64,000 bases of DNA from a bacterium (GTDB taxonomy: Bacteria > Zhuqueibacterota > QNDG01 > JAGLOF01): assembly GCA_016934955.1 (NCBI GenBank), contig JAFGRY010000042.1, positions 1-64,000 on the forward strand, written 5' to 3'. Below the pieces are notes generated by a model. That model did no database searches, was not told where the DNA came from, and worked only from the letters and a program-made list of their open reading frames with translations. The translations under genes were made by a program, and so were the position numbers. Shown piece after piece: positions 1 to 64,000 of the stretch (positions are counted from its first letter, which is position 1; the number at the start of each line of letters is the position of its first letter).

Positions 1-900
1 ACCGGACGGATAGGACGGACCAACGATCTGAACAGTAAACTCTTTGTCCGGATCTGGTGTGACCCCGTTCCAGTCAACGGTCTTGGTCACCTGCAAAGCG
101 CCGAACTGTTCTTTTTCCTTAATACCCGCATCCCACTGGAGCTGACTCTCATTCTCGCCAAGAGTAATGTCGATGGTCTTTCCGGTGGAGGGATTGGCAT
201 CAGAATCGACGGTATCGTTACCGCCCTGGTCCTGCAGAGTGAACTCGTAGCCGGAAGGAAGATTACTGAATGTAACATAGTAAGTTCCGGGAGCGAGGTT
301 TGTAAAGAGATACCCGCCGCTGCCGTCAGTGGTCTGCTCGCCGACTTTATACTCATTGCCGCCGGTCTTGAGGAAAAGCTGAACAGTGACACCGGACTGG
401 CCGCTTTCGCCTGCATCCTGAATACCATCTTTGTCACTGTCTACCCAGACGTAATCTCCGATCTCGCTGTACTCACCGCAAAAGGCGTATGGGCCTAAAA
501 CGGTTGTGTTGGTGTACTCATTTGCAGCTTTGAAGCCGACATTGATGGTTGTAAGAGGGAAAATGCCGTCTAGTACAATAGTGTAACTTTTTGTTTCACC
601 ATCATCGAACCCGGTCAGAAATTTGATACCGGTGACTTTGGTGAACTGATCATATCCGTATTCGTACTCGGTTTCACCGGTGATGGAGAGAACGTGTTCA
701 CCGTTTGTGCACCACTCGAGCACCCAGTGGCTGAGGGCGGGTTGAGTGCCCGACGTTACGGAGTAGGTAAGCGTTGTCGTCATATCGGTGTAATCATACG
801 ACACGCCATTAAACTCGATGGAATGGGCATCCGCCGTTGTCGCCCCCAGTAATACGAACGACAATAGGCAGAACATCGTACATGCCAGCAGCTTTTTCAT
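1..900 (-). CDS. Secreted surface protein with SdrD B-like domain (partial, C-terminus beyond window)
   Basis: The reading frame starts at an ATG ending at 900, preceded by a GGGAGAAG ribosome site, and runs open for 300 codons to the window edge, so the C-terminus is missing. Residues 1-26 are a typical signal peptide ending in ADA. Residues 27-140 form an unassigned beta-rich domain containing two cysteines (WC, about 83; FC, 141). Residues 147-235 match the SdrD B-like/prealbumin fold: IGDYVWVDSDKDGIQD opening, acidic Ca-binding loop and GGYLFTNLAPGTYYV closing strand. A second beta domain starts near 263 (GALQVTKTVDW). The protein is probably exported to the cell surface; anchoring cannot be judged without the C-terminus. 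It lies 106 bp downstream of two receiver-like genes and may be in their transcript. Confidence 0.85.
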   Translation of the reverse strand, partial: MKKLLACTMFCLLSFVLLGATTADAHSIEFNGVSYDYTDMTTTLTYSVTSGTQPALSHWVLEWCTNGEHVLSITGETEYEYGYDQFTKVTGIKFLTGFDDGETKSYTIVLDGIFPLTTINVGFKAANEYTNTTVLGPYAFCGEYSEIGDYVWVDSDKDGIQDAGESGQSGVTVQLFLKTGGNEYKVGEQTTDGSGGYLFTNLAPGTYYVTFSNLPSGYEFTLQDQGGNDTVDSDANPSTGKTIDITLGENESQLQWDAGIKEKEQFGALQVTKTVDWNGVTPDPDKEFTVQIVGPSYPSG

Positions 901-1006
901 TTTCTTCTCCCGCAGATGTGAGTATATTTTAGTTAGTTTCATATTATCTTTTTTTCCTTTTGTCCGTTATCTATATAAAGAATGGCTGAATTGACCAGTA
1001 ATTCTT

Positions 1007-1402
1007 TTACAGGTCTGTCTTGATATCCTCAAAACTCTCCAGTGAGCCTGCGATCGCGGTTACTTCGACTTCGCATTCCGTATTGAGCAGGCAGTACTCG
1101 GCCCCGGCATCGATGAAATCTTCACAGGTGTCCGTGTTGAGGTCATTGAGAATCACGATTATATTGAGACGGGGACGGATTGTCTTGAGAATCCGTAGCA
1201 GTTTAAACCGGTTTTCGTCACCGGGATCGATATCGATAAGAACGAGATGGACATCAACATTGAAAATGCTGAGTATAAGCTCTTCCTTCTCTTCGAGTAT
1301 CGTATACTTGATACCTACCTTTTCAAGCATTCCGATCAGCCGGGTGCGCAGCGAATCGTTGGAAGACAGGATAATCGCCTTTTTGGAGCTGACCGCATTC
1401 AT
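1007..1402 (-). CDS. Degenerate receiver-domain protein (stand-alone)
   Basis: A 131-residue protein that is a single CheY-like receiver fold with no output domain. The phospho-acceptor position survives (LVLIDIDPG, D57), but the usual N-terminal acidic pair is reduced to N15-D16 and the conserved C-terminal lysine is missing (the KP position reads LLNTE). This suggests altered or lost phosphorylation. Its ATG overlaps the stop of the upstream receiver gene by 4 bp, so the two are translationally coupled. Probable role is protein-protein signalling; the partner is unknown. Confidence 0.75.
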   Translation of the reverse strand: MNAVSSKKAIILSSNDSLRTRLIGMLEKVGIKYTILEEKEELILSIFNVDVHLVLIDIDPGDENRFKLLRILKTIRPRLNIIVILNDLNTDTCEDFIDAGAEYCLLNTECEVEVTAIAGSLESFEDIKTDL

Positions 1403-1821
1403 GCATTCACCTCCGTATGGCCGGCTGAACCGGTGCGCTCCTCAACGGCTGCACAGTCGGCCTGAGGGATGACAAGTTCGAGCATTTCCGTGAGAAGGGC
1501 GGGTACCAGCGGAAGCGAGAGCGTATATTGCATTCCGGCTTCCCTGAAGCGGGCAATATCGGATTTATCGATATCGCCGAAAAGGCCTATACACCGCATT
1601 TTCGGACGTACTTTCCTGAGAACAATAAATGTGCAAAAAGAGAGTTTTATATTCTCTTGCACAGGCAGAATCAAGGCATCGAATTCTTCCTCAAGCAGTT
1701 TTATCAGTGTATCCAGAGAGAGCAGAGAATAGGTTGATTGAATATTTTTCCCCGAAAATATTTCTTCGAATACCTGCTTCTCGGAGAGATTATTCAATAC
1801 TGTCAGGATTTTCGTACACAT
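1399..1821 (-). CDS. Degenerate receiver-domain protein, first gene of pair
   Basis: A 140-residue protein with the alternating beta-alpha pattern of a receiver domain (KILTVLNN, DALILPVQE, MRCIGLFGD, AGMQYTLSLP). The acceptor aspartate is absent: the third strand reads ALILPVQE, so it cannot be phosphorylated in the normal way. It is the promoter-proximal gene of a two-gene unit with the receiver at 1007-1402 and sits 69 bp below a sigma-54-type promoter (1890-1906). Resemblance to its neighbour suggests an old tandem duplication. Function is not known; receiver fold is inferred from pattern only. Confidence 0.65.
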   Translation of the reverse strand: MCTKILTVLNNLSEKQVFEEIFSGKNIQSTYSLLSLDTLIKLLEEEFDALILPVQENIKLSFCTFIVLRKVRPKMRCIGLFGDIDKSDIARFREAGMQYTLSLPLVPALLTEMLELVIPQADCAAVEERTGSAGHTEVNA

Positions 1822-1858
1822 TTGATCTGACCCTCTCTATCCTGCGCACCATGACGAG

Positions 1859-1873
1859 AGCCGAAATTCGGCT
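1859..1873. promoter_or_regulatory. Perfect palindrome in the leader of the receiver gene pair
   Basis: AGCCGAA-A-TTCGGCT is a perfect inverted repeat with 7-bp arms. It falls within about 20 bases of the expected transcription start of the sigma-54-type promoter, so it could be an operator or a short 5'-leader hairpin. Function is inferred from position only. Confidence 0.4.
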
Positions 1874-1889
1874 GTGATACGTCATTCCA

Positions 1890-1906
1890 AGCCAAATGCG
1901 TACCAA
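1890..1906 (-). promoter_or_regulatory. Candidate sigma-54 (-24/-12) promoter
   Basis: On the minus strand the sequence is TTGGTACGCATTTGGCT. It has GG and GC separated by exactly 10 bases and matches the TTGGCACGN4TTGCW consensus at 15 of 17 positions. It lies 69 bp upstream of the receiver pair (start 1821). The gene immediately upstream encodes an NtrC-family sigma-54 activator, which makes the assignment more credible. Confidence 0.6.
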
Positions 1907-2024
1907 ACAAAAAATATACATTTTATTACTTTATAAGCATATTTTTAAATACAAAATTAACAATAGCTTGTAATAAGCAAATATATTATATTTATTCAAT
2001 TATAATAATTTATTTAAAAGCAGT

Positions 2025-2046
2025 TGTGTTACCTTTTGGTTACACA
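2025..2046. promoter_or_regulatory. Candidate upstream activator site (dyad)
   Basis: TGTGTTACC-TTTT-GGTTACACA is an inverted repeat of two 9-bp arms with one mismatch. It sits about 120-150 bp upstream of the candidate sigma-54 promoter, the usual distance for an NtrC-type enhancer site. A related half site, GGTTACA, lies at 2127-2133. Confidence 0.45.
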
Positions 2047-2128
2047 TAAAATGATGATTGTGGCTGTTCAGGCAGTAATTATGAAGGATTGAGATGTGTG
2101 GCGAGAAGTAAACAGTGGGTCAAAAAGG

Positions 2129-3505
2129 TTACATCTTGTGTTCGATGTCATATTCCTCCAGAATACGGTAAATGGATTTCCGGCTGATGCCGGCTGATTG
2201 GGCGACTTTTGAAATATTTCCCTGGTGTATGACAAGCAGCCGATCGAAGTATTCCTTGCTGAATCGTGTGAGACACTGCTTTTTGGCGTCGTGGTACCTC
2301 ATTTCGAGAAACGCCTCGGCGGCATTATCCGTTTTCTCCGGCCGCAGCGCCGAAGGCAGGTGTTCGTATTCTATATAATCGCTGTCCGCCATGGATATGA
2401 CACGCTGTATCACGTTTTCCACCTCCCTGACATTGCCCGGCCAGGTGTAACGGCGCAGCGCGTCCATTGCCGGCCCTGAAATGCCTTTGATCTCGACCGC
2501 GGCAAAGGGGTTGTATTTGGCGATGAAATGGTGAACAAGGAGAGGGATATCTTCCATGCGGTCCCTGAGAGGGGGAAGGTACACCGGAACGACATTGAGC
2601 CGGTAATAGAGATCCTCCCTGAATTTATTGGTTTTCACGGCGTCTTCGGGGTCTCTGTTGGTTGCCGAGATCACTCTGATGTCTACATCGATAAACGTTT
2701 TACCGCCGATCCGCCGGAACCGCCGCTCCTGGAGAACCCTGAGCAGCTTGGCCTGCATGTGGTAATCCATTTCCGTGATTTCATCGAGGAAGAGGGTGCC
2801 GCCGTCCGCCAGCTCAAATACGCCCGGTTTCGCCTGATAGGCCCCGGTGAAGGCCCCCTTCTCAAATCCGAAGAGCTCGCTTTCAAGGAGGGTTGCGGGA
2901 AAACCGACACAATCGACGGGAATGAACGGTTTGTCTTTGCGGGCGCTGAACGCGTGAATGTTTCGTGCGATCAGTTCCTTGCCGGTGCCGCTTTCTCCGA
3001 ATATGAGGACGTTCGTCCGGGACTGGCCCAGTTTCAGCACATTTTTGGCGATCTGCCGCATGATACTGCTTTCGTAGACGACATTGTTCAGTTTCGTCTG
3101 GGATTCGACTCTGGACTGGAGACTCGATATCTCTTTGCGGAGTGCCCGGTGTTTCAGCGCTTTTTCAATCGATATCTCCAGCATTTCCCTTGTGATCGGC
3201 TTCTGAAGAAAGTCGAACGCTCCGGCCTTCATCGCCTTAACGGCGAGATCTATCTTTCCCATACCGGTAAAGATGATCACCGGAATATCGGCATCCTGTT
3301 CGTTCACTGCGTGAAGAACATCGAATCCGTCGCCGTCAGGAAGAAAAAGATCGGTAAAGACAACCTCCAGGGAATCATTATGGATATGTTCCACTGCCTG
3401 TGCCCGATTGCTCACGGGAACACATTGATACCCCATTTCGGCGATGTGTTCGGTGCAGTGTTCAAGAATTATCGCGTTGTCTTCCGCAATCAGTATGTTA
3501 TCCAT
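2129..3505 (-). CDS. NtrC-family sigma-54-dependent response regulator
   Basis: A 458-residue three-domain activator. The receiver (1-120) has the acidic pair AEDN (8-9), acceptor D52 in VFTDLFLPD, and K102 in the LQKP motif. The AAA+ domain (about 137-370) has Walker A GESGTGKE (170-177), the sigma-54 contact loop GAFTGA (217-222) and Walker B GTLFLDEI. The C-terminus is a Fis-type helix-turn-helix (ISKVAQSAGISRKSIYRIL). The protein should be phosphorylated by an unlinked histidine kinase and activate RNA polymerase-sigma-54. ATG at 3505 is preferred; a GTG two codons earlier is possible and neither has a strong ribosome site. The adjacent sigma-54 promoter at 1890-1906 is a likely target. 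Confidence 0.95.
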   Translation of the reverse strand: MDNILIAEDNAIILEHCTEHIAEMGYQCVPVSNRAQAVEHIHNDSLEVVFTDLFLPDGDGFDVLHAVNEQDADIPVIIFTGMGKIDLAVKAMKAGAFDFLQKPITREMLEISIEKALKHRALRKEISSLQSRVESQTKLNNVVYESSIMRQIAKNVLKLGQSRTNVLIFGESGTGKELIARNIHAFSARKDKPFIPVDCVGFPATLLESELFGFEKGAFTGAYQAKPGVFELADGGTLFLDEITEMDYHMQAKLLRVLQERRFRRIGGKTFIDVDIRVISATNRDPEDAVKTNKFREDLYYRLNVVPVYLPPLRDRMEDIPLLVHHFIAKYNPFAAVEIKGISGPAMDALRRYTWPGNVREVENVIQRVISMADSDYIEYEHLPSALRPEKTDNAAEAFLEMRYHDAKKQCLTRFSKEYFDRLLVIHQGNISKVAQSAGISRKSIYRILEEYDIEHKM

Positions 3506-3664
3506 AATCACCGCATGTAAAAAGCCAGGGATGAATAGTTCTCACGATAGTAATTGTATGGGGAAAAAAACGATACTATTAAAGTAACAAATTAATGACA
3601 TTAGTCAAGGAATTTCCAAGAAACACCTCCCCGGGGCCCTGTCCGCACATCCGGTGAGGCGGCA

Positions 3665-5038
3665 TCACCGGTGCCACTCGGGCAGCGGGTATCGATTTTT
3701 CGGTCTGCGTCCGTAAAAGAAGTCGTCCATGTGCAGGGCGATTCTGCGCGCCGCCGGATTTCTCCGTACGGCAATCCGCATCAGATTATGCAGCAGGGAG
3801 CCGGGATGTGAATAGGGACATACCTTGAGACAGATCGAACAGTCACTCCCCACCCTTCGCCAGTAGCTGAAACACGCTTCCTGGCTGCTCTGCCATTTTT
3901 CAACACCATTGATCAGCTGCTTGCCGTGCCGCTGAATGGCGCCCGAAGGACAGTTTACCGCGCATTTGCGACAAAATTCACAGAAATCCTGCACGCCGAA
4001 CTCTCTGGGGTTATCATGAAAAAGGGGCATATCGGTCGTCACCACCGCCAGCCTGACCCGGGGACCGTACTCCGGCGTGATAAGCAGCCCCAGTCTTCCC
4101 AGTTCGCCCAGTCCCGCATCCACCGCCACCGGAGGACAGAGCACCCGATAGTTACCGTCAACATGGGGCCGGGCGCTGTATCCCAGAGAACGGATATAGG
4201 AGGTCACGGCCAGCGCGGCGTTTCCGACTTTGAAATATTTGAAAGAGGATTCAGTCGTGGCGATATGGTGGGGTGCGTGCCGCACCATGCTATAATCCAT
4301 CTCAACGGCAAGCACCACCGCATGAGGGTGGTCACAGGTCACCGGTGATCCCCATTTCCCCGGAGAACGGCCTATGTGAGTGTAGACATTTGCGGGATCG
4401 AGGGGGCCTACACCGACGAGATCGGCACCGCTGTAGAGACTGAATCCTTTAATTCTGCGGGTATTTTCTTCAGGGTCGGACCTTACCGGCTCTTCGGAGG
4501 AATCTGTTTCGTCAAGCCGTTCATCCCTGAAAATCCTGTCCATCACCGCGAAAAGAGAGGAGCTGAACGGAGTGGTTTTTGCATTGTAGGTTACGGTGCC
4601 GGGTTCGTCTATATGGGGCATTGCCCGGATTTTCTCATCGACGGATTCCAGCTCAGGATGCGCGCGGTAAAATTCCCTGAATTCACCGGTGCCCGGTTTG
4701 AGCCGGTAAAAGCGGTGAAAAATGGCATCCCTCTCATCGATCCTCTTGCGGGAACCCGGAACGGACAGACCGGCAACGGTGCCGAAAGGGAGGAAGAGCA
4801 CAAGCACCGCCAGCAGCCCGGCGAGAACCATTCCGGCGACAGGCCAGCGGTACACGGGTTCAGGGTGTGCGGCAAGAAAAAGCGCGACCGCCGCCGCGGG
4901 TATGTACAGCGCAGCGGCAAGCAGCGCCGGCCGTTTCCGTCTCTCGCGGAGTGATGTCATGATAAACAGCAGTGCAGCGCCGCTGAAGACAACAATAGCT
5001 GCATATATGATGATGATGAAACAGGATTCAGCAGTCAT
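3665..5038 (-). CDS. Membrane-bound reductive-dehalogenase-like / QueG-like iron-sulfur protein
   Basis: A 457-residue protein. Three hydrophobic helices (about 8-27, 37-57, 68-90) anchor the N-terminus. The soluble part carries a region resembling the corrinoid-binding core of reductive dehalogenases (AVEMDYSMVRHAP, 244-256; GELGRLGLLI, 311-320). A ferredoxin module follows: C353, C356, C359, C363 and C389, C400, C403, C407, enough for two [4Fe-4S] clusters. Classical respiratory dehalogenases have a Tat signal and a separate RdhB anchor; this one has neither and brings its own N-terminal anchor. It may be an oxidoreductase of unknown substrate rather than a true dehalogenase. It follows the large TPR protein gene by 27 bp. 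Confidence 0.75.
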   Translation of the reverse strand: MTAESCFIIIIYAAIVVFSGAALLFIMTSLRERRKRPALLAAALYIPAAAVALFLAAHPEPVYRWPVAGMVLAGLLAVLVLFLPFGTVAGLSVPGSRKRIDERDAIFHRFYRLKPGTGEFREFYRAHPELESVDEKIRAMPHIDEPGTVTYNAKTTPFSSSLFAVMDRIFRDERLDETDSSEEPVRSDPEENTRRIKGFSLYSGADLVGVGPLDPANVYTHIGRSPGKWGSPVTCDHPHAVVLAVEMDYSMVRHAPHHIATTESSFKYFKVGNAALAVTSYIRSLGYSARPHVDGNYRVLCPPVAVDAGLGELGRLGLLITPEYGPRVRLAVVTTDMPLFHDNPREFGVQDFCEFCRKCAVNCPSGAIQRHGKQLINGVEKWQSSQEACFSYWRRVGSDCSICLKVCPYSHPGSLLHNLMRIAVRRNPAARRIALHMDDFFYGRRPKNRYPLPEWHR

Positions 5039-5065
5039 TGCGCATGGCCTCCTGCATGCTCGGGA

Positions 5066-8000
5066 TTACGGGTTTTTTGACCGGTCAGACGATTGCCGTG
5101 CGATCTCTTCGATTCGTTCGAGAGCGAACTTTCCAAAATGGCTGCCAGGACCCTCTCTTTCTATGATCATTTCATACATACGCCGGGCCTTCTCCGGTTC
5201 ATCGAGCTTCTGATACGCCTGGCCGGCGTTATACAGGGCGGTTGCTTTCCAGGGCAGCGTGTTTGTCGGCTTTGAAAGATATGCGACTTTGAGATACTCG
5301 AACACGGCCTCCTGGAACAGCCCCATTGCGTCATAACACTGACCGAGCTTGTACTGCAGGCTGGTTTCCATTTGAGGATCGGCGTACGGTTTGAGATCCC
5401 TGTATATTTCGATGGCCCGCCGGTAATCATGCAGCTCAGTGTAAAAATCGCCGATCTTTTCCCGGTAATTCAGCACATCCGGCGCGTTCGGAAACCGGGC
5501 TATGTACTCACGCGCGGTGGCCATGGCCCCGTCGTAGAGCGCCTGTCCGGCCTGCGAATTCATCAAGCGGTTGTAGGCGATACGTGATATGTCCGGATCA
5601 GTGGCGATTTCCGTGGCTTTTCTGTAGGCGAACGTGGCGTTTGCGTACTGCTTCGAGTTATGGTAATGATCCCCGAGATTCAGATAGACTTCAGCCAGGA
5701 CCGGATGACCGGGATAGGTCGAAGGCATGGCGGTGAGCAGCGGCAGGGCCTCTTCGATCTGGTTCATTTTCAGATAGTTCTTGCCCAGCTCGAGACGGGC
5801 CTCGGGTTCGGCTTCACCGATATCCCGTTTGAGCATCTCCCTGAGAATCTCTACGGATTTGTCGAACTGTTTATCTTCAGCATACACTTTTGCCTTTTCC
5901 ATGCTGATTTCAGCGTTCAGCAACAGGAAATCCGGCAGCTGCCTGTAGGTCTTGACGAATGATGCGAGACGCGCGTCAGCGGTGGAAAACTGGTGCTGGC
6001 GATAGAGAACCGATATATAGCGAGCCGTGTAGACGGCTTTCAGACTGTCGTTGGCCGCCAGTTCTTCCGCGAGCGCAAAATCATGAGCCGCTTCCGGGTA
6101 GCGTCCTATCCGCAGGTGAATCGTTCCCCGTTCTTCGGCCACGGAGTCGGTCACCGCCTCGTTCGGGACCAGAGCAAGGTATCGCAGGGCGACCTCCTCT
6201 CTTCCGGCAAGCCGTTCTATCTCGGCCAGTCTCAGATACGCGTTCACCCGGATGCGTATCTCAGGCCCATTTCGCAGGAGGCGCAGATAGGCGTCGGCGG
6301 CACCGGCATAATCACCCAACTCTTTGCAGGCGGCCCCGAGACAGGACAGCAGTTCCCGGCGCATGGACGGCGTCCCGGGCACCAGTCCAGTCTCTGCGGC
6401 AACAGTTTCAAGACTGTCCCGGCGCAGGCTGGCGCGGCAGAAAGCCGCCGCTTCCTCAAAGCGTTCGGTCTGCAGTAAAAGAGGCGCGAGAAGGCGTACG
6501 GCTTTGGACGCCGATTCACTGTGGGGATACGTATTCAGGAGCTCTTTGAGAAGTGCGATGGCTGTTTCAGGGGCGCTTTCCCTGACCGCTTCCGCTCTTT
6601 CCAGGAATAATTCCGGCAGAAACGCGGATCGGGGATAGCGCATCCGGAGAACAGTGGAAAGAGAATCACCTGTCGGGATGAGACCGGCGGAAAAACAGAG
6701 CCGCGCATCGCGGAAGAGTGCCGCCTCGGCATCAGGGGTGTCAGAATACCTGCCGTGAACAACGGCGTACAGTTCCCGTGCCCTGGGCAGGGAATCGGCT
6801 TTTTCAAAGGCACGCCCGAGATTGAATATAATTCCCGGCGCGGCGGGAGTGTTTTCAAAACGGGTATAGAGGTCGAGGTATCCGTCAATATCGTCCTGTC
6901 CCCGCAGCTGCAGCCCGGCGAGACCCGCGGTCGCTGCATAGGGACCGTCAGGATAGCGCTCTCCCAGTTCCTGGAAAGCGATCGCCGCGCTGTCCGCCAG
7001 TTCAGGATCGCCGGTACGCCGGGCAAGCCGGCGGTACGACTCGGCGATCTGGTAGAGAGAAATTTCGGCGCGGGAACCTGAATCGGCGAGGGCGAGATAC
7101 GCACGGTGATACCCGATTGCGTCCCGATACCTGCCCATGGAATCGAAACAGAGGACCCCGATATCGTGCAGCATGTCGTGATCCGCCGATGAAGCGGCAT
7201 ACTGTCGCACAAGGTCGGTAAGACGCAGAAGGGATCTGCGCAGGCCCTCGACGGTGGTATACGATATATCTTCCAGGAGATCGGAGGCTCGTTTTCCCCA
7301 GATGGTCCAGGGCACGGTATCCCGCAGGCCGGAGAAGAGATGCATCGCCTCACGCTCACGTCCGGTTTCAGCCAGAAGCTCACCGTAGCGGAATCGGGCC
7401 TCCAGCGCTTCTCCGCTTCCCCGATATTCACTTATCACCCGCTGAAGCGAGGAAGCAGCCTCATCGGTAAGATCCCCCGAGGCGATAATGGCGGAGGCTT
7501 TGCTGAGAAGCACCCGCGGCAGCAGGGGATCGGCGGTAAAGGTGTCCGCGTACCGGTCGAGACATGCCACCGTCCGGGAATAGTCTCCGGCCGCTCTCCA
7601 GGCTGAAGCCGCTGTGAGGAGCATCCGGGGAAGCAGTTGCTGAGGGAAAAGGGAATCGCTGAGCAGTGAATCGAGACCGGCAGCGGCCCTGCGAGGCTGC
7701 TGCAGTGCAATGAGCGTACGAAAATAATTCCAGGCCGCCTCATTCGTTATACTCCGCGCGTCCGTTTCCAGCCCGGCGCGGCGGTAAGCGTCCGCTGCTT
7801 CCGTATACTGACCATTCTCGTAATATATATCGCCAAGCAGCTGCAGGGCCTCAGCCCGCAATGAGCCTTCAGGAGCGTTCGCGCCCGCAGCGGAACAGAG
7901 AGCTGCGGCCTCTTCCGTCATATTCAGCAAAACCAGGACCCGTGCCAGGCGCAGGGTCAGGCGGGCCGCGTCTCGCGAACCGCCCCCCTCACCCTGCAGC

Positions 8001-8719
8001 ATCCGTTCATAGAGAGCCCGCGCCGCCTCCCAGTCGGCGCGCTGTTCATAGACACGGCCGAGGACAAACGCCGCTTTAACCCCATCTCCCTCCCGCAGCG
8101 GAGATGCAATGAGGGAGGATGCCAGCGATTCGCACTCCTGAAATTTCCCCTGGGTAAAATAGATATCCAGCAGCAGGAATGTCGCGGACGACTGCAGCCC
8201 CTCTCCCGCAGCGGCGTTGAGCAATGATCTGATATAGGCTTCGGATTTGGCGAGCATGCCGATCTCCGCATAGAGCACGGCGGACCGGTAAAGGCACTGA
8301 TGCGCCGAATCGCTTTCCGGATAGTAGGCGAACACGCGGTAGCAGGCCTCCGCCGCTTTCCGGATGTCTCCCGCTTTTTCATAGCTTTCGGCGATCCGCA
8401 TCTGGGCGCGGGCGGCCAGGGGAGATTCCTCGAACCGGATAAGCAGCTGATAATACTCGTTGCGGGCGTCGGCGTACTGCCCTGTCTCGAGATAACATTC
8501 ACCGATACGGAAAAGCGCTTCCGGCATTTTGGCGCTTCCCGGAAAACGATCCGCAAACCGTTGATACTGGATCAGGGCAAGATCGAACAGGCCGTCTTCA
8601 AATAATTTGCCGCCGTAAGTAAATTCGGCAATCTCGTCCGGGATCTGACCGAACAGGCTTACAGCCGGGATCACTAACAACAGCGCGATATGAATAAAAC
8701 TGAATTTGGCGATTTTCAT
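5066..8719 (-). CDS. Large secreted tetratricopeptide-repeat protein
   Basis: A 1217-residue protein with an N-terminal signal peptide (residues 1-24, ending SLFGQ) followed by TPR-type helical repeats over nearly the whole length. Clear units include FEDGLFDLALIQYQRFADRFP, ALFRIGECYLETGQYADA, YLNLGDHYHNSKQYANATFAY and YNAGQAYQKLDEPEKARRMY. Early repeats resemble the YbgF/BamD type that scaffolds envelope complexes. It is most likely a periplasmic or outer-membrane scaffold. The upstream gene encodes a predicted barrel with a coiled-coil tail, and a GC-rich hairpin (8758-8784) separates the two. No enzymatic motif is visible. Confidence 0.85.
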   Translation of the reverse strand: MKIAKFSFIHIALLLVIPAVSLFGQIPDEIAEFTYGGKLFEDGLFDLALIQYQRFADRFPGSAKMPEALFRIGECYLETGQYADARNEYYQLLIRFEESPLAARAQMRIAESYEKAGDIRKAAEACYRVFAYYPESDSAHQCLYRSAVLYAEIGMLAKSEAYIRSLLNAAAGEGLQSSATFLLLDIYFTQGKFQECESLASSLIASPLREGDGVKAAFVLGRVYEQRADWEAARALYERMLQGEGGGSRDAARLTLRLARVLVLLNMTEEAAALCSAAGANAPEGSLRAEALQLLGDIYYENGQYTEAADAYRRAGLETDARSITNEAAWNYFRTLIALQQPRRAAAGLDSLLSDSLFPQQLLPRMLLTAASAWRAAGDYSRTVACLDRYADTFTADPLLPRVLLSKASAIIASGDLTDEAASSLQRVISEYRGSGEALEARFRYGELLAETGREREAMHLFSGLRDTVPWTIWGKRASDLLEDISYTTVEGLRRSLLRLTDLVRQYAASSADHDMLHDIGVLCFDSMGRYRDAIGYHRAYLALADSGSRAEISLYQIAESYRRLARRTGDPELADSAAIAFQELGERYPDGPYAATAGLAGLQLRGQDDIDGYLDLYTRFENTPAAPGIIFNLGRAFEKADSLPRARELYAVVHGRYSDTPDAEAALFRDARLCFSAGLIPTGDSLSTVLRMRYPRSAFLPELFLERAEAVRESAPETAIALLKELLNTYPHSESASKAVRLLAPLLLQTERFEEAAAFCRASLRRDSLETVAAETGLVPGTPSMRRELLSCLGAACKELGDYAGAADAYLRLLRNGPEIRIRVNAYLRLAEIERLAGREEVALRYLALVPNEAVTDSVAEERGTIHLRIGRYPEAAHDFALAEELAANDSLKAVYTARYISVLYRQHQFSTADARLASFVKTYRQLPDFLLLNAEISMEKAKVYAEDKQFDKSVEILREMLKRDIGEAEPEARLELGKNYLKMNQIEEALPLLTAMPSTYPGHPVLAEVYLNLGDHYHNSKQYANATFAYRKATEIATDPDISRIAYNRLMNSQAGQALYDGAMATAREYIARFPNAPDVLNYREKIGDFYTELHDYRRAIEIYRDLKPYADPQMETSLQYKLGQCYDAMGLFQEAVFEYLKVAYLSKPTNTLPWKATALYNAGQAYQKLDEPEKARRMYEMIIEREGPGSHFGKFALERIEEIARQSSDRSKNP

Positions 8720-8757
8720 GGCGGCCCACCCTCTTTACATCCCTGACATAGCAACAA

Positions 8758-8784
8758 GCCCTGACCCGTCGGACGGGGCAGGGC
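8758..8784 (-). terminator. GC-rich hairpin between barrel protein and TPR genes
   Basis: On the minus strand GCCCTG-C-CCCGTC-C-GACGGG-T-CAGGGC folds into a 12-bp interrupted stem, 30 bp below the stop of the upstream gene. It is followed by TTGTTGC rather than a clean T-run, so it may be a weak terminator, a processing site or an mRNA stabiliser. Confidence 0.4.
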
Positions 8785-8813
8785 AGCGCTGTGTGCGGGA
8801 CATATGGAATCGG

Positions 8814-9971
8814 TTATTTCTTTTTCTTTTCTTCGTTCAGCAGCTTGCGCAGCCGATTCAGTTCGTTCTCGACCTCTTTACGCTCGGCCTGGAGCCGCTG
8901 CAGCTCCTCGTCGGCGGTCTCATCCGTTTCCTGCCCCTTGAGAATCTGATCGAGTATCCGCTGCCGCTTTTCCGCTTCGCTTTCCAGATATGATGTATCC
9001 GATGATCGGGATGAAATCGGCAGAAGACGGATATTCACTCCCAGCACACCCCGCCAGCCGGGATAATTGGGAAAATCCGCGTTCGGCGGCGGTCTCAGTG
9101 CGGTTTCAGCGTAATTGCTCAGATCCTCGCCGCTGGCAAGACGCAGGTCCACGCCCATGCTGAAGGTAAGCCACCGGTAGGGCGTATAGTACACACCGGC
9201 GGTGAAATAGGAGACAAACTCTCGGCTGTAGGCCGTTTCCGGGGGCCTGTTGATAAACGTCGTTGCGTTGATCTCGGCGGAGAAATCGAACGTCCCCGCC
9301 GGATAGCGGATACCGATCCCGGCGATCAGGTCTGAACTCATGGTCTGGGCCGTGGGATCGTCCGGATTATCCGTCAATTCGACACCGACGTCATTGTGAT
9401 TGAGGTAGCCGAGATTCGCGTGCAGGGACCAGCCTGTCTCGGGAAACATCACATTGCTATAATAAGAAGCAAGGGCCGTAAGCCCGATTTCCAGTTTTCC
9501 GGCCGAATATGGTTCGTAGATGATATTGTGCGTCGGTGCCGTTGGGATTCTCGCGTACAGCTGCCCGCCGAAAAGAAACGGACTTTCCAGAGGGCCGAAG
9601 GATGCGACTTTCATGCCGAGAAAAATATCGTCCGGGGCGTTTCCCTCACCGTCAAGCACGTTCCCTTTCTGGGTATTCGTATCCTGGTAAAAAATGGGAG
9701 TGACGAAGAGTTCAAGGTGGGAACTGGCGCCGAAATTCAGGGAACTCTTTCCCTGCACGTTCCAGAGCGTGAACGCGCGTCCGGTACCGCCGAACTGGGC
9801 GATCTTGCCGAAAAACCGCGTGCCCGTATAGAGCTGCATATGGCCCTTCGGCAGTACTTTGGCGGACCGTATATAGATCAGTCCATCTCCCCCGTCATAG
9901 GCGGGCAGACTGCCGCTGAACAGGAGAACCAGACCGGTGATCATCACCGTGACACGCACAGTTTTCTTCAT
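8814..9971 (-). CDS. Outer-membrane beta-barrel protein with C-terminal coiled coil
   Basis: A 385-residue protein. The start at 9971 is supported by a GGAGGG ribosome site and a good signal peptide (1-24, SGSLPA). The body is rich in alternating aromatic strands typical of porin-like barrels (LQLYTGTRFFG, HLELFVTPIFYQD, YFTAGVYYTPYRWLTFSMGVDLRL). After the barrel, residues from about 330 form a charged coiled coil (EELQRLQAERKEVENELN) ending in a lysine run, which could reach into the periplasm. No family name is certain. It follows an RmlA-like nucleotidyltransferase by 35 bp. Confidence 0.75.
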   Translation of the reverse strand: MKKTVRVTVMITGLVLLFSGSLPAYDGGDGLIYIRSAKVLPKGHMQLYTGTRFFGKIAQFGGTGRAFTLWNVQGKSSLNFGASSHLELFVTPIFYQDTNTQKGNVLDGEGNAPDDIFLGMKVASFGPLESPFLFGGQLYARIPTAPTHNIIYEPYSAGKLEIGLTALASYYSNVMFPETGWSLHANLGYLNHNDVGVELTDNPDDPTAQTMSSDLIAGIGIRYPAGTFDFSAEINATTFINRPPETAYSREFVSYFTAGVYYTPYRWLTFSMGVDLRLASGEDLSNYAETALRPPPNADFPNYPGWRGVLGVNIRLLPISSRSSDTSYLESEAEKRQRILDQILKGQETDETADEELQRLQAERKEVENELNRLRKLLNEEKKKK

Positions 9972-10006
9972 TATCAATTCCCTCCAAAGGCGGTTATTGC
10001 ATGCAC

Positions 10007-10729
10007 TCACTGGATATACTGCTCCGCCACCAGGCGGTTCGCACGGTAGAGCGACTCGAAGGTACCCGCATCCGTCCACCACCCTTTCAGCATGGTGAAC
10101 GTCATCGCGTTGTCACGAATGTAAAGATTGTTGACATCGGTTATTTCCAGCTCGTTCCGTGCGGACGGCTCCAGGCCGTCGATAAATTCAAACACCTTGC
10201 CGTCATACATATAAATGCCGGTTACGGCATAGCGCGATTTGGGCTGTGCCGGTTTTTCCTCGATGGAGACGATTTTTCCGTCAACCAGTTCCGCGACCCC
10301 GAACCGTTCGGGATCGGGGACTTCCTTGAGCATGATCCGGGCACCGCTTCCCTGTTTTTCAAACTCCCGGATCGCTCCTGAAATATCGTCTTCGATGATG
10401 TTGTCTCCGAGAATCACGGTAATCGGCTCGTTATCGGCAAAATGCCGGGCAAGACCGAGCGCCTCGGCGATACCCCCTTCACCCTCCTGATAGGTGTAGT
10501 GAATATGCTCGAGTCCGAACATCCTGCCATTGCCCAGAAGACGCAGAAAATCACCGGCATTCTCACCGCCGGTAACCACGAGAATCTCCCTGATGCCGCC
10601 CTTGACCAGCGTCTCGATGGGATAATAGATCATCGGTTTGTTGTATATGGGCAGCAGATGTTTGTTCGTCACTTTCGTCAGCGGGTGAAGCCGGGTTCCC
10701 AGGCCCCCCGCCAGTACCACACCTTTCAT
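10007..10729 (-). CDS. Glucose-1-phosphate thymidylyltransferase-type nucleotidyltransferase (short form)
   Basis: A 240-residue protein of the RmlA/RfbA family that transfers a nucleotide to a sugar 1-phosphate. The nucleotide-binding signature GGLGTRL (8-14), the NKHLLPIYNKPM segment (22-33), metal-binding LGDN with D109, and EEKPAQPKS are all present. It is about 50 residues shorter than classical RmlA and lacks the C-terminal allosteric region. The rmlB, rmlC and rmlD genes are not nearby, so the exact sugar nucleotide is uncertain. It follows an SLBB polysaccharide-export-type protein by 13 bp, consistent with a role in surface polysaccharide. Confidence 0.85.
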   Translation of the reverse strand: MKGVVLAGGLGTRLHPLTKVTNKHLLPIYNKPMIYYPIETLVKGGIREILVVTGGENAGDFLRLLGNGRMFGLEHIHYTYQEGEGGIAEALGLARHFADNEPITVILGDNIIEDDISGAIREFEKQGSGARIMLKEVPDPERFGVAELVDGKIVSIEEKPAQPKSRYAVTGIYMYDGKVFEFIDGLEPSARNELEITDVNNLYIRDNAMTFTMLKGWWTDAGTFESLYRANRLVAEQYIQ

Positions 10730-10742
10730 TCAGGCCTCGCTC

Positions 10743-11255
10743 CTATCGTCTGTTGTATTCATTGGCAATTGCGATAAAATAAAATATCTGGGCGAAAACC
10801 GTGAGCCTGCCCAGGAATTCAAACGTGGATTTTATCCAGTAGAATGTAGTCCCCCTGACAATCACCGTATCGCCGGGTTTGAGAAGCGGGATCAGCCGTT
10901 CATCGGCGGTATTGAGATATTTCTTTACATTGACCGGAATGACCATCCGCCCCGCTTTGGGGTCGGTACGAACGATCTTGATATCACTGACCTTCGCATC
11001 TTCCGATGGGCCTCCCGCGTATGAGAGAAGGGAGATGAGATCGGTTTTATTGGGGACATAATACTGCCCCGGCCTGGACACGAACCCCCAGACATTCACC
11101 GGAATGAGCAGCTGGTCATCGGTACCGAGATAATACACCGCCGCGTTTCGCTGACCGGGGAGTTCGGTCCGCTGCTGTCCCAGCACTGCGGCACCCGGCC
11201 GTAAAAAAGACAGCAGGACCGCGGCTGTTGTCAGCACATATGCGTAACGTTTCAT
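10743..11255 (-). CDS. SLBB-domain envelope protein, polysaccharide-export related
   Basis: A 170-residue protein with a signal peptide (1-27, FLRPGAAVLG), one SLBB domain (about 50-112: VWGFVSRPGQYYVPNKTDLISLLSYAGG in pieces) and a loop ending in KPGDTVIVRG. A C-terminal hydrophobic helix follows (about 141-165, FLGRLTVFAQIFYFIAIA). Full Wza-type exporters carry an N-terminal poly_export domain; this one does not. It may be an accessory to an exporter encoded elsewhere. The gene lies between a lipoprotein gene (7 bp) and an RmlA-type gene. Confidence 0.75.
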   Translation of the reverse strand: MKRYAYVLTTAAVLLSFLRPGAAVLGQQRTELPGQRNAAVYYLGTDDQLLIPVNVWGFVSRPGQYYVPNKTDLISLLSYAGGPSEDAKVSDIKIVRTDPKAGRMVIPVNVKKYLNTADERLIPLLKPGDTVIVRGTTFYWIKSTFEFLGRLTVFAQIFYFIAIANEYNRR

Positions 11256-11262
11256 ACATACC

Positions 11263-11985
11263 TCACTGGATCGTAAACGTAGCCCACTGGCTTTCAGATC
11301 CCGAGAATGACGTCGACGGGGTTATATCGACCCGCCACTGATACTCCCTTCCGCTCAGGAGGGAGTCGTACACCGCGTTCCCGTCGGCATTGTAGATCAC
11401 CGTTTCTATCCCGTGGCCGTAGGATGACTGGATCGCTGTCAGCCAGAGATGGTCACCGCTGGCCGCATCGACGAGACGGAGTATGTATCCCCCTTCGGTC
11501 GGATCGTTGGGGTCGAGCCAGGTGAAGCCGGGCCGCGCCGGATCGCTCTCCGGCACCAGGGAAAGGCCGGTCGCCTTTTTAACCAGCCGGTAGTTGACGG
11601 TGTCGGACGGTCCGCTCTCGAACCCGTCAGCGGACACCGCGGTTACATAATAAAAATACCGGGTGTAGAGACCGACGTCGCTGTCTTCATAGCAGGTACA
11701 GTCATAAGGCAGAACAGCGATCTTCGTAAAGGTCTCCGCAGATTCCACCGCCCGGTAGATAAAGTATTGCCGGACCAGTTCGTCGTCAGCCAGGTTCCAT
11801 TCGATGAATACGGCATCGGTTTCCGGGATCGCGTCGATACCCTGTTCCGTGACAGCGGTATCGGACACAGCGGGAACCATGCTGACGGCAGCCGGCTCCT
11901 CCCCGGAATTTTTGTTTGCAATAGTACAGCTAAAGATAAATAAAACCGGTAGTAAAAGCAAGGGAAAAGATGGCCGCAGTTTCAT
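11263..11985 (-). CDS. Lipoprotein with fibronectin type III-like domains
   Basis: A 240-residue protein whose N-terminal 19 hydrophobic residues end at C20 (FIFSC), a lipobox-like site with an unusual Phe at -2. Residues about 50-130 read as one FN3 domain (DAVFIEWNLADDELVRQYFIYR ... YEDSDVGLYTRYFYYVTAVSADG, quoted in part). A second FN3-like segment ends in YQWRVDITPS. It is probably anchored to the outer membrane or surface. It is located 10 bp after the PorV-like gene, so it may be a partner or cargo of that export system. Function unknown. Confidence 0.7.
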   Translation of the reverse strand: MKLRPSFPLLLLPVLFIFSCTIANKNSGEEPAAVSMVPAVSDTAVTEQGIDAIPETDAVFIEWNLADDELVRQYFIYRAVESAETFTKIAVLPYDCTCYEDSDVGLYTRYFYYVTAVSADGFESGPSDTVNYRLVKKATGLSLVPESDPARPGFTWLDPNDPTEGGYILRLVDAASGDHLWLTAIQSSYGHGIETVIYNADGNAVYDSLLSGREYQWRVDITPSTSFSGSESQWATFTIQ

Positions 11986-11995
11986 AGCTCGACTC

Positions 11996-13003
11996 TCATT
12001 TTAGTGACAGTGAACAGCTGATGCGGTGCAGCGTGTCAAGCTCATGCGAAAGCAGCGCATAATCCACCTGCACCCGCCAGATGCGTACTCCGGCACCGCA
12101 GCTGAAACGGCCGTTATCCATGCCCGCCCTCAACGCGAGCATCGAGAAGCCCATGTATTCGAATCCGAAACGATTGCCGGAGCGCGGACCGCTTTCCCGG
12201 TTCCACGAGATAGTGCAGGACCCGCGGAAAGCCCGCACCGGGTGGCTGTAGGCGGCGCCCCAGATGATCCGCGAGGGAATGGCGTCTTCACGGGCGGTGT
12301 TCCAGCTGAGGGTGGAACCGGCGATATCTTTCACCGCCCAGGACAGACTCGCTATACCGAACCGGTCATCGCTGAGAAAATCATTCATATGAATGCGGCA
12401 CATGGCGCCGATATCCACGCCCAGACCGCTGGCCTCTCCCTGTCCGAGTGTCTGCCTGAACCATTTCATGGTTACACCCAGGGGGACGTCGATCCTGACG
12501 CGGTGCATGCTCCACCCGAGATCGGCGATTATCTGGTTATGCAGTCCGAAAGTAAAAAAGAAGGCGTCCTCCACATCCTGAATATAGCCTTCCGGCACGC
12601 CGGTGGGGCGAAGCGAAGGATCGTGGAACCTTTCCCAGTAGGAATCGCCGTTGAGTTCGCTGTAGATGGGAATGTCGTCGACCGAGAGGCGAATCCAATT
12701 GACCGCGAGTACGGCACGCCGCCTCAGCGGCAGAGAACACCCCGCGTAATGGAAATGACCCAGCGGGTTCCGGATGCTGCCGAACTGCGGCCCGTACATG
12801 AAACTGAGCACAGGGGTATCGATCAGGGCCGTACCGGCCGGATTCCAGTAGAATGCGGTGCCGTCGGTGGAAAGGGGTGAAAAGGCGCCTCCCATGGCGA
12901 GCGTGCGGGCGCCGACACCGATGTTGAGAAACGATCGCGTGTGGTCGCCGGCATGCAGGGACAGCGGCAGCAGAAGCAGAAGATATGCTGATGGTAATTT
13001 CAT
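11996..13003 (-). CDS. PorV/PorQ-family outer-membrane protein
   Basis: A 335-residue protein with a signal peptide (1-18, LLPLSLHAG). It carries the family hallmark GVGARTLAMGGAFSPLSTDG directly followed by AFYWNPAGTALID (about residues 27-62), then barrel strands. In Bacteroidota, PorV is the outer-membrane partner of the PorU sortase in the type IX secretion system. Here the start codon overlaps the stop of the PorU-like gene (ATGA), so the two are translationally coupled. This supports a PorU-PorV-type pair, although the protein is a little shorter than classical PorV. Confidence 0.8.
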   Translation of the reverse strand: MKLPSAYLLLLLPLSLHAGDHTRSFLNIGVGARTLAMGGAFSPLSTDGTAFYWNPAGTALIDTPVLSFMYGPQFGSIRNPLGHFHYAGCSLPLRRRAVLAVNWIRLSVDDIPIYSELNGDSYWERFHDPSLRPTGVPEGYIQDVEDAFFFTFGLHNQIIADLGWSMHRVRIDVPLGVTMKWFRQTLGQGEASGLGVDIGAMCRIHMNDFLSDDRFGIASLSWAVKDIAGSTLSWNTAREDAIPSRIIWGAAYSHPVRAFRGSCTISWNRESGPRSGNRFGFEYMGFSMLALRAGMDNGRFSCGAGVRIWRVQVDYALLSHELDTLHRISCSLSLK

Positions 13004-16000
13004 CGCAATTTCGCTATTTTTCCCGTATATTCTCTGGTAACGTGTGTTCCCGCTGCGGTAAGCCGGAAAAAGTAGACCCCGTTTGCCACATCCTCACCCC
13101 AGCTGTCATGACCGTCCCAGACAACCTCATGGTAATCGGCGCTGCCCATCTCCTCGGTCTCGAACGTTCGGATCAGGGTGCCTGCCACGGTATATATCTT
13201 GAGGCTGGTTCTTTTGGTGGCGGCGGTGAGCGTATAGGCGAATACGGTTTCCACTTTGAACGGGTTGGGATGATTGCCGAGGTAGTGCAGCTGCAGCTGT
13301 TCATCGACGATCATCTCAACCTCCGGGCTCACGGCACGATTGCCGTGCAGATCGGCGGCTTCCACCCGCAATGTGTGCCTGCCCGAAGACAGCGCGGGGC
13401 GGTAATTGATAACACAGCTGGAGGGATTTCCGGCCGAATCCGGCTCTATCCGCTGACTCCCGCTTACGACCGACCGGTCGAGATAGATGGTAATGCCGGC
13501 GCCGCGCCGGTCCACCCCGCCGTCGTCGCTGACGGTGATGAGAATTTCCGGCTCTTCGGGAACGTAGGCGCCGGAAGCCAGCAACTGATTTTTTACGGTG
13601 ATTTCGATACGGGGCGCGTCCGTGTCGGTCACGGTTCGCAGCTGAAACGCCCCTCCGAACAGGGATGAAGCGATCAGAACCGTCTCCGTTTCAGCGAAGA
13701 GCGGAAGAGCCGTCCAGACGCCTCCGGCCGTGTCATATCGGTACGGCTTCACGGCGGACAGGCTGTCAGGAGCCTGACGCGTGAAAAAGAGCTGCATAGG
13801 CGCCGCCAGTGTATCAGACGGCGTCAGGTGCATGGTGTACACTGCCGATCCGGCGGGATCGGCATGCATCGCGGCAGCCGCGGCTGGCGGGAGCGTACCC
13901 AGCGTCAACACTCCCCGGGATACGGCGGAGCCGGGGGGAATGCAGACGGCAAAGGCACTGTCCAGGGAGAGGGTATCTCCCTGCAGTGAGCCGTTCAGCG
14001 ATCCCGCTTCCGGCGTGACCTGGAACCGGTCCGCCCGCAGCGTTTTTGTAAGGCAATTGTTGCTGTAGCGCATTTCGGGCTCCGATGAATCGGGATTCAC
14101 GCACACGGACAGGGTCCAGGTTCCGGGATCGGGAGCATACGGCACAGTGGCAACCGATCCGCCGTATGCGGGAAGAGTGACGGCGGCTGTAGCGGAAAAC
14201 CCGGAGAGGGTATCGGAGAAGAGCACGGAAACCCCCTTCCGCTCCCCGGCTCCCGCATTGACGATTTCGGCACTGACCTCCGGCTCGCTGGTGCCGCTGA
14301 AATAGACATCCCGCACCAGGAAATCGGGGTCGCTGAGAATGCGGACCGCGATGGTGTCGCTGACTGATTCACGTCCGCTGCTGTTTACGGCGACGATGCT
14401 GAAGCTGACGAGGGTGCCTGCGGGAAAAGGTCCCAGCGGCTGTGCGGTTCGGTAATGGCCCGGCTGCATATCGGCGGCCATGCCGAGACTGTCGGGCGCC
14501 GGGGAGAGCACACGGCACCAGCAGCTGGTGACGCCTTTACTGTCCTCGACCGCCGCCCGTACGTAGAGCGTATCCCGTGACCCCGGTTCGGACGGCTCCA
14601 CTGTCAGCGAATCGAAATAACTGCTGTTGATGATAAAGGGAGCCCAGGTATGGGCCTGGTAACGGGATGATTCGTTCCAGACGTACAGCCTGGCACCGCC
14701 GCTCCCGTCCATATCGTCGGGAAGAGGCACCGCTCCCCGCCATGTTCTTCCGAGATCGCTGAATTCATGAATGGACAGGACCCGGTTGGCGGGAGTGATG
14801 ACTTCAACCAGCGCCCGGGACAGGGCTTCAGGCAGGTCGGCGGCAAACACCAGAGAATCAGTATCGGCGAGAGAATTGGAGGCCAGCACGGCGGGCTGTT
14901 TCACCGCAGGCGCTGCCAGACGCAGACCGGGATCGCCGAGGAGCGTATAGTGATGCACTTCCGTCGAGGGCAGATCCCCGGAAAACGCGGCAAGGTACCT
15001 GGTTTTCGCCTCTTTGATCATTGCTCCCAGCGGCATCGCCGGGAACTCACGCATCACCTCGTACAGTTCGGTAAGCATGTAATAATCGTTGTAGACCCAC
15101 CCCAGTCCGGTGGCGCCCCAGAACGCCACTGCTCCCGCTTCCGTATCCCGCAGCAGCGACTCCCCGAGGCTGAGGCGCGAACTGGAAAAATCACCGGTAA
15201 AACAGGTCATACTGGTCATAACCGCAAGCCGCTCCCGGTTTTCGAGCAGGTCCACGTCATCCAGGTCGAGCAGCCCGCCGTCTGACCAGATCGCGCCGCC
15301 GCCATGACCCCGGAAATTCACAAGCATGACCCCGTCCCGCAGGTGGCGCAGCAGATCCTCGGTGCCGCCGACATCCGGATCGCTGATAGCGCCCGCCAGG
15401 TAGAGCCGCTCGGGATGAAGTGCGGGCTGCATGGTGCTGCGTATCAGGGTTTCTGACTGTTCAAAGAAAATCCCTCCCGAGCCGCCGGCTCCGATCAGGA
15501 GATAGCGATTCATCCAGGGGGCGGGGGACGCCGATTCATACCCGACAATCTTGTCGACAACCAGCGACAGCTGCTCGGCCGAGATAACTGGAAGACGGCC
15601 GACGGCCATTTCCGGGATATCGTCATCACCCGCCAGGAGAGTGTACCAGTGGTCTGTGGCAGCCGCCCCGTATTTGACCGTCTGGGTGATCATCACCGGC
15701 ATATGGTGTCCTTCATTTTCCGGGGGAACGCGGTTGTTGACAAGCCCGTCGCCCACAAGCAGGAGAAAAAGATCATCACTCAGGCGCCGGTCATAGACGG
15801 CGCGCAGAAGCCGCCTGATCGCTTCCGGACTGCGGATGCTGAAATTGAACTCGTCATACACAGTCTGCAGGTCGGCAAGAAGCACCCGGTGGCCCTGGCT
15901 TTCCCGCAGATCGATCAGGGGCCGCAGGATCTCTTCGCCCAGCGTGTCCGAGGGATGAATAATCACGTAGTCGGCACCGGACAGTCTCGTCAGGATATCG

Positions 16001-17664
16001 CTCTGCGGCAGCAGCCGAATGGTATCCGGCTCGACCACAGCCGCGCCGGAACGGGCATGGTACACCGCGGAACCGCTGCTGATCTCATCCTCGAAAACAG
16101 CTGTATAGCTGACCACGCCGGAGGTGTCGGTCACCGCGGATATATCCGGCAGCAGAAAGCGGGTTCCCGGCTCACGGAAAATCTCGATTTCCGGGGACGA
16201 GAAGCCCTCCAGTTCAAAACGGCAGACACTGCCGATGCTGCTTTCCGGCGGTTGAAACCGCAGGTAGTCGGACTCGGTCCGCAGAAGCCGCGGATAGGTA
16301 ATTTCAAACCAGTCGAGCATTAGCTGCGAAAGCGGACCGTTGGGAGAGAGATTGGCGATTGACAATGTATTTGCGCCTTCCGCCAGGCTGGACGGACTGA
16401 CCTCCCGGGAAGTGAGGAGGATGTCGGTGATCCCGTCCCACTCTCCGGAGGCAGCCAGGGCGGAATTCAGGAACACGTCCACCCTGTTGGGACCGGTGAT
16501 GCTGGTCTGACCCCGCATCCTTATCCTGAATGCAATAGGGGTGACCGCATACGCGTCGGGATCTTCAATGGTGAAGGTGAACTCCCGCTTCTGCCCCCCC
16601 TGGATGGGCGGTGCATAGAGCCAGTAATCAGCATCGGCGACGTTTACCGCATAGGGCAGGCGGTGAAAATAGGCGTTCACTTCCTCATGCTGCGTGTACG
16701 GTGCCGAACGGGGATACCGTTTCTGTTCCCTGGGCACATCACGTTCCACCGCCTCTTCCTGCCCGAAACGGGGGCCGGGCACAGTCCGGTACTCCACAAG
16801 GTAGAGGCCCCGCTCGTCATAGATATCCAGGGATTTCAGTCCCTCCGCCCCGTAGCGCCAGTGCCGCTCACCGAAAAATTCGAGATAATCGTTCCTGGTG
16901 AAACGGCCGTCTTCATCGCCGTGCATGAACACGGGAATGGTCTTCCCGGCACAGGTGACGGTTATCCGGTCCGGATCGATACGGCTCAGATTCCAGCCGG
17001 CGTCTTTGAGCATGGCCGCGGTAACCCGCACCAGGCCCGCCCGGCTGACCGGTACGGCCAGGCGCGGCATCTCGTCATCATTTCCGGCGGAAAGAGGCGC
17101 AGGGGTCATTTCGGGGACCGGAAGGGGCGCCGCCTCATCGCGGTGTGCGGGAAACGCCCGCGGCGGCTCTCCTCTCTGAAGATCGGCCCCGTCAATGGTC
17201 ACGCTCAGTTCCGCCGGCACTGTCCCGTTCTTCGCCGGACCGCATTCGACATCGACACGGAAAAAGAACCGCCCGTCATGGTGCCCGAGAGGAGCCACCG
17301 TCCAGCGGGGAACATCGGATACATCCGGAGCGCCGTATTCAGCGGTGTCCGGAAGCGAGATGTCGAGTACCGGCCTGAGAGAGGATATCCGGGAACGGGG
17401 ATGCCGGGCGCTGATCCGCACGGTCACGGCGATGGAAGATTCAGACGCGGAGATATACAGCGACCGGCGGGTTACCGGCGCCAAAAAAAGATTGCCGCCC
17501 GCCGCAGCCGTCCCCCCGGGCAGCGGCAGGGAAATCTCCAGCCTGTTTTCCGGACCGCGGATGCCGGTGTGCCGGGGAGCACTGCCGAACAGGGGCAGGA
17601 GGGCCGGCAGCACGGCCGCCGGCAGGAGTATCCGCAGCAGATGAAATGTGGGTCTGTTGATCAT
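13000..17664 (-). CDS. porU: PorU-like C25 (gingipain-family) peptidase/sortase
   Basis: A 1554-residue exported protein: hydrophobic signal (about 8-26), N-terminal beta domains, then a C25 caspase-like domain around residues 560-930. The catalytic pair is visible: His in NFRGHGG (about 785) and Cys in TSMTCFTGD (about 820), 34 residues apart as in gingipains. Ig-like domains follow. The C-terminus has a FlgD/sorting-type domain (NHPNPFKVETVFAYTL ... VWDGHDSWGEDVANGVYFF). In type IX secretion PorU cleaves the sorting domain of cargo and attaches the cargo to the surface. Coupling to a PorV-family gene supports that role. It starts 12 bp after cdaA. Confidence 0.85.
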   Translation of the reverse strand: MINRPTFHLLRILLPAAVLPALLPLFGSAPRHTGIRGPENRLEISLPLPGGTAAAGGNLFLAPVTRRSLYISASESSIAVTVRISARHPRSRISSLRPVLDISLPDTAEYGAPDVSDVPRWTVAPLGHHDGRFFFRVDVECGPAKNGTVPAELSVTIDGADLQRGEPPRAFPAHRDEAAPLPVPEMTPAPLSAGNDDEMPRLAVPVSRAGLVRVTAAMLKDAGWNLSRIDPDRITVTCAGKTIPVFMHGDEDGRFTRNDYLEFFGERHWRYGAEGLKSLDIYDERGLYLVEYRTVPGPRFGQEEAVERDVPREQKRYPRSAPYTQHEEVNAYFHRLPYAVNVADADYWLYAPPIQGGQKREFTFTIEDPDAYAVTPIAFRIRMRGQTSITGPNRVDVFLNSALAASGEWDGITDILLTSREVSPSSLAEGANTLSIANLSPNGPLSQLMLDWFEITYPRLLRTESDYLRFQPPESSIGSVCRFELEGFSSPEIEIFREPGTRFLLPDISAVTDTSGVVSYTAVFEDEISSGSAVYHARSGAAVVEPDTIRLLPQSDILTRLSGADYVIIHPSDTLGEEILRPLIDLRESQGHRVLLADLQTVYDEFNFSIRSPEAIRRLLRAVYDRRLSDDLFLLLVGDGLVNNRVPPENEGHHMPVMITQTVKYGAAATDHWYTLLAGDDDIPEMAVGRLPVISAEQLSLVVDKIVGYESASPAPWMNRYLLIGAGGSGGIFFEQSETLIRSTMQPALHPERLYLAGAISDPDVGGTEDLLRHLRDGVMLVNFRGHGGGAIWSDGGLLDLDDVDLLENRERLAVMTSMTCFTGDFSSSRLSLGESLLRDTEAGAVAFWGATGLGWVYNDYYMLTELYEVMREFPAMPLGAMIKEAKTRYLAAFSGDLPSTEVHHYTLLGDPGLRLAAPAVKQPAVLASNSLADTDSLVFAADLPEALSRALVEVITPANRVLSIHEFSDLGRTWRGAVPLPDDMDGSGGARLYVWNESSRYQAHTWAPFIINSSYFDSLTVEPSEPGSRDTLYVRAAVEDSKGVTSCWCRVLSPAPDSLGMAADMQPGHYRTAQPLGPFPAGTLVSFSIVAVNSSGRESVSDTIAVRILSDPDFLVRDVYFSGTSEPEVSAEIVNAGAGERKGVSVLFSDTLSGFSATAAVTLPAYGGSVATVPYAPDPGTWTLSVCVNPDSSEPEMRYSNNCLTKTLRADRFQVTPEAGSLNGSLQGDTLSLDSAFAVCIPPGSAVSRGVLTLGTLPPAAAAAMHADPAGSAVYTMHLTPSDTLAAPMQLFFTRQAPDSLSAVKPYRYDTAGGVWTALPLFAETETVLIASSLFGGAFQLRTVTDTDAPRIEITVKNQLLASGAYVPEEPEILITVSDDGGVDRRGAGITIYLDRSVVSGSQRIEPDSAGNPSSCVINYRPALSSGRHTLRVEAADLHGNRAVSPEVEMIVDEQLQLHYLGNHPNPFKVETVFAYTLTAATKRTSLKIYTVAGTLIRTFETEEMGSADYHEVVWDGHDSWGEDVANGVYFFRLTAAGTHVTREYTGKIAKLR

Positions 17665-17676
17665 AGTCCGTCCCGG

Positions 17677-18462
17677 TTACCGTTTCGCGCTTCTCCGCAG
17701 CCCTTCCGTAATCGCATCGTGCAGCGTGTCATAATCGAGCCCCCGCACCATCTCGCCGCTTTCCACCAGGGAAATGGTCCCGGACTCCTCCGAAACGACG
17801 ATCACCAGGGCGTCAGACTCCTCGGTCATCCCGATGGCCGCCCGGTGCCTGGTGCCGTATTTATATTCGAGATTCGCGTTCTTGGAGAGGGGCAGGATGC
17901 ATTTCGCAGCCTCGATAATATCGCTCTGAATGATGACGGCGCCGTCATGCAGCGGTGAACGGGGATTGAAGATGGACACGATGAGAGCCGAGGAAACAAC
18001 GGACTGAATTTTGATTCCTGTTTCCGCTATCGACTTCAGGCCGATATCACGTACCAGCACGATGAGGCCGCCGTATCCCCGGCGTGACAGCTCGACCGTC
18101 CCCCTGACGATCTCGCTCACCACCAGATTGCGCTGCTCCTTGGTGAAGAACCGAATCAGCCGGCTCTGCCCCATGAGCGACAGCACCCGCCGCAGTTCCG
18201 GCTGAAAAAGGATGACAAACGCCAGCAGCCAGACGGTTTTCAGGCTGTCGAATATCCAGGACATGCCCCGCATGTTTAGCGCGTGGGTGATCATCGAGAC
18301 GAGCAGAATGATCAGCAATCCGATAAACATCTGAACAGCCCTGGTGCGGAACATGATATAGTACGTTTTATAGAGAATGTAGGCGACGAGCAGAATATCG
18401 AGAATATCGATGATTCCCACAGGAAGAAATCCGATTTGGAACAGGGTGAAATTCAGGTCCAT
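17677..18462 (-). CDS. cdaA: Diadenylate cyclase CdaA
   Basis: A 261-residue membrane enzyme that makes cyclic di-AMP from two ATP. Three N-terminal helices (about 13-31, 41-60, 74-88) precede the DAC domain. Both signature motifs are intact: DGA (173-175, in SPLHDGAVII) and RHR (205-207, in YGTRHRAAIG). The ATG has a strong AAGGGAG site. It lies 13 bp after folP and 12 bp before the porU-like gene. The usual regulator gene cdaR is not adjacent. The product controls potassium and osmotic balance in other bacteria. Confidence 0.95.
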   Translation of the reverse strand: MDLNFTLFQIGFLPVGIIDILDILLVAYILYKTYYIMFRTRAVQMFIGLLIILLVSMITHALNMRGMSWIFDSLKTVWLLAFVILFQPELRRVLSLMGQSRLIRFFTKEQRNLVVSEIVRGTVELSRRGYGGLIVLVRDIGLKSIAETGIKIQSVVSSALIVSIFNPRSPLHDGAVIIQSDIIEAAKCILPLSKNANLEYKYGTRHRAAIGMTEESDALVIVVSEESGTISLVESGEMVRGLDYDTLHDAITEGLRRSAKR

Positions 18463-18475
18463 ACGTTCGCTCCCT

Positions 18476-19300
18476 TTATGCTCTCAGGATCAGATCGGCG
18501 ATGACCGCGGCTTCTTTGGCGGCCCTGACATCGTGGACACGGATGATGTCCGCACCGTTGAGAATACAGGCGGTGTTCGCTGCGATGGTGCCGTGCAGGC
18601 GTTCGTCCTCGGGAAGATCGAGTGCCCAGCCGATGAATGATTTTCTCGACACACCGGCGAGGACCGGAAAGCCGAGGTCGCATATACGACGCAATTCTTT
18701 AATTATCTTAAAATTATCAGGACGCTTCTTTCCGAAGCCGATGCCCGGATCCACGATGATACTGTCCCCGGGTACTCCGGCGGAAATCGCCCTCGAGACC
18801 GACGTCCGCAATCCCGACACGATACCCTCCAGGACATCTCCCTCCATGGGCTCATCCTGCATCATTTTGGGAGTGCCGGCCATATGCATGAGAATGATCG
18901 GTACGCCCGCGGCCGCGGCGATCTCGGCCAGCTCAACATCGGCATTCAATCCGCTGATATCATTGATCATCGCCGCACCCGCCGCAAGGGCCCTGCGGGC
19001 CACCGCCGGTTTCACGGTGTCGATGGAGACAGGAACGGTGAGGCGGCCGGAAAGCTCCTCGATCACGGGGATGACACGCCGGAGCTCCTCCTCCACGGGG
19101 ACGGGATCCGCTCCCGGCCGCGATGATTCGCCCCCGATATCGATGAAATCGGCGCCATCCTCTTCCATCTCCAGGGCACGGCTGACCGCCGACTCCGGAT
19201 CGGCGTACCTGCCGCCGTCGAAAAAAGAATCAGGGGTAACGTTCAGTATGCCCATGATACAGGGCCGTTCAAATGTATAGGTGCGTCCTGCGATCTTCAC
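18476..19300 (-). CDS. folP: Dihydropteroate synthase
   Basis: A 274-residue TIM-barrel enzyme that condenses p-aminobenzoate with dihydropterin pyrophosphate in folate synthesis. Both family signatures are present: GILNVTPDSFFDGG (about 17-30) and DIGGESSRPGADPV (about 56-69), with later IDTVKP, DPGIGFGK and GVSRKSF. Translation probably starts at a GTG (19300) preceded by a GGAGAGG-type site. The gene is followed at 13 bp by cdaA, an association also seen in other bacteria. Confidence 0.95.
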   Translation of the reverse strand: MKIAGRTYTFERPCIMGILNVTPDSFFDGGRYADPESAVSRALEMEEDGADFIDIGGESSRPGADPVPVEEELRRVIPVIEELSGRLTVPVSIDTVKPAVARRALAAGAAMINDISGLNADVELAEIAAAAGVPIILMHMAGTPKMMQDEPMEGDVLEGIVSGLRTSVSRAISAGVPGDSIIVDPGIGFGKKRPDNFKIIKELRRICDLGFPVLAGVSRKSFIGWALDLPEDERLHGTIAANTACILNGADIIRVHDVRAAKEAAVIADLILRA

Positions 19301-19326
19301 CCTCTCCCCTCCTCCGGTGCGGTTCT

Positions 19327-20838
19327 CTAAAGCGTGTAGGTGGAATCGTTCAGTATCCGGTACAGCAGCCTGCGGGATTCTTCGGCGTAAGTATCGTCGA
19401 ATCCCGTTTTCTCCCGGATCCGGGCGCGTAACTGTTCAATTGCGCTGTCGCGCTGGCCCTGCCGGAAGAAAATTACTCCGAGATAGTAATGACTGTCCCT
19501 GTTTCCGTTCAGTTCCAGGGCCCGTTTGAAAAGACCGGCCGCCTGTTCGGGTTTTTCGTCGTTGAAATAGGCGATTCCGAGATTGTAAAAGGCATCACCG
19601 TAGTCGGGCCGAAGCGCCAGGATCCTTTCATAGGTGCTGATGATATTCAGCACGTCGTTCTTGAGTACATATATCTTGCCCAGCGCCATAAGCGCGTCGA
19701 TTGAATTCGGGTCAAGCTGCAGCAGCCGGCGATAGAGCCGGATCGCCTTATGGGGGAGATTGCGGAAATAATATGTTTCTCCGGCCGCGAGGACCGCGGT
19801 CACATCAGCCGGGTTGAGTTCGAGAATGCGCGTGTAGAGCGCCATCCTGCTGCGAAATCCCAGTTCGTGAATGCGCTTTTCATGGAGTCTGCTCAGCGCC
19901 ATGAGAGCGGCGGGATCGTTCCTGTCCAGGGAAAGCGCCTTTCCGAGATAATACTGTGCCTGGTTCCACTCTTCCCTGTACACGGCAATCGTACCAAGAA
20001 GGGTGAAGGCGTCTGCATCCGCCGTGTCCCTGGACGTATAGGACAGCAGCAACTGTTTTGCCCGCAGAAAGTCATCTTCGGCGAACCGCCCTTCAGCCTT
20101 TTTTGTGCAGCCCTCTGCGATGAGTGTTCTGGAGAGGCCCAGGACGACCTCGCCGACCCCCGGCTGAAGAGCATCCAGACGCGCGTATGTCGACAGGGCG
20201 GACGAGCGGCTGCCGAACAGCTCATTGCGGCGCGCTTCCCCCAGAAGCGCCCACTCCCTGCCGGACCGGAGACCGTACTCTGTTCCGGACGGTTGAACCG
20301 GCTCGTGAATCAGCCGGTTCGCGAGGCTGCTGAAAAAACGGCCGGGATCGTCGTAAAACAGGGTATCAGCATGGATATCCGGTTCCTGGGTCTCTCCGCC
20401 GCAGATTTCGCAGGCCAGCGCCATGCCGTTCCCGAGCGTGTCCCGTACCGATATCAGCACGGGTACGGTGACACCGGCGGCGGAAAAGAAGCGGGCGCAA
20501 TAGCCGGAGCTGAACAGAGAATCCGGTTCCACGGCCGCATTGAACCAGCTCATATCCTTGACGAGGACCGACCCGCCGGCACGCCGGCGAAGCGCGGTGT
20601 TCGCCATCAGGGCGACAGACGCATCCCGTTCACCGTATTGGTGCAGCGAGGGGATGACCGCAATGCTCTGCAGCGGCCGCCTGCGTGCCGCGTTAAAGAG
20701 CCCGAAAAGCACGAGAGCGGAGCTGAGGATGAGAAGCGTGTTACGAAGGTGCCGAAAGCGGTGCACACGCAAAAGAAGCACATATCCGAAAAAAAACAGT
20801 CCGGAGAATATCAGTGATATGGTGCCGACAGTATTCAA
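19327..20838 (-). CDS. Membrane-anchored TPR protein
   Basis: A 503-residue protein. Two N-terminal hydrophobic helices (about 4-23 and 33-50) are followed by an unassigned alpha/beta region to about 180. A series of TPR units then runs to about 470 (AFTLLGTIAVYREEWNQAQ, ALMALGKIYVLKNDVLN, AFYNLGIAYFNDEKPEQAA, SHYYLGVIFFRQGQRDSA). The proposed start is TTG at 20838 with an AGGGGG site 6 bases upstream. It sits between ftsH and folP in the same direction. It probably acts as a scaffold at the inner membrane. Confidence 0.8.
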   Translation of the reverse strand: MNTVGTISLIFSGLFFFGYVLLLRVHRFRHLRNTLLILSSALVLFGLFNAARRRPLQSIAVIPSLHQYGERDASVALMANTALRRRAGGSVLVKDMSWFNAAVEPDSLFSSGYCARFFSAAGVTVPVLISVRDTLGNGMALACEICGGETQEPDIHADTLFYDDPGRFFSSLANRLIHEPVQPSGTEYGLRSGREWALLGEARRNELFGSRSSALSTYARLDALQPGVGEVVLGLSRTLIAEGCTKKAEGRFAEDDFLRAKQLLLSYTSRDTADADAFTLLGTIAVYREEWNQAQYYLGKALSLDRNDPAALMALSRLHEKRIHELGFRSRMALYTRILELNPADVTAVLAAGETYYFRNLPHKAIRLYRRLLQLDPNSIDALMALGKIYVLKNDVLNIISTYERILALRPDYGDAFYNLGIAYFNDEKPEQAAGLFKRALELNGNRDSHYYLGVIFFRQGQRDSAIEQLRARIREKTGFDDTYAEESRRLLYRILNDSTYTL

Positions 20839-20899
20839 TCAATCCCCCTGGCCACGGGCTGCGCCGGGCACTGACCGGCCGACTGCGCCCGGAAAACTA

Positions 20900-22864
20900 T
20901 CATTCGGCTGTCTTTTGCCGAGAACGGGGTTTCCCCTTCGTTTTTGTCTCCGGCTCCGGCTGCCTCTTCTTTCCTGACGGCGCGGATTTGGGGCGCAGTG
21001 ACTCCCCGTTGAATATCTTTTCTATTTCCTCTCCGTCAAGGATCTCCCGCTCGAGCAGCGCCGCGGCAAGACGGTGCAGCGTGTCGATATTATTCTTGAT
21101 AAGGGTGCGGGCCCGTTTATCCGCATCGATAACGAGCTGCTTGACTTCCTTGTCGATGAGCACCGCGGTGGATTCGCTGTAGTCTCGATGCTGGGATATC
21201 TCCCTCCCGAGAAATATCTCCTCCGATTTCTTGCCGAAGGTTACCGGTCCGAGCGATTCACTCATCCCCCATTCGCAGACCATTTTCCGGGCCAGCTCGG
21301 TGCATCGCTCCAGATCGTTTCCGGCGCCGGTGCTCTGTTCATCAAAGACGATCATTTCGGCGGCTCTGCCCCCGAGCATATGTGCCATGATTCCCTGACA
21401 GTAGCTGCGGGTGTAATTATGTTTCTCGTCGATAGGGAGGAATGAGGTGACCCCCAGCGCCCTGCCCCGGGGAATGATCGTCACTTTATGAACCGGATCG
21501 GTGCCGGGAGTGAGTTTGGACACCAGCACATGTCCCGATTCATGATAGGCGGTGGTTCTTTTTTCATCTTCGGTGATGACCAGGCTTCTGCGTTCGGCAC
21601 CCATCATCACTTTGTCCTTTGCCTCTTCGAAATCGATCATTTGAACGTTTTTTCGGGCCCGCCGTGCAGCCAGAAGCGCCGCTTCATTCACCATATTTGC
21701 CAGGTCGGCTCCGGAGAAGCCCGGCGTTCCCTTGGCGAGAACATCGAGATTCACGTTCTTCGCCAGGGGTATTTTCCTCGTATGGACTTTGAGAATACCC
21801 TCCCTGCCCCGGACATCCGGGCGGTCGACCACCACCTGCCGGTCGAACCGTCCCGGCCTGAGCAGAGCCTGATCGAGCACATCGGGACGGTTGGTCGCTG
21901 CAATGAGAATGACTCCTTCATTGGTCTCGAATCCATCCATTTCCACCAGCAGCTGATTTAGCGTCTGCTCGCGTTCGTCATGGCCGCCTCCCAGACCCGC
22001 GCCCCGGCGCCGGCCCACCGCGTCGATCTCATCGATAAAAATGATGCAGGGGGCGTGTTTCTTGCCCTGTTCAAAGAGGTCTCTCACCCGGGAGGCCCCC
22101 ACACCAACGAACATCTCCACAAAATCCGCTCCTGAAATGGAGAAAAAGGGCACGCCCGCTTCTCCGGCGACCGCCTTGCCGAGAAGGGTCTTGCCCGTAC
22201 CGGGAGGGCCGAGCAGCAGCACCCCCTTGGGGATGCGTCCCCCCAGCGCCTGAAATTTCTCCGGCGCCTTCAGAAAATCGATAATTTCCGTCAGCTCCTG
22301 CTTCGCTTCATCAGCGCCGGCGACATCCTTGAAGGTCACTTTGGATATATTCTCCGAAAGCAGCCGGGCTTTGCTCTTGCCGAAACTGAAGATTCCCTTG
22401 GAACCGCCTCCCCCCTGCATGCGGCGCATGAGGAAAAAGTAGAGAAAAATGAAAAGAATCCAGGGGATAAGCGGCAGAAGATAGCCGAGCCAGCCTGCTG
22501 ATTTTTCCCTGAATTCATACTGGAGCCCCAGTTCGTCCCACCCGGAGACCATCTCTCTGTCGATAAAGGGCAGCGTCGTCTTGAACCGGGTAAAATCGAC
22601 GCTGACGTTGCCCTTCATGATACTGTCCGGATGTTTGAGAACGCCGTGAAAGTCGTTGTCGATGATCTCGGCGTTTAAAATCGCCTCTCCGGCCAGCAGC
22701 TGCTGGTATTTGGAGAACGGTATCTCCACCTCACCGTTCCTGCCGGAGTTGAATATGCTCACCATATAGATTATGCCGATGAAAACAATGATCCAGAAAA
22801 AGAGGGTTCTCGAGAGCTTTTTCCACTGAAATCTATCATCATCGGGCGCTTGTTTATCTGCCAT
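20900..22864 (-). CDS. ftsH: ATP-dependent zinc metalloprotease FtsH
   Basis: A 654-residue membrane protease that extracts and degrades membrane and short-lived cytosolic proteins. Two membrane helices (about 20-37 and 126-146) flank the periplasmic domain. The AAA+ module has Walker A GPPGTGKT (219-226) and Walker B IIFIDEID (274-281). The zinc site is HESGH (441-445), with D517 in GAGNDLER as likely third ligand. The C-terminal tail is basic. The ATG at 22864 has an AAAAGGAA site. It is 20 bp downstream of tilS, the classical tilS-ftsH order minus hpt. Confidence 0.97.
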
Positions 22865-22884
22865 CTGCTTCGTTCCTTTTAGCG

Positions 22885-24285
22885 TTATTGTCCATGGCCG
22901 GAAAGCGGCACGATTTCCGCCTTCAGAGTTTCCGTCGTACTTTCCGTGATTTTAAACCGGTCGTCGATGCGACACCCGACTACCCAGACGATGCGGCTTC
23001 CGCTGGTGAGGACCGGTATTCGGTCCCGTTGAAAAACCGGGATCTTTTCATCGGTAAAAAAATCCTGGATCTTTTTTTTCCGGTTCATGCCCAGCGGCAC
23101 AAACCGGTCACCGGGACGCACTGCCCTGAGCACCAGCGGCTCCTCGATCAGACCGCCGTCCAGGAACTCCAGGGATGTACCGGCCGGGAAAGGGGATCGC
23201 GGCGGTCCGGAGAGCGTGTCGATCCTGATCCGGAATCCGCACTCCGGAATATCATACCACGAACCGGCGGCAAGGTTCCTGGTTTTAACGTTCACCTCTC
23301 CGGTTCTGAAAGCCAGCCGGCCTGCGCTCTTGACGCAGGTGACGCCGCCGGTCAGTTCCAGGCGGCTGCCGGATGCACCGCGGCAGATCATCTCCCACAC
23401 CCGGTCGATTTCCTGATATCCGGGCGGATGACCGTCTGCGCTCAGGCGTGTCAGAATCCGAATCAGGAACCGCTTTTGAACGGCTTTAAGATAGGACATA
23501 AAATTATCAATATCAAGCATAATCTCCCCGCAGGAATCAGTCGTAATTGCTGTAGATTCCACATCTTGTGAAAGATGTAACAGACACTCGTCAACTTCGT
23601 GAAGAATGGAGGCTGTCCGGCACAGAGGCGGCACGGGATCGCTGTCGAACGTTTCCCTGATTGCCGGAATCAGCCGGTGCCGGATTCTGTTTCTGAGATA
23701 ATCGTCAGCCGCGTTTGTCTCATCCGTCATAAAGGAGAGGCCCCTCTCGGCGGTGTAGGCAAGAATGGCCCCCCGGGTGAGGGCGAGCATGGGATGGATG
23801 ACTGCGCTGCTTCGGGGTTTGATACCGCCGAGTCCGGCCGGTCCGGATCCGCGCATCAGGTTCATGATGACGGTTTCGGCCTGATCATCGGCATGGTGGC
23901 CGAGACTGATGCATGTATACCCCTCGGAAGACAGCAGACGGTAAAAAAACCGCATCCGCAGCTCCCGGGCCGCGGCCTCGATGGAAAGACCGTTGTCAGC
24001 GGCATGACGGCGCACATCACCCGTATCAGCATGATAGGGTATACCCGCACGGGCGGCGATTTCGGCACTGAAACGCTCGTCCCTGTCCGCTGTCTTTTCC
24101 CGCAGGCGGTGGTTGAAATGGGCTGCGGCAACCGAAAAACCGCGTATGCCTGCAAGCCGCAGCAGCAGGTCGAGCATGGCCACGGAATCGGCACCGCCGC
24201 TCAGGCCGGCAAGAACACGGTCACCCGCAGCGATAAGCCCGTTTCGGTCCACATAGTCGGCGAATGGGTCGAACAGGTCCGTCAT
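22885..24285 (-). CDS. tilS: tRNA(Ile)-lysidine synthase
   Basis: A 466-residue enzyme that attaches lysine to C34 of tRNA-Ile(CAU), changing its codon from AUG to AUA. The PP-loop SGGADS is at 29-34, and the family motif [17 protein letters not shown] is in the catalytic domain. The C-terminal substrate-recognition domain contains [13 protein letters not shown] and [13 protein letters not shown]. The start is supported by a GAAAGGA site. Unusually, an intrinsic terminator for the upstream tRNA (24300-24332) ends only about 15 bases before the start codon, so the tilS message must come from read-through or a promoter not recognised here. Confidence 0.95.
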
Positions 24286-24299
24286 GAACCATTCCTTTC

Positions 24300-24332
24300 A
24301 AAAAAAAAGCCTTTCCGTATAACGAGAAAGGC
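24300..24332 (-). terminator. Intrinsic terminator of the tRNA transcript
   Basis: On the minus strand a hairpin with a 7-bp GCCTTTC/GAAAGGC stem, extended by CGT/ACG, is followed by nine T residues. It lies 27 bp after the tRNA 3' end and immediately before the tilS ribosome site. Confidence 0.8.
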
Positions 24333-24359
24333 CGGTGCCGCATCGGGCGGTGATGGAAG

Positions 24360-24433
24360 TAGCGGTGCAGGGATTCGAACCCCGGACACGTGGATTATGA
24401 TTCCACTGCTCTAACCAGCTGAGCTACACCGCC
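24360..24433 (-). tRNA. tRNA with CAT anticodon (Met elongator most likely; Ile2 possible)
   Basis: A 74-nt cloverleaf on the minus strand. It has acceptor stem GGCGGTG/CACCGCT with a G1-U72 wobble, D-loop AGCTGGTTA, anticodon stem GTGGA/TCCAC with loop ATCATAA (anticodon CAT), T-arm CGGGG-TTCGAAT-CCCTG, and discriminator A. The G1-U72 pair excludes the initiator class (C1-A72) and resembles elongator tRNA-Met. The 3' CCA is not encoded. Proximity to tilS keeps tRNA-Ile(CAU) as an alternative. Confidence 0.93.
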
Positions 24434-24446
24434 TTTTGAGGTAAAA

Positions 24447-24475
24447 AAGATAACGCATTCGCCGTCAAAAGTCAA
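24447..24475 (-). promoter_or_regulatory. Sigma-70-type promoter of the tRNA
   Basis: On the minus strand TTGACT and TATCTT are separated by exactly 17 bases. The expected start point is about 7 bases before the mature tRNA 5' end. Confidence 0.7.
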
Positions 24476-24486
24476 GAGGTTTTCTT

Positions 24487-24512
24487 GCAGCGGCGGAACA
24501 ATCCGCCGCTGC
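24487..24512 (-). terminator. Hairpin after tldE
   Basis: A perfect 11-bp stem (GCAGCGGCGGA / TCCGCCGCTGC) with a 4-base loop lies 55 bp below the tldE stop and just upstream of the tRNA promoter. No T-run follows on the minus strand (AAGAAAACC), so it may need Rho or act as a 3'-end stabiliser. Confidence 0.5.
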
Positions 24513-24567
24513 GTCAATTCCGGATCACCCCTGCGCGACGAACATGTACCCGCCGGCGGGACCGCCC

Positions 24568-25902
24568 CTATTCACCCCCTATCTGCATCTCCCGGATCCG
24601 GAAAGTGGGTGCGGTAAAGGTCCGATTCAGATCGAGATCATCGGCTACCATATCGATTCCGGTGAGCATATCCCCGGCGGCGCCCGCAATGGTCAACCCC
24701 TTGACCGGAAAGCTGATCCTGCCGTTTTCGACCCAGAATCCGGAGGCGCCGCCGCTGAAATTGCCGTTTACAGGATTGATGCCGTACCCGGTCACTTCCC
24801 GCAGCACCAGTCCCCGTTTCGTGGACCTGATGATGTCGTCCGCGGATACGGTGCCGGCCTGCATGTAGAAATTATGGCTGCCGATCCCCGGAAGTGACGA
24901 GAATCCGCCCCTGGAGGCATTGCCGGTGCTTGCCGTTCCGGCCCGCGCGGCCACCATGGTATTGTACATAAATCCTTTGAGCACGCCGTTTTCAACGATC
25001 ACCCGCCGCTGTGTCGGCACACCTTCGCCGTCGAAAGGGAGGCTGGCCAGTCCTTTGGGCCGCCGTCCGTCATCGATGAGCGTTACGAGCGCTGACATGA
25101 TCGGCTGATCCAGTTTATCACCCAGGAAGCTGGCACCCTGCACCACCTGGTTCCCGTTCACCGCCGCCAGTACGCCGCCCAGGATCGATCCGGCGGCGTC
25201 CGGGTGCACAATGACCGGCGCTCTCTGGGTCCTTACAGGCCGGGGATCGAGCATGGACCAGGCTTTTTCCGCGGCCGCGGCCGCGATCTCCCGTTCCGGG
25301 GCAAGGTCCGCGAAGAACCGCCGGCCGCAGTATTCAGCTCCGTCACATTTCTGTTCGCCCTTCTCGGCAACCACCGAGACGCCGAGGAAACAGGCGCCTT
25401 CCCTGCACACCTGCACGAGGCCGTGAGTGTTTGCGATATATATTTGCCGCCCGCTCTCTCCGAAAGAAGCGCCGGCGCTCCTGGTGATGCGTGCATCGGC
25501 CATTGCCTGCTTCTCCAGCGAAACGGTCATGGCGATCTTTTTCTCGAGGGGAACGGCGGCGATCCCGGGGTCGTACAGCCCCTCCACCGTTCCCGCATCC
25601 GCCGGGGCCGGCAGCACATTGTACTCATCGGGGGTAGTGATCCGCGCCATGTCCACCGCCCGGTCCAGGGCGCTGTTACATGCGGCCTCGGACACATCGT
25701 TGCTGTGCGCGAATGCCATGGCTCCCCTGACGAACACCCGCACACCCACACCCTGGGAAGCGGCTTCCTGGACCGTTTCGACGTCACCGTTTCTGACTTC
25801 CACTGACAGGTCCCTTCCCGTCTCCAGGTATACTTCCGCGGCGTCGGCGCCCTTTTTCACCGCCGCCCTTACAGCTTTTTCCACAAATAATCTATAATCC
25901 AT
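24568..25902 (-). CDS. TldE/PmbA family protein
   Basis: A 444-residue partner subunit of the TldD/TldE protease, known from E. coli for processing microcin B17 precursor and degrading CcdA. It has the family N-terminus (GADAAEVYLETGRDLSVEVRNG, quoted in part) and the C-terminal block GLVLREVTGYGINPVNGNFS. The zinc motif HExxxH is absent, as expected for the non-catalytic TldE/PmbA subunit. It has no signal peptide. The start has an AAAGGAG site. It lies 55 bp after the tldD gene. Confidence 0.9.
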   Translation of the reverse strand: MDYRLFVEKAVRAAVKKGADAAEVYLETGRDLSVEVRNGDVETVQEAASQGVGVRVFVRGAMAFAHSNDVSEAACNSALDRAVDMARITTPDEYNVLPAPADAGTVEGLYDPGIAAVPLEKKIAMTVSLEKQAMADARITRSAGASFGESGRQIYIANTHGLVQVCREGACFLGVSVVAEKGEQKCDGAEYCGRRFFADLAPEREIAAAAAEKAWSMLDPRPVRTQRAPVIVHPDAAGSILGGVLAAVNGNQVVQGASFLGDKLDQPIMSALVTLIDDGRRPKGLASLPFDGEGVPTQRRVIVENGVLKGFMYNTMVAARAGTASTGNASRGGFSSLPGIGSHNFYMQAGTVSADDIIRSTKRGLVLREVTGYGINPVNGNFSGGASGFWVENGRISFPVKGLTIAGAAGDMLTGIDMVADDLDLNRTFTAPTFRIREMQIGGE

Positions 25903-25957
25903 GATACGGCTCCTTTTTCATCGACATGTGAGGGACAAAAACCGGATCGGTCTCGTG

Positions 25958-27493
25958 TCAGCCCGCCTTGCTTCCGCCCACATTGATTCCCCGCAGCCTG
26001 ACCGTGGGCTGACCGGCCGTGACTTCGGCCATCTGACCCTTGCCGCAGATACCGGGACCGAAGGCGAGATCGTTTCCGACCGCGTCGATACCCGAGATGA
26101 TATCCAGGCAGCTGCCGATGAGTGTTGCACCCTTGACGGGAACGGTGATCCTGCCGTTTTCAATGAGATAGACTTCGCGGCAGGTGAAATTGAACACGCC
26201 GGTGACCGGGTTGACGCTGCCGCCGCTGAGGCTCTTTACAAAGATCCCCCCGGGAGTGGAAGCGACGATATCGTCAGGATCACTGTCGCCGCCCTCAATA
26301 AAGGTGTTGGTCATCCGGGGAATCGGCAGGTACCGGAAGCTCTCCCTTCGTCCGTTGCCGGTGCGTTCGAGCCCGAGCTGGCGGGCGGAGAGAATGTCCG
26401 TCATGTACTTCTCGAGCACGCCGCTGCGAATGAGCACGTTGCGCTTCATCTGGGTGCCTTCGTCGTCGTAGTTGGTGGTGCCCCGGAAACTGGGAAGGGT
26501 GCCGTCATCGACCATGGTAAAGCAGTCACTGGCCACCTTCTGTCCCAGTCTGCCGGTGAAAGCGCCGATCTTTTTCGCGATATTGTCCGCTTCCAGAGGA
26601 TGTCCGACCGCCTCGTGCACGAGCACGCCCCCCCATCCGTTCTGCATGACCACATCCATTCTGCCGGCCGGACATTCCTGTGCGTCCAGCATAACCACCG
26701 CCTCTTTTGCCGCGGTGCGGGCGACCTCTTCGGGAGTGACCTCATCGAACATCTCGAATCCGGAATGGCGGCTGAGCCGCTCCCGGGCCATGTGCCGGGT
26801 GCCCTTGCCTTCGCTCATGACATTGACGATAAAAAAGAGAAGCGGCAGTTCATCGGTAAGCAGCAGCCCCTCACTGTTGGCGATGGTGCGCCCTCTGATC
26901 TCGTCATAGTAGGAGATGAGGGCGAGTTTTATAGCCGGGTCGAAATCGAGGGCCGCCTGGTTTGCCCTGCGCATGACATCGAGCCGCTTTCCATCGGCCA
27001 CGGCGGCAAGGGGCATATCGACGGTGACATAGGATTCCCTGCTGCTTTTCGTCACCGGTACAGGATCGGCGGGGGTGCCGCCCCGGGCGATAGCGGAAGC
27101 GATATCGGCCGCCCGGTGCAGTTTCTCCTCGCTGAGATCGTCCGTATAGGCATATCCGGTCTTGTCTCCGGACAGTACCCGCACCCCGGCTCCCTGGGTG
27201 ATCCCGAACACCGCATTCCTGAACTTCGATTCCTCCATGGATATGTGACGCACGATTCGCTTTTCGATGTACACCTCGGCGAAATCGCCTCCTTTGGCGA
27301 GCCCCCTCCGGATGGTGGAATCAAGCAGGCTCGGGTCCAGTTCCGTCCGCACGGATATTTCTTCGGCGGAGCTGCAGGAGGAAAGCCCCGACAGCAGCGC
27401 GGGGGTTACGGCCAGGGCCGCCCCTCCCCTGAGAGTTTTCGTCAGGAATTCCCGGCGGGGTATGTCACGCACCGAATACCATTGTCTCTTCAT
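25958..27493 (-). CDS. tldD: TldD-type metalloprotease with Tat lipoprotein signal
   Basis: A 511-residue protein with the TldD catalytic motif HEAVGH (293-298) and the downstream block GGSVNPVTGVFNF. The N-terminus departs from the cytosolic E. coli protein. It has a twin-arginine motif RREFLTK (13-19), a hydrophobic stretch (GGAALAVTPALLSGL) and a lipobox LSSC with C40. This predicts folded export by Tat and lipid anchoring. The ATG has an AGAGGAG site. It lies 30 bp after a TonB-receptor gene and is followed by tldE, which has no signal, so the two subunits may be in different compartments. Confidence 0.9.
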   Translation of the reverse strand: MKRQWYSVRDIPRREFLTKTLRGGAALAVTPALLSGLSSCSSAEEISVRTELDPSLLDSTIRRGLAKGGDFAEVYIEKRIVRHISMEESKFRNAVFGITQGAGVRVLSGDKTGYAYTDDLSEEKLHRAADIASAIARGGTPADPVPVTKSSRESYVTVDMPLAAVADGKRLDVMRRANQAALDFDPAIKLALISYYDEIRGRTIANSEGLLLTDELPLLFFIVNVMSEGKGTRHMARERLSRHSGFEMFDEVTPEEVARTAAKEAVVMLDAQECPAGRMDVVMQNGWGGVLVHEAVGHPLEADNIAKKIGAFTGRLGQKVASDCFTMVDDGTLPSFRGTTNYDDEGTQMKRNVLIRSGVLEKYMTDILSARQLGLERTGNGRRESFRYLPIPRMTNTFIEGGDSDPDDIVASTPGGIFVKSLSGGSVNPVTGVFNFTCREVYLIENGRITVPVKGATLIGSCLDIISGIDAVGNDLAFGPGICGKGQMAEVTAGQPTVRLRGINVGGSKAG

Positions 27494-27523
27494 CTGTGAC
27501 TCCTCTTTAGGTGGTAACGAAAT

Positions 27524-29716
27524 CTAAAAACTCCCATACAACCCGAGAGTATACGTGCGCATGGGCATAAGGTTGCTCTCCATGGGAGCGTAATTGTACT
27601 GCAGCAGATTGCGGATACCCGCCTGCAGACGGTACCGCGACAGCTGCAGCGAGACATCCAGATCGAGGAAATGCATGGGCACGCGTTCGTTGATGGGGTA
27701 GACTTTGACCTCGGCGATCCTGGATGCGTAGCGGTACCGTACCTGGCCGGTAAGGGGACCGCTTTTTATGAACCCGCCGGCGGTTCCCAGAACATTCGGC
27801 CGGTAGGGCAGCGGTTCACCGGTCTCCATGTTCTCATGGCCCATAGCCGTGAGACTCAGCTGGCAGCCGCTGCTGCAGGAGTGTCCCAGAAGACGCAGGC
27901 TCCCGCCCACATTCAGGGCGGCCTCGAATCCGTACACTCTCGCGTCAGGGACGTTCCGGAACTGGATGAACCCGCGGATGAGGTTCATGTGCGCTTCGAT
28001 GAGATCGTCATAGCGGGTGTAGAATCCCGAGATGTCAACACTGCAGTCGGCGGAGAAGAGGTGTCGGATCCCCACATCATAGGCACGGGAGCGCTCTGCG
28101 CGCAGGTCTTCGTTTTTTCGGATCGAGAAATTCATTATCGACAGTTCCAGAAACCGTTCCACCATGGTGGCGGCGCGAAAACCGCTTCCGGCCGATGCCC
28201 TGAGATAGGTCCCGGGCAACGGCTGCCAGTTGAGGCCGATGCGGGGGCTGAAGAGATCCTCGCCCGGCTTTTCTCTCAACTGATAGCGATCATACCGGAA
28301 GCCTGCGGTCAGCCGCAGCGCGGGTGTGACGGTCCACTCGTCCTGCAGATAGGGCCCCAGGGAATATCCGGAATGAGCGCCGAAATAACGGGTGCTGGCA
28401 GCGTCCTGCTGAAATTGAACACCGCCGGTAATCCGGTGCCCGGGACCCGGGATCCAGTGGGCCTGGAGTTCCGCCCCCTGTCCCAGGGCGGGGTTGAAAT
28501 CGGAAGGGGTGCCGAATTCGCTGCCCATGAGGGTTCGCACCAGCGAGGCCCGCACGTTAAGGGCACAGGCCGCGGAAACGGGAATATCGACTTTAGTGTA
28601 GAGGTTGAGCTGATTGGTGACCGCGTAGCTGTTTCTGCCGGCTTCATCGACTTCATACGGATCGTTCTGACTCTTCCACTGCACGAAATATCCCTGATCG
28701 TTCCGGTTGAATGAACCGTATCCTGTCCAGGTGATTCCCCCGGGAAAGAGATAGCTGAACCTGGCGGTGAAGGCCGACTTTTCAGCCCTGCCGAGCTCGT
28801 GGTATCCGGTCGTATAGAGGTATCCGGCTGACACCCGCATGCTGAACCGGCCGAACCGTTTCGCATAGCTGATATCGGGACGCACATAAAAAAGGCGGGA
28901 CGCATCGGTCCATTCCCACTCCCGGTACCAGGGTCTGTCGTATTTTCCGCTGTTCAGGGACAGACCGAGGCGGGCGGACGACTCAGGTGTCTTGGTGATC
29001 ACATTCACCACGCCGCCGAGGGCGCTGGCGCCCCAGAGCGTGGATCCGGCGCCCTTGAGCACTTCTATTCTTTTTACATCGAGCACCGGGATCATATCCC
29101 AGTTGAAGCCGCCGGTATCTGCGGCGTACACGGGTACGCCGTCCAGCAGGAGCAGCACCTTGTTTCCCGCCCCGAAGGTGTAGCCAGTGGATCCGCGAAT
29201 ATTCAGCTGATCGCCGACGAAATGGACGCCCGCGAGCTGCTCCAGGGACTGGACGAGGGTCATGGCATTCTGTCGTTCGATATCCCGGGCCGTGACCAGG
29301 GAAATGGATACGGGTGAACGGTTGAGTGTCTGTTCCGTCTTGCCGCCGATCACCACCACGGGATCGAGTTCGACCACGGTTTCCCTGAGGGAAAAATTCA
29401 CTGTTGTCACCGCATCGTCCCGTATCACCACCCCCTCAACTGTTTCCGTGGCATACCCGATGCGGGAGGCGATAACCGTGTAGGTCCCGGCCGGCAGCCG
29501 GCCCGTGCGATAGCCGCCGTCCTCCCTGCTGGCCGTTCCGAACAGGGTTCCGCTGACGATAATGTTTACGGAGGAAACGGCCCGTCCGGTAGCCGCATCG
29601 ATAACCCGGCCGCCGAGCACCCCCTGGGAGGCCAGGGGACGGGGTGCGGTCAGAAAAAAGACAACACCGAGCAGGATTCCGGGCGAAAGGCCCCGGTACC
29701 GTCCGAAAGAAGTCAT
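27524..29716 (-). CDS. TonB-dependent outer-membrane receptor
   Basis: A 730-residue receptor. Residues about 1-30 form the signal peptide. A carboxypeptidase-regulatory-like domain follows (GRVIDAATGRAVSSVNIIVSG to about 115), then the plug (NIRGSTGYTFGAGNKVLLLLDG, quoted in part; RIEVLKGAGSTLWGASALGGVVNVIT) and a 22-strand-type barrel ending in GLYGSF with the C-terminal Phe. The layout resembles BtuB/CirA-like receptors. Substrate is not visible from sequence. Its ATG overlaps the stop of the upstream lipoprotein gene by 4 bp, so they are coupled. Confidence 0.92.
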   Translation of the reverse strand: MTSFGRYRGLSPGILLGVVFFLTAPRPLASQGVLGGRVIDAATGRAVSSVNIIVSGTLFGTASREDGGYRTGRLPAGTYTVIASRIGYATETVEGVVIRDDAVTTVNFSLRETVVELDPVVVIGGKTEQTLNRSPVSISLVTARDIERQNAMTLVQSLEQLAGVHFVGDQLNIRGSTGYTFGAGNKVLLLLDGVPVYAADTGGFNWDMIPVLDVKRIEVLKGAGSTLWGASALGGVVNVITKTPESSARLGLSLNSGKYDRPWYREWEWTDASRLFYVRPDISYAKRFGRFSMRVSAGYLYTTGYHELGRAEKSAFTARFSYLFPGGITWTGYGSFNRNDQGYFVQWKSQNDPYEVDEAGRNSYAVTNQLNLYTKVDIPVSAACALNVRASLVRTLMGSEFGTPSDFNPALGQGAELQAHWIPGPGHRITGGVQFQQDAASTRYFGAHSGYSLGPYLQDEWTVTPALRLTAGFRYDRYQLREKPGEDLFSPRIGLNWQPLPGTYLRASAGSGFRAATMVERFLELSIMNFSIRKNEDLRAERSRAYDVGIRHLFSADCSVDISGFYTRYDDLIEAHMNLIRGFIQFRNVPDARVYGFEAALNVGGSLRLLGHSCSSGCQLSLTAMGHENMETGEPLPYRPNVLGTAGGFIKSGPLTGQVRYRYASRIAEVKVYPINERVPMHFLDLDVSLQLSRYRLQAGIRNLLQYNYAPMESNLMPMRTYTLGLYGSF

Positions 29717-30549
29717 TGGCCCGATCCCGCAGGAATGATGTTCCAGTCGGCCGTGATATCGATGCCGCCGAGATGCTCGCCGGCCTCGAGGCTCAGCTGC
29801 CCGTCATAGACTCCCAGAACCGTGAATTCGGTCATGGCATCTTCCTCGGCCAGCCAGAACACGGCGAGATAGTCGATGCCGCCATGCCGCACAGGGAGCG
29901 TGTAATCATAGGTATTGGCGGCGCTGTTATAGTGCGGGGATTCGGGGCCGATACTGAAGTCGATGGACTTGAGCCAGACAAGATAGTGGATGTCATCCTT
30001 CGGCTCGAACCGGTAGGCGGCAACCGCCGTGGCCTGGGTGTTTTTCGGAAAGGGACCGCCGAACCGGATGGTGCCGCTGATGGAGGCGTCCCGCTTCACC
30101 GTGTCCCAGTTGGCATAGAGGTCGATGCTGAATTCCGGCTCAGATTCAGAGAGGGTGAAGTCAAGGGGCGCGAGATTGTTTTCAGGATTGAGGGGCAGCC
30201 CGAGTATATCGGCGAAGTTGGACTCCGTATCCCGGTTATACCACCAGAGGCAGATGGCATCGTAATGACCGTAAGGCAGGACAATTTCAGCGTGTACGGT
30301 ATCCAGGCCGATGGGAAGGCTGTTGGGACTGTGATACATCTGGTTGATTGCCTGGGGAGGGAACTCCGGGGCGACACTGAGGTAGATACCCTGGGTGTTA
30401 TCAGGCGGATCATTACGGAAAATCACCCGGGCCTTCACCGTTCCCGGCAATGGCGCCAGTCCGTGGCTGATACGGCAGCCGCTCCAGACGATGACGGCGG
30501 CTGCCATGAGGCCGGCTGCGACGCGAAACAGTTTCACCGGTCCGGTCAT
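29713..30549 (-). CDS. Predicted lipoprotein, partner of TonB receptor
   Basis: A 278-residue protein with a hydrophobic N-terminus ending in SGC (C25), a lipobox-like site. The rest is beta-rich with several domain-like repeats (VKARVIFRNDPP, ASISGTIRFGGPFP, GIDITADW). I do not recognise the family. Its stop overlaps the start of the TonB receptor gene by 4 bp and its start is 7 bp after the preceding secreted protein, so the three appear to form one surface system. Confidence 0.7.
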   Translation of the reverse strand: MTGPVKLFRVAAGLMAAAVIVWSGCRISHGLAPLPGTVKARVIFRNDPPDNTQGIYLSVAPEFPPQAINQMYHSPNSLPIGLDTVHAEIVLPYGHYDAICLWWYNRDTESNFADILGLPLNPENNLAPLDFTLSESEPEFSIDLYANWDTVKRDASISGTIRFGGPFPKNTQATAVAAYRFEPKDDIHYLVWLKSIDFSIGPESPHYNSAANTYDYTLPVRHGGIDYLAVFWLAEEDAMTEFTVLGVYDGQLSLEAGEHLGGIDITADWNIIPAGSGQ

Positions 30550-30555
30550 GCTGCC

Positions 30556-32304
30556 TCACCTCACCAGCGAGCACGTTTGCGTGAGAATGGTGTCGCCGTG
30601 GCGAAGCCTGCAGATATATATACCGCTTCCGAGAGGGCGGTGCTGTTCATCCCGCCCGTCCCAGTTGAGCGAGAGGGTACCGGGCGTGGCGTCTCCCGAA
30701 TAGAGCTGTCTCACCGCTTCGCCCCGCAGGTTGTACATGGTTACGGAGAGGAATCCGCGGCGGGGAATACTGCATCGGAAGACCGTTTCGCTGTTGAAAG
30801 GATTGGGATAATTCCGCGAGAGGAGATATCGTGCCGGCAGCGCGGCCCCCTCCTCTGCTGCCTGCATGCTTCGGGACTGGAGGGTGAACCGGCGAACGGC
30901 CGGGTGCGCCACCAGGGCGCCCATGATTGCGCCGTCGGCGCCATCCAGACCCGATTCGAGGAAATAGGCGGTAAATCCAAGCTCAAGATTGGCGCTGTTC
31001 TGGGCGAGCTGACGCAGCAGCACACCCTGGTCGCCGTAGGAAAGGGTGTCGCCGGTATCACCGCCGCGCACCCTCGTGCCATCGGCCTGATCACCGCTTT
31101 CGCTGTCATGATAGTAAAGCTGCACATCCTGCCAGGAGGTGTCGGTAAACGATACCCAGGTGAATACGGATCCCTGGACGCCGCTGGTCAGGGACCACTC
31201 GGCCACGGGCATATCCATATAGGTGTCCACCGGATCGGGCCCGCCGTCAATGAGGGTTCCCTGATTGCGGGGATTATAGAAACGCATGCCGGAGGCCGCT
31301 GCATTGAAATCCCAGGACTGGCGCAGCAGGTCGAGCTCTATGTATATGTCGTCATCTGTCTGATACATCGCCTTGAGCTCGTCGGGATCGAGACTGGCGC
31401 CGCCGCTGACCGTGCTTGACCAGGGATAGAAGACCGACTGGACGTAAAATGCGAGGTCGTCCAGCCTGGTGGTTCCGAACCGTATTGTCTGGCGGACTTC
31501 CCTGATCATCCGGACCACCGGGTCGTCGCTTGTCCTGTGATAAAAGCGGTCACCATCCGCGGCTGTATACAGATAGAGGTTGTCGCGCTCATTGGCGGAA
31601 GGGATGAAACTCCTGCCCATGATGATGGGGAATCCGGCCCCGAGATCGATAAGGCCGCTGAAACGCAATTTCTGGGTATCGAAGATGTCGACGCCGGTAC
31701 CCCAGGGCGGGTTGACGGCGATATCCCGCAGCACGCCGCTCACCGGATCGAAAGCGAGGACATACCGGTCGGTAGCGATACGCTGCTGCTGCATATCGTA
31801 GCTGAACACATAGGGACGGGGAACCTCGCAGGATCCGGCGGGGCAGCGGTAAAGGTAGGCATAGCGTCTGTCGGTATCGTCGTCAGGGCTGACAAGGGCG
31901 ATCTCGATCCTGGGGTGGCGGCTGCAGAGGGAATCGGCGGGCCAGTGGTTTCCGGCCTCATCACCGCAGTCGCCGATCATGAACGCCAGTTCATCATTGG
32001 AATCGAGCAGCCCGTCATCAGGAGCGAAATAGGTATAGCGAAGCACCGTATCGGGCAGACGGAACGGATCGGGGACGCGGGCCACCTCATCGATCTGAAA
32101 CGGCATTACCCGCCACGCATCAGGGCCGGCGTCATAGGCAAAAAGAAACAGTTCCTCCAGGGGCGCCCCGTTCAGGGCGGGGATCTCGATTCCCCGGATC
32201 ACGACGGGCTCGCAGATCCTCTCTTCCATCGTCGCCTGGGCCCGGCTGCTCACGGGCAGCAGCAGTGACAGGACGATGAGAACACGTGATGGCAGGTTCT
32301 TCAT
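30556..32304 (-). CDS. Secreted protein with C-terminal sorting-type (FlgD-like) domain
   Basis: A 582-residue exported protein with a signal peptide (1-22, LLLPVSSRA). The N-terminal two-thirds is a beta-rich domain of unknown family (YAYLYRCPAG, VSGGASLDPDELKAMYQ). The C-terminal 85 residues match the FlgD-Ig/type IX sorting tail: NYPNPFNSETVFRCSIP, MYNLRGEAVR, WDGRDEQHRPLGSGIYICRL, ending in CSLVR. It is a plausible cargo of the PorU-like sortase at 13000-17664. Two later in-frame starts are possible; the one at 32304 gives the best signal peptide. Confidence 0.75.
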   Translation of the reverse strand: MKNLPSRVLIVLSLLLPVSSRAQATMEERICEPVVIRGIEIPALNGAPLEELFLFAYDAGPDAWRVMPFQIDEVARVPDPFRLPDTVLRYTYFAPDDGLLDSNDELAFMIGDCGDEAGNHWPADSLCSRHPRIEIALVSPDDDTDRRYAYLYRCPAGSCEVPRPYVFSYDMQQQRIATDRYVLAFDPVSGVLRDIAVNPPWGTGVDIFDTQKLRFSGLIDLGAGFPIIMGRSFIPSANERDNLYLYTAADGDRFYHRTSDDPVVRMIREVRQTIRFGTTRLDDLAFYVQSVFYPWSSTVSGGASLDPDELKAMYQTDDDIYIELDLLRQSWDFNAAASGMRFYNPRNQGTLIDGGPDPVDTYMDMPVAEWSLTSGVQGSVFTWVSFTDTSWQDVQLYYHDSESGDQADGTRVRGGDTGDTLSYGDQGVLLRQLAQNSANLELGFTAYFLESGLDGADGAIMGALVAHPAVRRFTLQSRSMQAAEEGAALPARYLLSRNYPNPFNSETVFRCSIPRRGFLSVTMYNLRGEAVRQLYSGDATPGTLSLNWDGRDEQHRPLGSGIYICRLRHGDTILTQTCSLVR

Positions 32305-32386
32305 ATGTATGTCCACACTTTTGACACCGCGTAACCCGCGCTGCTGCGCCGGATCGCGAAGCACCGGCCGCAGGGCGCAGGGAGGT

Positions 32387-32429
32387 AAATGAAACCGGCC
32401 GGCACTGCAGCAGCTGCGGCGCCGGCCGG
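32387..32429 (-). terminator. Terminator-like hairpin after ornithine carbamoyltransferase gene
   Basis: On the minus strand CCGGCCGGC and GCCGGCCGG form a perfect 9-bp stem around a 17-base loop, followed by TTTCATTT. It lies 20 bp downstream of the stop codon. Confidence 0.6.
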
Positions 32430-32448
32430 GTAAGATGGTACCGAATTA

Positions 32449-33447
32449 TCAGGCCAGCGTCGCAACCATAACCGCTTTGATGGTGTGCATCCTGTTCTCC
32501 GCTTCATCGAAAACAACGGACCGTTCGCTCTCGAACACCTCCTCGGTCACTTCCATCTCGGGAAGCCCGAATTTTTCCTGGATCTGCTTTCCCACGGTGG
32601 TGTCGGTGTTGTGAAAGGAGGGCAGGCAGTGCATGAAGACCGTGTCGGGCTTGCCGGTCCTGTCCATCATCGCCCGGTTCACCTGATAGGGCTTCAGCAG
32701 CTCGATCCGCTTTTCCCAGACATCGTCGGGTTCGCCCATGGATACCCAGACATCGGTGTAGATCACATCGGCGCCTTTCACTCCCCTGTCCACATCGTCG
32801 GTGATAGTGATTGTTGCGCCGGTCTCTTTGGCGATCTCTTTGCACTGTTTCACCAGAGCATCTGCAGGCTGAACGCTTTTCGGGGCCACGATGCGGAAAT
32901 CCATCCCCATCTTGGCGCCGCCGATCATAAGCGAGTTGGCCATATTGTTCCGGCCGTCGCCAGTGTAGACAAACGTGATTTCGTTGAGGGGACGTTTGAA
33001 TACCTCCATCACGGTCATGAAATCGGCCAGGATCTGGGTCGGGTGGTATTCATTCGTAAGCCCGTTCCAGACCGGCACGCCGGCATAGGCCGCCAGCTCT
33101 TCCACCACACTCTGCCCGAAACCGCGATACTCGATGCCGTCATACATGCGGCCCAGCACCCGGGCCGTGTCTTTCATCGTCTCTTTATATCCGATCTGAC
33201 TGCCGCTGGGACCGAGATAGGTCACATGAGCGCCCTGGTCCAGGGCCGCAACCTCAAAGGCGCAGCGGGTGCGGGTGGATGCTTTTTCAAAAATGAGGGC
33301 GATGTTCTTCCCTGTGAGCAGCTGCCGCTCGGTGCCGCTGTATTTGGCCTTTTTCAGGTCGATGGACAGGTCGAGCAGAAACTGAATTTCTTTGGGGGTG
33401 AAATCCAGAAGCGTAAGAAAGTGCCGGTTTTGAAGATTGAATGCCAT
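32449..33447 (-). CDS. argF: Ornithine carbamoyltransferase
   Basis: A 332-residue enzyme that makes citrulline from ornithine and carbamoyl phosphate (or the reverse in the arginine deiminase route). The carbamoyl-phosphate motif STRTR is at 57-61 in [12 protein letters not shown]. The catalytic HCLPSFHN lies near 271-278. Length is normal for the family. A GGAG site precedes the ATG by 7 bases. No other arginine gene is adjacent, so anabolic (argF) versus catabolic (arcB) use cannot be decided. A -10-like TATATT lies about 50 bp upstream. Confidence 0.95.
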
Positions 33448-33676
33448 CTGTGTCTCCGTAGGTTTTGTTCACGATTCTCACTGCAATATAGGGAAAATTT
33501 CAGGAAAACAAAATGGATTATTGGAGTTCATTCAGGAAAATCACAAAATCGACGAGGCGGCGCCGTTTCAGACAAACAGGTGCAGGCACCAACAGCCCGG
33601 GACTGTCTGCGGCACCGGCATCGGCACCGGACCGGATGTCACGCAGCATGCAAAACGGTCATTCCCTGTGTGCCGA

Positions 33677-33940
33677 TCACCAGTAGTGATACACAAGTTC
33701 ACGGCTAGTGCTTCGGTACACGCTGGCGACCTGATCCATCACTTCCTTTGACAACGGCGGCAGATCGGCAGCCTGCTCGAAAAACAGTTCCGAGGGGCGG
33801 TGACGGAACGTGTTGAAAATGATCTGGATGGATTGGACACGTGGATCCTCTGTGGCTTTGAGCGCTTTCTCTACCCGTTCCACACTGACGCCGTATTAGC
33901 GGACTGTTTTGCTGCCGACGAGGTGATCAAGCGACCTTTT
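33677..33940 (-). pseudogene. Aldo/keto reductase remnant (internal deletion, in-frame stop)
   Basis: The minus-strand frame reads SLDHLVGSKTVR-stop-YGVSVERVEKALKA, then VQSIQIIFNTFRHRPSELFFEQA, and then jumps directly to ADLPPLSKEVMDQV and the family C-terminus. In intact aldo/keto reductases about 120 residues lie between these two blocks, so the gene has lost both its N-terminus and a central piece. The stop TAA is at 33896-33898. The deletion junction (EQA/ADL) lies where both flanks carry an Ala-rich stretch. It is non-functional. Confidence 0.75.
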
Positions 33941-33982
33941 TCAATAAAACAATAGCAGCCTGTATATTCGGCAATTCACGAT

Positions 33983-34495
33983 TTATATATATGTCCTCTC
34001 AAGTCTTGCATATTCTTTGGGTGTCCAGGTAGTGTCGTGTCCTGTCACACGGGCTTTTTGGCTTGCCAGCTGTTTTGTCAGCTCCCGATCATGGGATCTG
34101 AAGATCTCAATAGGTGTGTATACCAGGAGGACACCGGCACCGCAAAGAGCAACAGCGCTGATCATTCTCACAAACCCCATGAATTCCGCATCTTGCGGTA
34201 AAGAAAATCCGACTATACCAATTACCGCTGAAATTGGAAAAAACTTGAGAAAGGTGATGCATGCTTCCTTCCGGCATTCTTTCCTGAATGTACGGGTGCA
34301 CTTCTCACATATGTGAATATCGAAGGAGATGAGATCCCTGTAGCGGGATACAGTGGTTTCATTATGTAAAAGGGTAGTATGTTTGGATGTAGAGATGTGC
34401 TTTCCTGCGTACCATGTAAGGGTTTTCACACCCTTCACTTCTGCAGCGCATTTGTCACAAGTCATCATACTTTTATAAATCTTAGTATCCCCCAT
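33983..34495 (-). CDS. Small zinc-ribbon membrane protein
   Basis: A 170-residue protein. The start at 34495 has a strong GGGAGGAG site. The N-terminal half contains two CxxC pairs (TCDKC about 14-18, CEKC about 68-71), consistent with a zinc ribbon. Two hydrophobic helices follow (about 88-105, 112-135: VIGIVGFSLP; MISAVALCGAGVLLVY). A short charged tail completes it. I do not recognise the family. Codon and base use are more AT-rich than the surroundings, and a pseudogene lies next to it, which suggests acquired or decaying DNA. Confidence 0.7.
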   Translation of the reverse strand: MGDTKIYKSMMTCDKCAAEVKGVKTLTWYAGKHISTSKHTTLLHNETTVSRYRDLISFDIHICEKCTRTFRKECRKEACITFLKFFPISAVIGIVGFSLPQDAEFMGFVRMISAVALCGAGVLLVYTPIEIFRSHDRELTKQLASQKARVTGHDTTWTPKEYARLERTYI

Positions 34496-34539
34496 AATAG
34501 GCTCCTCCCTGCGGGAAAGACAGAAACGGGATCTTATAT

Positions 34540-34800
34540 TTAAACGGAGATCAGTTTTCGCCAGACAGCCACCCATTTTTGATTTTCAAATGTTAAAACA
34601 AACAGATCTTTTCCCGACTCATTATACGGTTTTCCATTCATCTCCCAGGTCAGAGTATAGGCATATGCGGTCGTCGCCGTACAGGTCGGCCGTGTCGAAA
34701 AAATTGACGATCTGTTCCATGCCTCTTTTTGCGCAGTCAGAGATTCGTTGTTATCTGCGTATACACGAGTGCCGCCGATGACCCAGACGGTGAAACTCAC
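34540..34800 (-). CDS. NTF2/SnoaL-like fragment (possibly truncated)
   Basis: An 86-residue frame beginning at GTG 34800 with a GGAGG site 9 bases upstream. The C-terminal part reads TAYAYTLTWEMNGKPYNESG then LFVLTFENQKWVAVWRKL, the end of a SnoaL/DUF4440-type NTF2 fold. Whole proteins of this type are about 130-150 residues, so roughly the first third to half is absent. It may be a short functional form or a remnant. Its stop lies 42 bp upstream of the zinc-ribbon gene. Confidence 0.4.
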   Translation of the reverse strand: MSFTVWVIGGTRVYADNNESLTAQKEAWNRSSIFSTRPTCTATTAYAYTLTWEMNGKPYNESGKDLFVLTFENQKWVAVWRKLISV

Positions 34801-34961
34801 TCCGGAAATCCTCCAACCTGGACGGCCCAGGCAACGATACTACATTACTCTTCTTATGTGCTGTAAAACAGATACCTATCATACGCACCAATGGCCGCCA
34901 TATGACTGTGCACGCAATGGTGCGGCATCAGGGTGAACAGAATATATGGAGAGTGTTATTT

Positions 34962-35690
34962 TTACCAGATTCCCGGGATAAGACGGTAACGCACCCGTGA
35001 CGCATATTCGCGGTAGCCCGGAAGCTCGTCCTGAAGGGTACGGTCTTCCAGCGCCGTGCGGATACCGTTGAGTATGATTACCACGATGCACGGGATCGCG
35101 ACCCAGCGGGAACTGAAGAAGAACGGCGCAGCCATCCAGGCGGCGATTCCGCCCGCGTATCCCGGATGACGCACGACCCGGTACGGACCGGTGTCGATCA
35201 CGGCGTGGCCGCGATCGGTCTGAATCCGGACATGGGAGGAAAAGAACGGGTTGACCGTCATCGCCCAGGTACCGAGCATGCTGCCCGTAAAAATCAGGCA
35301 AAGCGCAATGATTTGGATGTAGTCGGGAAGATCTGGTGTCCACCCGAAACGCTCATCCAGCCCCGCGACGATCCAGGAAATAAACGGGCCGTAGATCGCT
35401 GTCACCGGCAGGAGCACCCTGTCCCAGGCTTTCACCCCCTCTCTCCGGCCGGCTTCGGCCCGCTCTTTCGCCATGTCGGGATATTTCAGGATGATGAGCG
35501 CCCGGCTGGACACGAGGACGGCCAGGGTCATGCCCGTATAGGCCCAGCCTTCCCACCAGCGAAGACGCCCCGCCGCAATGAAGAGCACCGCCAGCATGAC
35601 AAGTGTCGTTGCCAGAAAGCGGATGACCAGTGACCAGGGAATGAGGCCGGTCCCGTTCTCTTTGTCTTTTTGCTTCGATTGTGCATGCAT
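34962..35690 (-). CDS. Integral-membrane isoprenylcysteine/phospholipid methyltransferase family protein
   Basis: A 242-residue protein with about six hydrophobic helices. The C-terminal signature DTGPYRVVRHPGYAGG (about 168-183) and the downstream E-D-x-x-L pattern (ALEDRTLQDELPGYREY) identify the ICMT/PEMT S-adenosylmethionine-dependent family. Substrate in bacteria is usually unknown. A GAGG site precedes the ATG. It appears to be a single-gene unit. Confidence 0.85.
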   Translation of the reverse strand: MHAQSKQKDKENGTGLIPWSLVIRFLATTLVMLAVLFIAAGRLRWWEGWAYTGMTLAVLVSSRALIILKYPDMAKERAEAGRREGVKAWDRVLLPVTAIYGPFISWIVAGLDERFGWTPDLPDYIQIIALCLIFTGSMLGTWAMTVNPFFSSHVRIQTDRGHAVIDTGPYRVVRHPGYAGGIAAWMAAPFFFSSRWVAIPCIVVIILNGIRTALEDRTLQDELPGYREYASRVRYRLIPGIW

Positions 35691-35802
35691 CGTGTGCCTC
35701 GCAAACAGTCGTTGAGATCTACCTCGATGCTTCCCGGGCTTCCAGAAAAAATCACAGTGATGTCTGCACAGTCCGGTAAAATGACGTCTCCTCTATCACC
35801 TG

Positions 35803-36111
35803 TTACAAAACGACAACTGAATTATCCACACCGTGTGTACCTGAGGGAATATATTTGTCAGCTTCCCAGTCATTTTCCCATTTCTCATGATCAATCAGGT
35901 AGCGGTACTGATACTCTCTCCCGGTTTCCAGTTCCATAACCAGACTGAAAGACCCATCAGCCAGCTTTTTCATAGGATTCTCGTCGGGACGCCAGTCATT
36001 AAACTCTCCCGCTAACTGTACGGATTCAGCATTCCCAACTGCCTTTTTCGACATCCTGAAAGTCACTTTGCAGACCGGTCGATTTTTTAAGTAACGTTTT
36101 GTTAACGCCAT
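35803..36111 (-). CDS. Stand-alone glycogen-binding (CBM48/AMPK-type) protein
   Basis: A 102-residue protein that is a single early-set glycogen-binding domain: VQLAGEFNDWRPDENPMKKL, then FSLVMELETGREYQYRYLID (each quoted as a segment). The tryptophan and aromatic residues that contact glucan in AMPK-beta are present. The ATG at 36111 has an AGGGGGAT site. It has no catalytic domain and may tether glycogen enzymes to the granule. It is downstream of glgA. Confidence 0.85.
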   Translation of the reverse strand: MALTKRYLKNRPVCKVTFRMSKKAVGNAESVQLAGEFNDWRPDENPMKKLADGSFSLVMELETGREYQYRYLIDHEKWENDWEADKYIPSGTHGVDNSVVVL

Positions 36112-36412
36112 GGTATCCCCCTGATAGAATTGCAATTGATGCGGACAGCACTTCAGACCGTAATGAACAACGGTATCACAATCAGCGGAAAACTGCTGGA
36201 AAATCAGCTTTCACCGCTATCATGTCTGTGCCGGTAATATCAGAAAGTTTTATTATAAACTCACGATATGCCGGTTAGAATGTAATGAGATTTTTCAGAA
36301 AAAGCCACACATATCATAATACTTGAATCGAAATCCTGCAATTGATACCTTCCCCTGCGGCCGGATGATTGGATTGTGCACTATGGTCACTCTACCTGAA
36401 CGGGAGAATCCA
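36112..36412. other. Intergenic region before the glycogen-binding protein
   Basis: No gene. A possible weak promoter on the minus strand is TATGAT (36313-36318) with TTGCAG 17 bases upstream (36336-36341). Otherwise I see nothing. Confidence 0.4.
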
Positions 36413-38194
36413 CTATCCCGTAACTTTGACCTTAATGCCGGTTCTTTCGAAAATATCCTCGTACAGTTCAATATATTTCCGGGCCGTATCACGAATATTG
36501 AATTTTTGAGTGCTCTCCCTGATAATCCGCTCCAGCACCCTGCACTTGAACGGTTTGTCATGCCGCCAGAACCGCATTGCCTCGCTTATACCGTAGAGCA
36601 AACCATCTGAATTATACTCTTCAAACACAAAGCCGCTCCCTATGAGGCCATTATGTGAGAGATGATGAACCGTATCGGCCAGACCGCCGGTCTTGCGCAC
36701 TACCGGCGGCGTGCCGTATATCTGACCCACCACCTGGGGTGTCCCGCAGGGTTCATACAGCGAGGGCATCAGCACAAAATCACCTCCGGCCAGGCCCATC
36801 TGACTCAGTTTCCTCTCAAATGAACTGTAACGGACACGGTCAGGGAACTGTTCCTGCAGTTGCTTTGCCCGGGACACCAGCTCGGTATCCCCATTGGCAA
36901 CAATCGCAATCTGAATTCGCTCCCATGTGCAATCGGACATCAAAGCCGGGATAATCGCCAGGAGCAGTTCGAACCCTTTCTGCGGCCGGGCGATGCGTGA
37001 AGGCCAGAAAAAGACAGGTGCATCCGGATCGATACGCAGCCCCATCTGTTTCTGAAGCAATTCTTTGTTCCTGGCCTTCCCTTCCCCGAGGCAGAGCACG
37101 TCCTTGGCTTGATCCGGCTCATACCAGTAGTTGTATGCGATCAGGGGATCTACTCTGGGATCCGCTTGGCTGGTTGGTGCATTGCGTATTCCCGAGGCTC
37201 TTCCCTTTTCATATCGCTCGATCACGATCGAACGCATGTATTCAGACATCAGGTTGTACTCTTTGAAATAGCCTTCAACGATCTCCTTGAGAAAAGTCTT
37301 GCTGACTGTGTTGATATGGTCTGCGGCATAAAGGCCGGATGTCATAAAATCAACCCAGGGATCCTTGTTCATCAGCTGATCGAAGGTTCCGAAGCTTTTC
37401 GCCTTTTTATCATCAATGATCAGGTGCCGCCAGAACGGGCTGATATCAATACTTTTTTCCCTCAGTTTACTGACCTGATCATGCATGGTGAAGACATTGT
37501 GAAAAGTCATCAGGCTCTGCATGCGCAGACTGCGGGCGGCGGGTGGAATCAATCCGGTCATCCAGTCGTTGCAATGCACCAACACATGTTTGTAGCGGTT
37601 TTTCAGCCGCGGGAGCAGCCGAGAGATTACGCCCCGCATGAATGCGATTGCCCTTTTCAAATTAATATCATCAATTCCCACAGACTTGTCATCATACACC
37701 CGTCGGGCGAACTTGAATATATCATCGGTGATCATATGAATACGGCCGGTGGCCGTAATCGTCGTTCGCAGCAAGTTATAGTCGCGCTCGGTGATCTGCT
37801 TCAGGTCCTGGAAGAGCGATTTGTACTCCGGCAGAGTCACATGTACATTGACACCCTGTTCGTTCAGCTCAGTGATCAGAGCAGCGGAGATATCAGACAG
37901 TCCTCCTCCGTCGCCGGTAGTGATATAGTTGGCCAGAGAGCCCATATTTGCCGGCAGATGAACAATTTCCGGAGTAGCGACCAGGATGAGCGGGAGGCTG
38001 CGGTTGTAGAGTACGTAGGGCGGCTGAGCAGCGTCAATGATTTCACTGAGACCCGATCGTACTTGAGAACGTGTCTCCTGCCAGAGCTCGATCTGCGATA
38101 GAGAAGGTGTTTGAGAAACGAATTTCTTTTCAAATGTATCGAGTATCTTATTAACCCGTTTTTCAATCTTCCGCATTCGTTTTTCACTGTTCAT
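36413..38194 (-). CDS. glgA: Glycogen synthase (GT5)
   Basis: A 593-residue glucosyltransferase that extends alpha-1,4-glucan from ADP- or UDP-glucose. The N-terminal nucleotide-sugar loop appears as GDGGGLSDISAAL (94-106) in place of the usual KxGGL. The C-terminal half has the GT-B donor-site block PSLYEPCGTPQVVGQIYGT and the KTGGL motif (about 500). It is roughly 110 residues longer than E. coli GlgA, with about 65 extra charged residues at the N-terminus. A GGAGGAG site precedes the ATG. It follows glgX by 114 bp. Confidence 0.9.
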   Translation of the reverse strand: MNSEKRMRKIEKRVNKILDTFEKKFVSQTPSLSQIELWQETRSQVRSGLSEIIDAAQPPYVLYNRSLPLILVATPEIVHLPANMGSLANYITTGDGGGLSDISAALITELNEQGVNVHVTLPEYKSLFQDLKQITERDYNLLRTTITATGRIHMITDDIFKFARRVYDDKSVGIDDINLKRAIAFMRGVISRLLPRLKNRYKHVLVHCNDWMTGLIPPAARSLRMQSLMTFHNVFTMHDQVSKLREKSIDISPFWRHLIIDDKKAKSFGTFDQLMNKDPWVDFMTSGLYAADHINTVSKTFLKEIVEGYFKEYNLMSEYMRSIVIERYEKGRASGIRNAPTSQADPRVDPLIAYNYWYEPDQAKDVLCLGEGKARNKELLQKQMGLRIDPDAPVFFWPSRIARPQKGFELLLAIIPALMSDCTWERIQIAIVANGDTELVSRAKQLQEQFPDRVRYSSFERKLSQMGLAGGDFVLMPSLYEPCGTPQVVGQIYGTPPVVRKTGGLADTVHHLSHNGLIGSGFVFEEYNSDGLLYGISEAMRFWRHDKPFKCRVLERIIRESTQKFNIRDTARKYIELYEDIFERTGIKVKVTG

Positions 38195-38308
38195 CTTTTC
38201 ACTCCTCCATGGCTCCCGGAAAAAATCATTCCCCCGAATACCGGGATCGGGGAATCCGTACCGAATCCAGATTTTCCCGGCTCAAAAGAGTCGGCGGGAC
38301 AAGACCTC

Positions 38309-40435
38309 TTACCGGGCAATCAGAACGACGACGCTTCTCCCTCCCGCCTTGTAGAACTCCTGTTGTTTCAGCCGGGTGCCATGATCAGCCTCGAGAAAAT
38401 CCTTTCCAGGCGGCTCGGCCGTATCTACTATGCGATGCCAGTGCAAAGAATGGTGCTGCGGAAGCTTCATAACCATGGCCCGGCGGTAACTGTTAAAGAT
38501 AAAAAATAAAAAATACTGCCGCTTGTCACTGGCCGTTTCACTGCCGTCCAGCTGGAAAGCGATAGTCCGTTTTTTGTAATCATCCCAGGAAGGCGGCTGC
38601 AGGTTCCGCCCGAACCACTGGATGTCGGGAACATTGTTCCCGTTGAAATCAAATCCTGCTACGTAGGTTTTACTGAATCTTGTCAGAAACCTCTTTCGGA
38701 ACGCAATCGCTTTCCGGAAAAATTCATGGATATCCCCGTGTCGGGTGAGCCTGTCCCAGTCAAACCAGCTCAGGTCATTATCCTGGCAGTAGGCATTATT
38801 ATTACCATGCTGGGTACGCAGCATTTCGTCACCGCCCAGGATCATGGGGGTCCCCGCCGAAAAGAGAAGCAGGCAGATACTGTTTTTAATCAATCGCATT
38901 CTCATGAAAAGGACGCGCCGCAGGCTTGTCCGTCCTTCTCTGCCACAGTTCCAGGAGTAATTATCATTGGTGCCGTCCCGGTTCTCTTCCAGATTGTCTT
39001 CATTGTGCTTCCAGTTATAGCTGAACAGATCGTAGAGGGTGAAGCCGTCATGACAGGTAATAAAATTCACACTATGACACGGCTGCCGACCCGAACGTCT
39101 GAACAGGTCTTCCGAGCCGGTCACTCTCCCGCCAAGATCCCGAACCTGATTATAATCACCTCGGATGAAGCGGCGCGCCGTATCCCGAAATCTTCCGTTC
39201 CATTCCATCCAGGGGGCGGGAAACTGCCCCAGGCCGTATGTCATCAGGTCCCAGGGCTCGGCGATCAATTTGATCCGGCTCAGCATCGGATCACTGGAGA
39301 CGGCACGGAAAAACGATGCGGTGACATCAAGGCGGCCGTTCTGTTTGCCCAGTACGGTAGCCAGATCGAACCGGAATCCATCCACATGCATCTCTCTCAC
39401 CCAGTACCGGAGCGAATCGATAATGAGCCGCAGTACCTGAGGATGTCCTATATTGATCGTATTGCCTGTCCCGGTTTCATTTACATACCCCCGGGCCGGA
39501 CCGCCGTGGGCCGCAGCCAGCTGGTAATATGCCGGATTGTCTATCCCCCTGAAACAGAGGCTCGGCCCCATCTCGCTGCCTTCGCCTGTATGATTATATA
39601 CTACATCAAGAATGATCTCAATGCCCTCTTTATGCAGAGCCTTCACCAGTTCCTTGAATTCATCCACCTGACAGCCGTAGGAGCTGCCCGTGCCGAATCG
39701 CCAGCCCGGCGCGAAAAAACCGATGGTGTTATACCCCCAGTAATCGGTTAATCCCCTGCCGGCAAGGAACCCGGGATTGTAGGACTCCTGTACCGGCAGC
39801 AGCTCCACAGCATTGATCCCGAGTCTTTTCAGGTGGGGAATTTTTTCGATGAACCCCTTGAAAGTGCCGGGAGCATGCACCCGGGCGGATCGGTCTCTCG
39901 TAAATCCCCGTACATGCACTTCATATACAATAAGCTGTTCGCAGGGGATGCCGGGGTGCTTGTCATCCTCCCAGTCAAAGCTGTTTGCCAGGGCCACGCA
40001 TTTAGGCACCAGCCTGCCGTTATCTTCCTCACTGAACGACAGATCACCGGCGGCGTCATCTGGATTGTACCCCAGCAGCCGCGGATCGCCGTACGAAAAC
40101 GGGCCGGTCAGCGCCCTGGCATAGGGATCGATCAGCAGTTTATGGTGATTAAACCGGAGACCCTTTTCCGGGATATACGATCCCTTTACCCGGTACGCAT
40201 AAAGCTGGCCATGGCCGACACCGTGAACAACGACATGCCAGATGTCCTCGGTTTTATACGGGATACGGATACTATCGGTCGGCTCGTCTCCTGGATCATC
40301 ATAAAGCAGCAGATAGACCGCCTCTGCCGTTGAGGAAAAAATGGCGAATTGAATGCCATCCTCCCGGACCACCGCTCCCTGCGGATAGCTTTCACCCTTG
40401 GACAGTTTCTTGTTGGTTCGGTGTTCCAGTTTCAT
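38309..40435 (-). CDS. glgX: Glycogen debranching enzyme GlgX
   Basis: A 708-residue GH13 isoamylase-type enzyme. An N-terminal CBM48 domain (about 20-110) precedes the catalytic barrel. Visible motifs: VVYNHT (region I), DGFRFDLATVLG with the nucleophile, KLIAEPWD with the acid/base, and NFITCHDGFTLYD (His-Asp). It hydrolyses alpha-1,6 branches of phosphorylase-limit glycogen. The ATG at 40435 lies one base after the stop of the preceding GH13 gene, so the two are likely coupled; an ATG 9 codons upstream, overlapping that gene, is possible. Confidence 0.95.
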   Translation of the reverse strand: MKLEHRTNKKLSKGESYPQGAVVREDGIQFAIFSSTAEAVYLLLYDDPGDEPTDSIRIPYKTEDIWHVVVHGVGHGQLYAYRVKGSYIPEKGLRFNHHKLLIDPYARALTGPFSYGDPRLLGYNPDDAAGDLSFSEEDNGRLVPKCVALANSFDWEDDKHPGIPCEQLIVYEVHVRGFTRDRSARVHAPGTFKGFIEKIPHLKRLGINAVELLPVQESYNPGFLAGRGLTDYWGYNTIGFFAPGWRFGTGSSYGCQVDEFKELVKALHKEGIEIILDVVYNHTGEGSEMGPSLCFRGIDNPAYYQLAAAHGGPARGYVNETGTGNTINIGHPQVLRLIIDSLRYWVREMHVDGFRFDLATVLGKQNGRLDVTASFFRAVSSDPMLSRIKLIAEPWDLMTYGLGQFPAPWMEWNGRFRDTARRFIRGDYNQVRDLGGRVTGSEDLFRRSGRQPCHSVNFITCHDGFTLYDLFSYNWKHNEDNLEENRDGTNDNYSWNCGREGRTSLRRVLFMRMRLIKNSICLLLFSAGTPMILGGDEMLRTQHGNNNAYCQDNDLSWFDWDRLTRHGDIHEFFRKAIAFRKRFLTRFSKTYVAGFDFNGNNVPDIQWFGRNLQPPSWDDYKKRTIAFQLDGSETASDKRQYFLFFIFNSYRRAMVMKLPQHHSLHWHRIVDTAEPPGKDFLEADHGTRLKQQEFYKAGGRSVVVLIAR

Positions 40436-40436
40436 C

Positions 40437-43400
40437 TCATTTTCCAGGGCCGGACAGTGCATCCAGCATTTTTTCGACCTGATACCCCGCCTGCAGGGCA
40501 GTCTTCTTCAGATTGGACAATTTTTTCGTCTGACTGAATGCCGGATGCTCCAGGAGGGTGATCAGGAGGAGCATATCCAGCAGATACTCAAACGATTCTT
40601 TATGAAACCAGAGCAGATCATGATAACGGTGCACTCCCAGGTACCAGCGGGCAGATTCGTGACGAAAAAGCCGCCGCATGATTCCGGCGGGATCGACCCT
40701 GTCCGGTTCGATTCGAATTTCCGAAAGTATGTGAATCAGCTGAATGCTGCTGGATACCTCATCCCGGGTCAGTCCCGTCCCTTTAAATGCCAGCTCCAGA
40801 GCATGGCCGAATTGATACTCATCCAGCATGGCCCGGCTTCGGGCGCCGGCTTCCTCCTGCTGCGTCTGCAGGGATCCCAGATCGCCGCAGATAATCCAGC
40901 CCGCCAGAACAGCGCGGACAGGGAGACGCTTCTGCATAGACAGGAGCCGTTTGCTTTCCCGGACTAATCCTTTCGCTGTTACGGCGGGAACAGTCTCGAA
41001 ACGAATGAAACGGGAAAGCCGGGCAGCAGTCGATTTTTTCAGCGAAGCAAGTCCATCACTGTATCCGCTGAATACCGCGACCTCCTCAAAAAAGCTGTTA
41101 ACCAGGTGTATGAGCAGGCTGCTCTGAGCAAGTTCCGGTTCCTGTCCTCCGGTCAGCAGCCTCCGGAACGGTTCACTATGGAGCAAAGAACCGAGCTGAT
41201 CATGCATCGGTTTGAAGATCAGATCCCTTGCTACAGTATCGAGGTCGGGCACCCCGTGGCCGTCAAGGAAGGCCTCCAGCCGTGCATACTTCCCGTCGGT
41301 ATCCCTCACTTCCCGTATATCCAGAAAGACGTGGCACGTGAATGCCTCCAGGGAAACAAACAATCCCTCACTGCAGAGCAGGCTGCTCCGCCGTATATAG
41401 GTCAATCCCGACACCTGATCCCTGAACAGCACGTAGCAGTCGGGATCACCACTCAGGTTCAGACCGTCTTTCAGCACCCGCTGCTGTAAAATCTTCCCGC
41501 TTTCCCCGGCTGCATCCTCTGTCAGATATGCGGCCGAGGTTTTAATCCACCCAGATGTCCGGTCGTATGTATTGTGATAGACCACCAGACTGCGCTCTTC
41601 GCCCGCACGGTTGGAATAGGCAAACACGTTCTCATTGACTCCACCGTCTGCGGTATAAAAATCGTAAAGCAGAAAGTTTTCCACGCCGGAGAAGATCCAC
41701 CGCTTTCTCAGGACGGGGAAAATCTCCCGTTCGTGCCGTTCGACAAGGGAGTGATCCGGGCGCTCCTCCATCCGGGGATAGCGGTACTCCATGCCGTACT
41801 TCTCAGTGAAGCCCTCGATCTGTCCGTGGCCGAACATGGGCAGGCCAGGAAGGGTTGCCATCAGTATACACACCCCAAAATACTTGTCATCACGGCCAAA
41901 CTGGGCGATTGCCGTATCTTCATCCGGATTATTCATGAAGTTGACAAAGCGTTTTAATATTTCCGGATTGTATTCCAGGGTTTCCTTGATCACTCTCCTG
42001 TATCCGGCATTGTCTTCCATCTTCAGCATATTCATGAAAGCACTGTTGTACACTCGGTGCATCCCCAGGGTTCGGACGAAATAGCCTTCAAGCATCCAGA
42101 ATGCTTCAGCCAGCAGGAGCGTATCGGGCGCCTCTTCGGCGACCCGGTCTACAACCTCACGCCAGAATTCCACCGGCATGGCCCGGTTGAACTCTTCCAG
42201 GGAAATGGATTGACCGGCACGCGAAGGTATGGCCCCCCCGCTCCCCGGTTCCGGGTACCAGAGCCGTCTGATATGTTTCTTTACCAGGGTCATGGCCGCG
42301 TCCAGGCGGATAACCGGAAAATTCCTGGCCACGTGAATAATAGTCCTGATCACCGCCTCACGCGCAGCGGGATTGAGAAAATCAATCTGGGCTGTATCGT
42401 TCCAGGGCATACTGGTCCCGTCATTTCCATGATACAGGTACCGCACAGATCCCGTCGAATGATCAACACGTTTGAAGACAACCGCGGCATCGGTTCGGTC
42501 ATAATAGTGGCTCTCAAGATAAATACCGACTCTGCCGTCTTCGGACAGGTTGGGTCCTTCAAATTGATAGGAGGGATAAGGAGGTTCGTCCAGACCGATG
42601 AACCAGTCCGGATGTTCGATTACCCAGCGGGCATCGATGCCGACATGATTGGGCACCATATCTCCCGCCATGCGGATCCCCCGTCTCCAGGCTCGCTTCT
42701 TCAGGGCATGAAATGAATCCCAGCCCCCCAGGTCCTCGGAAATCTCATAATCGTTCAGGGAATACGCCGAGGCCTCTGCTTCAGAATTTCCGCAAAGATG
42801 TTTGATCTTTTTCGAAGCTGCGCTTCGCCTCCATATCCCGATAAACCAGAGCACGGTCAAGCCGCGCCTCGCCAGTTCATCAAGCTCCTCATCGGGTATG
42901 TCGTTCAGGTACCGGATCCAGCGGCCGTATTTCCGGGACAGCTGCTCCAGCCAGACGAACGCATTTTTTGCTATCATCACCACTTTTGGCATCCAGTCCA
43001 GATCTTTACTGAATGCTTCCGTCTCTTCCTCCAATTCCTTGTAGTGGGGAGGATGAATCGTTCCGTGTCCGGTTCCCAATCCGCCGAAACGGATGCGGTT
43101 CTCCTCTTCCAGCAGATCGAGACCGGAAAGGATCCGGGAAAGGAACGGACCGAGCAACGCACTCCATTTCTTCAGTATAAAAGAAAGCTGCCCGGGGAAA
43201 GAGGTCGGCGCCACTTTGACCGGCTCCAGCAGCAATTCAGGGATTGACTGGTTGTCTGGTCCGAACCGGGGCTGACCGTCAAAGAACTCGGCAAGCAATG
43301 ATATGAACTGTCGGTAGTCCGACCGGGCGGACAGTTCAGCCTCGTCGATCAGGTCCTGATATGGTGAAAAAGCCGGATTGCGGTTTGCGAGCCAGAGCAT

Positions 43401-43892
43401 GAGCAGTTCTTCCAGAAGCAGATGCCTGTTGGGAATGGCCTCTGTCCCGTAACTCAGATAATCCGCCGGCTCCTGCTCGTTGCGGTAGACACGCAGAGGA
43501 GGAAATAGATCGATAAAAATCTGCAGCACCCTGTCCACCACGTCTGTTCCCAGCCCTGCCTGGAGGTACTCCAGCAATCCGCCCAGTACGCCGGGGTGCT
43601 CCTCCCGGTACCGTCCGAGCAGCCAATGGTTGATCTCGTCAATGAGTCCCATGGCATGGATGTCGCCGCTGTGCACGGCCCGTTCCGGGAAACGGATCAC
43701 ATCCCGTTTGGCGTTCATTTGCTGTGCAAATTTCCGGACCATATAAAAATCGGCAAAAACCACGTTGCCGGAAAGCCCGTAAAGACCCTCATCAAATTGG
43801 TAGTAATCTCTGGCCTTACGCGATATGTGCAGCTCAAGCAGGGGTTTGTGAAAAATCCAGCTGTTCCAGGACTCATTGACAAGTCTGATCAT
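40437..43892 (-). CDS. Very large GH13 alpha-amylase-family protein
   Basis: An 1151-residue protein from ATG 43892 (GGAAAA site); a start 13 codons upstream is possible. Residues 1-330 are an unusual mostly helical domain. The GH13 barrel follows: region I DMVPNHVG (411-418), nucleophile D531 in VIRLDAAM, acid/base E596 in LLAEAFWM, and D657 in MNNPDEDTA. The His that normally precedes this Asp is replaced by Pro656. A helical C-terminal extension follows from about 860. It lacks a signal peptide, so it acts on cytoplasmic glucan, together with glgX and glgA. Exact activity is unknown. Confidence 0.85.
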   Translation of the reverse strand: MIRLVNESWNSWIFHKPLLELHISRKARDYYQFDEGLYGLSGNVVFADFYMVRKFAQQMNAKRDVIRFPERAVHSGDIHAMGLIDEINHWLLGRYREEHPGVLGGLLEYLQAGLGTDVVDRVLQIFIDLFPPLRVYRNEQEPADYLSYGTEAIPNRHLLLEELLMLWLANRNPAFSPYQDLIDEAELSARSDYRQFISLLAEFFDGQPRFGPDNQSIPELLLEPVKVAPTSFPGQLSFILKKWSALLGPFLSRILSGLDLLEEENRIRFGGLGTGHGTIHPPHYKELEEETEAFSKDLDWMPKVVMIAKNAFVWLEQLSRKYGRWIRYLNDIPDEELDELARRGLTVLWFIGIWRRSAASKKIKHLCGNSEAEASAYSLNDYEISEDLGGWDSFHALKKRAWRRGIRMAGDMVPNHVGIDARWVIEHPDWFIGLDEPPYPSYQFEGPNLSEDGRVGIYLESHYYDRTDAAVVFKRVDHSTGSVRYLYHGNDGTSMPWNDTAQIDFLNPAAREAVIRTIIHVARNFPVIRLDAAMTLVKKHIRRLWYPEPGSGGAIPSRAGQSISLEEFNRAMPVEFWREVVDRVAEEAPDTLLLAEAFWMLEGYFVRTLGMHRVYNSAFMNMLKMEDNAGYRRVIKETLEYNPEILKRFVNFMNNPDEDTAIAQFGRDDKYFGVCILMATLPGLPMFGHGQIEGFTEKYGMEYRYPRMEERPDHSLVERHEREIFPVLRKRWIFSGVENFLLYDFYTADGGVNENVFAYSNRAGEERSLVVYHNTYDRTSGWIKTSAAYLTEDAAGESGKILQQRVLKDGLNLSGDPDCYVLFRDQVSGLTYIRRSSLLCSEGLFVSLEAFTCHVFLDIREVRDTDGKYARLEAFLDGHGVPDLDTVARDLIFKPMHDQLGSLLHSEPFRRLLTGGQEPELAQSSLLIHLVNSFFEEVAVFSGYSDGLASLKKSTAARLSRFIRFETVPAVTAKGLVRESKRLLSMQKRLPVRAVLAGWIICGDLGSLQTQQEEAGARSRAMLDEYQFGHALELAFKGTGLTRDEVSSSIQLIHILSEIRIEPDRVDPAGIMRRLFRHESARWYLGVHRYHDLLWFHKESFEYLLDMLLLITLLEHPAFSQTKKLSNLKKTALQAGYQVEKMLDALSGPGK

Positions 43893-44200
43893 GATAGTTT
43901 TCCGAATAGGAAGGATGTTTTTTGTCTTCACATCTTGTCACTCACTTTGCGTATAATGTACGGATAAAAGATATAAAAATCATTATTTTTATGTTAGAAT
44001 CGTTCTATTTCCCGGGGAGTGACCATACAATCGCGGGATCAGGGACAGGTCAACGGAGATTGTACACTACTATCCTGAATACATACAGGACACAAGAGGC
44101 GCATAAAACGGTGTCATTTCCAGAGCCCGCATAAAAAAATCCCGGAGTGCCGCTGCCCGTCGGCTTTCTCCGGGATTCTGTCACCCTGATGGTACGAGGG
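43893..44200. other. Intergenic region upstream of the glycogen cluster
   Basis: No gene. It contains the strong terminator at 44133-44177. An AT-rich segment around 43960-44010 and a weak TTGACC/TTGTAT pair with 17-bp spacing (44025-44053) could provide the promoter of the glycogen cluster. Confidence 0.5.
44133..44177 (-). terminator. Intrinsic terminator closing the phosphatase cluster
   Basis: On the minus strand AATCCCGGAG pairs with CTCCGGGATT (10-bp stem) and is followed by a T-run. It lies about 25 bp after the phosphatase stop. Confidence 0.9.
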
Positions 44201-45178
44201 TTATTTTTTCCGTGAATACTGATAGATGATCTTCCCTTCCTTGTTGACGAAGGTGATGATCAGTTCATTGTCCTTCACCGTGCAGAGGGTAAATCCCGAG
44301 TCGTCGCTGCTGAACTGTTCGCCCTTGAGGTGCACCACCTCCCGGGTCTGGGAGGCGGATGTATTCACGAAGTAATCCACACCGGACCCAGCTGCGCGGA
44401 TATGCTGGAAATTATGAATGTGCCCGCCGATGGAGACATCGACATTGTGCTTGTCCAGGAGGGGCTGCAGCCGTTCCTGCAGATTGAGACGCTCCGACTC
44501 GCTCTTGGTGGTGCCTGCGTACACCGGGTGGTGTCCCATGACCATCTTCCATTTCGCGTCGGAGGCCGCAAGGGTCCGGTCGATCCAGTCGAGCTCAGTC
44601 TGCATGGACTGCATCGGCGCATCCCCGTGCACCACGTAGTCGTTCCGGTAGCGGTCGATCAGCGGCGCCGTATCTATATAGACCAGAAGAATGTCAGTAT
44701 CGTCGGTTACGCTCCAGGTCTGGGAATAGTACCGCCCCTCCATCATCCAGCGGCGGCTGACCGTGCCGTAGTCGAGCACCGCCTGGGTGTTTCCCCGGTA
44801 CTCGTGGTTGCCGAGTACGGGATACCACGGAAGCATGAGGGCGGGATGCTTGTACACCCACTCGAAATTGGTGAGCCAGAGAGGATCGTTCACCGACGCC
44901 ACCCCCCAGAAATGGTGCACATCACCCAGGGCTGCCACAAATTCAATACCAGTGATATCCGCGACTTCTCCCATCATTTCCGCCACTGCCCCCTGGTCGT
45001 AGTAGCCGTTCCGGCCGAAATCGCTTCCCATGAGAAACGTAAAATGGCCGTCCAGTTCAGCCAGGGTCCTGGCGTCTTTCGGCGGTACCGGCTGCGGCAC
45101 ACCCGCTGTCTGGGCGAGCAGAGCGCCCTGCACAACCATCAGCAGGACAAACGGCAGCAATGCATTACGCAGTTTCAT
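44201..45178 (-). CDS. Secreted purple-acid-type metallophosphatase
   Basis: A 325-residue protein with a signal peptide (1-23, VQGALLAQ). The metallophosphoesterase ligands are present: GSDFG (about 47), GDVHHFWG, GNHEYRGN, GHHPVYAG and GGHIHNFQ. Order and spacing resemble tartrate-resistant (purple) acid phosphatases. The start at 45178 has an AGAGGAGA site. It should remove phosphate from organic phosphates in the periplasm. It is the last gene of a run containing a phytase, so lower inositol phosphates are a reasonable substrate, but this is inferred. Confidence 0.85.
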   Translation of the reverse strand: MKLRNALLPFVLLMVVQGALLAQTAGVPQPVPPKDARTLAELDGHFTFLMGSDFGRNGYYDQGAVAEMMGEVADITGIEFVAALGDVHHFWGVASVNDPLWLTNFEWVYKHPALMLPWYPVLGNHEYRGNTQAVLDYGTVSRRWMMEGRYYSQTWSVTDDTDILLVYIDTAPLIDRYRNDYVVHGDAPMQSMQTELDWIDRTLAASDAKWKMVMGHHPVYAGTTKSESERLNLQERLQPLLDKHNVDVSIGGHIHNFQHIRAAGSGVDYFVNTSASQTREVVHLKGEQFSSDDSGFTLCTVKDNELIITFVNKEGKIIYQYSRKK

Positions 45179-45299
45179 ACAATCTCCTCTGTTATACAGT
45201 ACTGATATTCCGGCAGAGCCGGAACGGCGTTTTCTATGGACACCCGCAATCTGTCCCGCGGTAAGCAGACACACGGGCAGGTTGCGGGCGATAGCCGGG

Positions 45300-46952
45300 T
45301 TAAAAGAGTGTCGCGGGATTGAGTATCCCCTGCGGATCGAGCGCATCTTTCACTTTCCGCATTTCGGCGATGTCCTTTCCTGAAAACATCACCTGGAAAA
45401 GCGGCTTCTTGATCCTTCCAATGCCGTGTTCACCGCTCACCGTGCCGCCCATGGCAACGACCTTTTCCGCCATGTCACGATAGAGCGCCTTGGCCGTTTT
45501 CAGTTCTTCCGTGTTCCGGGGCAGAATATTCACATGCAGATGGTTCTCTCCGATATGCCCGAATACCGCGTATTCAACCCCCGCCCCGTCGAGCACGGTG
45601 CGATACAGGTTCATGACATCGTCCAGGCGCTCATCGGAAACAGCAAAGTCGGTGCCGACCTTGTGCAGACCGGGCACCTCTTTCTGACGCTGTCCGATAA
45701 GGGTATTGACCGACTCGGGCAGGGCGTGCCGGAATTCGGTGATCTGTTCCCGCTCTTTTTCCGTCATGGCGCCCCACGTCTCGTCGATGGAGGAACGGCA
45801 CCGGGTCAGGATCTCTTCCCAGGCCATCACCACCTCATCCAGATCCTGCTCCCGGCACTCCTGTTCGAAGAATACGGCGGTACCCGCCGAGTCGCTGAAG
45901 GGCGGAATATGTGATCCCGCGCCGTCAGCCTCCCGCTTGTTCCGCAGGAGATCGAGGGAAGCGCCGTCAAAATATTCCAGGGCCGAGGGATGCACACTTG
46001 CTGATCCGCCGGCCTGGGCGGTACGAACCTCTTTTACAAAATCCACCGCGTCCTTTTCCGCGGGGAAAAATGCGACCGCCGCAAAAGTGAATTCCGGTTT
46101 TTTCTGAAGGGCCAGTTCCACTTCCGTGATGATACCCAGCGTTCCTTCCGAACCGATGAAATAATCGATGAGGTCCATGGGACGGGACACATAGTAGCCG
46201 GCGGCGTTCTTGATGCCGCTCAGCGAATAATCGGGGACCGGTATCTCCAGCCCGCCCCCCTCTTCCGTCTCAACCAGGAACGGCCCTTTCTCCTGTACAT
46301 ATGCGCCGCGGCGAAGGGCGAGCACCGCGCCGCCGGCCAGCACCACCCGCAGCCCCGTCACCCACACACGGGTCTGGCCGTACTTGTAGGAGCGGCCGCC
46401 CGAGGCATTGGTGGCCACGGTGCCGCCGATGTGGGCCGATTTTTCCGTTGGATCCACGGGATAGAACCAGTGTTCAGATTCTGCGGCAAACCGTGAAAAA
46501 GCCTCTTTTTCAGTATCTGTGATACACCCGCTCAGTTCGTTCAGGGAACCGCTTTCAAGCAGCTCCCTGAGGCCGTCGAGCGATAATCCGGGCTGTACGC
46601 GCACGCACCAGCGATCGGCCTCGTCATCCCGGCGCACCCCCAGAAAGCGGCTCATGTTCTCCAGTGACAGCAAGGCACCCCCCGAAGGCACCGCACCGCC
46701 GACGATACCGGTACGGGCTCCGGAAACCGTTACCGGCGTGCCCGCGGCCGACATCGTCCGCATGAATTCGCAGACCTGTTTCTCCGACCGGGGGAAAACG
46801 ATCACATCAACTCCTGATCCGCCGATACGGGATTCATCCGTGAGATAGGGCGCGTAACTTTCGAGAATCTCAGCGGCGCCGTCGATGCGCCTGAGCGGAT
46901 CACAATCAGGGAGGTCCCGGGCCGGGACAGTGCGTATGGGATGCATGCTCAT
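45300..46952 (-). CDS. FAD-linked oxidase, GlcD/D-2-hydroxyacid dehydrogenase family
   Basis: A 550-residue flavoprotein. The N-terminal PCMH-type FAD-binding domain has VTVSGARTGIVGGAVPSGG and the GGTVATNASGGRSYKYGQT block (each a segment, about 75-205). The C-terminal domain ends with the catalytic GTVSGEHGIGRIKKP (about 505-519). Members oxidise D-lactate, glycolate, D-2-hydroxyglutarate or sugar acids. No signal peptide is present. It sits between a phytase (16 bp) and an acid phosphatase; perhaps it oxidises a hydroxyacid released later in inositol breakdown. Confidence 0.85.
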   Translation of the reverse strand: MSMHPIRTVPARDLPDCDPLRRIDGAAEILESYAPYLTDESRIGGSGVDVIVFPRSEKQVCEFMRTMSAAGTPVTVSGARTGIVGGAVPSGGALLSLENMSRFLGVRRDDEADRWCVRVQPGLSLDGLRELLESGSLNELSGCITDTEKEAFSRFAAESEHWFYPVDPTEKSAHIGGTVATNASGGRSYKYGQTRVWVTGLRVVLAGGAVLALRRGAYVQEKGPFLVETEEGGGLEIPVPDYSLSGIKNAAGYYVSRPMDLIDYFIGSEGTLGIITEVELALQKKPEFTFAAVAFFPAEKDAVDFVKEVRTAQAGGSASVHPSALEYFDGASLDLLRNKREADGAGSHIPPFSDSAGTAVFFEQECREQDLDEVVMAWEEILTRCRSSIDETWGAMTEKEREQITEFRHALPESVNTLIGQRQKEVPGLHKVGTDFAVSDERLDDVMNLYRTVLDGAGVEYAVFGHIGENHLHVNILPRNTEELKTAKALYRDMAEKVVAMGGTVSGEHGIGRIKKPLFQVMFSGKDIAEMRKVKDALDPQGILNPATLF

Positions 46953-46968
46953 GGTCAGCCTTTCCTCT

Positions 46969-48123
46969 TTACAACAGTGACGCTGTTCTGTTGGCAGTAT
47001 CCGGCAGTTTTTCAGTCCGGGGAATTCCGTCCGGAGCGACTACCAGATCCTCACCCGCGATGTCTGTCCAGCGGTAGAGCTGAAATGTCCTGTCGTCGGA
47101 CATGGCGACGAACAATCCGGCCGGGAAGGTTTCGTTCAGGACCGCGTTGGTCACATCGGAACCGTCGCTCTCCAAGGTCGATGTGTAGACGGTCTTCACC
47201 AGCGTATGCGTGTGGGGATCGTCCGGTTCCCCTTCCCGCTTGAAGATATTGAACCGGTTAGCCTGCTGATCGGACACCAGGATATAGCCGGTGCCCTCTT
47301 TGACAGTGTAGATGGAAATACCTTCGTGGTCACGGGCGAATCCCTCTGTCCCGAAGAGGGCCAGTTCTCTGTTCGCGTTCGGCGCGTCCGGGTCGGCCGC
47401 GTATTTGCGGATGCCGATGCATTCATCGGAGTAGTATACGTATCCCAGCTCGTCATCCACGGCGATGGCTTCGATCTCCTTGACGCCGCTGTAGGCACCG
47501 AATTCCCGCACTTTCACACCGCGTACCTGCCCGCCGCCGTCGTCTTCCAGGCGGTACTGCCAGAGATAGGTTCCGTCGATGGGGCCTTCCTTGCGGCCCA
47601 CAATGGCGAAAATCACCCCGTCCGAGGGGCGTTTGTAAAGAGCGATACCCATGGGCGCCCGCAGCGATTCACCCTCGAACACCGGGATCCCCCCGTTGTC
47701 GACCGGTGTCATGTCCGGGAGGCTGAATATCCGTAACGAATTGGTCAAGCGTTCCGTTGTCACCGCGATATCCGAGAAAACGCCGCCGAGGTTGAGGCCG
47801 TATTCGATGTCCACGTTATTCGGCCGCTTCAGGCCGCGTACCGTCTTTTCCTCGATGATCCGGCCGTCGAGATCGTACACATAGAGGGCGCCGTCTTCTT
47901 CCTTGTCCGTGCCGATGATCAGACTCAGGGCCGGGTCATCCGGATGCAGCCAGATAGCCGGGTCATCGGTGTCGTGGGCGGCCGGCTGTGTCACCACCGC
48001 AGGTTTCAGGGCGTGTTCGGCTATTGACGGTTTCTTTTCTCCGCAATTGACGATCAGCACCATGACAGCCGGCAGTATCACTGACGCCGCTGAAATGACT
48101 GATTTCATTTTCATAGACTTCAT
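46969..48123 (-). CDS. Beta-propeller phytase (3-phytase), predicted lipoprotein
   Basis: A 384-residue protein with a hydrophobic N-terminus ending at C27 (a lipobox-like site with Asn at -1). The body is a six-bladed beta-propeller phytase: DTDDPAIWLHPDDP (about 51-64), LIIGTDKEEDGALYVYDL, RPNNVDIEYG, IEAIAVDDELGYVYYSDE and FARDHEGISIY. Acidic residues for calcium and substrate are conserved. The enzyme releases phosphate from Ca-phytate near neutral pH, typically leaving inositol trisphosphate or less. The ATG has a GAGGAGA site. It follows the TonB-receptor gene, a linkage known for this phytase class. Confidence 0.92.
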   Translation of the reverse strand: MKSMKMKSVISAASVILPAVMVLIVNCGEKKPSIAEHALKPAVVTQPAAHDTDDPAIWLHPDDPALSLIIGTDKEEDGALYVYDLDGRIIEEKTVRGLKRPNNVDIEYGLNLGGVFSDIAVTTERLTNSLRIFSLPDMTPVDNGGIPVFEGESLRAPMGIALYKRPSDGVIFAIVGRKEGPIDGTYLWQYRLEDDGGGQVRGVKVREFGAYSGVKEIEAIAVDDELGYVYYSDECIGIRKYAADPDAPNANRELALFGTEGFARDHEGISIYTVKEGTGYILVSDQQANRFNIFKREGEPDDPHTHTLVKTVYTSTLESDGSDVTNAVLNETFPAGLFVAMSDDRTFQLYRWTDIAGEDLVVAPDGIPRTEKLPDTANRTASLL

Positions 48124-48135
48124 GCATTTCTCCTC

Positions 48136-48148
48136 GTTTAACGTTTAC
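48136..48148. promoter_or_regulatory. Possible LacI-family operator upstream of phytase
   Basis: GTTTAACGTTTAC (reverse GTAAACGTTAAAC) has the AACGTT centre typical of LacI-family operators. It matches a motif at the lacI promoter (62064-62084) at 10 of 13 positions. It lies just before the ribosome site of the phytase gene. Short and AT-rich, so chance is possible. Confidence 0.3.
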
Positions 48149-48173
48149 GTTCCCGTGTGCGGCCGGAGACCAA

Positions 48174-48203
48174 CCGGGGCCCGGCCCTGAAGCCGGACCC
48201 CGG
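48174..48203 (-). terminator. GC-rich hairpin between TonB receptor and phytase genes
   Basis: CCGGGG-C-CCGGC and GCCGG-A-CCCCGG form an 11-bp interrupted stem, 13 bp after the receptor stop. No T-run follows, so it may attenuate rather than end transcription. Confidence 0.45.
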
Positions 48204-48215
48204 AATCGGGAAGGT

Positions 48216-51017
48216 CTAGAATGAATATTTGATGCCGCCCTGTATCCACCAGGAGTAAAATTCCCTCTGCACGGGTCTGTTGCTGATTCCCATGTAGTAG
48301 CGCAGCGGTGCGTTGTTCATGTTGATCGCCTGCACGTACGCCTGGGCGCCGCCCCAGACATTCTGGGTGAGGGAGATATCCCACTGAATGTGGTTGTCAT
48401 AGTAGATATCGTAATCCTCGTTTTCACCCAGCTCCTCGAGATACCTGCCGTGATAGTTCATGCCCACACGCCCCGAAAATCCGCCTTTTTCATAGCTGAG
48501 GGCGAAGTTGGCGGTGTTCGCCGCCTGGCCGGGAATGGTAACGTCATCACGGCCGCTGATGGAGGCGTTGGACGTGGTATAGGTGTAGTTCGCGTAGATA
48601 CCGAACCCGCTCATCCATCCGGGCAGGAAGGTGAGCTGCTGCTGCCAGTTGACTTCAAAGCCCATCAGGGTCGCTTCATCACCCTGAACCGCCTGGAACA
48701 CTTCATACCCGTCATATTCGCCGTCGTCGATTTCATAGTAGGACGGGAAAATGATGTCGTTCATCTTTTTGTAGAAGAGGCCGCCGGAGAAGACACCGAT
48801 ACCCTGGAAATAGTGCTCGCCCATAAGGTCCAGGTTCGTAGCGGTTGTGGGATTCAGTTCCGGATTTCCCATTTCGATCTCTTCGTCTTCCCTGAGAACG
48901 ATGCGGTACGGTACCAGGTCCTCGTAATTGGGGCGGGCGATACCGGTGGTGAAGGCGGCCCGCAGATTGGTGTTGGCCCCGGGTTTGAAGCGCACATGCA
49001 CCATGGGCAGGAAGTAATTGTAATCGTTTTTGTTGGTGCGGGAAATGGTCTGTTCGTAATCGCCGTCTTCATTGAAGACCACTTCGTTTCCGGTATATTC
49101 AATTTTCGTGAACTCATGCCGGAAACCGCCCAGCAGCATCCATTTACCGATGTTCATTGTGGTCATGGCATAGTAGGCGTAGACATCCTCCGACGCGTCG
49201 TAGGTGGCTCCGTCGGAGTCTTCCCTGAGGTTCTCCCCTTCCAGATTATCTGTGTCTACATTATCCTGGAACCAGTCGTAGATCTTGTCCGGATCAGGAG
49301 AGAGCGGCATGGGATACTTTCCGTCCATGTAATTATCGACTTTATAGGTGTCGGTGAACCGGCTCATGAGAAGATCACCGTCGCCCTCCCAGCCGTACTC
49401 CATGATGGTTTCCGCACGGTCTTTTTTCTTCATCAGGGCCTTGGCGCCCATTTTAAAGCTGGCGTTGTTGGCTCCAATGGCATAGGGTATCTCAACGTTG
49501 AATCCGCCCACAATGTCGCGGTCAGTGGTTTTTGTGTCATCAACCTCGAAGAGATCAAGTACGTAATTGGCGGGATCATATTCATATCCGGCACCGAGGT
49601 TGGTGACCGTCCACTGCGGGTGATTCACATCAGATGCATCCAGTGTCAGGTCTGCATCCTCATCCAGTTCGAAGACGCTCGTCAGGTAACGGGGTTCCTC
49701 TTCCATAGCGTAACTGTAGGAGAAACGATAATCGAGTTTGAACTTGTCAAACTGATGGTCACCGCCGGCCATAAAATTGGTCACCGACATGTTCTGGTCC
49801 CGGTCCTTCAGTTCCGACTCGAAGGTCGCTTCAGAAATACTTGTCGCAGTAAGGTAATCGCCCTTTTCCGGGCGGGCCATGAGCCCGCGCCGCTGTTCCC
49901 GGTCCTGATATTTTGAATAGATGCCGGTCAGGTAAAGCTTGTGTCCGTCTTTCGGCAGATAATCCAGAGACCCGGTCATGGTCATGCGGTTGCGCCTGAT
50001 GCTGTAAATCCGGGTGTCGATATTGCGAAGGGCGAAAGGAATTTCCGTCTCGTCTACCGTCTCTTCGTCGCCCCATTCGATTTCATTGTTCTGTGAGCCC
50101 CGATAATGACGGTTATAACTTCCACTGAGCATGAATCCCAGGTTTTTCTTGGCCCCGAACCGGTCGCCGAAAGTGAAGCTGCCCTGGTAGATACCCTTGC
50201 TGCTCATATCGTTGTACCCGCTTCCCAGGTTGAGCGTGAAAACCCGGCCCGGGTAATCGAGAGCGGTCTTGGTTTTCAGTTCCACGGCGCCGCCGATGGC
50301 GTTGCCGTCCATATCCGGCGTGATCGCCTTGGTGACTTCAATGGACTGCAGCTGGTCCGCCGACACAACGTCCAGCGCCACGGTACGTACACCACCCTCG
50401 GGAGATGGAATCTTCTCACCGTTGATGGTCATGGAGTTGAGACGCGGGGATGTTCCCCGGACCAGGACATACCGTCCTTCACCCTGATCCCTGGTCACGG
50501 AAACACCGGAAACCCGCTGCAGCACCTCCGCGGAGTTGACATCGGGGAAACGGTGCATCTCCTCTTCATCCACCACATTCTTGATATTGGGGGCCGTCTT
50601 CTGCTGATTCAGGGCCCGCACCTGTCCCTGCCGGATGCCGTACACCGTAACGGTTTCTCCCTCCACCGCCCGTTCCTTCAGTTCAATGTCCTTTACGAGC
50701 ATCAGGGGGCCGACGGTGACTTCGCTCCTGAATTCCTCATAGCCGATATAGGTCACCGCGATGGTGTATCTGCCCGGAGGCACGTCCAGCCGGTAGACAC
50801 CGTATCGATCCGTTGCCGTACCGAGCTGGGTTCCTTCAATGGCCACATTGGCGCCGGGAAGTGTCTTGCCGCTTCCGGCATCAGTCACTTTGCCCATGAC
50901 CGTGCCTTTGGTCTGCGCGAAAAGAGCGGTTCCATTGAAAAGAATCGCCAGCACGCAGATGACAGCGATCACCGGCAGCGCATAGCCGCTGTTGGAAATC
51001 TGCATATTCTTTCTCAT
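48216..51017 (-). CDS. TonB-dependent outer-membrane receptor linked to phytase
   Basis: A 933-residue receptor: signal region (about 15-35, ILFNGTALFAQ), carboxypeptidase-regulatory-like domain (TKGTVMGKVTDAGSGKTLPG, to about 120), and plug (RFPDVNSAEVLQRVSGVSV; VRGTSPRLNSMTINGEKIP). A long barrel follows, ending in WWIQGGIKYSF with the terminal Phe. It is of the TonB-dependent-receptor type that takes up large ligands. The ATG has a strong GGGGAGGAG site. Neighbouring phytase and inositol genes suggest phytate or inositol phosphates as ligand (inferred). Confidence 0.92.
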   Translation of the reverse strand: MRKNMQISNSGYALPVIAVICVLAILFNGTALFAQTKGTVMGKVTDAGSGKTLPGANVAIEGTQLGTATDRYGVYRLDVPPGRYTIAVTYIGYEEFRSEVTVGPLMLVKDIELKERAVEGETVTVYGIRQGQVRALNQQKTAPNIKNVVDEEEMHRFPDVNSAEVLQRVSGVSVTRDQGEGRYVLVRGTSPRLNSMTINGEKIPSPEGGVRTVALDVVSADQLQSIEVTKAITPDMDGNAIGGAVELKTKTALDYPGRVFTLNLGSGYNDMSSKGIYQGSFTFGDRFGAKKNLGFMLSGSYNRHYRGSQNNEIEWGDEETVDETEIPFALRNIDTRIYSIRRNRMTMTGSLDYLPKDGHKLYLTGIYSKYQDREQRRGLMARPEKGDYLTATSISEATFESELKDRDQNMSVTNFMAGGDHQFDKFKLDYRFSYSYAMEEEPRYLTSVFELDEDADLTLDASDVNHPQWTVTNLGAGYEYDPANYVLDLFEVDDTKTTDRDIVGGFNVEIPYAIGANNASFKMGAKALMKKKDRAETIMEYGWEGDGDLLMSRFTDTYKVDNYMDGKYPMPLSPDPDKIYDWFQDNVDTDNLEGENLREDSDGATYDASEDVYAYYAMTTMNIGKWMLLGGFRHEFTKIEYTGNEVVFNEDGDYEQTISRTNKNDYNYFLPMVHVRFKPGANTNLRAAFTTGIARPNYEDLVPYRIVLREDEEIEMGNPELNPTTATNLDLMGEHYFQGIGVFSGGLFYKKMNDIIFPSYYEIDDGEYDGYEVFQAVQGDEATLMGFEVNWQQQLTFLPGWMSGFGIYANYTYTTSNASISGRDDVTIPGQAANTANFALSYEKGGFSGRVGMNYHGRYLEELGENEDYDIYYDNHIQWDISLTQNVWGGAQAYVQAINMNNAPLRYYMGISNRPVQREFYSWWIQGGIKYSF

Positions 51018-51343
51018 CCTTCTCCTCCCCTCATTTTGGGTTGGTATACTCTACATGGTGTTCAGTCTGCTCCTGCACGTGTGCGTTACTGACGGCACAT
51101 CTTCTCTGTCCCTATCACCTCCTCTCTGCGGCATTGCCGGTCGATGTTGAACAATGTCGGTATTCCAATCACCTCCTTTTCAGACTGCATTCACTGCCTG
51201 CTGTATGGATAGTATGAATTCCGTTTCAATTGTTGCATCGTCAAAGAGAAAACATAGCACATCACTGTTAGGATCGAATGAGAATTCTGTTCAATAATCG
51301 TAGCAAACACCGGCACGACAACACCGGACCGGCGCATGACGCG
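51018..51343. other. Intergenic region between kinase and TonB receptor genes
   Basis: No gene. On the minus strand it holds two near-perfect Shine-Dalgarno sequences, AAAAGGAGGTGAT (51168-51180) and GAGGAGGTGAT (51114-51124). Neither is followed by a convincing open frame; the second is followed by a four-codon ATG frame. I found no clear sigma-70 promoter. Confidence 0.5.
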
Positions 51344-52240
51344 TCACATCGCATACTGTTCCCGAATCAGTGTTTCCACTTCCGCCACCGTGCGCAGAAT
51401 CGGTCCCTCCGTCTCCATTTTCAGGCTGGTGACCGCGGCGGCCCAGACAGCGGCGTCCCCTGCGGAGGCAGCGAGGCGCCTGGCCATGTAGGCGGCGATA
51501 CAGGTGTCCCCCCTGCCGCTGCGCCCGATGAGCTGTTTCGGGCGAAAGGGCGCCTCATACAGGGAGCTGCCGTCATACACTACCAGTCCGTCCCGGTGGG
51601 TCAGTACGATTTCCGAGGGACCGAATTCAGCCAGCTTTTTCACCTGCTCCTTCGGATCCGATTCGCCGGTCAGGGTTTTCCCCTCAACGATATCGGCTTT
51701 CAGCACATCGATGAGGGAGAGAATCTCCTCCTTGCCCTCCCAGGGATCGAAGACGAGGTTTTTATCTTCACCGATGATCCGGACGAACCCCTGGGCGTCC
51801 GCCACCACTTTACCCTCTTTCGCTTTTAATGCGCGGATCACTTCCACAGGCACTTCTCCCCGCACCGACGCATTGATCAGAAAGGCCCGGGCCTCCAGGG
51901 GCGTCACCTGATCGGGAGTAAACGATCCCGCGGTGGCCTCCACCGTGAGGATGCGGTTGTCCACATCGGCCGTGGGATAGTAAAGCCGCATGAGCGTCGA
52001 CTGGTTCGTGTACACAGGAAAGGGATCGACACCCAGCTTCACCAGCGCATCCACGACATGGGAATCGGCCCTGTCCAGCCGGGTGACGGCTGCGGTCCTG
52101 AGCCCCATCATGGCCGCCACATGACACCCGTAATTGAATCCGCCGCCGTCCACCACCCGGGTTCCGGCGGCGGAGACAATCGTGTCCTTTGTGTAATTAC
52201 CGATTATCACAAGATCATATTTCATCGTTTTCCCGGTCAC
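51344..52240 (-). CDS. PfkB-family carbohydrate/inositol kinase
   Basis: A 298-residue kinase of the ribokinase fold. It has an N-terminal GNYTKDTI and G-G substrate block (VDGGGFNYG), and the C-terminal signature GRSGRGDTCIAA with the catalytic Asp. A GTG start at 52240 has a good AAGGAG site 7 bases upstream; an ATG five codons later is possible. A PfkB kinase is also part of the Thermotoga inositol cluster. Substrate could be inositol or a keto-gluconate; it cannot be decided here. Last gene of the operon. Confidence 0.88.
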   Translation of the reverse strand: MTGKTMKYDLVIIGNYTKDTIVSAAGTRVVDGGGFNYGCHVAAMMGLRTAAVTRLDRADSHVVDALVKLGVDPFPVYTNQSTLMRLYYPTADVDNRILTVEATAGSFTPDQVTPLEARAFLINASVRGEVPVEVIRALKAKEGKVVADAQGFVRIIGEDKNLVFDPWEGKEEILSLIDVLKADIVEGKTLTGESDPKEQVKKLAEFGPSEIVLTHRDGLVVYDGSSLYEAPFRPKQLIGRSGRGDTCIAAYMARRLAASAGDAAVWAAAVTSLKMETEGPILRTVAEVETLIREQYAM

Positions 52241-52258
52241 GAATAATCTCCTTATCGA

Positions 52259-53614
52259 CTAATCCCGCACTCTGGCCCGCCAGAGAGATGTGGCGAGAAT
52301 GATAGACAGTACCGACGATCCCACCCAGAAGAGAACGGGAATGCTGAAATCATAGGTGCGGACACTGTCCACAATGGTTGTTCCTTTTTCAATGAGCCAG
52401 CCGCTGATCCGCTCCTGGGTGGCTGCGGCCACATAACTGAAAATACCGATGAATCCCATAGCGGCGCCGGCCGCTTTCTTGGGAGCGATATCCACGGCAA
52501 AGAGACCGCCGAGAGCCGCCACCAGGCCGTTCAGGGAGAACCCGTAAAAGGCGAAGGCGATACTGGTCAGCCAGAGCTGATCGGCCGGGCCGAAAAAAAT
52601 GATGAGCAGGGACGATATCTCCAGCACTCCGCAGATGAGATTGACCGGGGGGCGCCGGGCGCCGAAGAGTTTATCCGAGATGAATCCGTAGGCGACCGCT
52701 CCGGCGATCCCGGCGGTGGTGCTGATGCCCAGCATGGAACCGGCCTTGACCAGGGAAAATCCCCGGGCCTCCTGCAGATAGAGAATGCCCCAGCCGTTGA
52801 TGGCGTAGCGGGTCATGTACATCATAGCGCTGGCCAGGGCCAGTACCCAGATAGCCGGCATTTTCAGGATCAGTTTCTGCGCCTGGGCCGTTTTCAGCGG
52901 TTTGCCCTCCGTATCGCTGATGGCAATGCCGTGATCATTCTTCCAGTCGGCGACTGACGGAAGGCCCAGCGTCTGCGGACGGTCACGCATGAAAATAAAC
53001 ATAACGATCGCTACAATGATACAGACCATGCCCGGGCCCCAGAACCCAAACTGCCAGCCGAACAGGCTCACCAGGGCCGCTGAACCCACAAAGGTCAGCC
53101 CTTCACCGATAGAGTGTCCCGTGCTCCAGATGCCGTAGTACCGGCCCCGCTCGCGGTTGCTGAACCAGTTGGAAAGCGAGACCACCCCGGACGGGGCGCC
53201 GAATCCCTGGAACCAGCCGTTTATCCCCCAGAGCACCGCCCACATCCAGAGATGCTCGCTGCGCCCCATGGCGAGATTGACGAGCGCGGACATGAGCACA
53301 CCGAATGATAAAAACCGGCGAATATTGGCATGATCGGCCAGAAATCCGTTGACCAGTTTACCGACCGCATACCCGTACAACAGCGCCGAACCGATGACCC
53401 CGAGCTGCTCCGCCGAAAAGATGCCGGTGTCGATGAGCGGTTTCTTGACCACTGAAAGTCCCAGCCTGCATGTGTAGGAGAATCCGTATCCGATACTGAT
53501 GCAGAGCATGATGGCGACCCGGTGACGCGCGTACATCCGGTTGATTTTTTCCTTGTCCTGAATCTGCGGTTTGTCTTCGCCCGTGGCAAAAAATCTGATC
53601 AAAGAGGTCATCAA
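52259..53614 (-). CDS. OPA-type (GlpT/UhpT-like) MFS antiporter, copy 2
   Basis: A 451-residue 12-helix transporter of the organophosphate:phosphate antiporter family. It carries family blocks GINGWFQGFGAPSG, SNRERGRYYGIWSTGHSIG and the loop DRPQTLGLPSV. The two arginines that bind phosphate in GlpT/UhpT are conserved: R50 in SYTCRLGLS and R269 in YMTRYAINGWG. This favours uptake of a phosphorylated substrate in exchange for phosphate. It is a paralogue of the next gene upstream, 42 bp away. Confidence 0.9.
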   Translation of the reverse strand: MMTSLIRFFATGEDKPQIQDKEKINRMYARHRVAIMLCISIGYGFSYTCRLGLSVVKKPLIDTGIFSAEQLGVIGSALLYGYAVGKLVNGFLADHANIRRFLSFGVLMSALVNLAMGRSEHLWMWAVLWGINGWFQGFGAPSGVVSLSNWFSNRERGRYYGIWSTGHSIGEGLTFVGSAALVSLFGWQFGFWGPGMVCIIVAIVMFIFMRDRPQTLGLPSVADWKNDHGIAISDTEGKPLKTAQAQKLILKMPAIWVLALASAMMYMTRYAINGWGILYLQEARGFSLVKAGSMLGISTTAGIAGAVAYGFISDKLFGARRPPVNLICGVLEISSLLIIFFGPADQLWLTSIAFAFYGFSLNGLVAALGGLFAVDIAPKKAAGAAMGFIGIFSYVAAATQERISGWLIEKGTTIVDSVRTYDFSIPVLFWVGSSVLSIILATSLWRARVRD

Positions 53615-53656
53615 TTCTCTCCCATTTTTCTCATTCGAAGCGTTCGAGCAGTATGA

Positions 53657-55006
53657 TCAGTCCGCCACTTTCACTTTCCAGAGCGATGTTGCCAGTATCA
53701 GCGATACAATCGAAGTCCCGACCCAGAACAGGATGGGAGCATCAAAATTATAATGGCGAACACCGTCCACAATCTGCGTTCCCGCCTGAATCAGGACGCC
53801 GCTGATCTGTTCCTGCAGAGCGGCGCCGAGATAGCTGAACACGCCGATAAATCCCATGGCCGCGCCGCTGACCCGCTTGGGCGCGATATCGATGGCGAAG
53901 AGACCGCCCAGGGCCGCCAGAATGCCGCTGAGACTGAATCCATAGACGACAAACGCCGCGGTGAGGATTACGGCATTGCCGGACGGCGCGAAGAAAATGA
54001 CCAGCAGGGCCGCCACTTCCAGGAGCCCGTAGGCAAGGGTCACCGGGGGTCTGCGGGCCCTGAAGAGCTTGTCTGAAATGAAACCGTAGGCCGCGCAGCC
54101 GGCGATACCGGCGATGGTGTTGAGTCCCAGAATGCTGCCGGCTTCCACCAGCGTGTACCCCTTTGCCTCCTGCAGGTAGAGGATGCCCCAGCTGTTGATG
54201 GCGTAGCGGGTGGCGCTCATGGTGGCGCAGGCGAGCCCCAGCACCCACATGGCCGGCATTTTTAAAATCAGCAGCTGCATTCGTGTGGTGGACATGTTAT
54301 TTGTGTCGGCCTTCACCGCAGCGCCGTGATCATTCTTCCAGTCGGCAACGGGCGGCAGCCCGTAGGTCCCGGGTCTGTCCTGAAGGGCGAGGTAGAGGCT
54401 GACCGCCACGAGAACACAGAAGAGCCCGGGTCCGATGAAACCGGCCCGCCAGCCCCAGAGAGAAACGAGGGCGGCGGTGCCCACAAAGGTCAGTCCCTCT
54501 CCAATGGAGTGGGCCGTGCTCCAGATACCGTAATAGCGGCCCCGCTCACGGTTACTGAACCAGTGCGACATGGAAACCACGCTCGATGGAGACCCGAATC
54601 CCTGAAACCAGCCGTTGACCCCCCAGAGGAGTGCCCAGACAGTGAACCCCATGATCGAGCCCATTGCGAGGTTGATCAGGGCAGAGACAAGCAGTCCGAA
54701 GGAAAAATACTTCTTGATATTGGCATGGTCGGCGAGGAAGCCGTTGGTCAGCCTTCCGAACGCGTACGTATAGAAAAAGGCGGATCCGATAACGCCGAGC
54801 TGCTCCGGGGAGAGCAATCCGGCATCGATCACCGGCTTTTTGATCACCGACATCGCCAGTCTGCAGGTATAGGTGAACCCGTATCCCAGGGTAATGGCGA
54901 TCATGACGGCCAGTCGCTTCCTTCGGAAGAGACGGTCTATCAGCGCCTTATCCGTTATCCGCGGCTTGTCCGGTCCTGTCTTGAAAAAAACGAAGGGATT
55001 ATACAT
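53657..55006 (-). CDS. OPA-type (GlpT/UhpT-like) MFS antiporter, copy 1
   Basis: A 449-residue 12-helix transporter closely similar to its neighbour across the whole length. Family blocks include GVNGWFQGFGSPSS, SNRERGRYYGIWSTAHSIG and DRPGTYGLPPVADW. Conserved phosphate-site arginines are R49 (TYTCRLAMS) and R267 (SATRYAINSWG). The membership of the OPA family, rather than a sugar/H+ symporter family, is unexpected for a plain inositol pathway and suggests inositol phosphates. It lies 15 bp after the alcohol dehydrogenase gene. Confidence 0.9.
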   Translation of the reverse strand: MYNPFVFFKTGPDKPRITDKALIDRLFRRKRLAVMIAITLGYGFTYTCRLAMSVIKKPVIDAGLLSPEQLGVIGSAFFYTYAFGRLTNGFLADHANIKKYFSFGLLVSALINLAMGSIMGFTVWALLWGVNGWFQGFGSPSSVVSMSHWFSNRERGRYYGIWSTAHSIGEGLTFVGTAALVSLWGWRAGFIGPGLFCVLVAVSLYLALQDRPGTYGLPPVADWKNDHGAAVKADTNNMSTTRMQLLILKMPAMWVLGLACATMSATRYAINSWGILYLQEAKGYTLVEAGSILGLNTIAGIAGCAAYGFISDKLFRARRPPVTLAYGLLEVAALLVIFFAPSGNAVILTAAFVVYGFSLSGILAALGGLFAIDIAPKRVSGAAMGFIGVFSYLGAALQEQISGVLIQAGTQIVDGVRHYNFDAPILFWVGTSIVSLILATSLWKVKVAD

Positions 55007-55021
55007 GGCCCGTCCGGTTTT

Positions 55022-56071
55022 TTATGCCCAGGGGTTCAGAACCATTTTCATGGCCTGCTTCGGCAGGTTCTTCCGGCCCGCCACATCCAGTCCAACTTTT
55101 TTAAAGGCCTCTATCGCGTCTTTCAGCGGTACGGTCTCCGTGAAAAACGGCCCCATGTCCATCTTTTCCGCTTCCAGCAGGCGAATGGCCGGCAGGATGG
55201 TGTTCTGTCCGATGTAGGTGCCGAGAATCTTGATAGCGTTTCGGGTGATCTGATAGGGCGTCACCGTCGCTTCAAAACTCGAGTCCATGCCGAATGCGAG
55301 AATTTTTCCGCCCGGCGTCACATACTCCAGGGCGCTGGCCAGCTGGGTGCCCACGGCGTCGATGACGATATCCGCCTTTTTCCCGCGGGTCATATCAAGC
55401 ACCGCGGCCTGAATATCCGTGCTGTCGGGATTATAGACGGCGAATCCCATGCTTTTTGCCAGATTGAACCGCCAGGGATCGATTTCGGTCACCAGCACCC
55501 GGGTCGCGACGTTCCGGGCCATGGATGCGAACAGGTAGCCGATGGGCCCGAATCCGAGAATCACCACCAGATCCCAGGGCTGCATCTGCACCGTGTTCAT
55601 GCCGTTGAGCACGGTGCCCAGGGTTTCGACCTGGGTGGCGGTGACGTCGTCCAGGGAGTCAGGAATTTTAAAGCAGACGTCTTCGGTTGCCAGACAGTAC
55701 TGGGCGTAGCCGCCGTTTTGAAACACGCCCAGAGTGCGGTTTTTCAATTCGACGCACTGGGAACTGATACCGTTGCGGCAGAAATCGCAGAGACCGCAGC
55801 GGGAATTGTTGTCCAGGGCGATCCGGTCGCCCGGTTTCACGGCTGTTACCTCGCTGCCCACTTCCACAACCGTTCCGTGAAATTCGTGGCCAAGCACCAC
55901 ATTCGCTTTCCAGGCGTGCTTGTCCTCGACTATTTTCACATCCGAACCGCAGATGCCGCAGAGGGCCACTTTCACGATTACCTGATTCGTTTTGGTGATC
56001 CGGGGCATGGGAATCGATTCAAACTCCACTTTCCACGGTTCCTTAAAGACCATTGCTTTCATGGTTTCCAT
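55022..56071 (-). CDS. Zinc-dependent polyol (threonine/sorbitol-type) dehydrogenase
   Basis: A 349-residue medium-chain dehydrogenase. The catalytic zinc site is CGICGSD with C39 and GHEFHG; the structural zinc cluster is CGLCDFCRNGISSQC. The Rossmann loop reads ILGFGPIGY. It oxidises a secondary alcohol of a polyol or sugar acid with NAD(P). It is a second enzyme of this type in the operon, besides the IolM-like one, so it may handle another inositol isomer or a later sugar acid. Gap to the epimerase gene is 17 bp. Confidence 0.88.
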   Translation of the reverse strand: METMKAMVFKEPWKVEFESIPMPRITKTNQVIVKVALCGICGSDVKIVEDKHAWKANVVLGHEFHGTVVEVGSEVTAVKPGDRIALDNNSRCGLCDFCRNGISSQCVELKNRTLGVFQNGGYAQYCLATEDVCFKIPDSLDDVTATQVETLGTVLNGMNTVQMQPWDLVVILGFGPIGYLFASMARNVATRVLVTEIDPWRFNLAKSMGFAVYNPDSTDIQAAVLDMTRGKKADIVIDAVGTQLASALEYVTPGGKILAFGMDSSFEATVTPYQITRNAIKILGTYIGQNTILPAIRLLEAEKMDMGPFFTETVPLKDAIEAFKKVGLDVAGRKNLPKQAMKMVLNPWA

Positions 56072-56088
56072 ACAAGCCTCCGTCCCCC

Positions 56089-56895
56089 TCAGGGGAACAT
56101 AATGCGTAAATGTTCCATGGTTTTTCGGGATGCTGTTTCCGGATCGGGATTTGGGAGAATCTCCGCGGAAACATATCCCTCATATCCGTTACGGTACAGC
56201 GTATCCAGTACGGCCCTGAAGTCGATGTGGCCGGCGCCGGGATACCAGCGGTTTGAATCGGCCGCATGAAAATGGAACGTGTGCCCGGCGGCGTTTTCAA
56301 TAGACTGAAAAATGGATGGTTCCTCGATATTCATATGAAAAGTGTCGAGGAGCAGTCCGATCCGGGGAAGCCCGGTCTGTTTGATGAACGCCAGTGTCTC
56401 ACCCACCGTGCAGAGCAGGTCCGTTTCATAGCGGTTGATCGGCTCGATGGCCAGGCGGACATCCGGCCGGTGCTGCACACATTCGGCGAGACACTCGGCC
56501 GTATGCGCGAGCGCCGATTCCCGGGTTCCGCCCGGGGGTATCTTCCCCCGGACCAGCCCGACAATCACGACGGCGCCGAGATCGGCGGCCAGATCCATCT
56601 GCAGCCGCATGCGGTCCACGGCTTTTTTCCGGATCGCCCCCTCGGGATGGGTGAACGAGAGCCCCTCTTCTCCGTAGGCCTGGCCGGTTCCGATGGCCGG
56701 CACCTCCATCCCCGTCTCCTCGAGCAGGCGGTCGAGAAGATCCCGGTCGAGACTGCGGGGATCCCGGACGGCCAGCTCCACTCCGTCGTATCCGCGCGCA
56801 TGAATACCGCGGATATTCTCTTCGATGGCGCCCTTGTAGGCAAGAGCGCTGAAGGACGCCGGCTGAGTGGAAAGAACGATTGCCAGTTTCATCAA
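56089..56895 (-). CDS. iolO: 5-keto-L-gluconate epimerase-like TIM-barrel protein
   Basis: A 268-residue xylose-isomerase-like TIM barrel. From memory of Thermotoga maritima TM0416 (IolO) it shares several blocks: AIGTGQAYGEEGLSFTHP, VIVGLVRG, IEPINRYETD, DTFHMNIEEPS and HFHAADSNRWYPGAGH. These contain the expected metal ligands (Glu, Asp, His, Glu). In that pathway the enzyme converts 5-keto-L-gluconate to D-tagaturonate. The start is directly adjacent to the stop of the hydrolase gene. Confidence 0.88.
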   Translation of the reverse strand: MMKLAIVLSTQPASFSALAYKGAIEENIRGIHARGYDGVELAVRDPRSLDRDLLDRLLEETGMEVPAIGTGQAYGEEGLSFTHPEGAIRKKAVDRMRLQMDLAADLGAVVIVGLVRGKIPPGGTRESALAHTAECLAECVQHRPDVRLAIEPINRYETDLLCTVGETLAFIKQTGLPRIGLLLDTFHMNIEEPSIFQSIENAAGHTFHFHAADSNRWYPGAGHIDFRAVLDTLYRNGYEGYVSAEILPNPDPETASRKTMEHLRIMFP

Positions 56896-57990
56896 TTACA
56901 GCCCCATCTTCCTGATGGCATAGATGGGACGCCATCCTTTGGTAAACGGCTCTTTCAGATAGGGCTTCATCTCCTCTTCCGTACGCATGGTGGTCTTTTC
57001 CAGGGGCGGGAATTTCCCGGCGGGATAGGCTTCAAGTATCTCGTCATGCAGCAGCGTCAGATAGGACAGTATGGCCGCGATGGTCCGCTTCGCCTTTTTT
57101 GCCGTGGCGATGGTAGGCCGGCCGACCACTCCTTCGGGAATGGACCCTATCTCCATGGGTCCGTGCCCCTGACCTTCCGACCAGCGGCAGGGCCGTCCAA
57201 AGGGATCGACCGCCTTGTCCATGTGACCATCGGGGAGGAATCCCTTGACCTTGGTTTCCTCGGCCAGGGACATCTCCACGTATTCCGGCGCCAGCAGCAG
57301 CATCACCGAGGTTTCAGCCTCGTCGGCATGGAAGAAATCATCATCCCAGTCGCCGCCCCGGTCCTTGGTGCGGAAAAATTCCCGTACGGCCCGGTGCCAG
57401 TCGATGGTGCGGAAGATGCCCGGCAGGTTCCAGGTTTTCTGCAGTTCCTGAATGGCCGCTTCCAGCAGCCAGGAGTGGCCGTGATTGTTGATGAGGATGA
57501 TCTTCCGGAACCCGTCGTTCCAGAGCCCCACCATGACATCGATGAGCATGCGCTTCAGCACCTCGTCTTCCAGGTGGATGGTGCCCGGCATGCCGATATG
57601 GTGATGGGGATGTCCGCCGTAATTCAGGGGTGTCCAGACCAGGTTGACCGGCGTGCCTTTTTTGGCGGTGTACCGGCGCACCCCTTCCAGAATCTGGGTC
57701 ACCATGAAAGTGTCCAGCGCGGTTACAGTGTGACGGCCGTGCAGTTCCGTGCATCCGATGGGCACGAATACGATGTCGTTTTTCTTCCGGTTCTCCACTA
57801 CTTTCTGCCGGATGGTGGTCTGTACATAGGTGCCCGGCTTGCCCAGCTCCGACGGCGAGGGAATGCCGTACTCGGCAAGGATGGCATCGACCTCTTTTTC
57901 CGACGCCTCCCATATCCGCTTTTTCAAACGCCCCACCGAGGTAGCTTCGAACTGGATATCGGCCCGGTTGGATTCAAGCCATGTACTCAT
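56896..57990 (-). CDS. iolN: Creatininase-family hydrolase, 3-dehydro-scyllo-inosose hydrolase (IolN-like)
   Basis: A 364-residue creatininase-fold metalloenzyme. Metal ligands are visible: E82 and H84 in GCTELHGRH, D93 in TALDTF (11 residues after E82, as in creatininase), H127/H129 in GGHPHH and H170 in INNHGHS. In the Thermotoga pathway this protein opens the inositol ring of the diketo intermediate to give 5-keto-L-gluconate. The ATG at 57990 has an AAAGGAG site. Context between the IolM- and IolO-like genes supports the name. Confidence 0.88.
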   Translation of the reverse strand: MSTWLESNRADIQFEATSVGRLKKRIWEASEKEVDAILAEYGIPSPSELGKPGTYVQTTIRQKVVENRKKNDIVFVPIGCTELHGRHTVTALDTFMVTQILEGVRRYTAKKGTPVNLVWTPLNYGGHPHHHIGMPGTIHLEDEVLKRMLIDVMVGLWNDGFRKIILINNHGHSWLLEAAIQELQKTWNLPGIFRTIDWHRAVREFFRTKDRGGDWDDDFFHADEAETSVMLLLAPEYVEMSLAEETKVKGFLPDGHMDKAVDPFGRPCRWSEGQGHGPMEIGSIPEGVVGRPTIATAKKAKRTIAAILSYLTLLHDEILEAYPAGKFPPLEKTTMRTEEEMKPYLKEPFTKGWRPIYAIRKMGL

Positions 57991-58033
57991 TATGATACTC
58001 CTTTCTAATCGCACCGGTTCGTCCCGGTACTCG

Positions 58034-59215
58034 TTACGGTATGACAGTTATTTTCACTTCTTCCCGGTCGGTCTGCAACATGACCAGGTTCTCTTTGACC
58101 TCATCCAGGCCGATCTTCTTGGTGATGAGAGCTGATACATCCATGCCGGCGCTCATGGCGCTGATGACCCGGGGAAAGGTGCCGTGACCTGAATGTCCCT
58201 GGGCGCCGACCACCCGGGCGCGTCGCACCTGGAACACCTCTCCGTTGAGCGGAATGCGGTCATCGGCCCTGGCGACGATCACCACCGTGGCGTTGAGGGT
58301 CCGGCCCTCCCAGATCACTTTCTCCACATCGTTCCAGACGACGCTGGGCAGGCCCGTGGCTTCCAGGATGAGATCCGCGCCCATCCCTTTTGTGATCTCG
58401 AGCACCGCCTCCGCGGTTCTGGTGCTCGTGGGATCGAAGGTGTGGGTGGCGCCCATGTTCTCCGCCATCTTCCTTCGGGATGCCGATGGTTCCGAAAGGA
58501 TGACCGCCGTGGCCCCGGCCCGGCGCAGGATCGCGCAGGCGGCGATGCCCACGGGACCGCCGCCGAGAATCAGCACATTGTCCCCCGGACGAATCCCGCC
58601 GCCGCGCTCGATGACCGCATTATAGGCCACCGATGTCGGTTCGACCAGGCTGCCCAGTTCCCACATCTTCCCCTCTCCGTAGCGCTCTCGCAAATCCTCC
58701 AGGCTCCAGAGGTAGCGGGCATCCATTTTAATATATTTCGCATAGGCGCCGTCTACGGAAAATCCGATCTCCTGCAGATTTTCACAGTGGTTGGGAAACC
58801 CGTCGGCGCAGGGACGGCAGGCCGCGCACCAGACCATCTCTTCACTGCAGACCGGTTCGCCTTTCTCATAAGGTTTGCCGGTACGCTTGTTCAGGGCCGC
58901 GGACCCGGCTTCCACCACCGCTCCGGAAAATTCATGGCCCAGGGTACAGGGAAAAGCGGTAAGACCGGGATAGTAGATGTAGCCGTCGGTATCGGTCTGC
59001 AGCATGTGCACATCGCTGCCGCAGACACCGCAGGCCTTTACTTCGATCAGCACTTCGCTGGGACCGGGAACCGGCACCTCCTTTTCCACGATCTCGATAC
59101 GGGGATTCCGCCATACCTTGCTCCCCAGATAGGTGAGTTTCCCCTCGACATCCTTGGCCCCGAGGGTGAATTCCGGTCTTGGATCCCAATCGGCAAAATT
59201 ACATACAGTTTTCAT
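58034..59215 (-). CDS. iolM: scyllo-inosose 3-dehydrogenase-like zinc enzyme (IolM-like)
   Basis: A 393-residue medium-chain dehydrogenase, longer than ordinary polyol dehydrogenases. Catalytic zinc: C65 in CGVCGSD, H94-E95 in LGHEFSG. Structural zinc: C130, C133, C136, C144. NAD loop LGGGPVG. The length and N-terminal extension fit the Thermotoga IolM, which oxidises 2-keto-inositol to the diketone. The ATG at 59215 has an AAAGGA site. It lies between iolG- and iolN-like genes. Confidence 0.88.
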   Translation of the reverse strand: MKTVCNFADWDPRPEFTLGAKDVEGKLTYLGSKVWRNPRIEIVEKEVPVPGPSEVLIEVKACGVCGSDVHMLQTDTDGYIYYPGLTAFPCTLGHEFSGAVVEAGSAALNKRTGKPYEKGEPVCSEEMVWCAACRPCADGFPNHCENLQEIGFSVDGAYAKYIKMDARYLWSLEDLRERYGEGKMWELGSLVEPTSVAYNAVIERGGGIRPGDNVLILGGGPVGIAACAILRRAGATAVILSEPSASRRKMAENMGATHTFDPTSTRTAEAVLEITKGMGADLILEATGLPSVVWNDVEKVIWEGRTLNATVVIVARADDRIPLNGEVFQVRRARVVGAQGHSGHGTFPRVISAMSAGMDVSALITKKIGLDEVKENLVMLQTDREEVKITVIP

Positions 59216-59268
59216 GCCCACTTCCTTTCGCTATACTATTCCGCGGGGAGCTGAATCCCGCGGTACGA

Positions 59269-60279
59269 TTAATAATCCGCCACCAGTACGATGCTGTTCC
59301 GGTGCAGAGAATCGGTGGCCGCGGCCGCAATCTGCAGGCCGGCGATCCCGTCATCTATGGTGATCATGGGTTCCTTGTCGTGAATCAGGTTCTCGAGAAA
59401 GTCATTCAGCTGATTAACGTAGGCATCACCGAACCGTTCGGGAAAATAGGGAACGACATCATGGGTAACGCCGGCCTTGGTCATGATATTGATGGCGGTA
59501 TCTCTGAGATATCCTGCCTGCACGGTACCCTCGGTACCCAGCACCTCCGCGCGGATATCATACCCGTAGACCCCGTTCCGGCTGATATCGATTTCTCCCA
59601 GTCTCCCGTTCTCGAAGGTCATTACCATGATCACGTTGTCGGTATCATGGACCTCCGCGATCTCCGGGTACGCCAGAATGCCGCCCACGGCGTAGACGCT
59701 CCTGACCTCCCCCATGTACCAGCGTGCGATGTCTATATCGTGAATGGCCATATCGAGAATCTGGCCGCCGCTGTTCTCCGGGGTCAGGTATTCCAGGCTC
59801 GGCCGGTAGGGATCCCGGGATGAGCCCCGGAAGACACAGGGGGTGCCGATGGTGCCCGCATCGATTTCCCGTTTTGCCGCGGCAAAGGCCTTGTCGAAGC
59901 GGCGCATATATCCCTGCTGATAAAATATGCCGGTTTTCTCAATAACGGACTTCATCTCCCGGGCATCAGCCAGATCGAGGGTCATGGGTTTTTCACAGAA
60001 GACCGGTTTTCCTTTTTCGGCCGCGTCTACGACGATTTCCCGGTGATTTACCGTTGTTGCGGTGACAATCACCGCATCGAGACTCAGGTCATCGTTGAGG
60101 TCTTGATGCCCCGTGTACCAGTTAGGCACATCGAATTTCTCCGCGCAGGTTTTCGCCCGTTCCGGGATCAGGTCAGCCACAGCCGCAAGATTGGCCCCCG
60201 GCACCCGTGTGCTGAGGAATTCCGCGTACATCGAACCCAGACGGCCGGTTCCGATGAGCCCCACATTGATTTTTTTCAT
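59269..60279 (-). CDS. iolG: myo-Inositol 2-dehydrogenase-like Gfo/Idh/MocA enzyme
   Basis: A 336-residue NAD-dependent dehydrogenase. Rossmann motif GTGRLG (10-15), EKP with catalytic K97, and the Asp-His pair D176/H180 in LDMAIHDIDIARW match inositol dehydrogenases. The product would be 2-keto-myo-inositol (scyllo-inosose). It is the first pathway enzyme after the regulator and HAD genes, with an AAAAGGA site. Confidence 0.9.
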   Translation of the reverse strand: MKKINVGLIGTGRLGSMYAEFLSTRVPGANLAAVADLIPERAKTCAEKFDVPNWYTGHQDLNDDLSLDAVIVTATTVNHREIVVDAAEKGKPVFCEKPMTLDLADAREMKSVIEKTGIFYQQGYMRRFDKAFAAAKREIDAGTIGTPCVFRGSSRDPYRPSLEYLTPENSGGQILDMAIHDIDIARWYMGEVRSVYAVGGILAYPEIAEVHDTDNVIMVMTFENGRLGEIDISRNGVYGYDIRAEVLGTEGTVQAGYLRDTAINIMTKAGVTHDVVPYFPERFGDAYVNQLNDFLENLIHDKEPMITIDDGIAGLQIAAAATDSLHRNSIVLVADY

Positions 60280-60324
60280 GCATGCATCCTTTTCATTAGA
60301 ACCATATACACCGGAAGGCCGCTG

Positions 60325-60999
60325 TTACCAGCCCATCCGCTCAAAAAGAGACTCGAGATACCCCGCCCCGCCGGAATTGGCCTGGGGAAAGAAAATACCG
60401 GTCCATCCGTACGCCCGGCAGCGTACGATATTTTCAAACCGGTCATCGATGAACACCGTGCCGCCGTCCAGTCTTCCCAGCGCACCCGTGACGGCCCTGA
60501 ACATTTCAAACCCCGGGCTGTCCTTGACCGCACCCACCCGGCTGGAGGAGATGACCCTCTCCTCCGGGAAAAAGCGGTGAAGTCCGGCTTTCTGCATCTG
60601 TTTGCGAATCCAGAATTCATTGTTGTTGGAACAGATAGCCATGGGAATGCCCCGTTCCGCGACGGACTCAAGCAGGGCGGTCATTCCCGCCACCGGGCAT
60701 ATAAAATCATCGGTCATGGCAATGAGCTCATCGATTGAGAGGGACACCGGAAAACGGGAGCGGAACCGTTCCCAGTACTGCCGTTCCAGCGCTTCGGGTG
60801 TGTCCGTTTCGCTGCAGGGCCGAAGCTCGAATGCCCGCCAGAGAGCCGGGGCGAAGTCAGCCACTTCCTTCATATCGAGTCCGCAGACCGCCGCCACGCT
60901 CTTTTCCGGATCCAGCAGCAGGTGCTCCCAGACGTCCCGGACAAGCACACCGCCGATATCGAATACAACCGCCCCTATCGATGTCGTGTGAGGGTTCAT
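60325..60999 (-). CDS. HAD-family phosphatase (YihX-like)
   Basis: A 224-residue HAD hydrolase. Motif I is VVFDIGGVLV (D-x-G type as in YihX), motif II reads AICSNNNEF, Lys region VGAVKDSPG, and motif IV FIDDRFENI. It probably hydrolyses a small phosphate ester in the cytoplasm. In this operon, an inositol or sugar-acid monophosphate imported by the OPA antiporters is a reasonable substrate (inferred). The AAGGAG site lies inside the end of the lacI gene, so the two are coupled. Confidence 0.85.
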   Translation of the reverse strand: MNPHTTSIGAVVFDIGGVLVRDVWEHLLLDPEKSVAAVCGLDMKEVADFAPALWRAFELRPCSETDTPEALERQYWERFRSRFPVSLSIDELIAMTDDFICPVAGMTALLESVAERGIPMAICSNNNEFWIRKQMQKAGLHRFFPEERVISSSRVGAVKDSPGFEMFRAVTGALGRLDGGTVFIDDRFENIVRCRAYGWTGIFFPQANSGGAGYLESLFERMGW

Positions 61000-61001
61000 C
61001 A

Positions 61002-62003
61002 TCACTCCTTCAGGTGGGCTTCAAGAACGATCTGATGGGGCGCCCTTTGGGGATTATTGATCGTATCGATAAGCACCTCAACCACTTTATCTCCCATGGT
61101 CTCCACCGGAAGCACCATGTGAGAGAGAGATTTTGAGGAAAACGGGTTCACTTCACCGTCACCGATAAAGGTCAGATCGATGTCTTCTGGTATTCTGACA
61201 CCGACTTCCGCGGCTGCCTTGTACACTCCCAGGGCCACGGAAAAACCGGCGGTGAAAATGATCTCCGGCAGCCGCCCGGACCGGTAGATCCGCATAAATC
61301 CTTCGTACCCGTGAGACTTGCTGAATCCGCCCTCGATAAGCCATTCAGGTTCGATGGCGAGCCCATGATCATGCATGGCGTCTCTGAACCCCTGCAGCCG
61401 GTCCCGGCCCACGGGATTGGTTGCATAACAGGCGAGATTGGCGATGTGTGAATACCCTTTCTCGATGGCGTGCTCGACGGTGCGGTACGCGGCCATGCGG
61501 TCATCGACCCGTACGCAGCTGACACCGGAAATATCGAGGATACGGTCGAACATCACCATCGGAATGCCCATGCGCGTCACCTTTTCGAACGCCGAGGGAG
61601 CGCTGGTGTTTTCAGTCACCGATACCAGCAGCCCGTCAACACGCATGGCCATCAGTGATTCGATGTGCTGCGCTTCCCGTTTCGGATCTTCATAGGAGAC
61701 CGCCAGCAGGACTTCATATCCGTTCCGGTACATGGCGTCATAAATCGCCTTGATAATAGTGGGATAGAAATAATCGGTGATTTTGGGGACCACCAGCCCG
61801 ATAATGTGCGACCGTCTGGACGAGAGGGAGCGGGCCATCATGTTGGGCGAATAACCGCGCTCTTCAGCGAGATCCCTGACCCGCTTTTTGGTCGCGGACG
61901 AAATATCCGGATGATCCCGCAGAGCCTTGGAAACGGTGACTCTGGATACACCAAGCTCGACGGCCAGATCATTCAGCGTTATCTGAGAGGGTTTCTTCAT
62001 CAT
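61002..62003 (-). CDS. LacI-family transcriptional repressor
   Basis: A 333-residue regulator. The N-terminal helix-turn-helix ITLNDLAVELGVSRVTVSKAL (segment, about 8-28) and hinge ARSLSSRRSHIIGLVVP lead to a periplasmic-binding-like sensor domain with VDGLLVS and VRVDDR. The start at 62003 (AGGGG site) fits normal length; a longer frame would begin inside the -10 element. It probably represses its own operon and responds to inositol or an intermediate. Confidence 0.92.
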   Translation of the reverse strand: MMKKPSQITLNDLAVELGVSRVTVSKALRDHPDISSATKKRVRDLAEERGYSPNMMARSLSSRRSHIIGLVVPKITDYFYPTIIKAIYDAMYRNGYEVLLAVSYEDPKREAQHIESLMAMRVDGLLVSVTENTSAPSAFEKVTRMGIPMVMFDRILDISGVSCVRVDDRMAAYRTVEHAIEKGYSHIANLACYATNPVGRDRLQGFRDAMHDHGLAIEPEWLIEGGFSKSHGYEGFMRIYRSGRLPEIIFTAGFSVALGVYKAAAEVGVRIPEDIDLTFIGDGEVNPFSSKSLSHMVLPVETMGDKVVEVLIDTINNPQRAPHQIVLEAHLKE

Positions 62004-62063
62004 ATACGCCCCTGTCAACGGTCTGATCTGCCTGATGAGGTGATAATTAAACGATGACTTAAT

Positions 62064-62084
62064 CGGTAACTTTAACGGTAACTT
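62064..62084. promoter_or_regulatory. Direct repeat at the lacI transcription start (candidate operator)
   Basis: CGGTAACTT occurs twice (62064-62072 and 62076-62084), 12 bases apart, across the expected +1 and just below the -10. Such a position would let a bound repressor block initiation. Confidence 0.5.
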
Positions 62085-62085
62085 C

Positions 62086-62114
62086 ATGATAAAAAAACAT
62101 TCCTACATTGTCAA
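62086..62114 (-). promoter_or_regulatory. Sigma-70-type promoter of the inositol operon
   Basis: On the minus strand a perfect -35 TTGACA and -10 TATCAT are separated by exactly 17 bases. The start point is expected near 62079, giving a leader of about 76 bases before the lacI ATG. Confidence 0.8.
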
Positions 62115-62190
62115 GGACATTTTTACGATATCAGGAAAAATTTTGTAATTACGCAAGCGATCCGCTATACGCTGTTCCAGCGATCGCGCG

Positions 62191-63408
62191 TTATGCGAAT
62201 GTTCCCTCCCGGTACCGCCGTATCAGTCCGGGGACGATCTCAAAAAGATCGCCCACCAGACCGATATCGGCGGTCCCGAAGATGGGAGCAGAAGGATTCT
62301 TGTCAATGGCGATTACGGTTTCCGCGGAGGACATGCCGACAACATGCTGAACAGCGCCGGAAATGCCGACCGCCACATAGAGTTTCGGGGCCACGGTCTT
62401 CCCGGTCTGCCCTATCTGCCGGTCCGCGGATATCCAGCCGGCATCAACGGCGGCCCGGGAAGCGGCGACGGTACCGCCCAGAACCTCGGCCAGATCGGCG
62501 AGCATGCGAAAGGAGTCAGGACCGCCCAGGCCCCTTCCTCCGGCAATGATGACATCCGAGGCGTTGAGATTGAGACCCCCTTCCTGCCGCCTGAGCACCG
62601 AATCGATCACCAGTCGGCTCGCCAGGTCTTCCCGGCCCGGTTCAAAGCGGACAATTTCCCCGCCGGCGCGCCCGGGATCGATCGGCGCCGCTTCCATAAC
62701 CCGGGGACGAACGGTGGCCATCTGGGGGCGATGTCCGGCACAGACAATACGCGCCATGATATTGCCGCCGAAGGCCGGCCGGGTCTGCAGCAGGTTGCCT
62801 GTTTCGGGATCTATCTCCAGACCGGTACAATCGGCGGTCAGTCCGGTTCCCAGCATGGTCGCGGCCCGGGGAATGAGGGCCCGCCCCACTGTCGTCGCCC
62901 CGGCCAGCACGATTTCCGGACGGTATGTTCGCACCAGCCGTACGAGAATACGGGCAAACGGCTCATCGCGGTAGAGACTCAGCTCCGGATGACCGGCCAG
63001 GATCACCCGGTCGGCGCCATGCAGAAAAAGCGGAGAGAGCCGTGACTCATCCATGTCCGCAAGGACAACCGCGGTGAGAACGGCGCCGCGGGAACGCGCC
63101 AGTCGCGCGCCGGCTCCCAGCAGCTCAAACACCACCGGGTGAAATGCGTCATCGACGGTTTCGGCGTACACCCAGACACCGGACCAGTCACCGGGATTCA
63201 CCGCCATCCGTGACGTCCGGATCAGCTCAATCGCCCCGGCCGGACATTGTTTCACGCAGGCGCCGCAGAGTGTGCAGACGGATTGGTCCACCGACGCGGT
63301 CCCGCCGCGCATTGACAGCGCCCCGAAGGGACAGGCCGGCAGACAGAGCTCACAGCCGGCACAGCGTTCCTCATGGATGATCAGACCGCTCGTGTTTCTG
63401 TCAGGCAT
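62191..63408 (-). CDS. etfA: Electron-transfer flavoprotein alpha subunit with double [4Fe-4S] module
   Basis: A 405-residue protein. Residues 15-65 carry two CxxCxxCxxxCP clusters (CAGCELCLPACP and CTLCGACVKQCP). The ETF alpha N-terminal domain follows, then the FAD-binding C-terminal domain (AGGRGLGGPDSFRML, GQTGKTVAPKLYVAVGISG, IAIDKNPSAPIF). Such ferredoxin-fused alpha subunits occur in bifurcating or anaerobic ETFs. It overlaps etfB by 8 bp, with a GGGAGG site. Confidence 0.93.
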   Translation of the reverse strand: MPDRNTSGLIIHEERCAGCELCLPACPFGALSMRGGTASVDQSVCTLCGACVKQCPAGAIELIRTSRMAVNPGDWSGVWVYAETVDDAFHPVVFELLGAGARLARSRGAVLTAVVLADMDESRLSPLFLHGADRVILAGHPELSLYRDEPFARILVRLVRTYRPEIVLAGATTVGRALIPRAATMLGTGLTADCTGLEIDPETGNLLQTRPAFGGNIMARIVCAGHRPQMATVRPRVMEAAPIDPGRAGGEIVRFEPGREDLASRLVIDSVLRRQEGGLNLNASDVIIAGGRGLGGPDSFRMLADLAEVLGGTVAASRAAVDAGWISADRQIGQTGKTVAPKLYVAVGISGAVQHVVGMSSAETVIAIDKNPSAPIFGTADIGLVGDLFEIVPGLIRRYREGTFA

Positions 63409-64000
63409 TGTCGTTCCCTCCCGGCGGCAGTGACACTGCTTGTACCCCGGCGATAAACGCGTCCGTAAGCAATCGGAGATCACCCCGTACGATCCGGCCG
63501 CCCTCCCGCTTCGGGGGCGCGAAGATGCCGTCCACCCAGGTGGGTGACCCGGTGAGTCCGCAGCGGCCGGGATCGGCCCCGATATCCCCCGCACCCCACA
63601 CGGTGACTCCGCTGTTTCGCGCGAACAGCTGCCGCCCGAGAGAAGGAAAGCGGGGAGCGTGTATATCCTTGACGACCGTCACCACACAGGGAAGAGACGA
63701 GGTCACGATGTCGGACCCCGATTCCGCGGACCGTTCCACGGTAATGGACCCGTTTCCCGACGAAACGATCCGTTTGGCGAAACAGATCTGCGGCCAGTCG
63801 AGCTGGGCCGCGATCCCGGGACCGACCTGGGCGGTATCGCCGTCAACCGCCTGTTTGCCGCAGAACACAAGGTCAACCTGCGAAAGCGCCCGCAGGCCCA
63901 TGGCCAGCGCGTAGGATGTTGCCAGAGTATCGGCTCCGGCAAAGGCCCGGTCGCTGAGAAGCACGCCCCTGTCGGCCCCCAGGGCCATGGCGGTACGGAG
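63401..64000 (-). CDS. etfB: Electron-transfer flavoprotein beta subunit (partial, N-terminus beyond window)
   Basis: 200 codons, open at the right edge: the frame reads LRTAMALGADRGVLL, so the N-terminal 60 or so residues are missing. Family blocks ATSYALAMGLRAL, DLVFCGKQAVDGDTAQVGP and LPCVVTVVKDI are present. It forms the heterodimer with the alpha subunit encoded next. Confidence 0.93.
   Translation of the reverse strand, partial: LRTAMALGADRGVLLSDRAFAGADTLATSYALAMGLRALSQVDLVFCGKQAVDGDTAQVGPGIAAQLDWPQICFAKRIVSSGNGSITVERSAESGSDIVTSSLPCVVTVVKDIHAPRFPSLGRQLFARNSGVTVWGAGDIGADPGRCGLTGSPTWVDGIFAPPKREGGRIVRGDLRLLTDAFIAGVQAVSLPPGGNDNA

Follow-up and report, generated by a model that had tools for sequence, protein, structure and literature searches.

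What do two tandem transporters of the GlpT/UhpT kind carry when their genes lie within an operon for inositol degradation? The question arises in the window (the whole 64,000-nucleotide stretch of DNA analysed here), which encodes the following pair.

53657 to 55006, minus strand: OPA1, a 449-aa GlpT/UhpT-like MFS protein
52259 to 53614, minus strand: OPA2, a 451-aa paralogue of OPA1

Both ORFs are intact and open at these coordinates, and are separated by a gap of 42 bp. The start of OPA2 is listed as TTG at 53614, with an ATG directly after it at 53611. The two proteins share 64–65% identity, and a search of the genome for further transporters of this type found none beyond these two. In NCBIfam they match UhpC, PgtP, and GlpT best (E 1e-66 to 1e-82), with every score against the GlpT, UhpT, PgtP, and UhpC models falling below the curated cut-off. 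Among solved structures, OPA1 is closest to GlpT (1pw4; E 1.5e-51) and human G6PT/SLC37A4, and both copies are ~29% identical to GlpT. ORFs, profiles, and solved relatives all agree with the initial annotation, which described two tandem GlpT/UhpT-like paralogues.

The same annotation placed the pair in an inositol operon, and IolM, IolN, and IolO indeed score above their curated cut-offs. The operon extends from ~62.1 to 44.15 kb and lies entirely on the minus strand from the regulator (62087) through the metallophosphatase (44201). Its features, other than the pair, are as follows.

62086 to 62114, minus strand: sigma70-like promoter TTGACA-17-TATCAT, an 11/12 match and the best site, though the number of sites is at chance level
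61002 to 62087, minus strand: LacI-type regulator, named by eye from sequence
60325 to 61005, minus strand: HAD-family hydrolase, with weak profile matches only
59269 to 60279, minus strand: IolG-like inositol 2-dehydrogenase, 335 bits against a cut-off of 355
58034 to 59221, minus strand: IolM, scyllo-inosose 3-dehydrogenase, 499 bits against a cut-off of 450
56896 to 58014, minus strand: IolN, 3-dehydro-scyllo-inosose hydrolase, 321 bits against a cut-off of 245
56089 to 56895, minus strand: IolO, 5-keto-L-gluconate epimerase, 325 bits against a cut-off of 300
55022 to 56071, minus strand: zinc alcohol-dehydrogenase-type oxidoreductase by profiles, a candidate for the reduction after IolO
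51344 to 52240, minus strand: PfkB/ribokinase-family protein, a TM0415-like PPi-type inositol kinase, 18 bp 3′ of OPA2
48216 to 51017, minus strand: TonB-dependent receptor for outer-membrane uptake, by profile match
46969 to 48123, minus strand: beta-propeller phytase, PF02333, 160 bits against a cut-off of 21
45300 to 46952, minus strand: FAD-linked oxidase, by profile match
44201 to 45346, minus strand: calcineurin-like metallophosphatase, its true start probably internal, with a signal peptide by eye
44131 to 44182 (approximate), minus strand: hairpin followed by TTTTTTT (z −2.4), just 3′ of the metallophosphatase, probably the operon end

As judged from their sequences, IolG, IolM, IolN, and IolO constitute a Thermotoga-type inositol pathway, and the protein at 46969–48123 is a beta-propeller phytase. 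Its residues 47–344 align with the solved phytase 3amr, and an N-terminal signal and a possible lipobox were recognised by eye. The phytase, the TonB receptor, and the metallophosphatase were all absent from the initial annotation, and the first two probably make the "inositol operon" an operon for phytate use. The OPA proteins were the only inner-membrane transporters recognised there. A palindromic operator common to sites along the operon was sought and not found. Immediately upstream of the operon, at 62191–64000, are genes that by eye resemble those for electron-transfer flavoproteins and include a ferredoxin domain.

We consider it reasonably probable that OPA1 and OPA2 serve a phytate-eating operon as antiporters of the inner membrane, exchanging internal phosphate for incoming lower inositol phosphates, of which monophosphates are the likeliest. 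Sequence analysis shows which proteins are present, their predicted fold, the arginines, and the conserved linkage; direction, substrate, and antiport are what we infer. The TonB receptor and phytase would act outside the inner membrane, converting phytate to lower inositol phosphates, which the metallophosphatase would trim further. OPA1 and OPA2 would carry the remaining ester inward, where an inositol monophosphatase, or else the PPi-type kinase in reverse, would take off its last phosphate, and the free inositol would be degraded by IolG, IolM, IolN, and IolO.

The choice of substrate draws on conserved neighbourhoods. We gathered 71 loci, mostly from metagenome-assembled genomes, by similarity to OPA1 alone, so that their other genes count as independent evidence. 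Loci of KSB1, Calditrichota, and Neomarinimicrobiota contain all or most of the genes for IolG, IolM, IolN, IolO, the dehydrogenase, OPA, the kinase, the phytase, and the TonB receptor. In Povalibacter, Luteimonas, and other gammaproteobacteria, OPA adjoins IolB, IolC, IolD, IolE, and an aldehyde dehydrogenase, which belong to the unrelated Bacillus-type route. Phytase, OPA, and inositol monophosphatase genes are found in this order on one strand in locus L131, and an inositol monophosphatase gene is located 3′ of OPA in L021 and L010. In Hydrogenedentota, the kinase gene is immediately 3′ of OPA, in genomes without a beta-propeller phytase match. The linked enzymes would act on both sides of the membrane, phytase externally and inositol monophosphatase or PPi kinase internally, and two inositol pathways are linked as well; lower inositol phosphates are the substrate class that fits this best. 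A transport site for one phosphate suggests monophosphates as the substrate, and is also compatible with di- or trisphosphates. In several KSB1-type loci, the operon that contains OPA also encodes an ABC importer whose binding protein is of the sugar type, and the OPA cargo is therefore probably something other than free inositol. Some IolN loci are without OPA.

Co-occurrence was counted genome by genome. In 82 genomes of the home phylum, counted irrespective of genome relatedness, an OPA of this branch was present in 11 of the 15 genomes with IolN above the cut-off versus 9 of the 67 without (Fisher p 1e-5), and 9 of the 20 OPA genomes were without IolN. The presence of phytase showed no significant correlation with that of OPA across these 82 genomes (p 0.26); the phytase gene was ≤9 kb from OPA in 6 of the 9 genomes having both. 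Among 117 genomes of the gammaproteobacterial order of Povalibacter, again irrespective of relatedness, OPA and phytase co-occur (6 joint genomes, p 8e-4). In each of these six genomes the two genes are 24–228 bp apart and Bacillus-type IolD is present; five of the six have IolD on the same contig. The OPA-linked gammaproteobacterial phytases (G082, G091, G166, G184, G194, and G171) are double-domain proteins of ~700 residues.

In a tree of 72 rows, including GlpT, UhpT, and UhpC references, OPA1 and OPA2 are located within one branch of 61 rows (support 100/100) that is far from all three references; the outer order of the tree is unsure because the reference branches are long. Each copy clusters with the matching copy from other tandem loci, which indicates that the duplication predates these lineages. 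The OPA1 and OPA2 sub-branches comprise mostly phytase/inositol contexts. Some members of the branch adjoin a glycerophosphodiesterase gene, nuclease/phospholipase-like genes, or nothing informative. The branch as a whole is therefore not inositol-specific, and the inositol phosphate claim is restricted to its phytase/inositol-linked members.

Such neighbours raise the alternative of a pair that takes up glycerol-3-phosphate or some other common phosphate ester, its placement in the inositol operon reflecting general phosphate scavenging. The members that adjoin glycerophosphodiesterase and exo/endo-phosphatase-type genes (L115, L123, L026, L033, and L107) speak for it, as does the standing of GlpT as the nearest characterised solved relative. 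However, the glycerophosphodiesterase-linked members form sub-branches separate from the mostly phytase/inositol ones of OPA1 and OPA2, and no glycerol-3-phosphate gene was recognised within the operon. We regard this alternative as unlikely.

Other members of the branch have contexts of their own. In L115, L123, L026, and L033, OPA adjoins glycerophosphodiesterase and exo/endo-phosphatase genes, which are fused into one protein in L026, and these loci may represent a variant of the system for glycerophosphodiesters or phosphoinositides. Locus L106 (genome G021) contains tandem OPA genes of both lineages without recognised inositol or phytase genes, and related loci contain PhzF-like and ABC-2 transporter genes. 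In the Shewanella and Vibrio loci L058 and L066, a solute-binding protein and a histidine kinase are adjacent, resembling a PgtABC-like regulatory set, and the TM5 histidine is replaced by R. DUF6454 proteins are encoded beside OPA genes of the branch in L116 and L037, which represent two phyla.

The transport site was mapped by aligning OPA1, OPA2, and their relatives to E. coli GlpT. GlpT R45 corresponds to R49 in OPA1 and R50 in OPA2, and GlpT R269 to R267 and R269, respectively, which exactly matches the phosphate-site arginines named in the initial annotation. Both are near-invariant family-wide, in GlpT, UhpT, UhpC, and even in relatives adjoining glycerophosphodiesterases. We consequently rejected them as a pointer to a specific substrate, which cannot be named from residues that occur throughout the OPA family. 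The uptake of an inositol phosphate or a related ester was first proposed on the strength of these arginines; it gains strong independent support from the conserved context, while the arginines themselves do not discriminate.

The pair resembles GlpT, UhpT, UhpC, PgtP, and human SLC37A4 in fold, in its TM1 and TM7 arginines, in its TM5 histidine, and in its cavity tyrosines; the GlpT cavity residues retained are R45, H165, R269, Y38, Y42, and Y393. Further mapped residues are R85 (GlpT K80), H166, E170, and S264 (GlpT Y266) in OPA1, and K86, H167, and E171 in OPA2, whose residues are those typical of the branch. A recent structural paper describes a TM1 "RK" motif as a hallmark of the OPA family (PMC13046256). 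Unlike GlpT-type members, OPA1 and OPA2 have "RL" at this motif, the R being present and the K, which is missing branch-wide, being replaced by L in both. They also differ at the salt-bridge partner D274, which is S or G in the pair and mostly S, N, or G in the branch, at E299, which is lost in the branch and is T in the pair, and at G169, where a glutamate gained in the branch (E170/E171 in the pair) stands close to the TM5 histidine. Because the RK lysine is missing, we refer to an OPA-like branch and not to standard OPA members. Phosphate antiport is suggested by OPA family kinship, a case weakened by the loss of this lysine, and with the salt-bridge partner missing as well it cannot be presumed.

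An AlphaFold2 model built on 39 aligned sequences from the window and the loci has a pLDDT of 91.6 and a 12-helix MFS fold nearest to OPA structures. Its top 17 PDB fold matches are all GlpT, SLC37A4, or SLC37A2, some holding glucose-6-phosphate or glucosamine-6-phosphate, and its TM-score to 1pw4 is 0.76–0.78. DgoT and sialin are likewise among the fold matches. These two, together with the loss of the RK lysine, D274, and E299 and the gain of the TM5 glutamate near the histidine, would suit a pair that carries a non-phosphorylated organic acid or cyclitol (e.g. keto-gluconate), like related anion:cation symporters. This is distinctly improbable given that the pair retains both arginines, the basic residue of TM2, and the histidine of TM5, that OPA proteins take all of the top 17 matches, that the linked enzymes make or cut phosphate esters, and that the two inositol pathways have different acids.

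Does each copy have its own substrate? A comparison of residues between the copies, as the initial annotation had suggested, did not find their differences concentrated in the cavity, with 8 of the 38 mapped positions differing, which is below average. The notable cavity differences of OPA1 from OPA2 are K80R and Y266S (GlpT numbering); R is found at the first position in OPA1 and its orthologues, and S at the second in most of them. It is plausible from these substitutions that OPA1 diverged in specificity after duplication. A division of labour in which only one copy transports the ester, while its paralogue would be a UhpC-like sensor for it, is very improbable. Such a division would suit the UhpC profile being the best for both copies, though far below its cut-off, and the cavity changes peculiar to OPA1. 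Against it, neither UhpA nor UhpB partners were recognised in the operon, which has a LacI-type regulator instead, and single-copy OPA loci exist (L007, L008, and L118).

The best alignment of the PfkB protein is with TM0415 of Thermotoga maritima, which has been demonstrated to be a PPi-dependent inositol kinase (PMC5931981). TM0415 residues K171, F221, R229, R232, and M266 correspond to K181, F232, R240, R243, and M275 in the window kinase, so that all five PPi signature residues are present, and the three basic ones are retained in all 18 OPA-linked kinase homologues. The acceptor-site pattern of the window kinase, L/L/S, is identical to that of TM0415 homologue No. 49 from Levilinea saccharolytica, which used inositol and formed three inositol monophosphates in a screen with KDG among the acceptors (PMC5931981). 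A PPi-using KDG kinase is known from Luteolibacter (PMC12632266). A KDG-kinase reading of the window protein is less likely given its inositol-contacting D, Q, and R and the L/L/S pattern shared with No. 49, and it is also disfavoured by kinase genes adjoining OPA in loci with the Bacillus-type pathway.

The discoverers of PPi-dependent inositol kinases left the true acceptor open (PMC5931981). We tentatively raise the possibility, which we hold to be doubtful, that the window kinase works in reverse on imported inositol monophosphate (InsP + Pi → inositol + PPi), saving the ester bond as PPi to be spent by a membrane pyrophosphatase. In its favour, TM0415 binds inositol only weakly (Km 12 mM), No. 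49 gave mixed products, and PPi-acetate kinase offers a precedent (PMC5931981); a membrane pyrophosphatase is also encoded in this genome. On the other hand, the same kinase is present in inositol loci without OPA, and an inositol monophosphatase-family gene is found elsewhere in this genome. PPi kinase and inositol monophosphatase may be mutually exclusive, in numbers too small for a claim.

The operon can be set beside known systems. It resembles T. maritima TM0411–TM0416 in its IolM–IolN–IolO pathway enzymes and TM0415-like PPi-type kinase (PMC5931981). The reported inositol importer of T. maritima is InoEFGK (PMC3750489), and, unlike the T. maritima operon, the one in the window also encodes the OPA pair together with a TonB receptor, a phytase, and a phosphatase. 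It also differs from GlpT and UhpT systems in that the genomic context of the pair is phytate and inositol instead of glycerol or hexose phosphate. Beta-propeller phytase loci with an adjacent TonB receptor are already known; here such genes are combined with an OPA pair for the inner membrane and with a complete inositol pathway. We found no mention of this combination, and no earlier report of an OPA-family bacterial inositol-phosphate importer, in the open-licence literature searched. To our knowledge, there is no characterised bacterial inositol phosphate transporter.

Phytate is a major organic phosphorus store. If the proposed role is correct, a dedicated importer would link phytase to inositol catabolism, giving phytate use a carbon route besides the phosphate route, and the OPA family would gain a new substrate class. 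PPi-dependent inositol kinases would gain a natural setting, and, if the kinase does run in reverse, transporter and kinase together would form an energy-conserving module for inositol-phosphate uptake.
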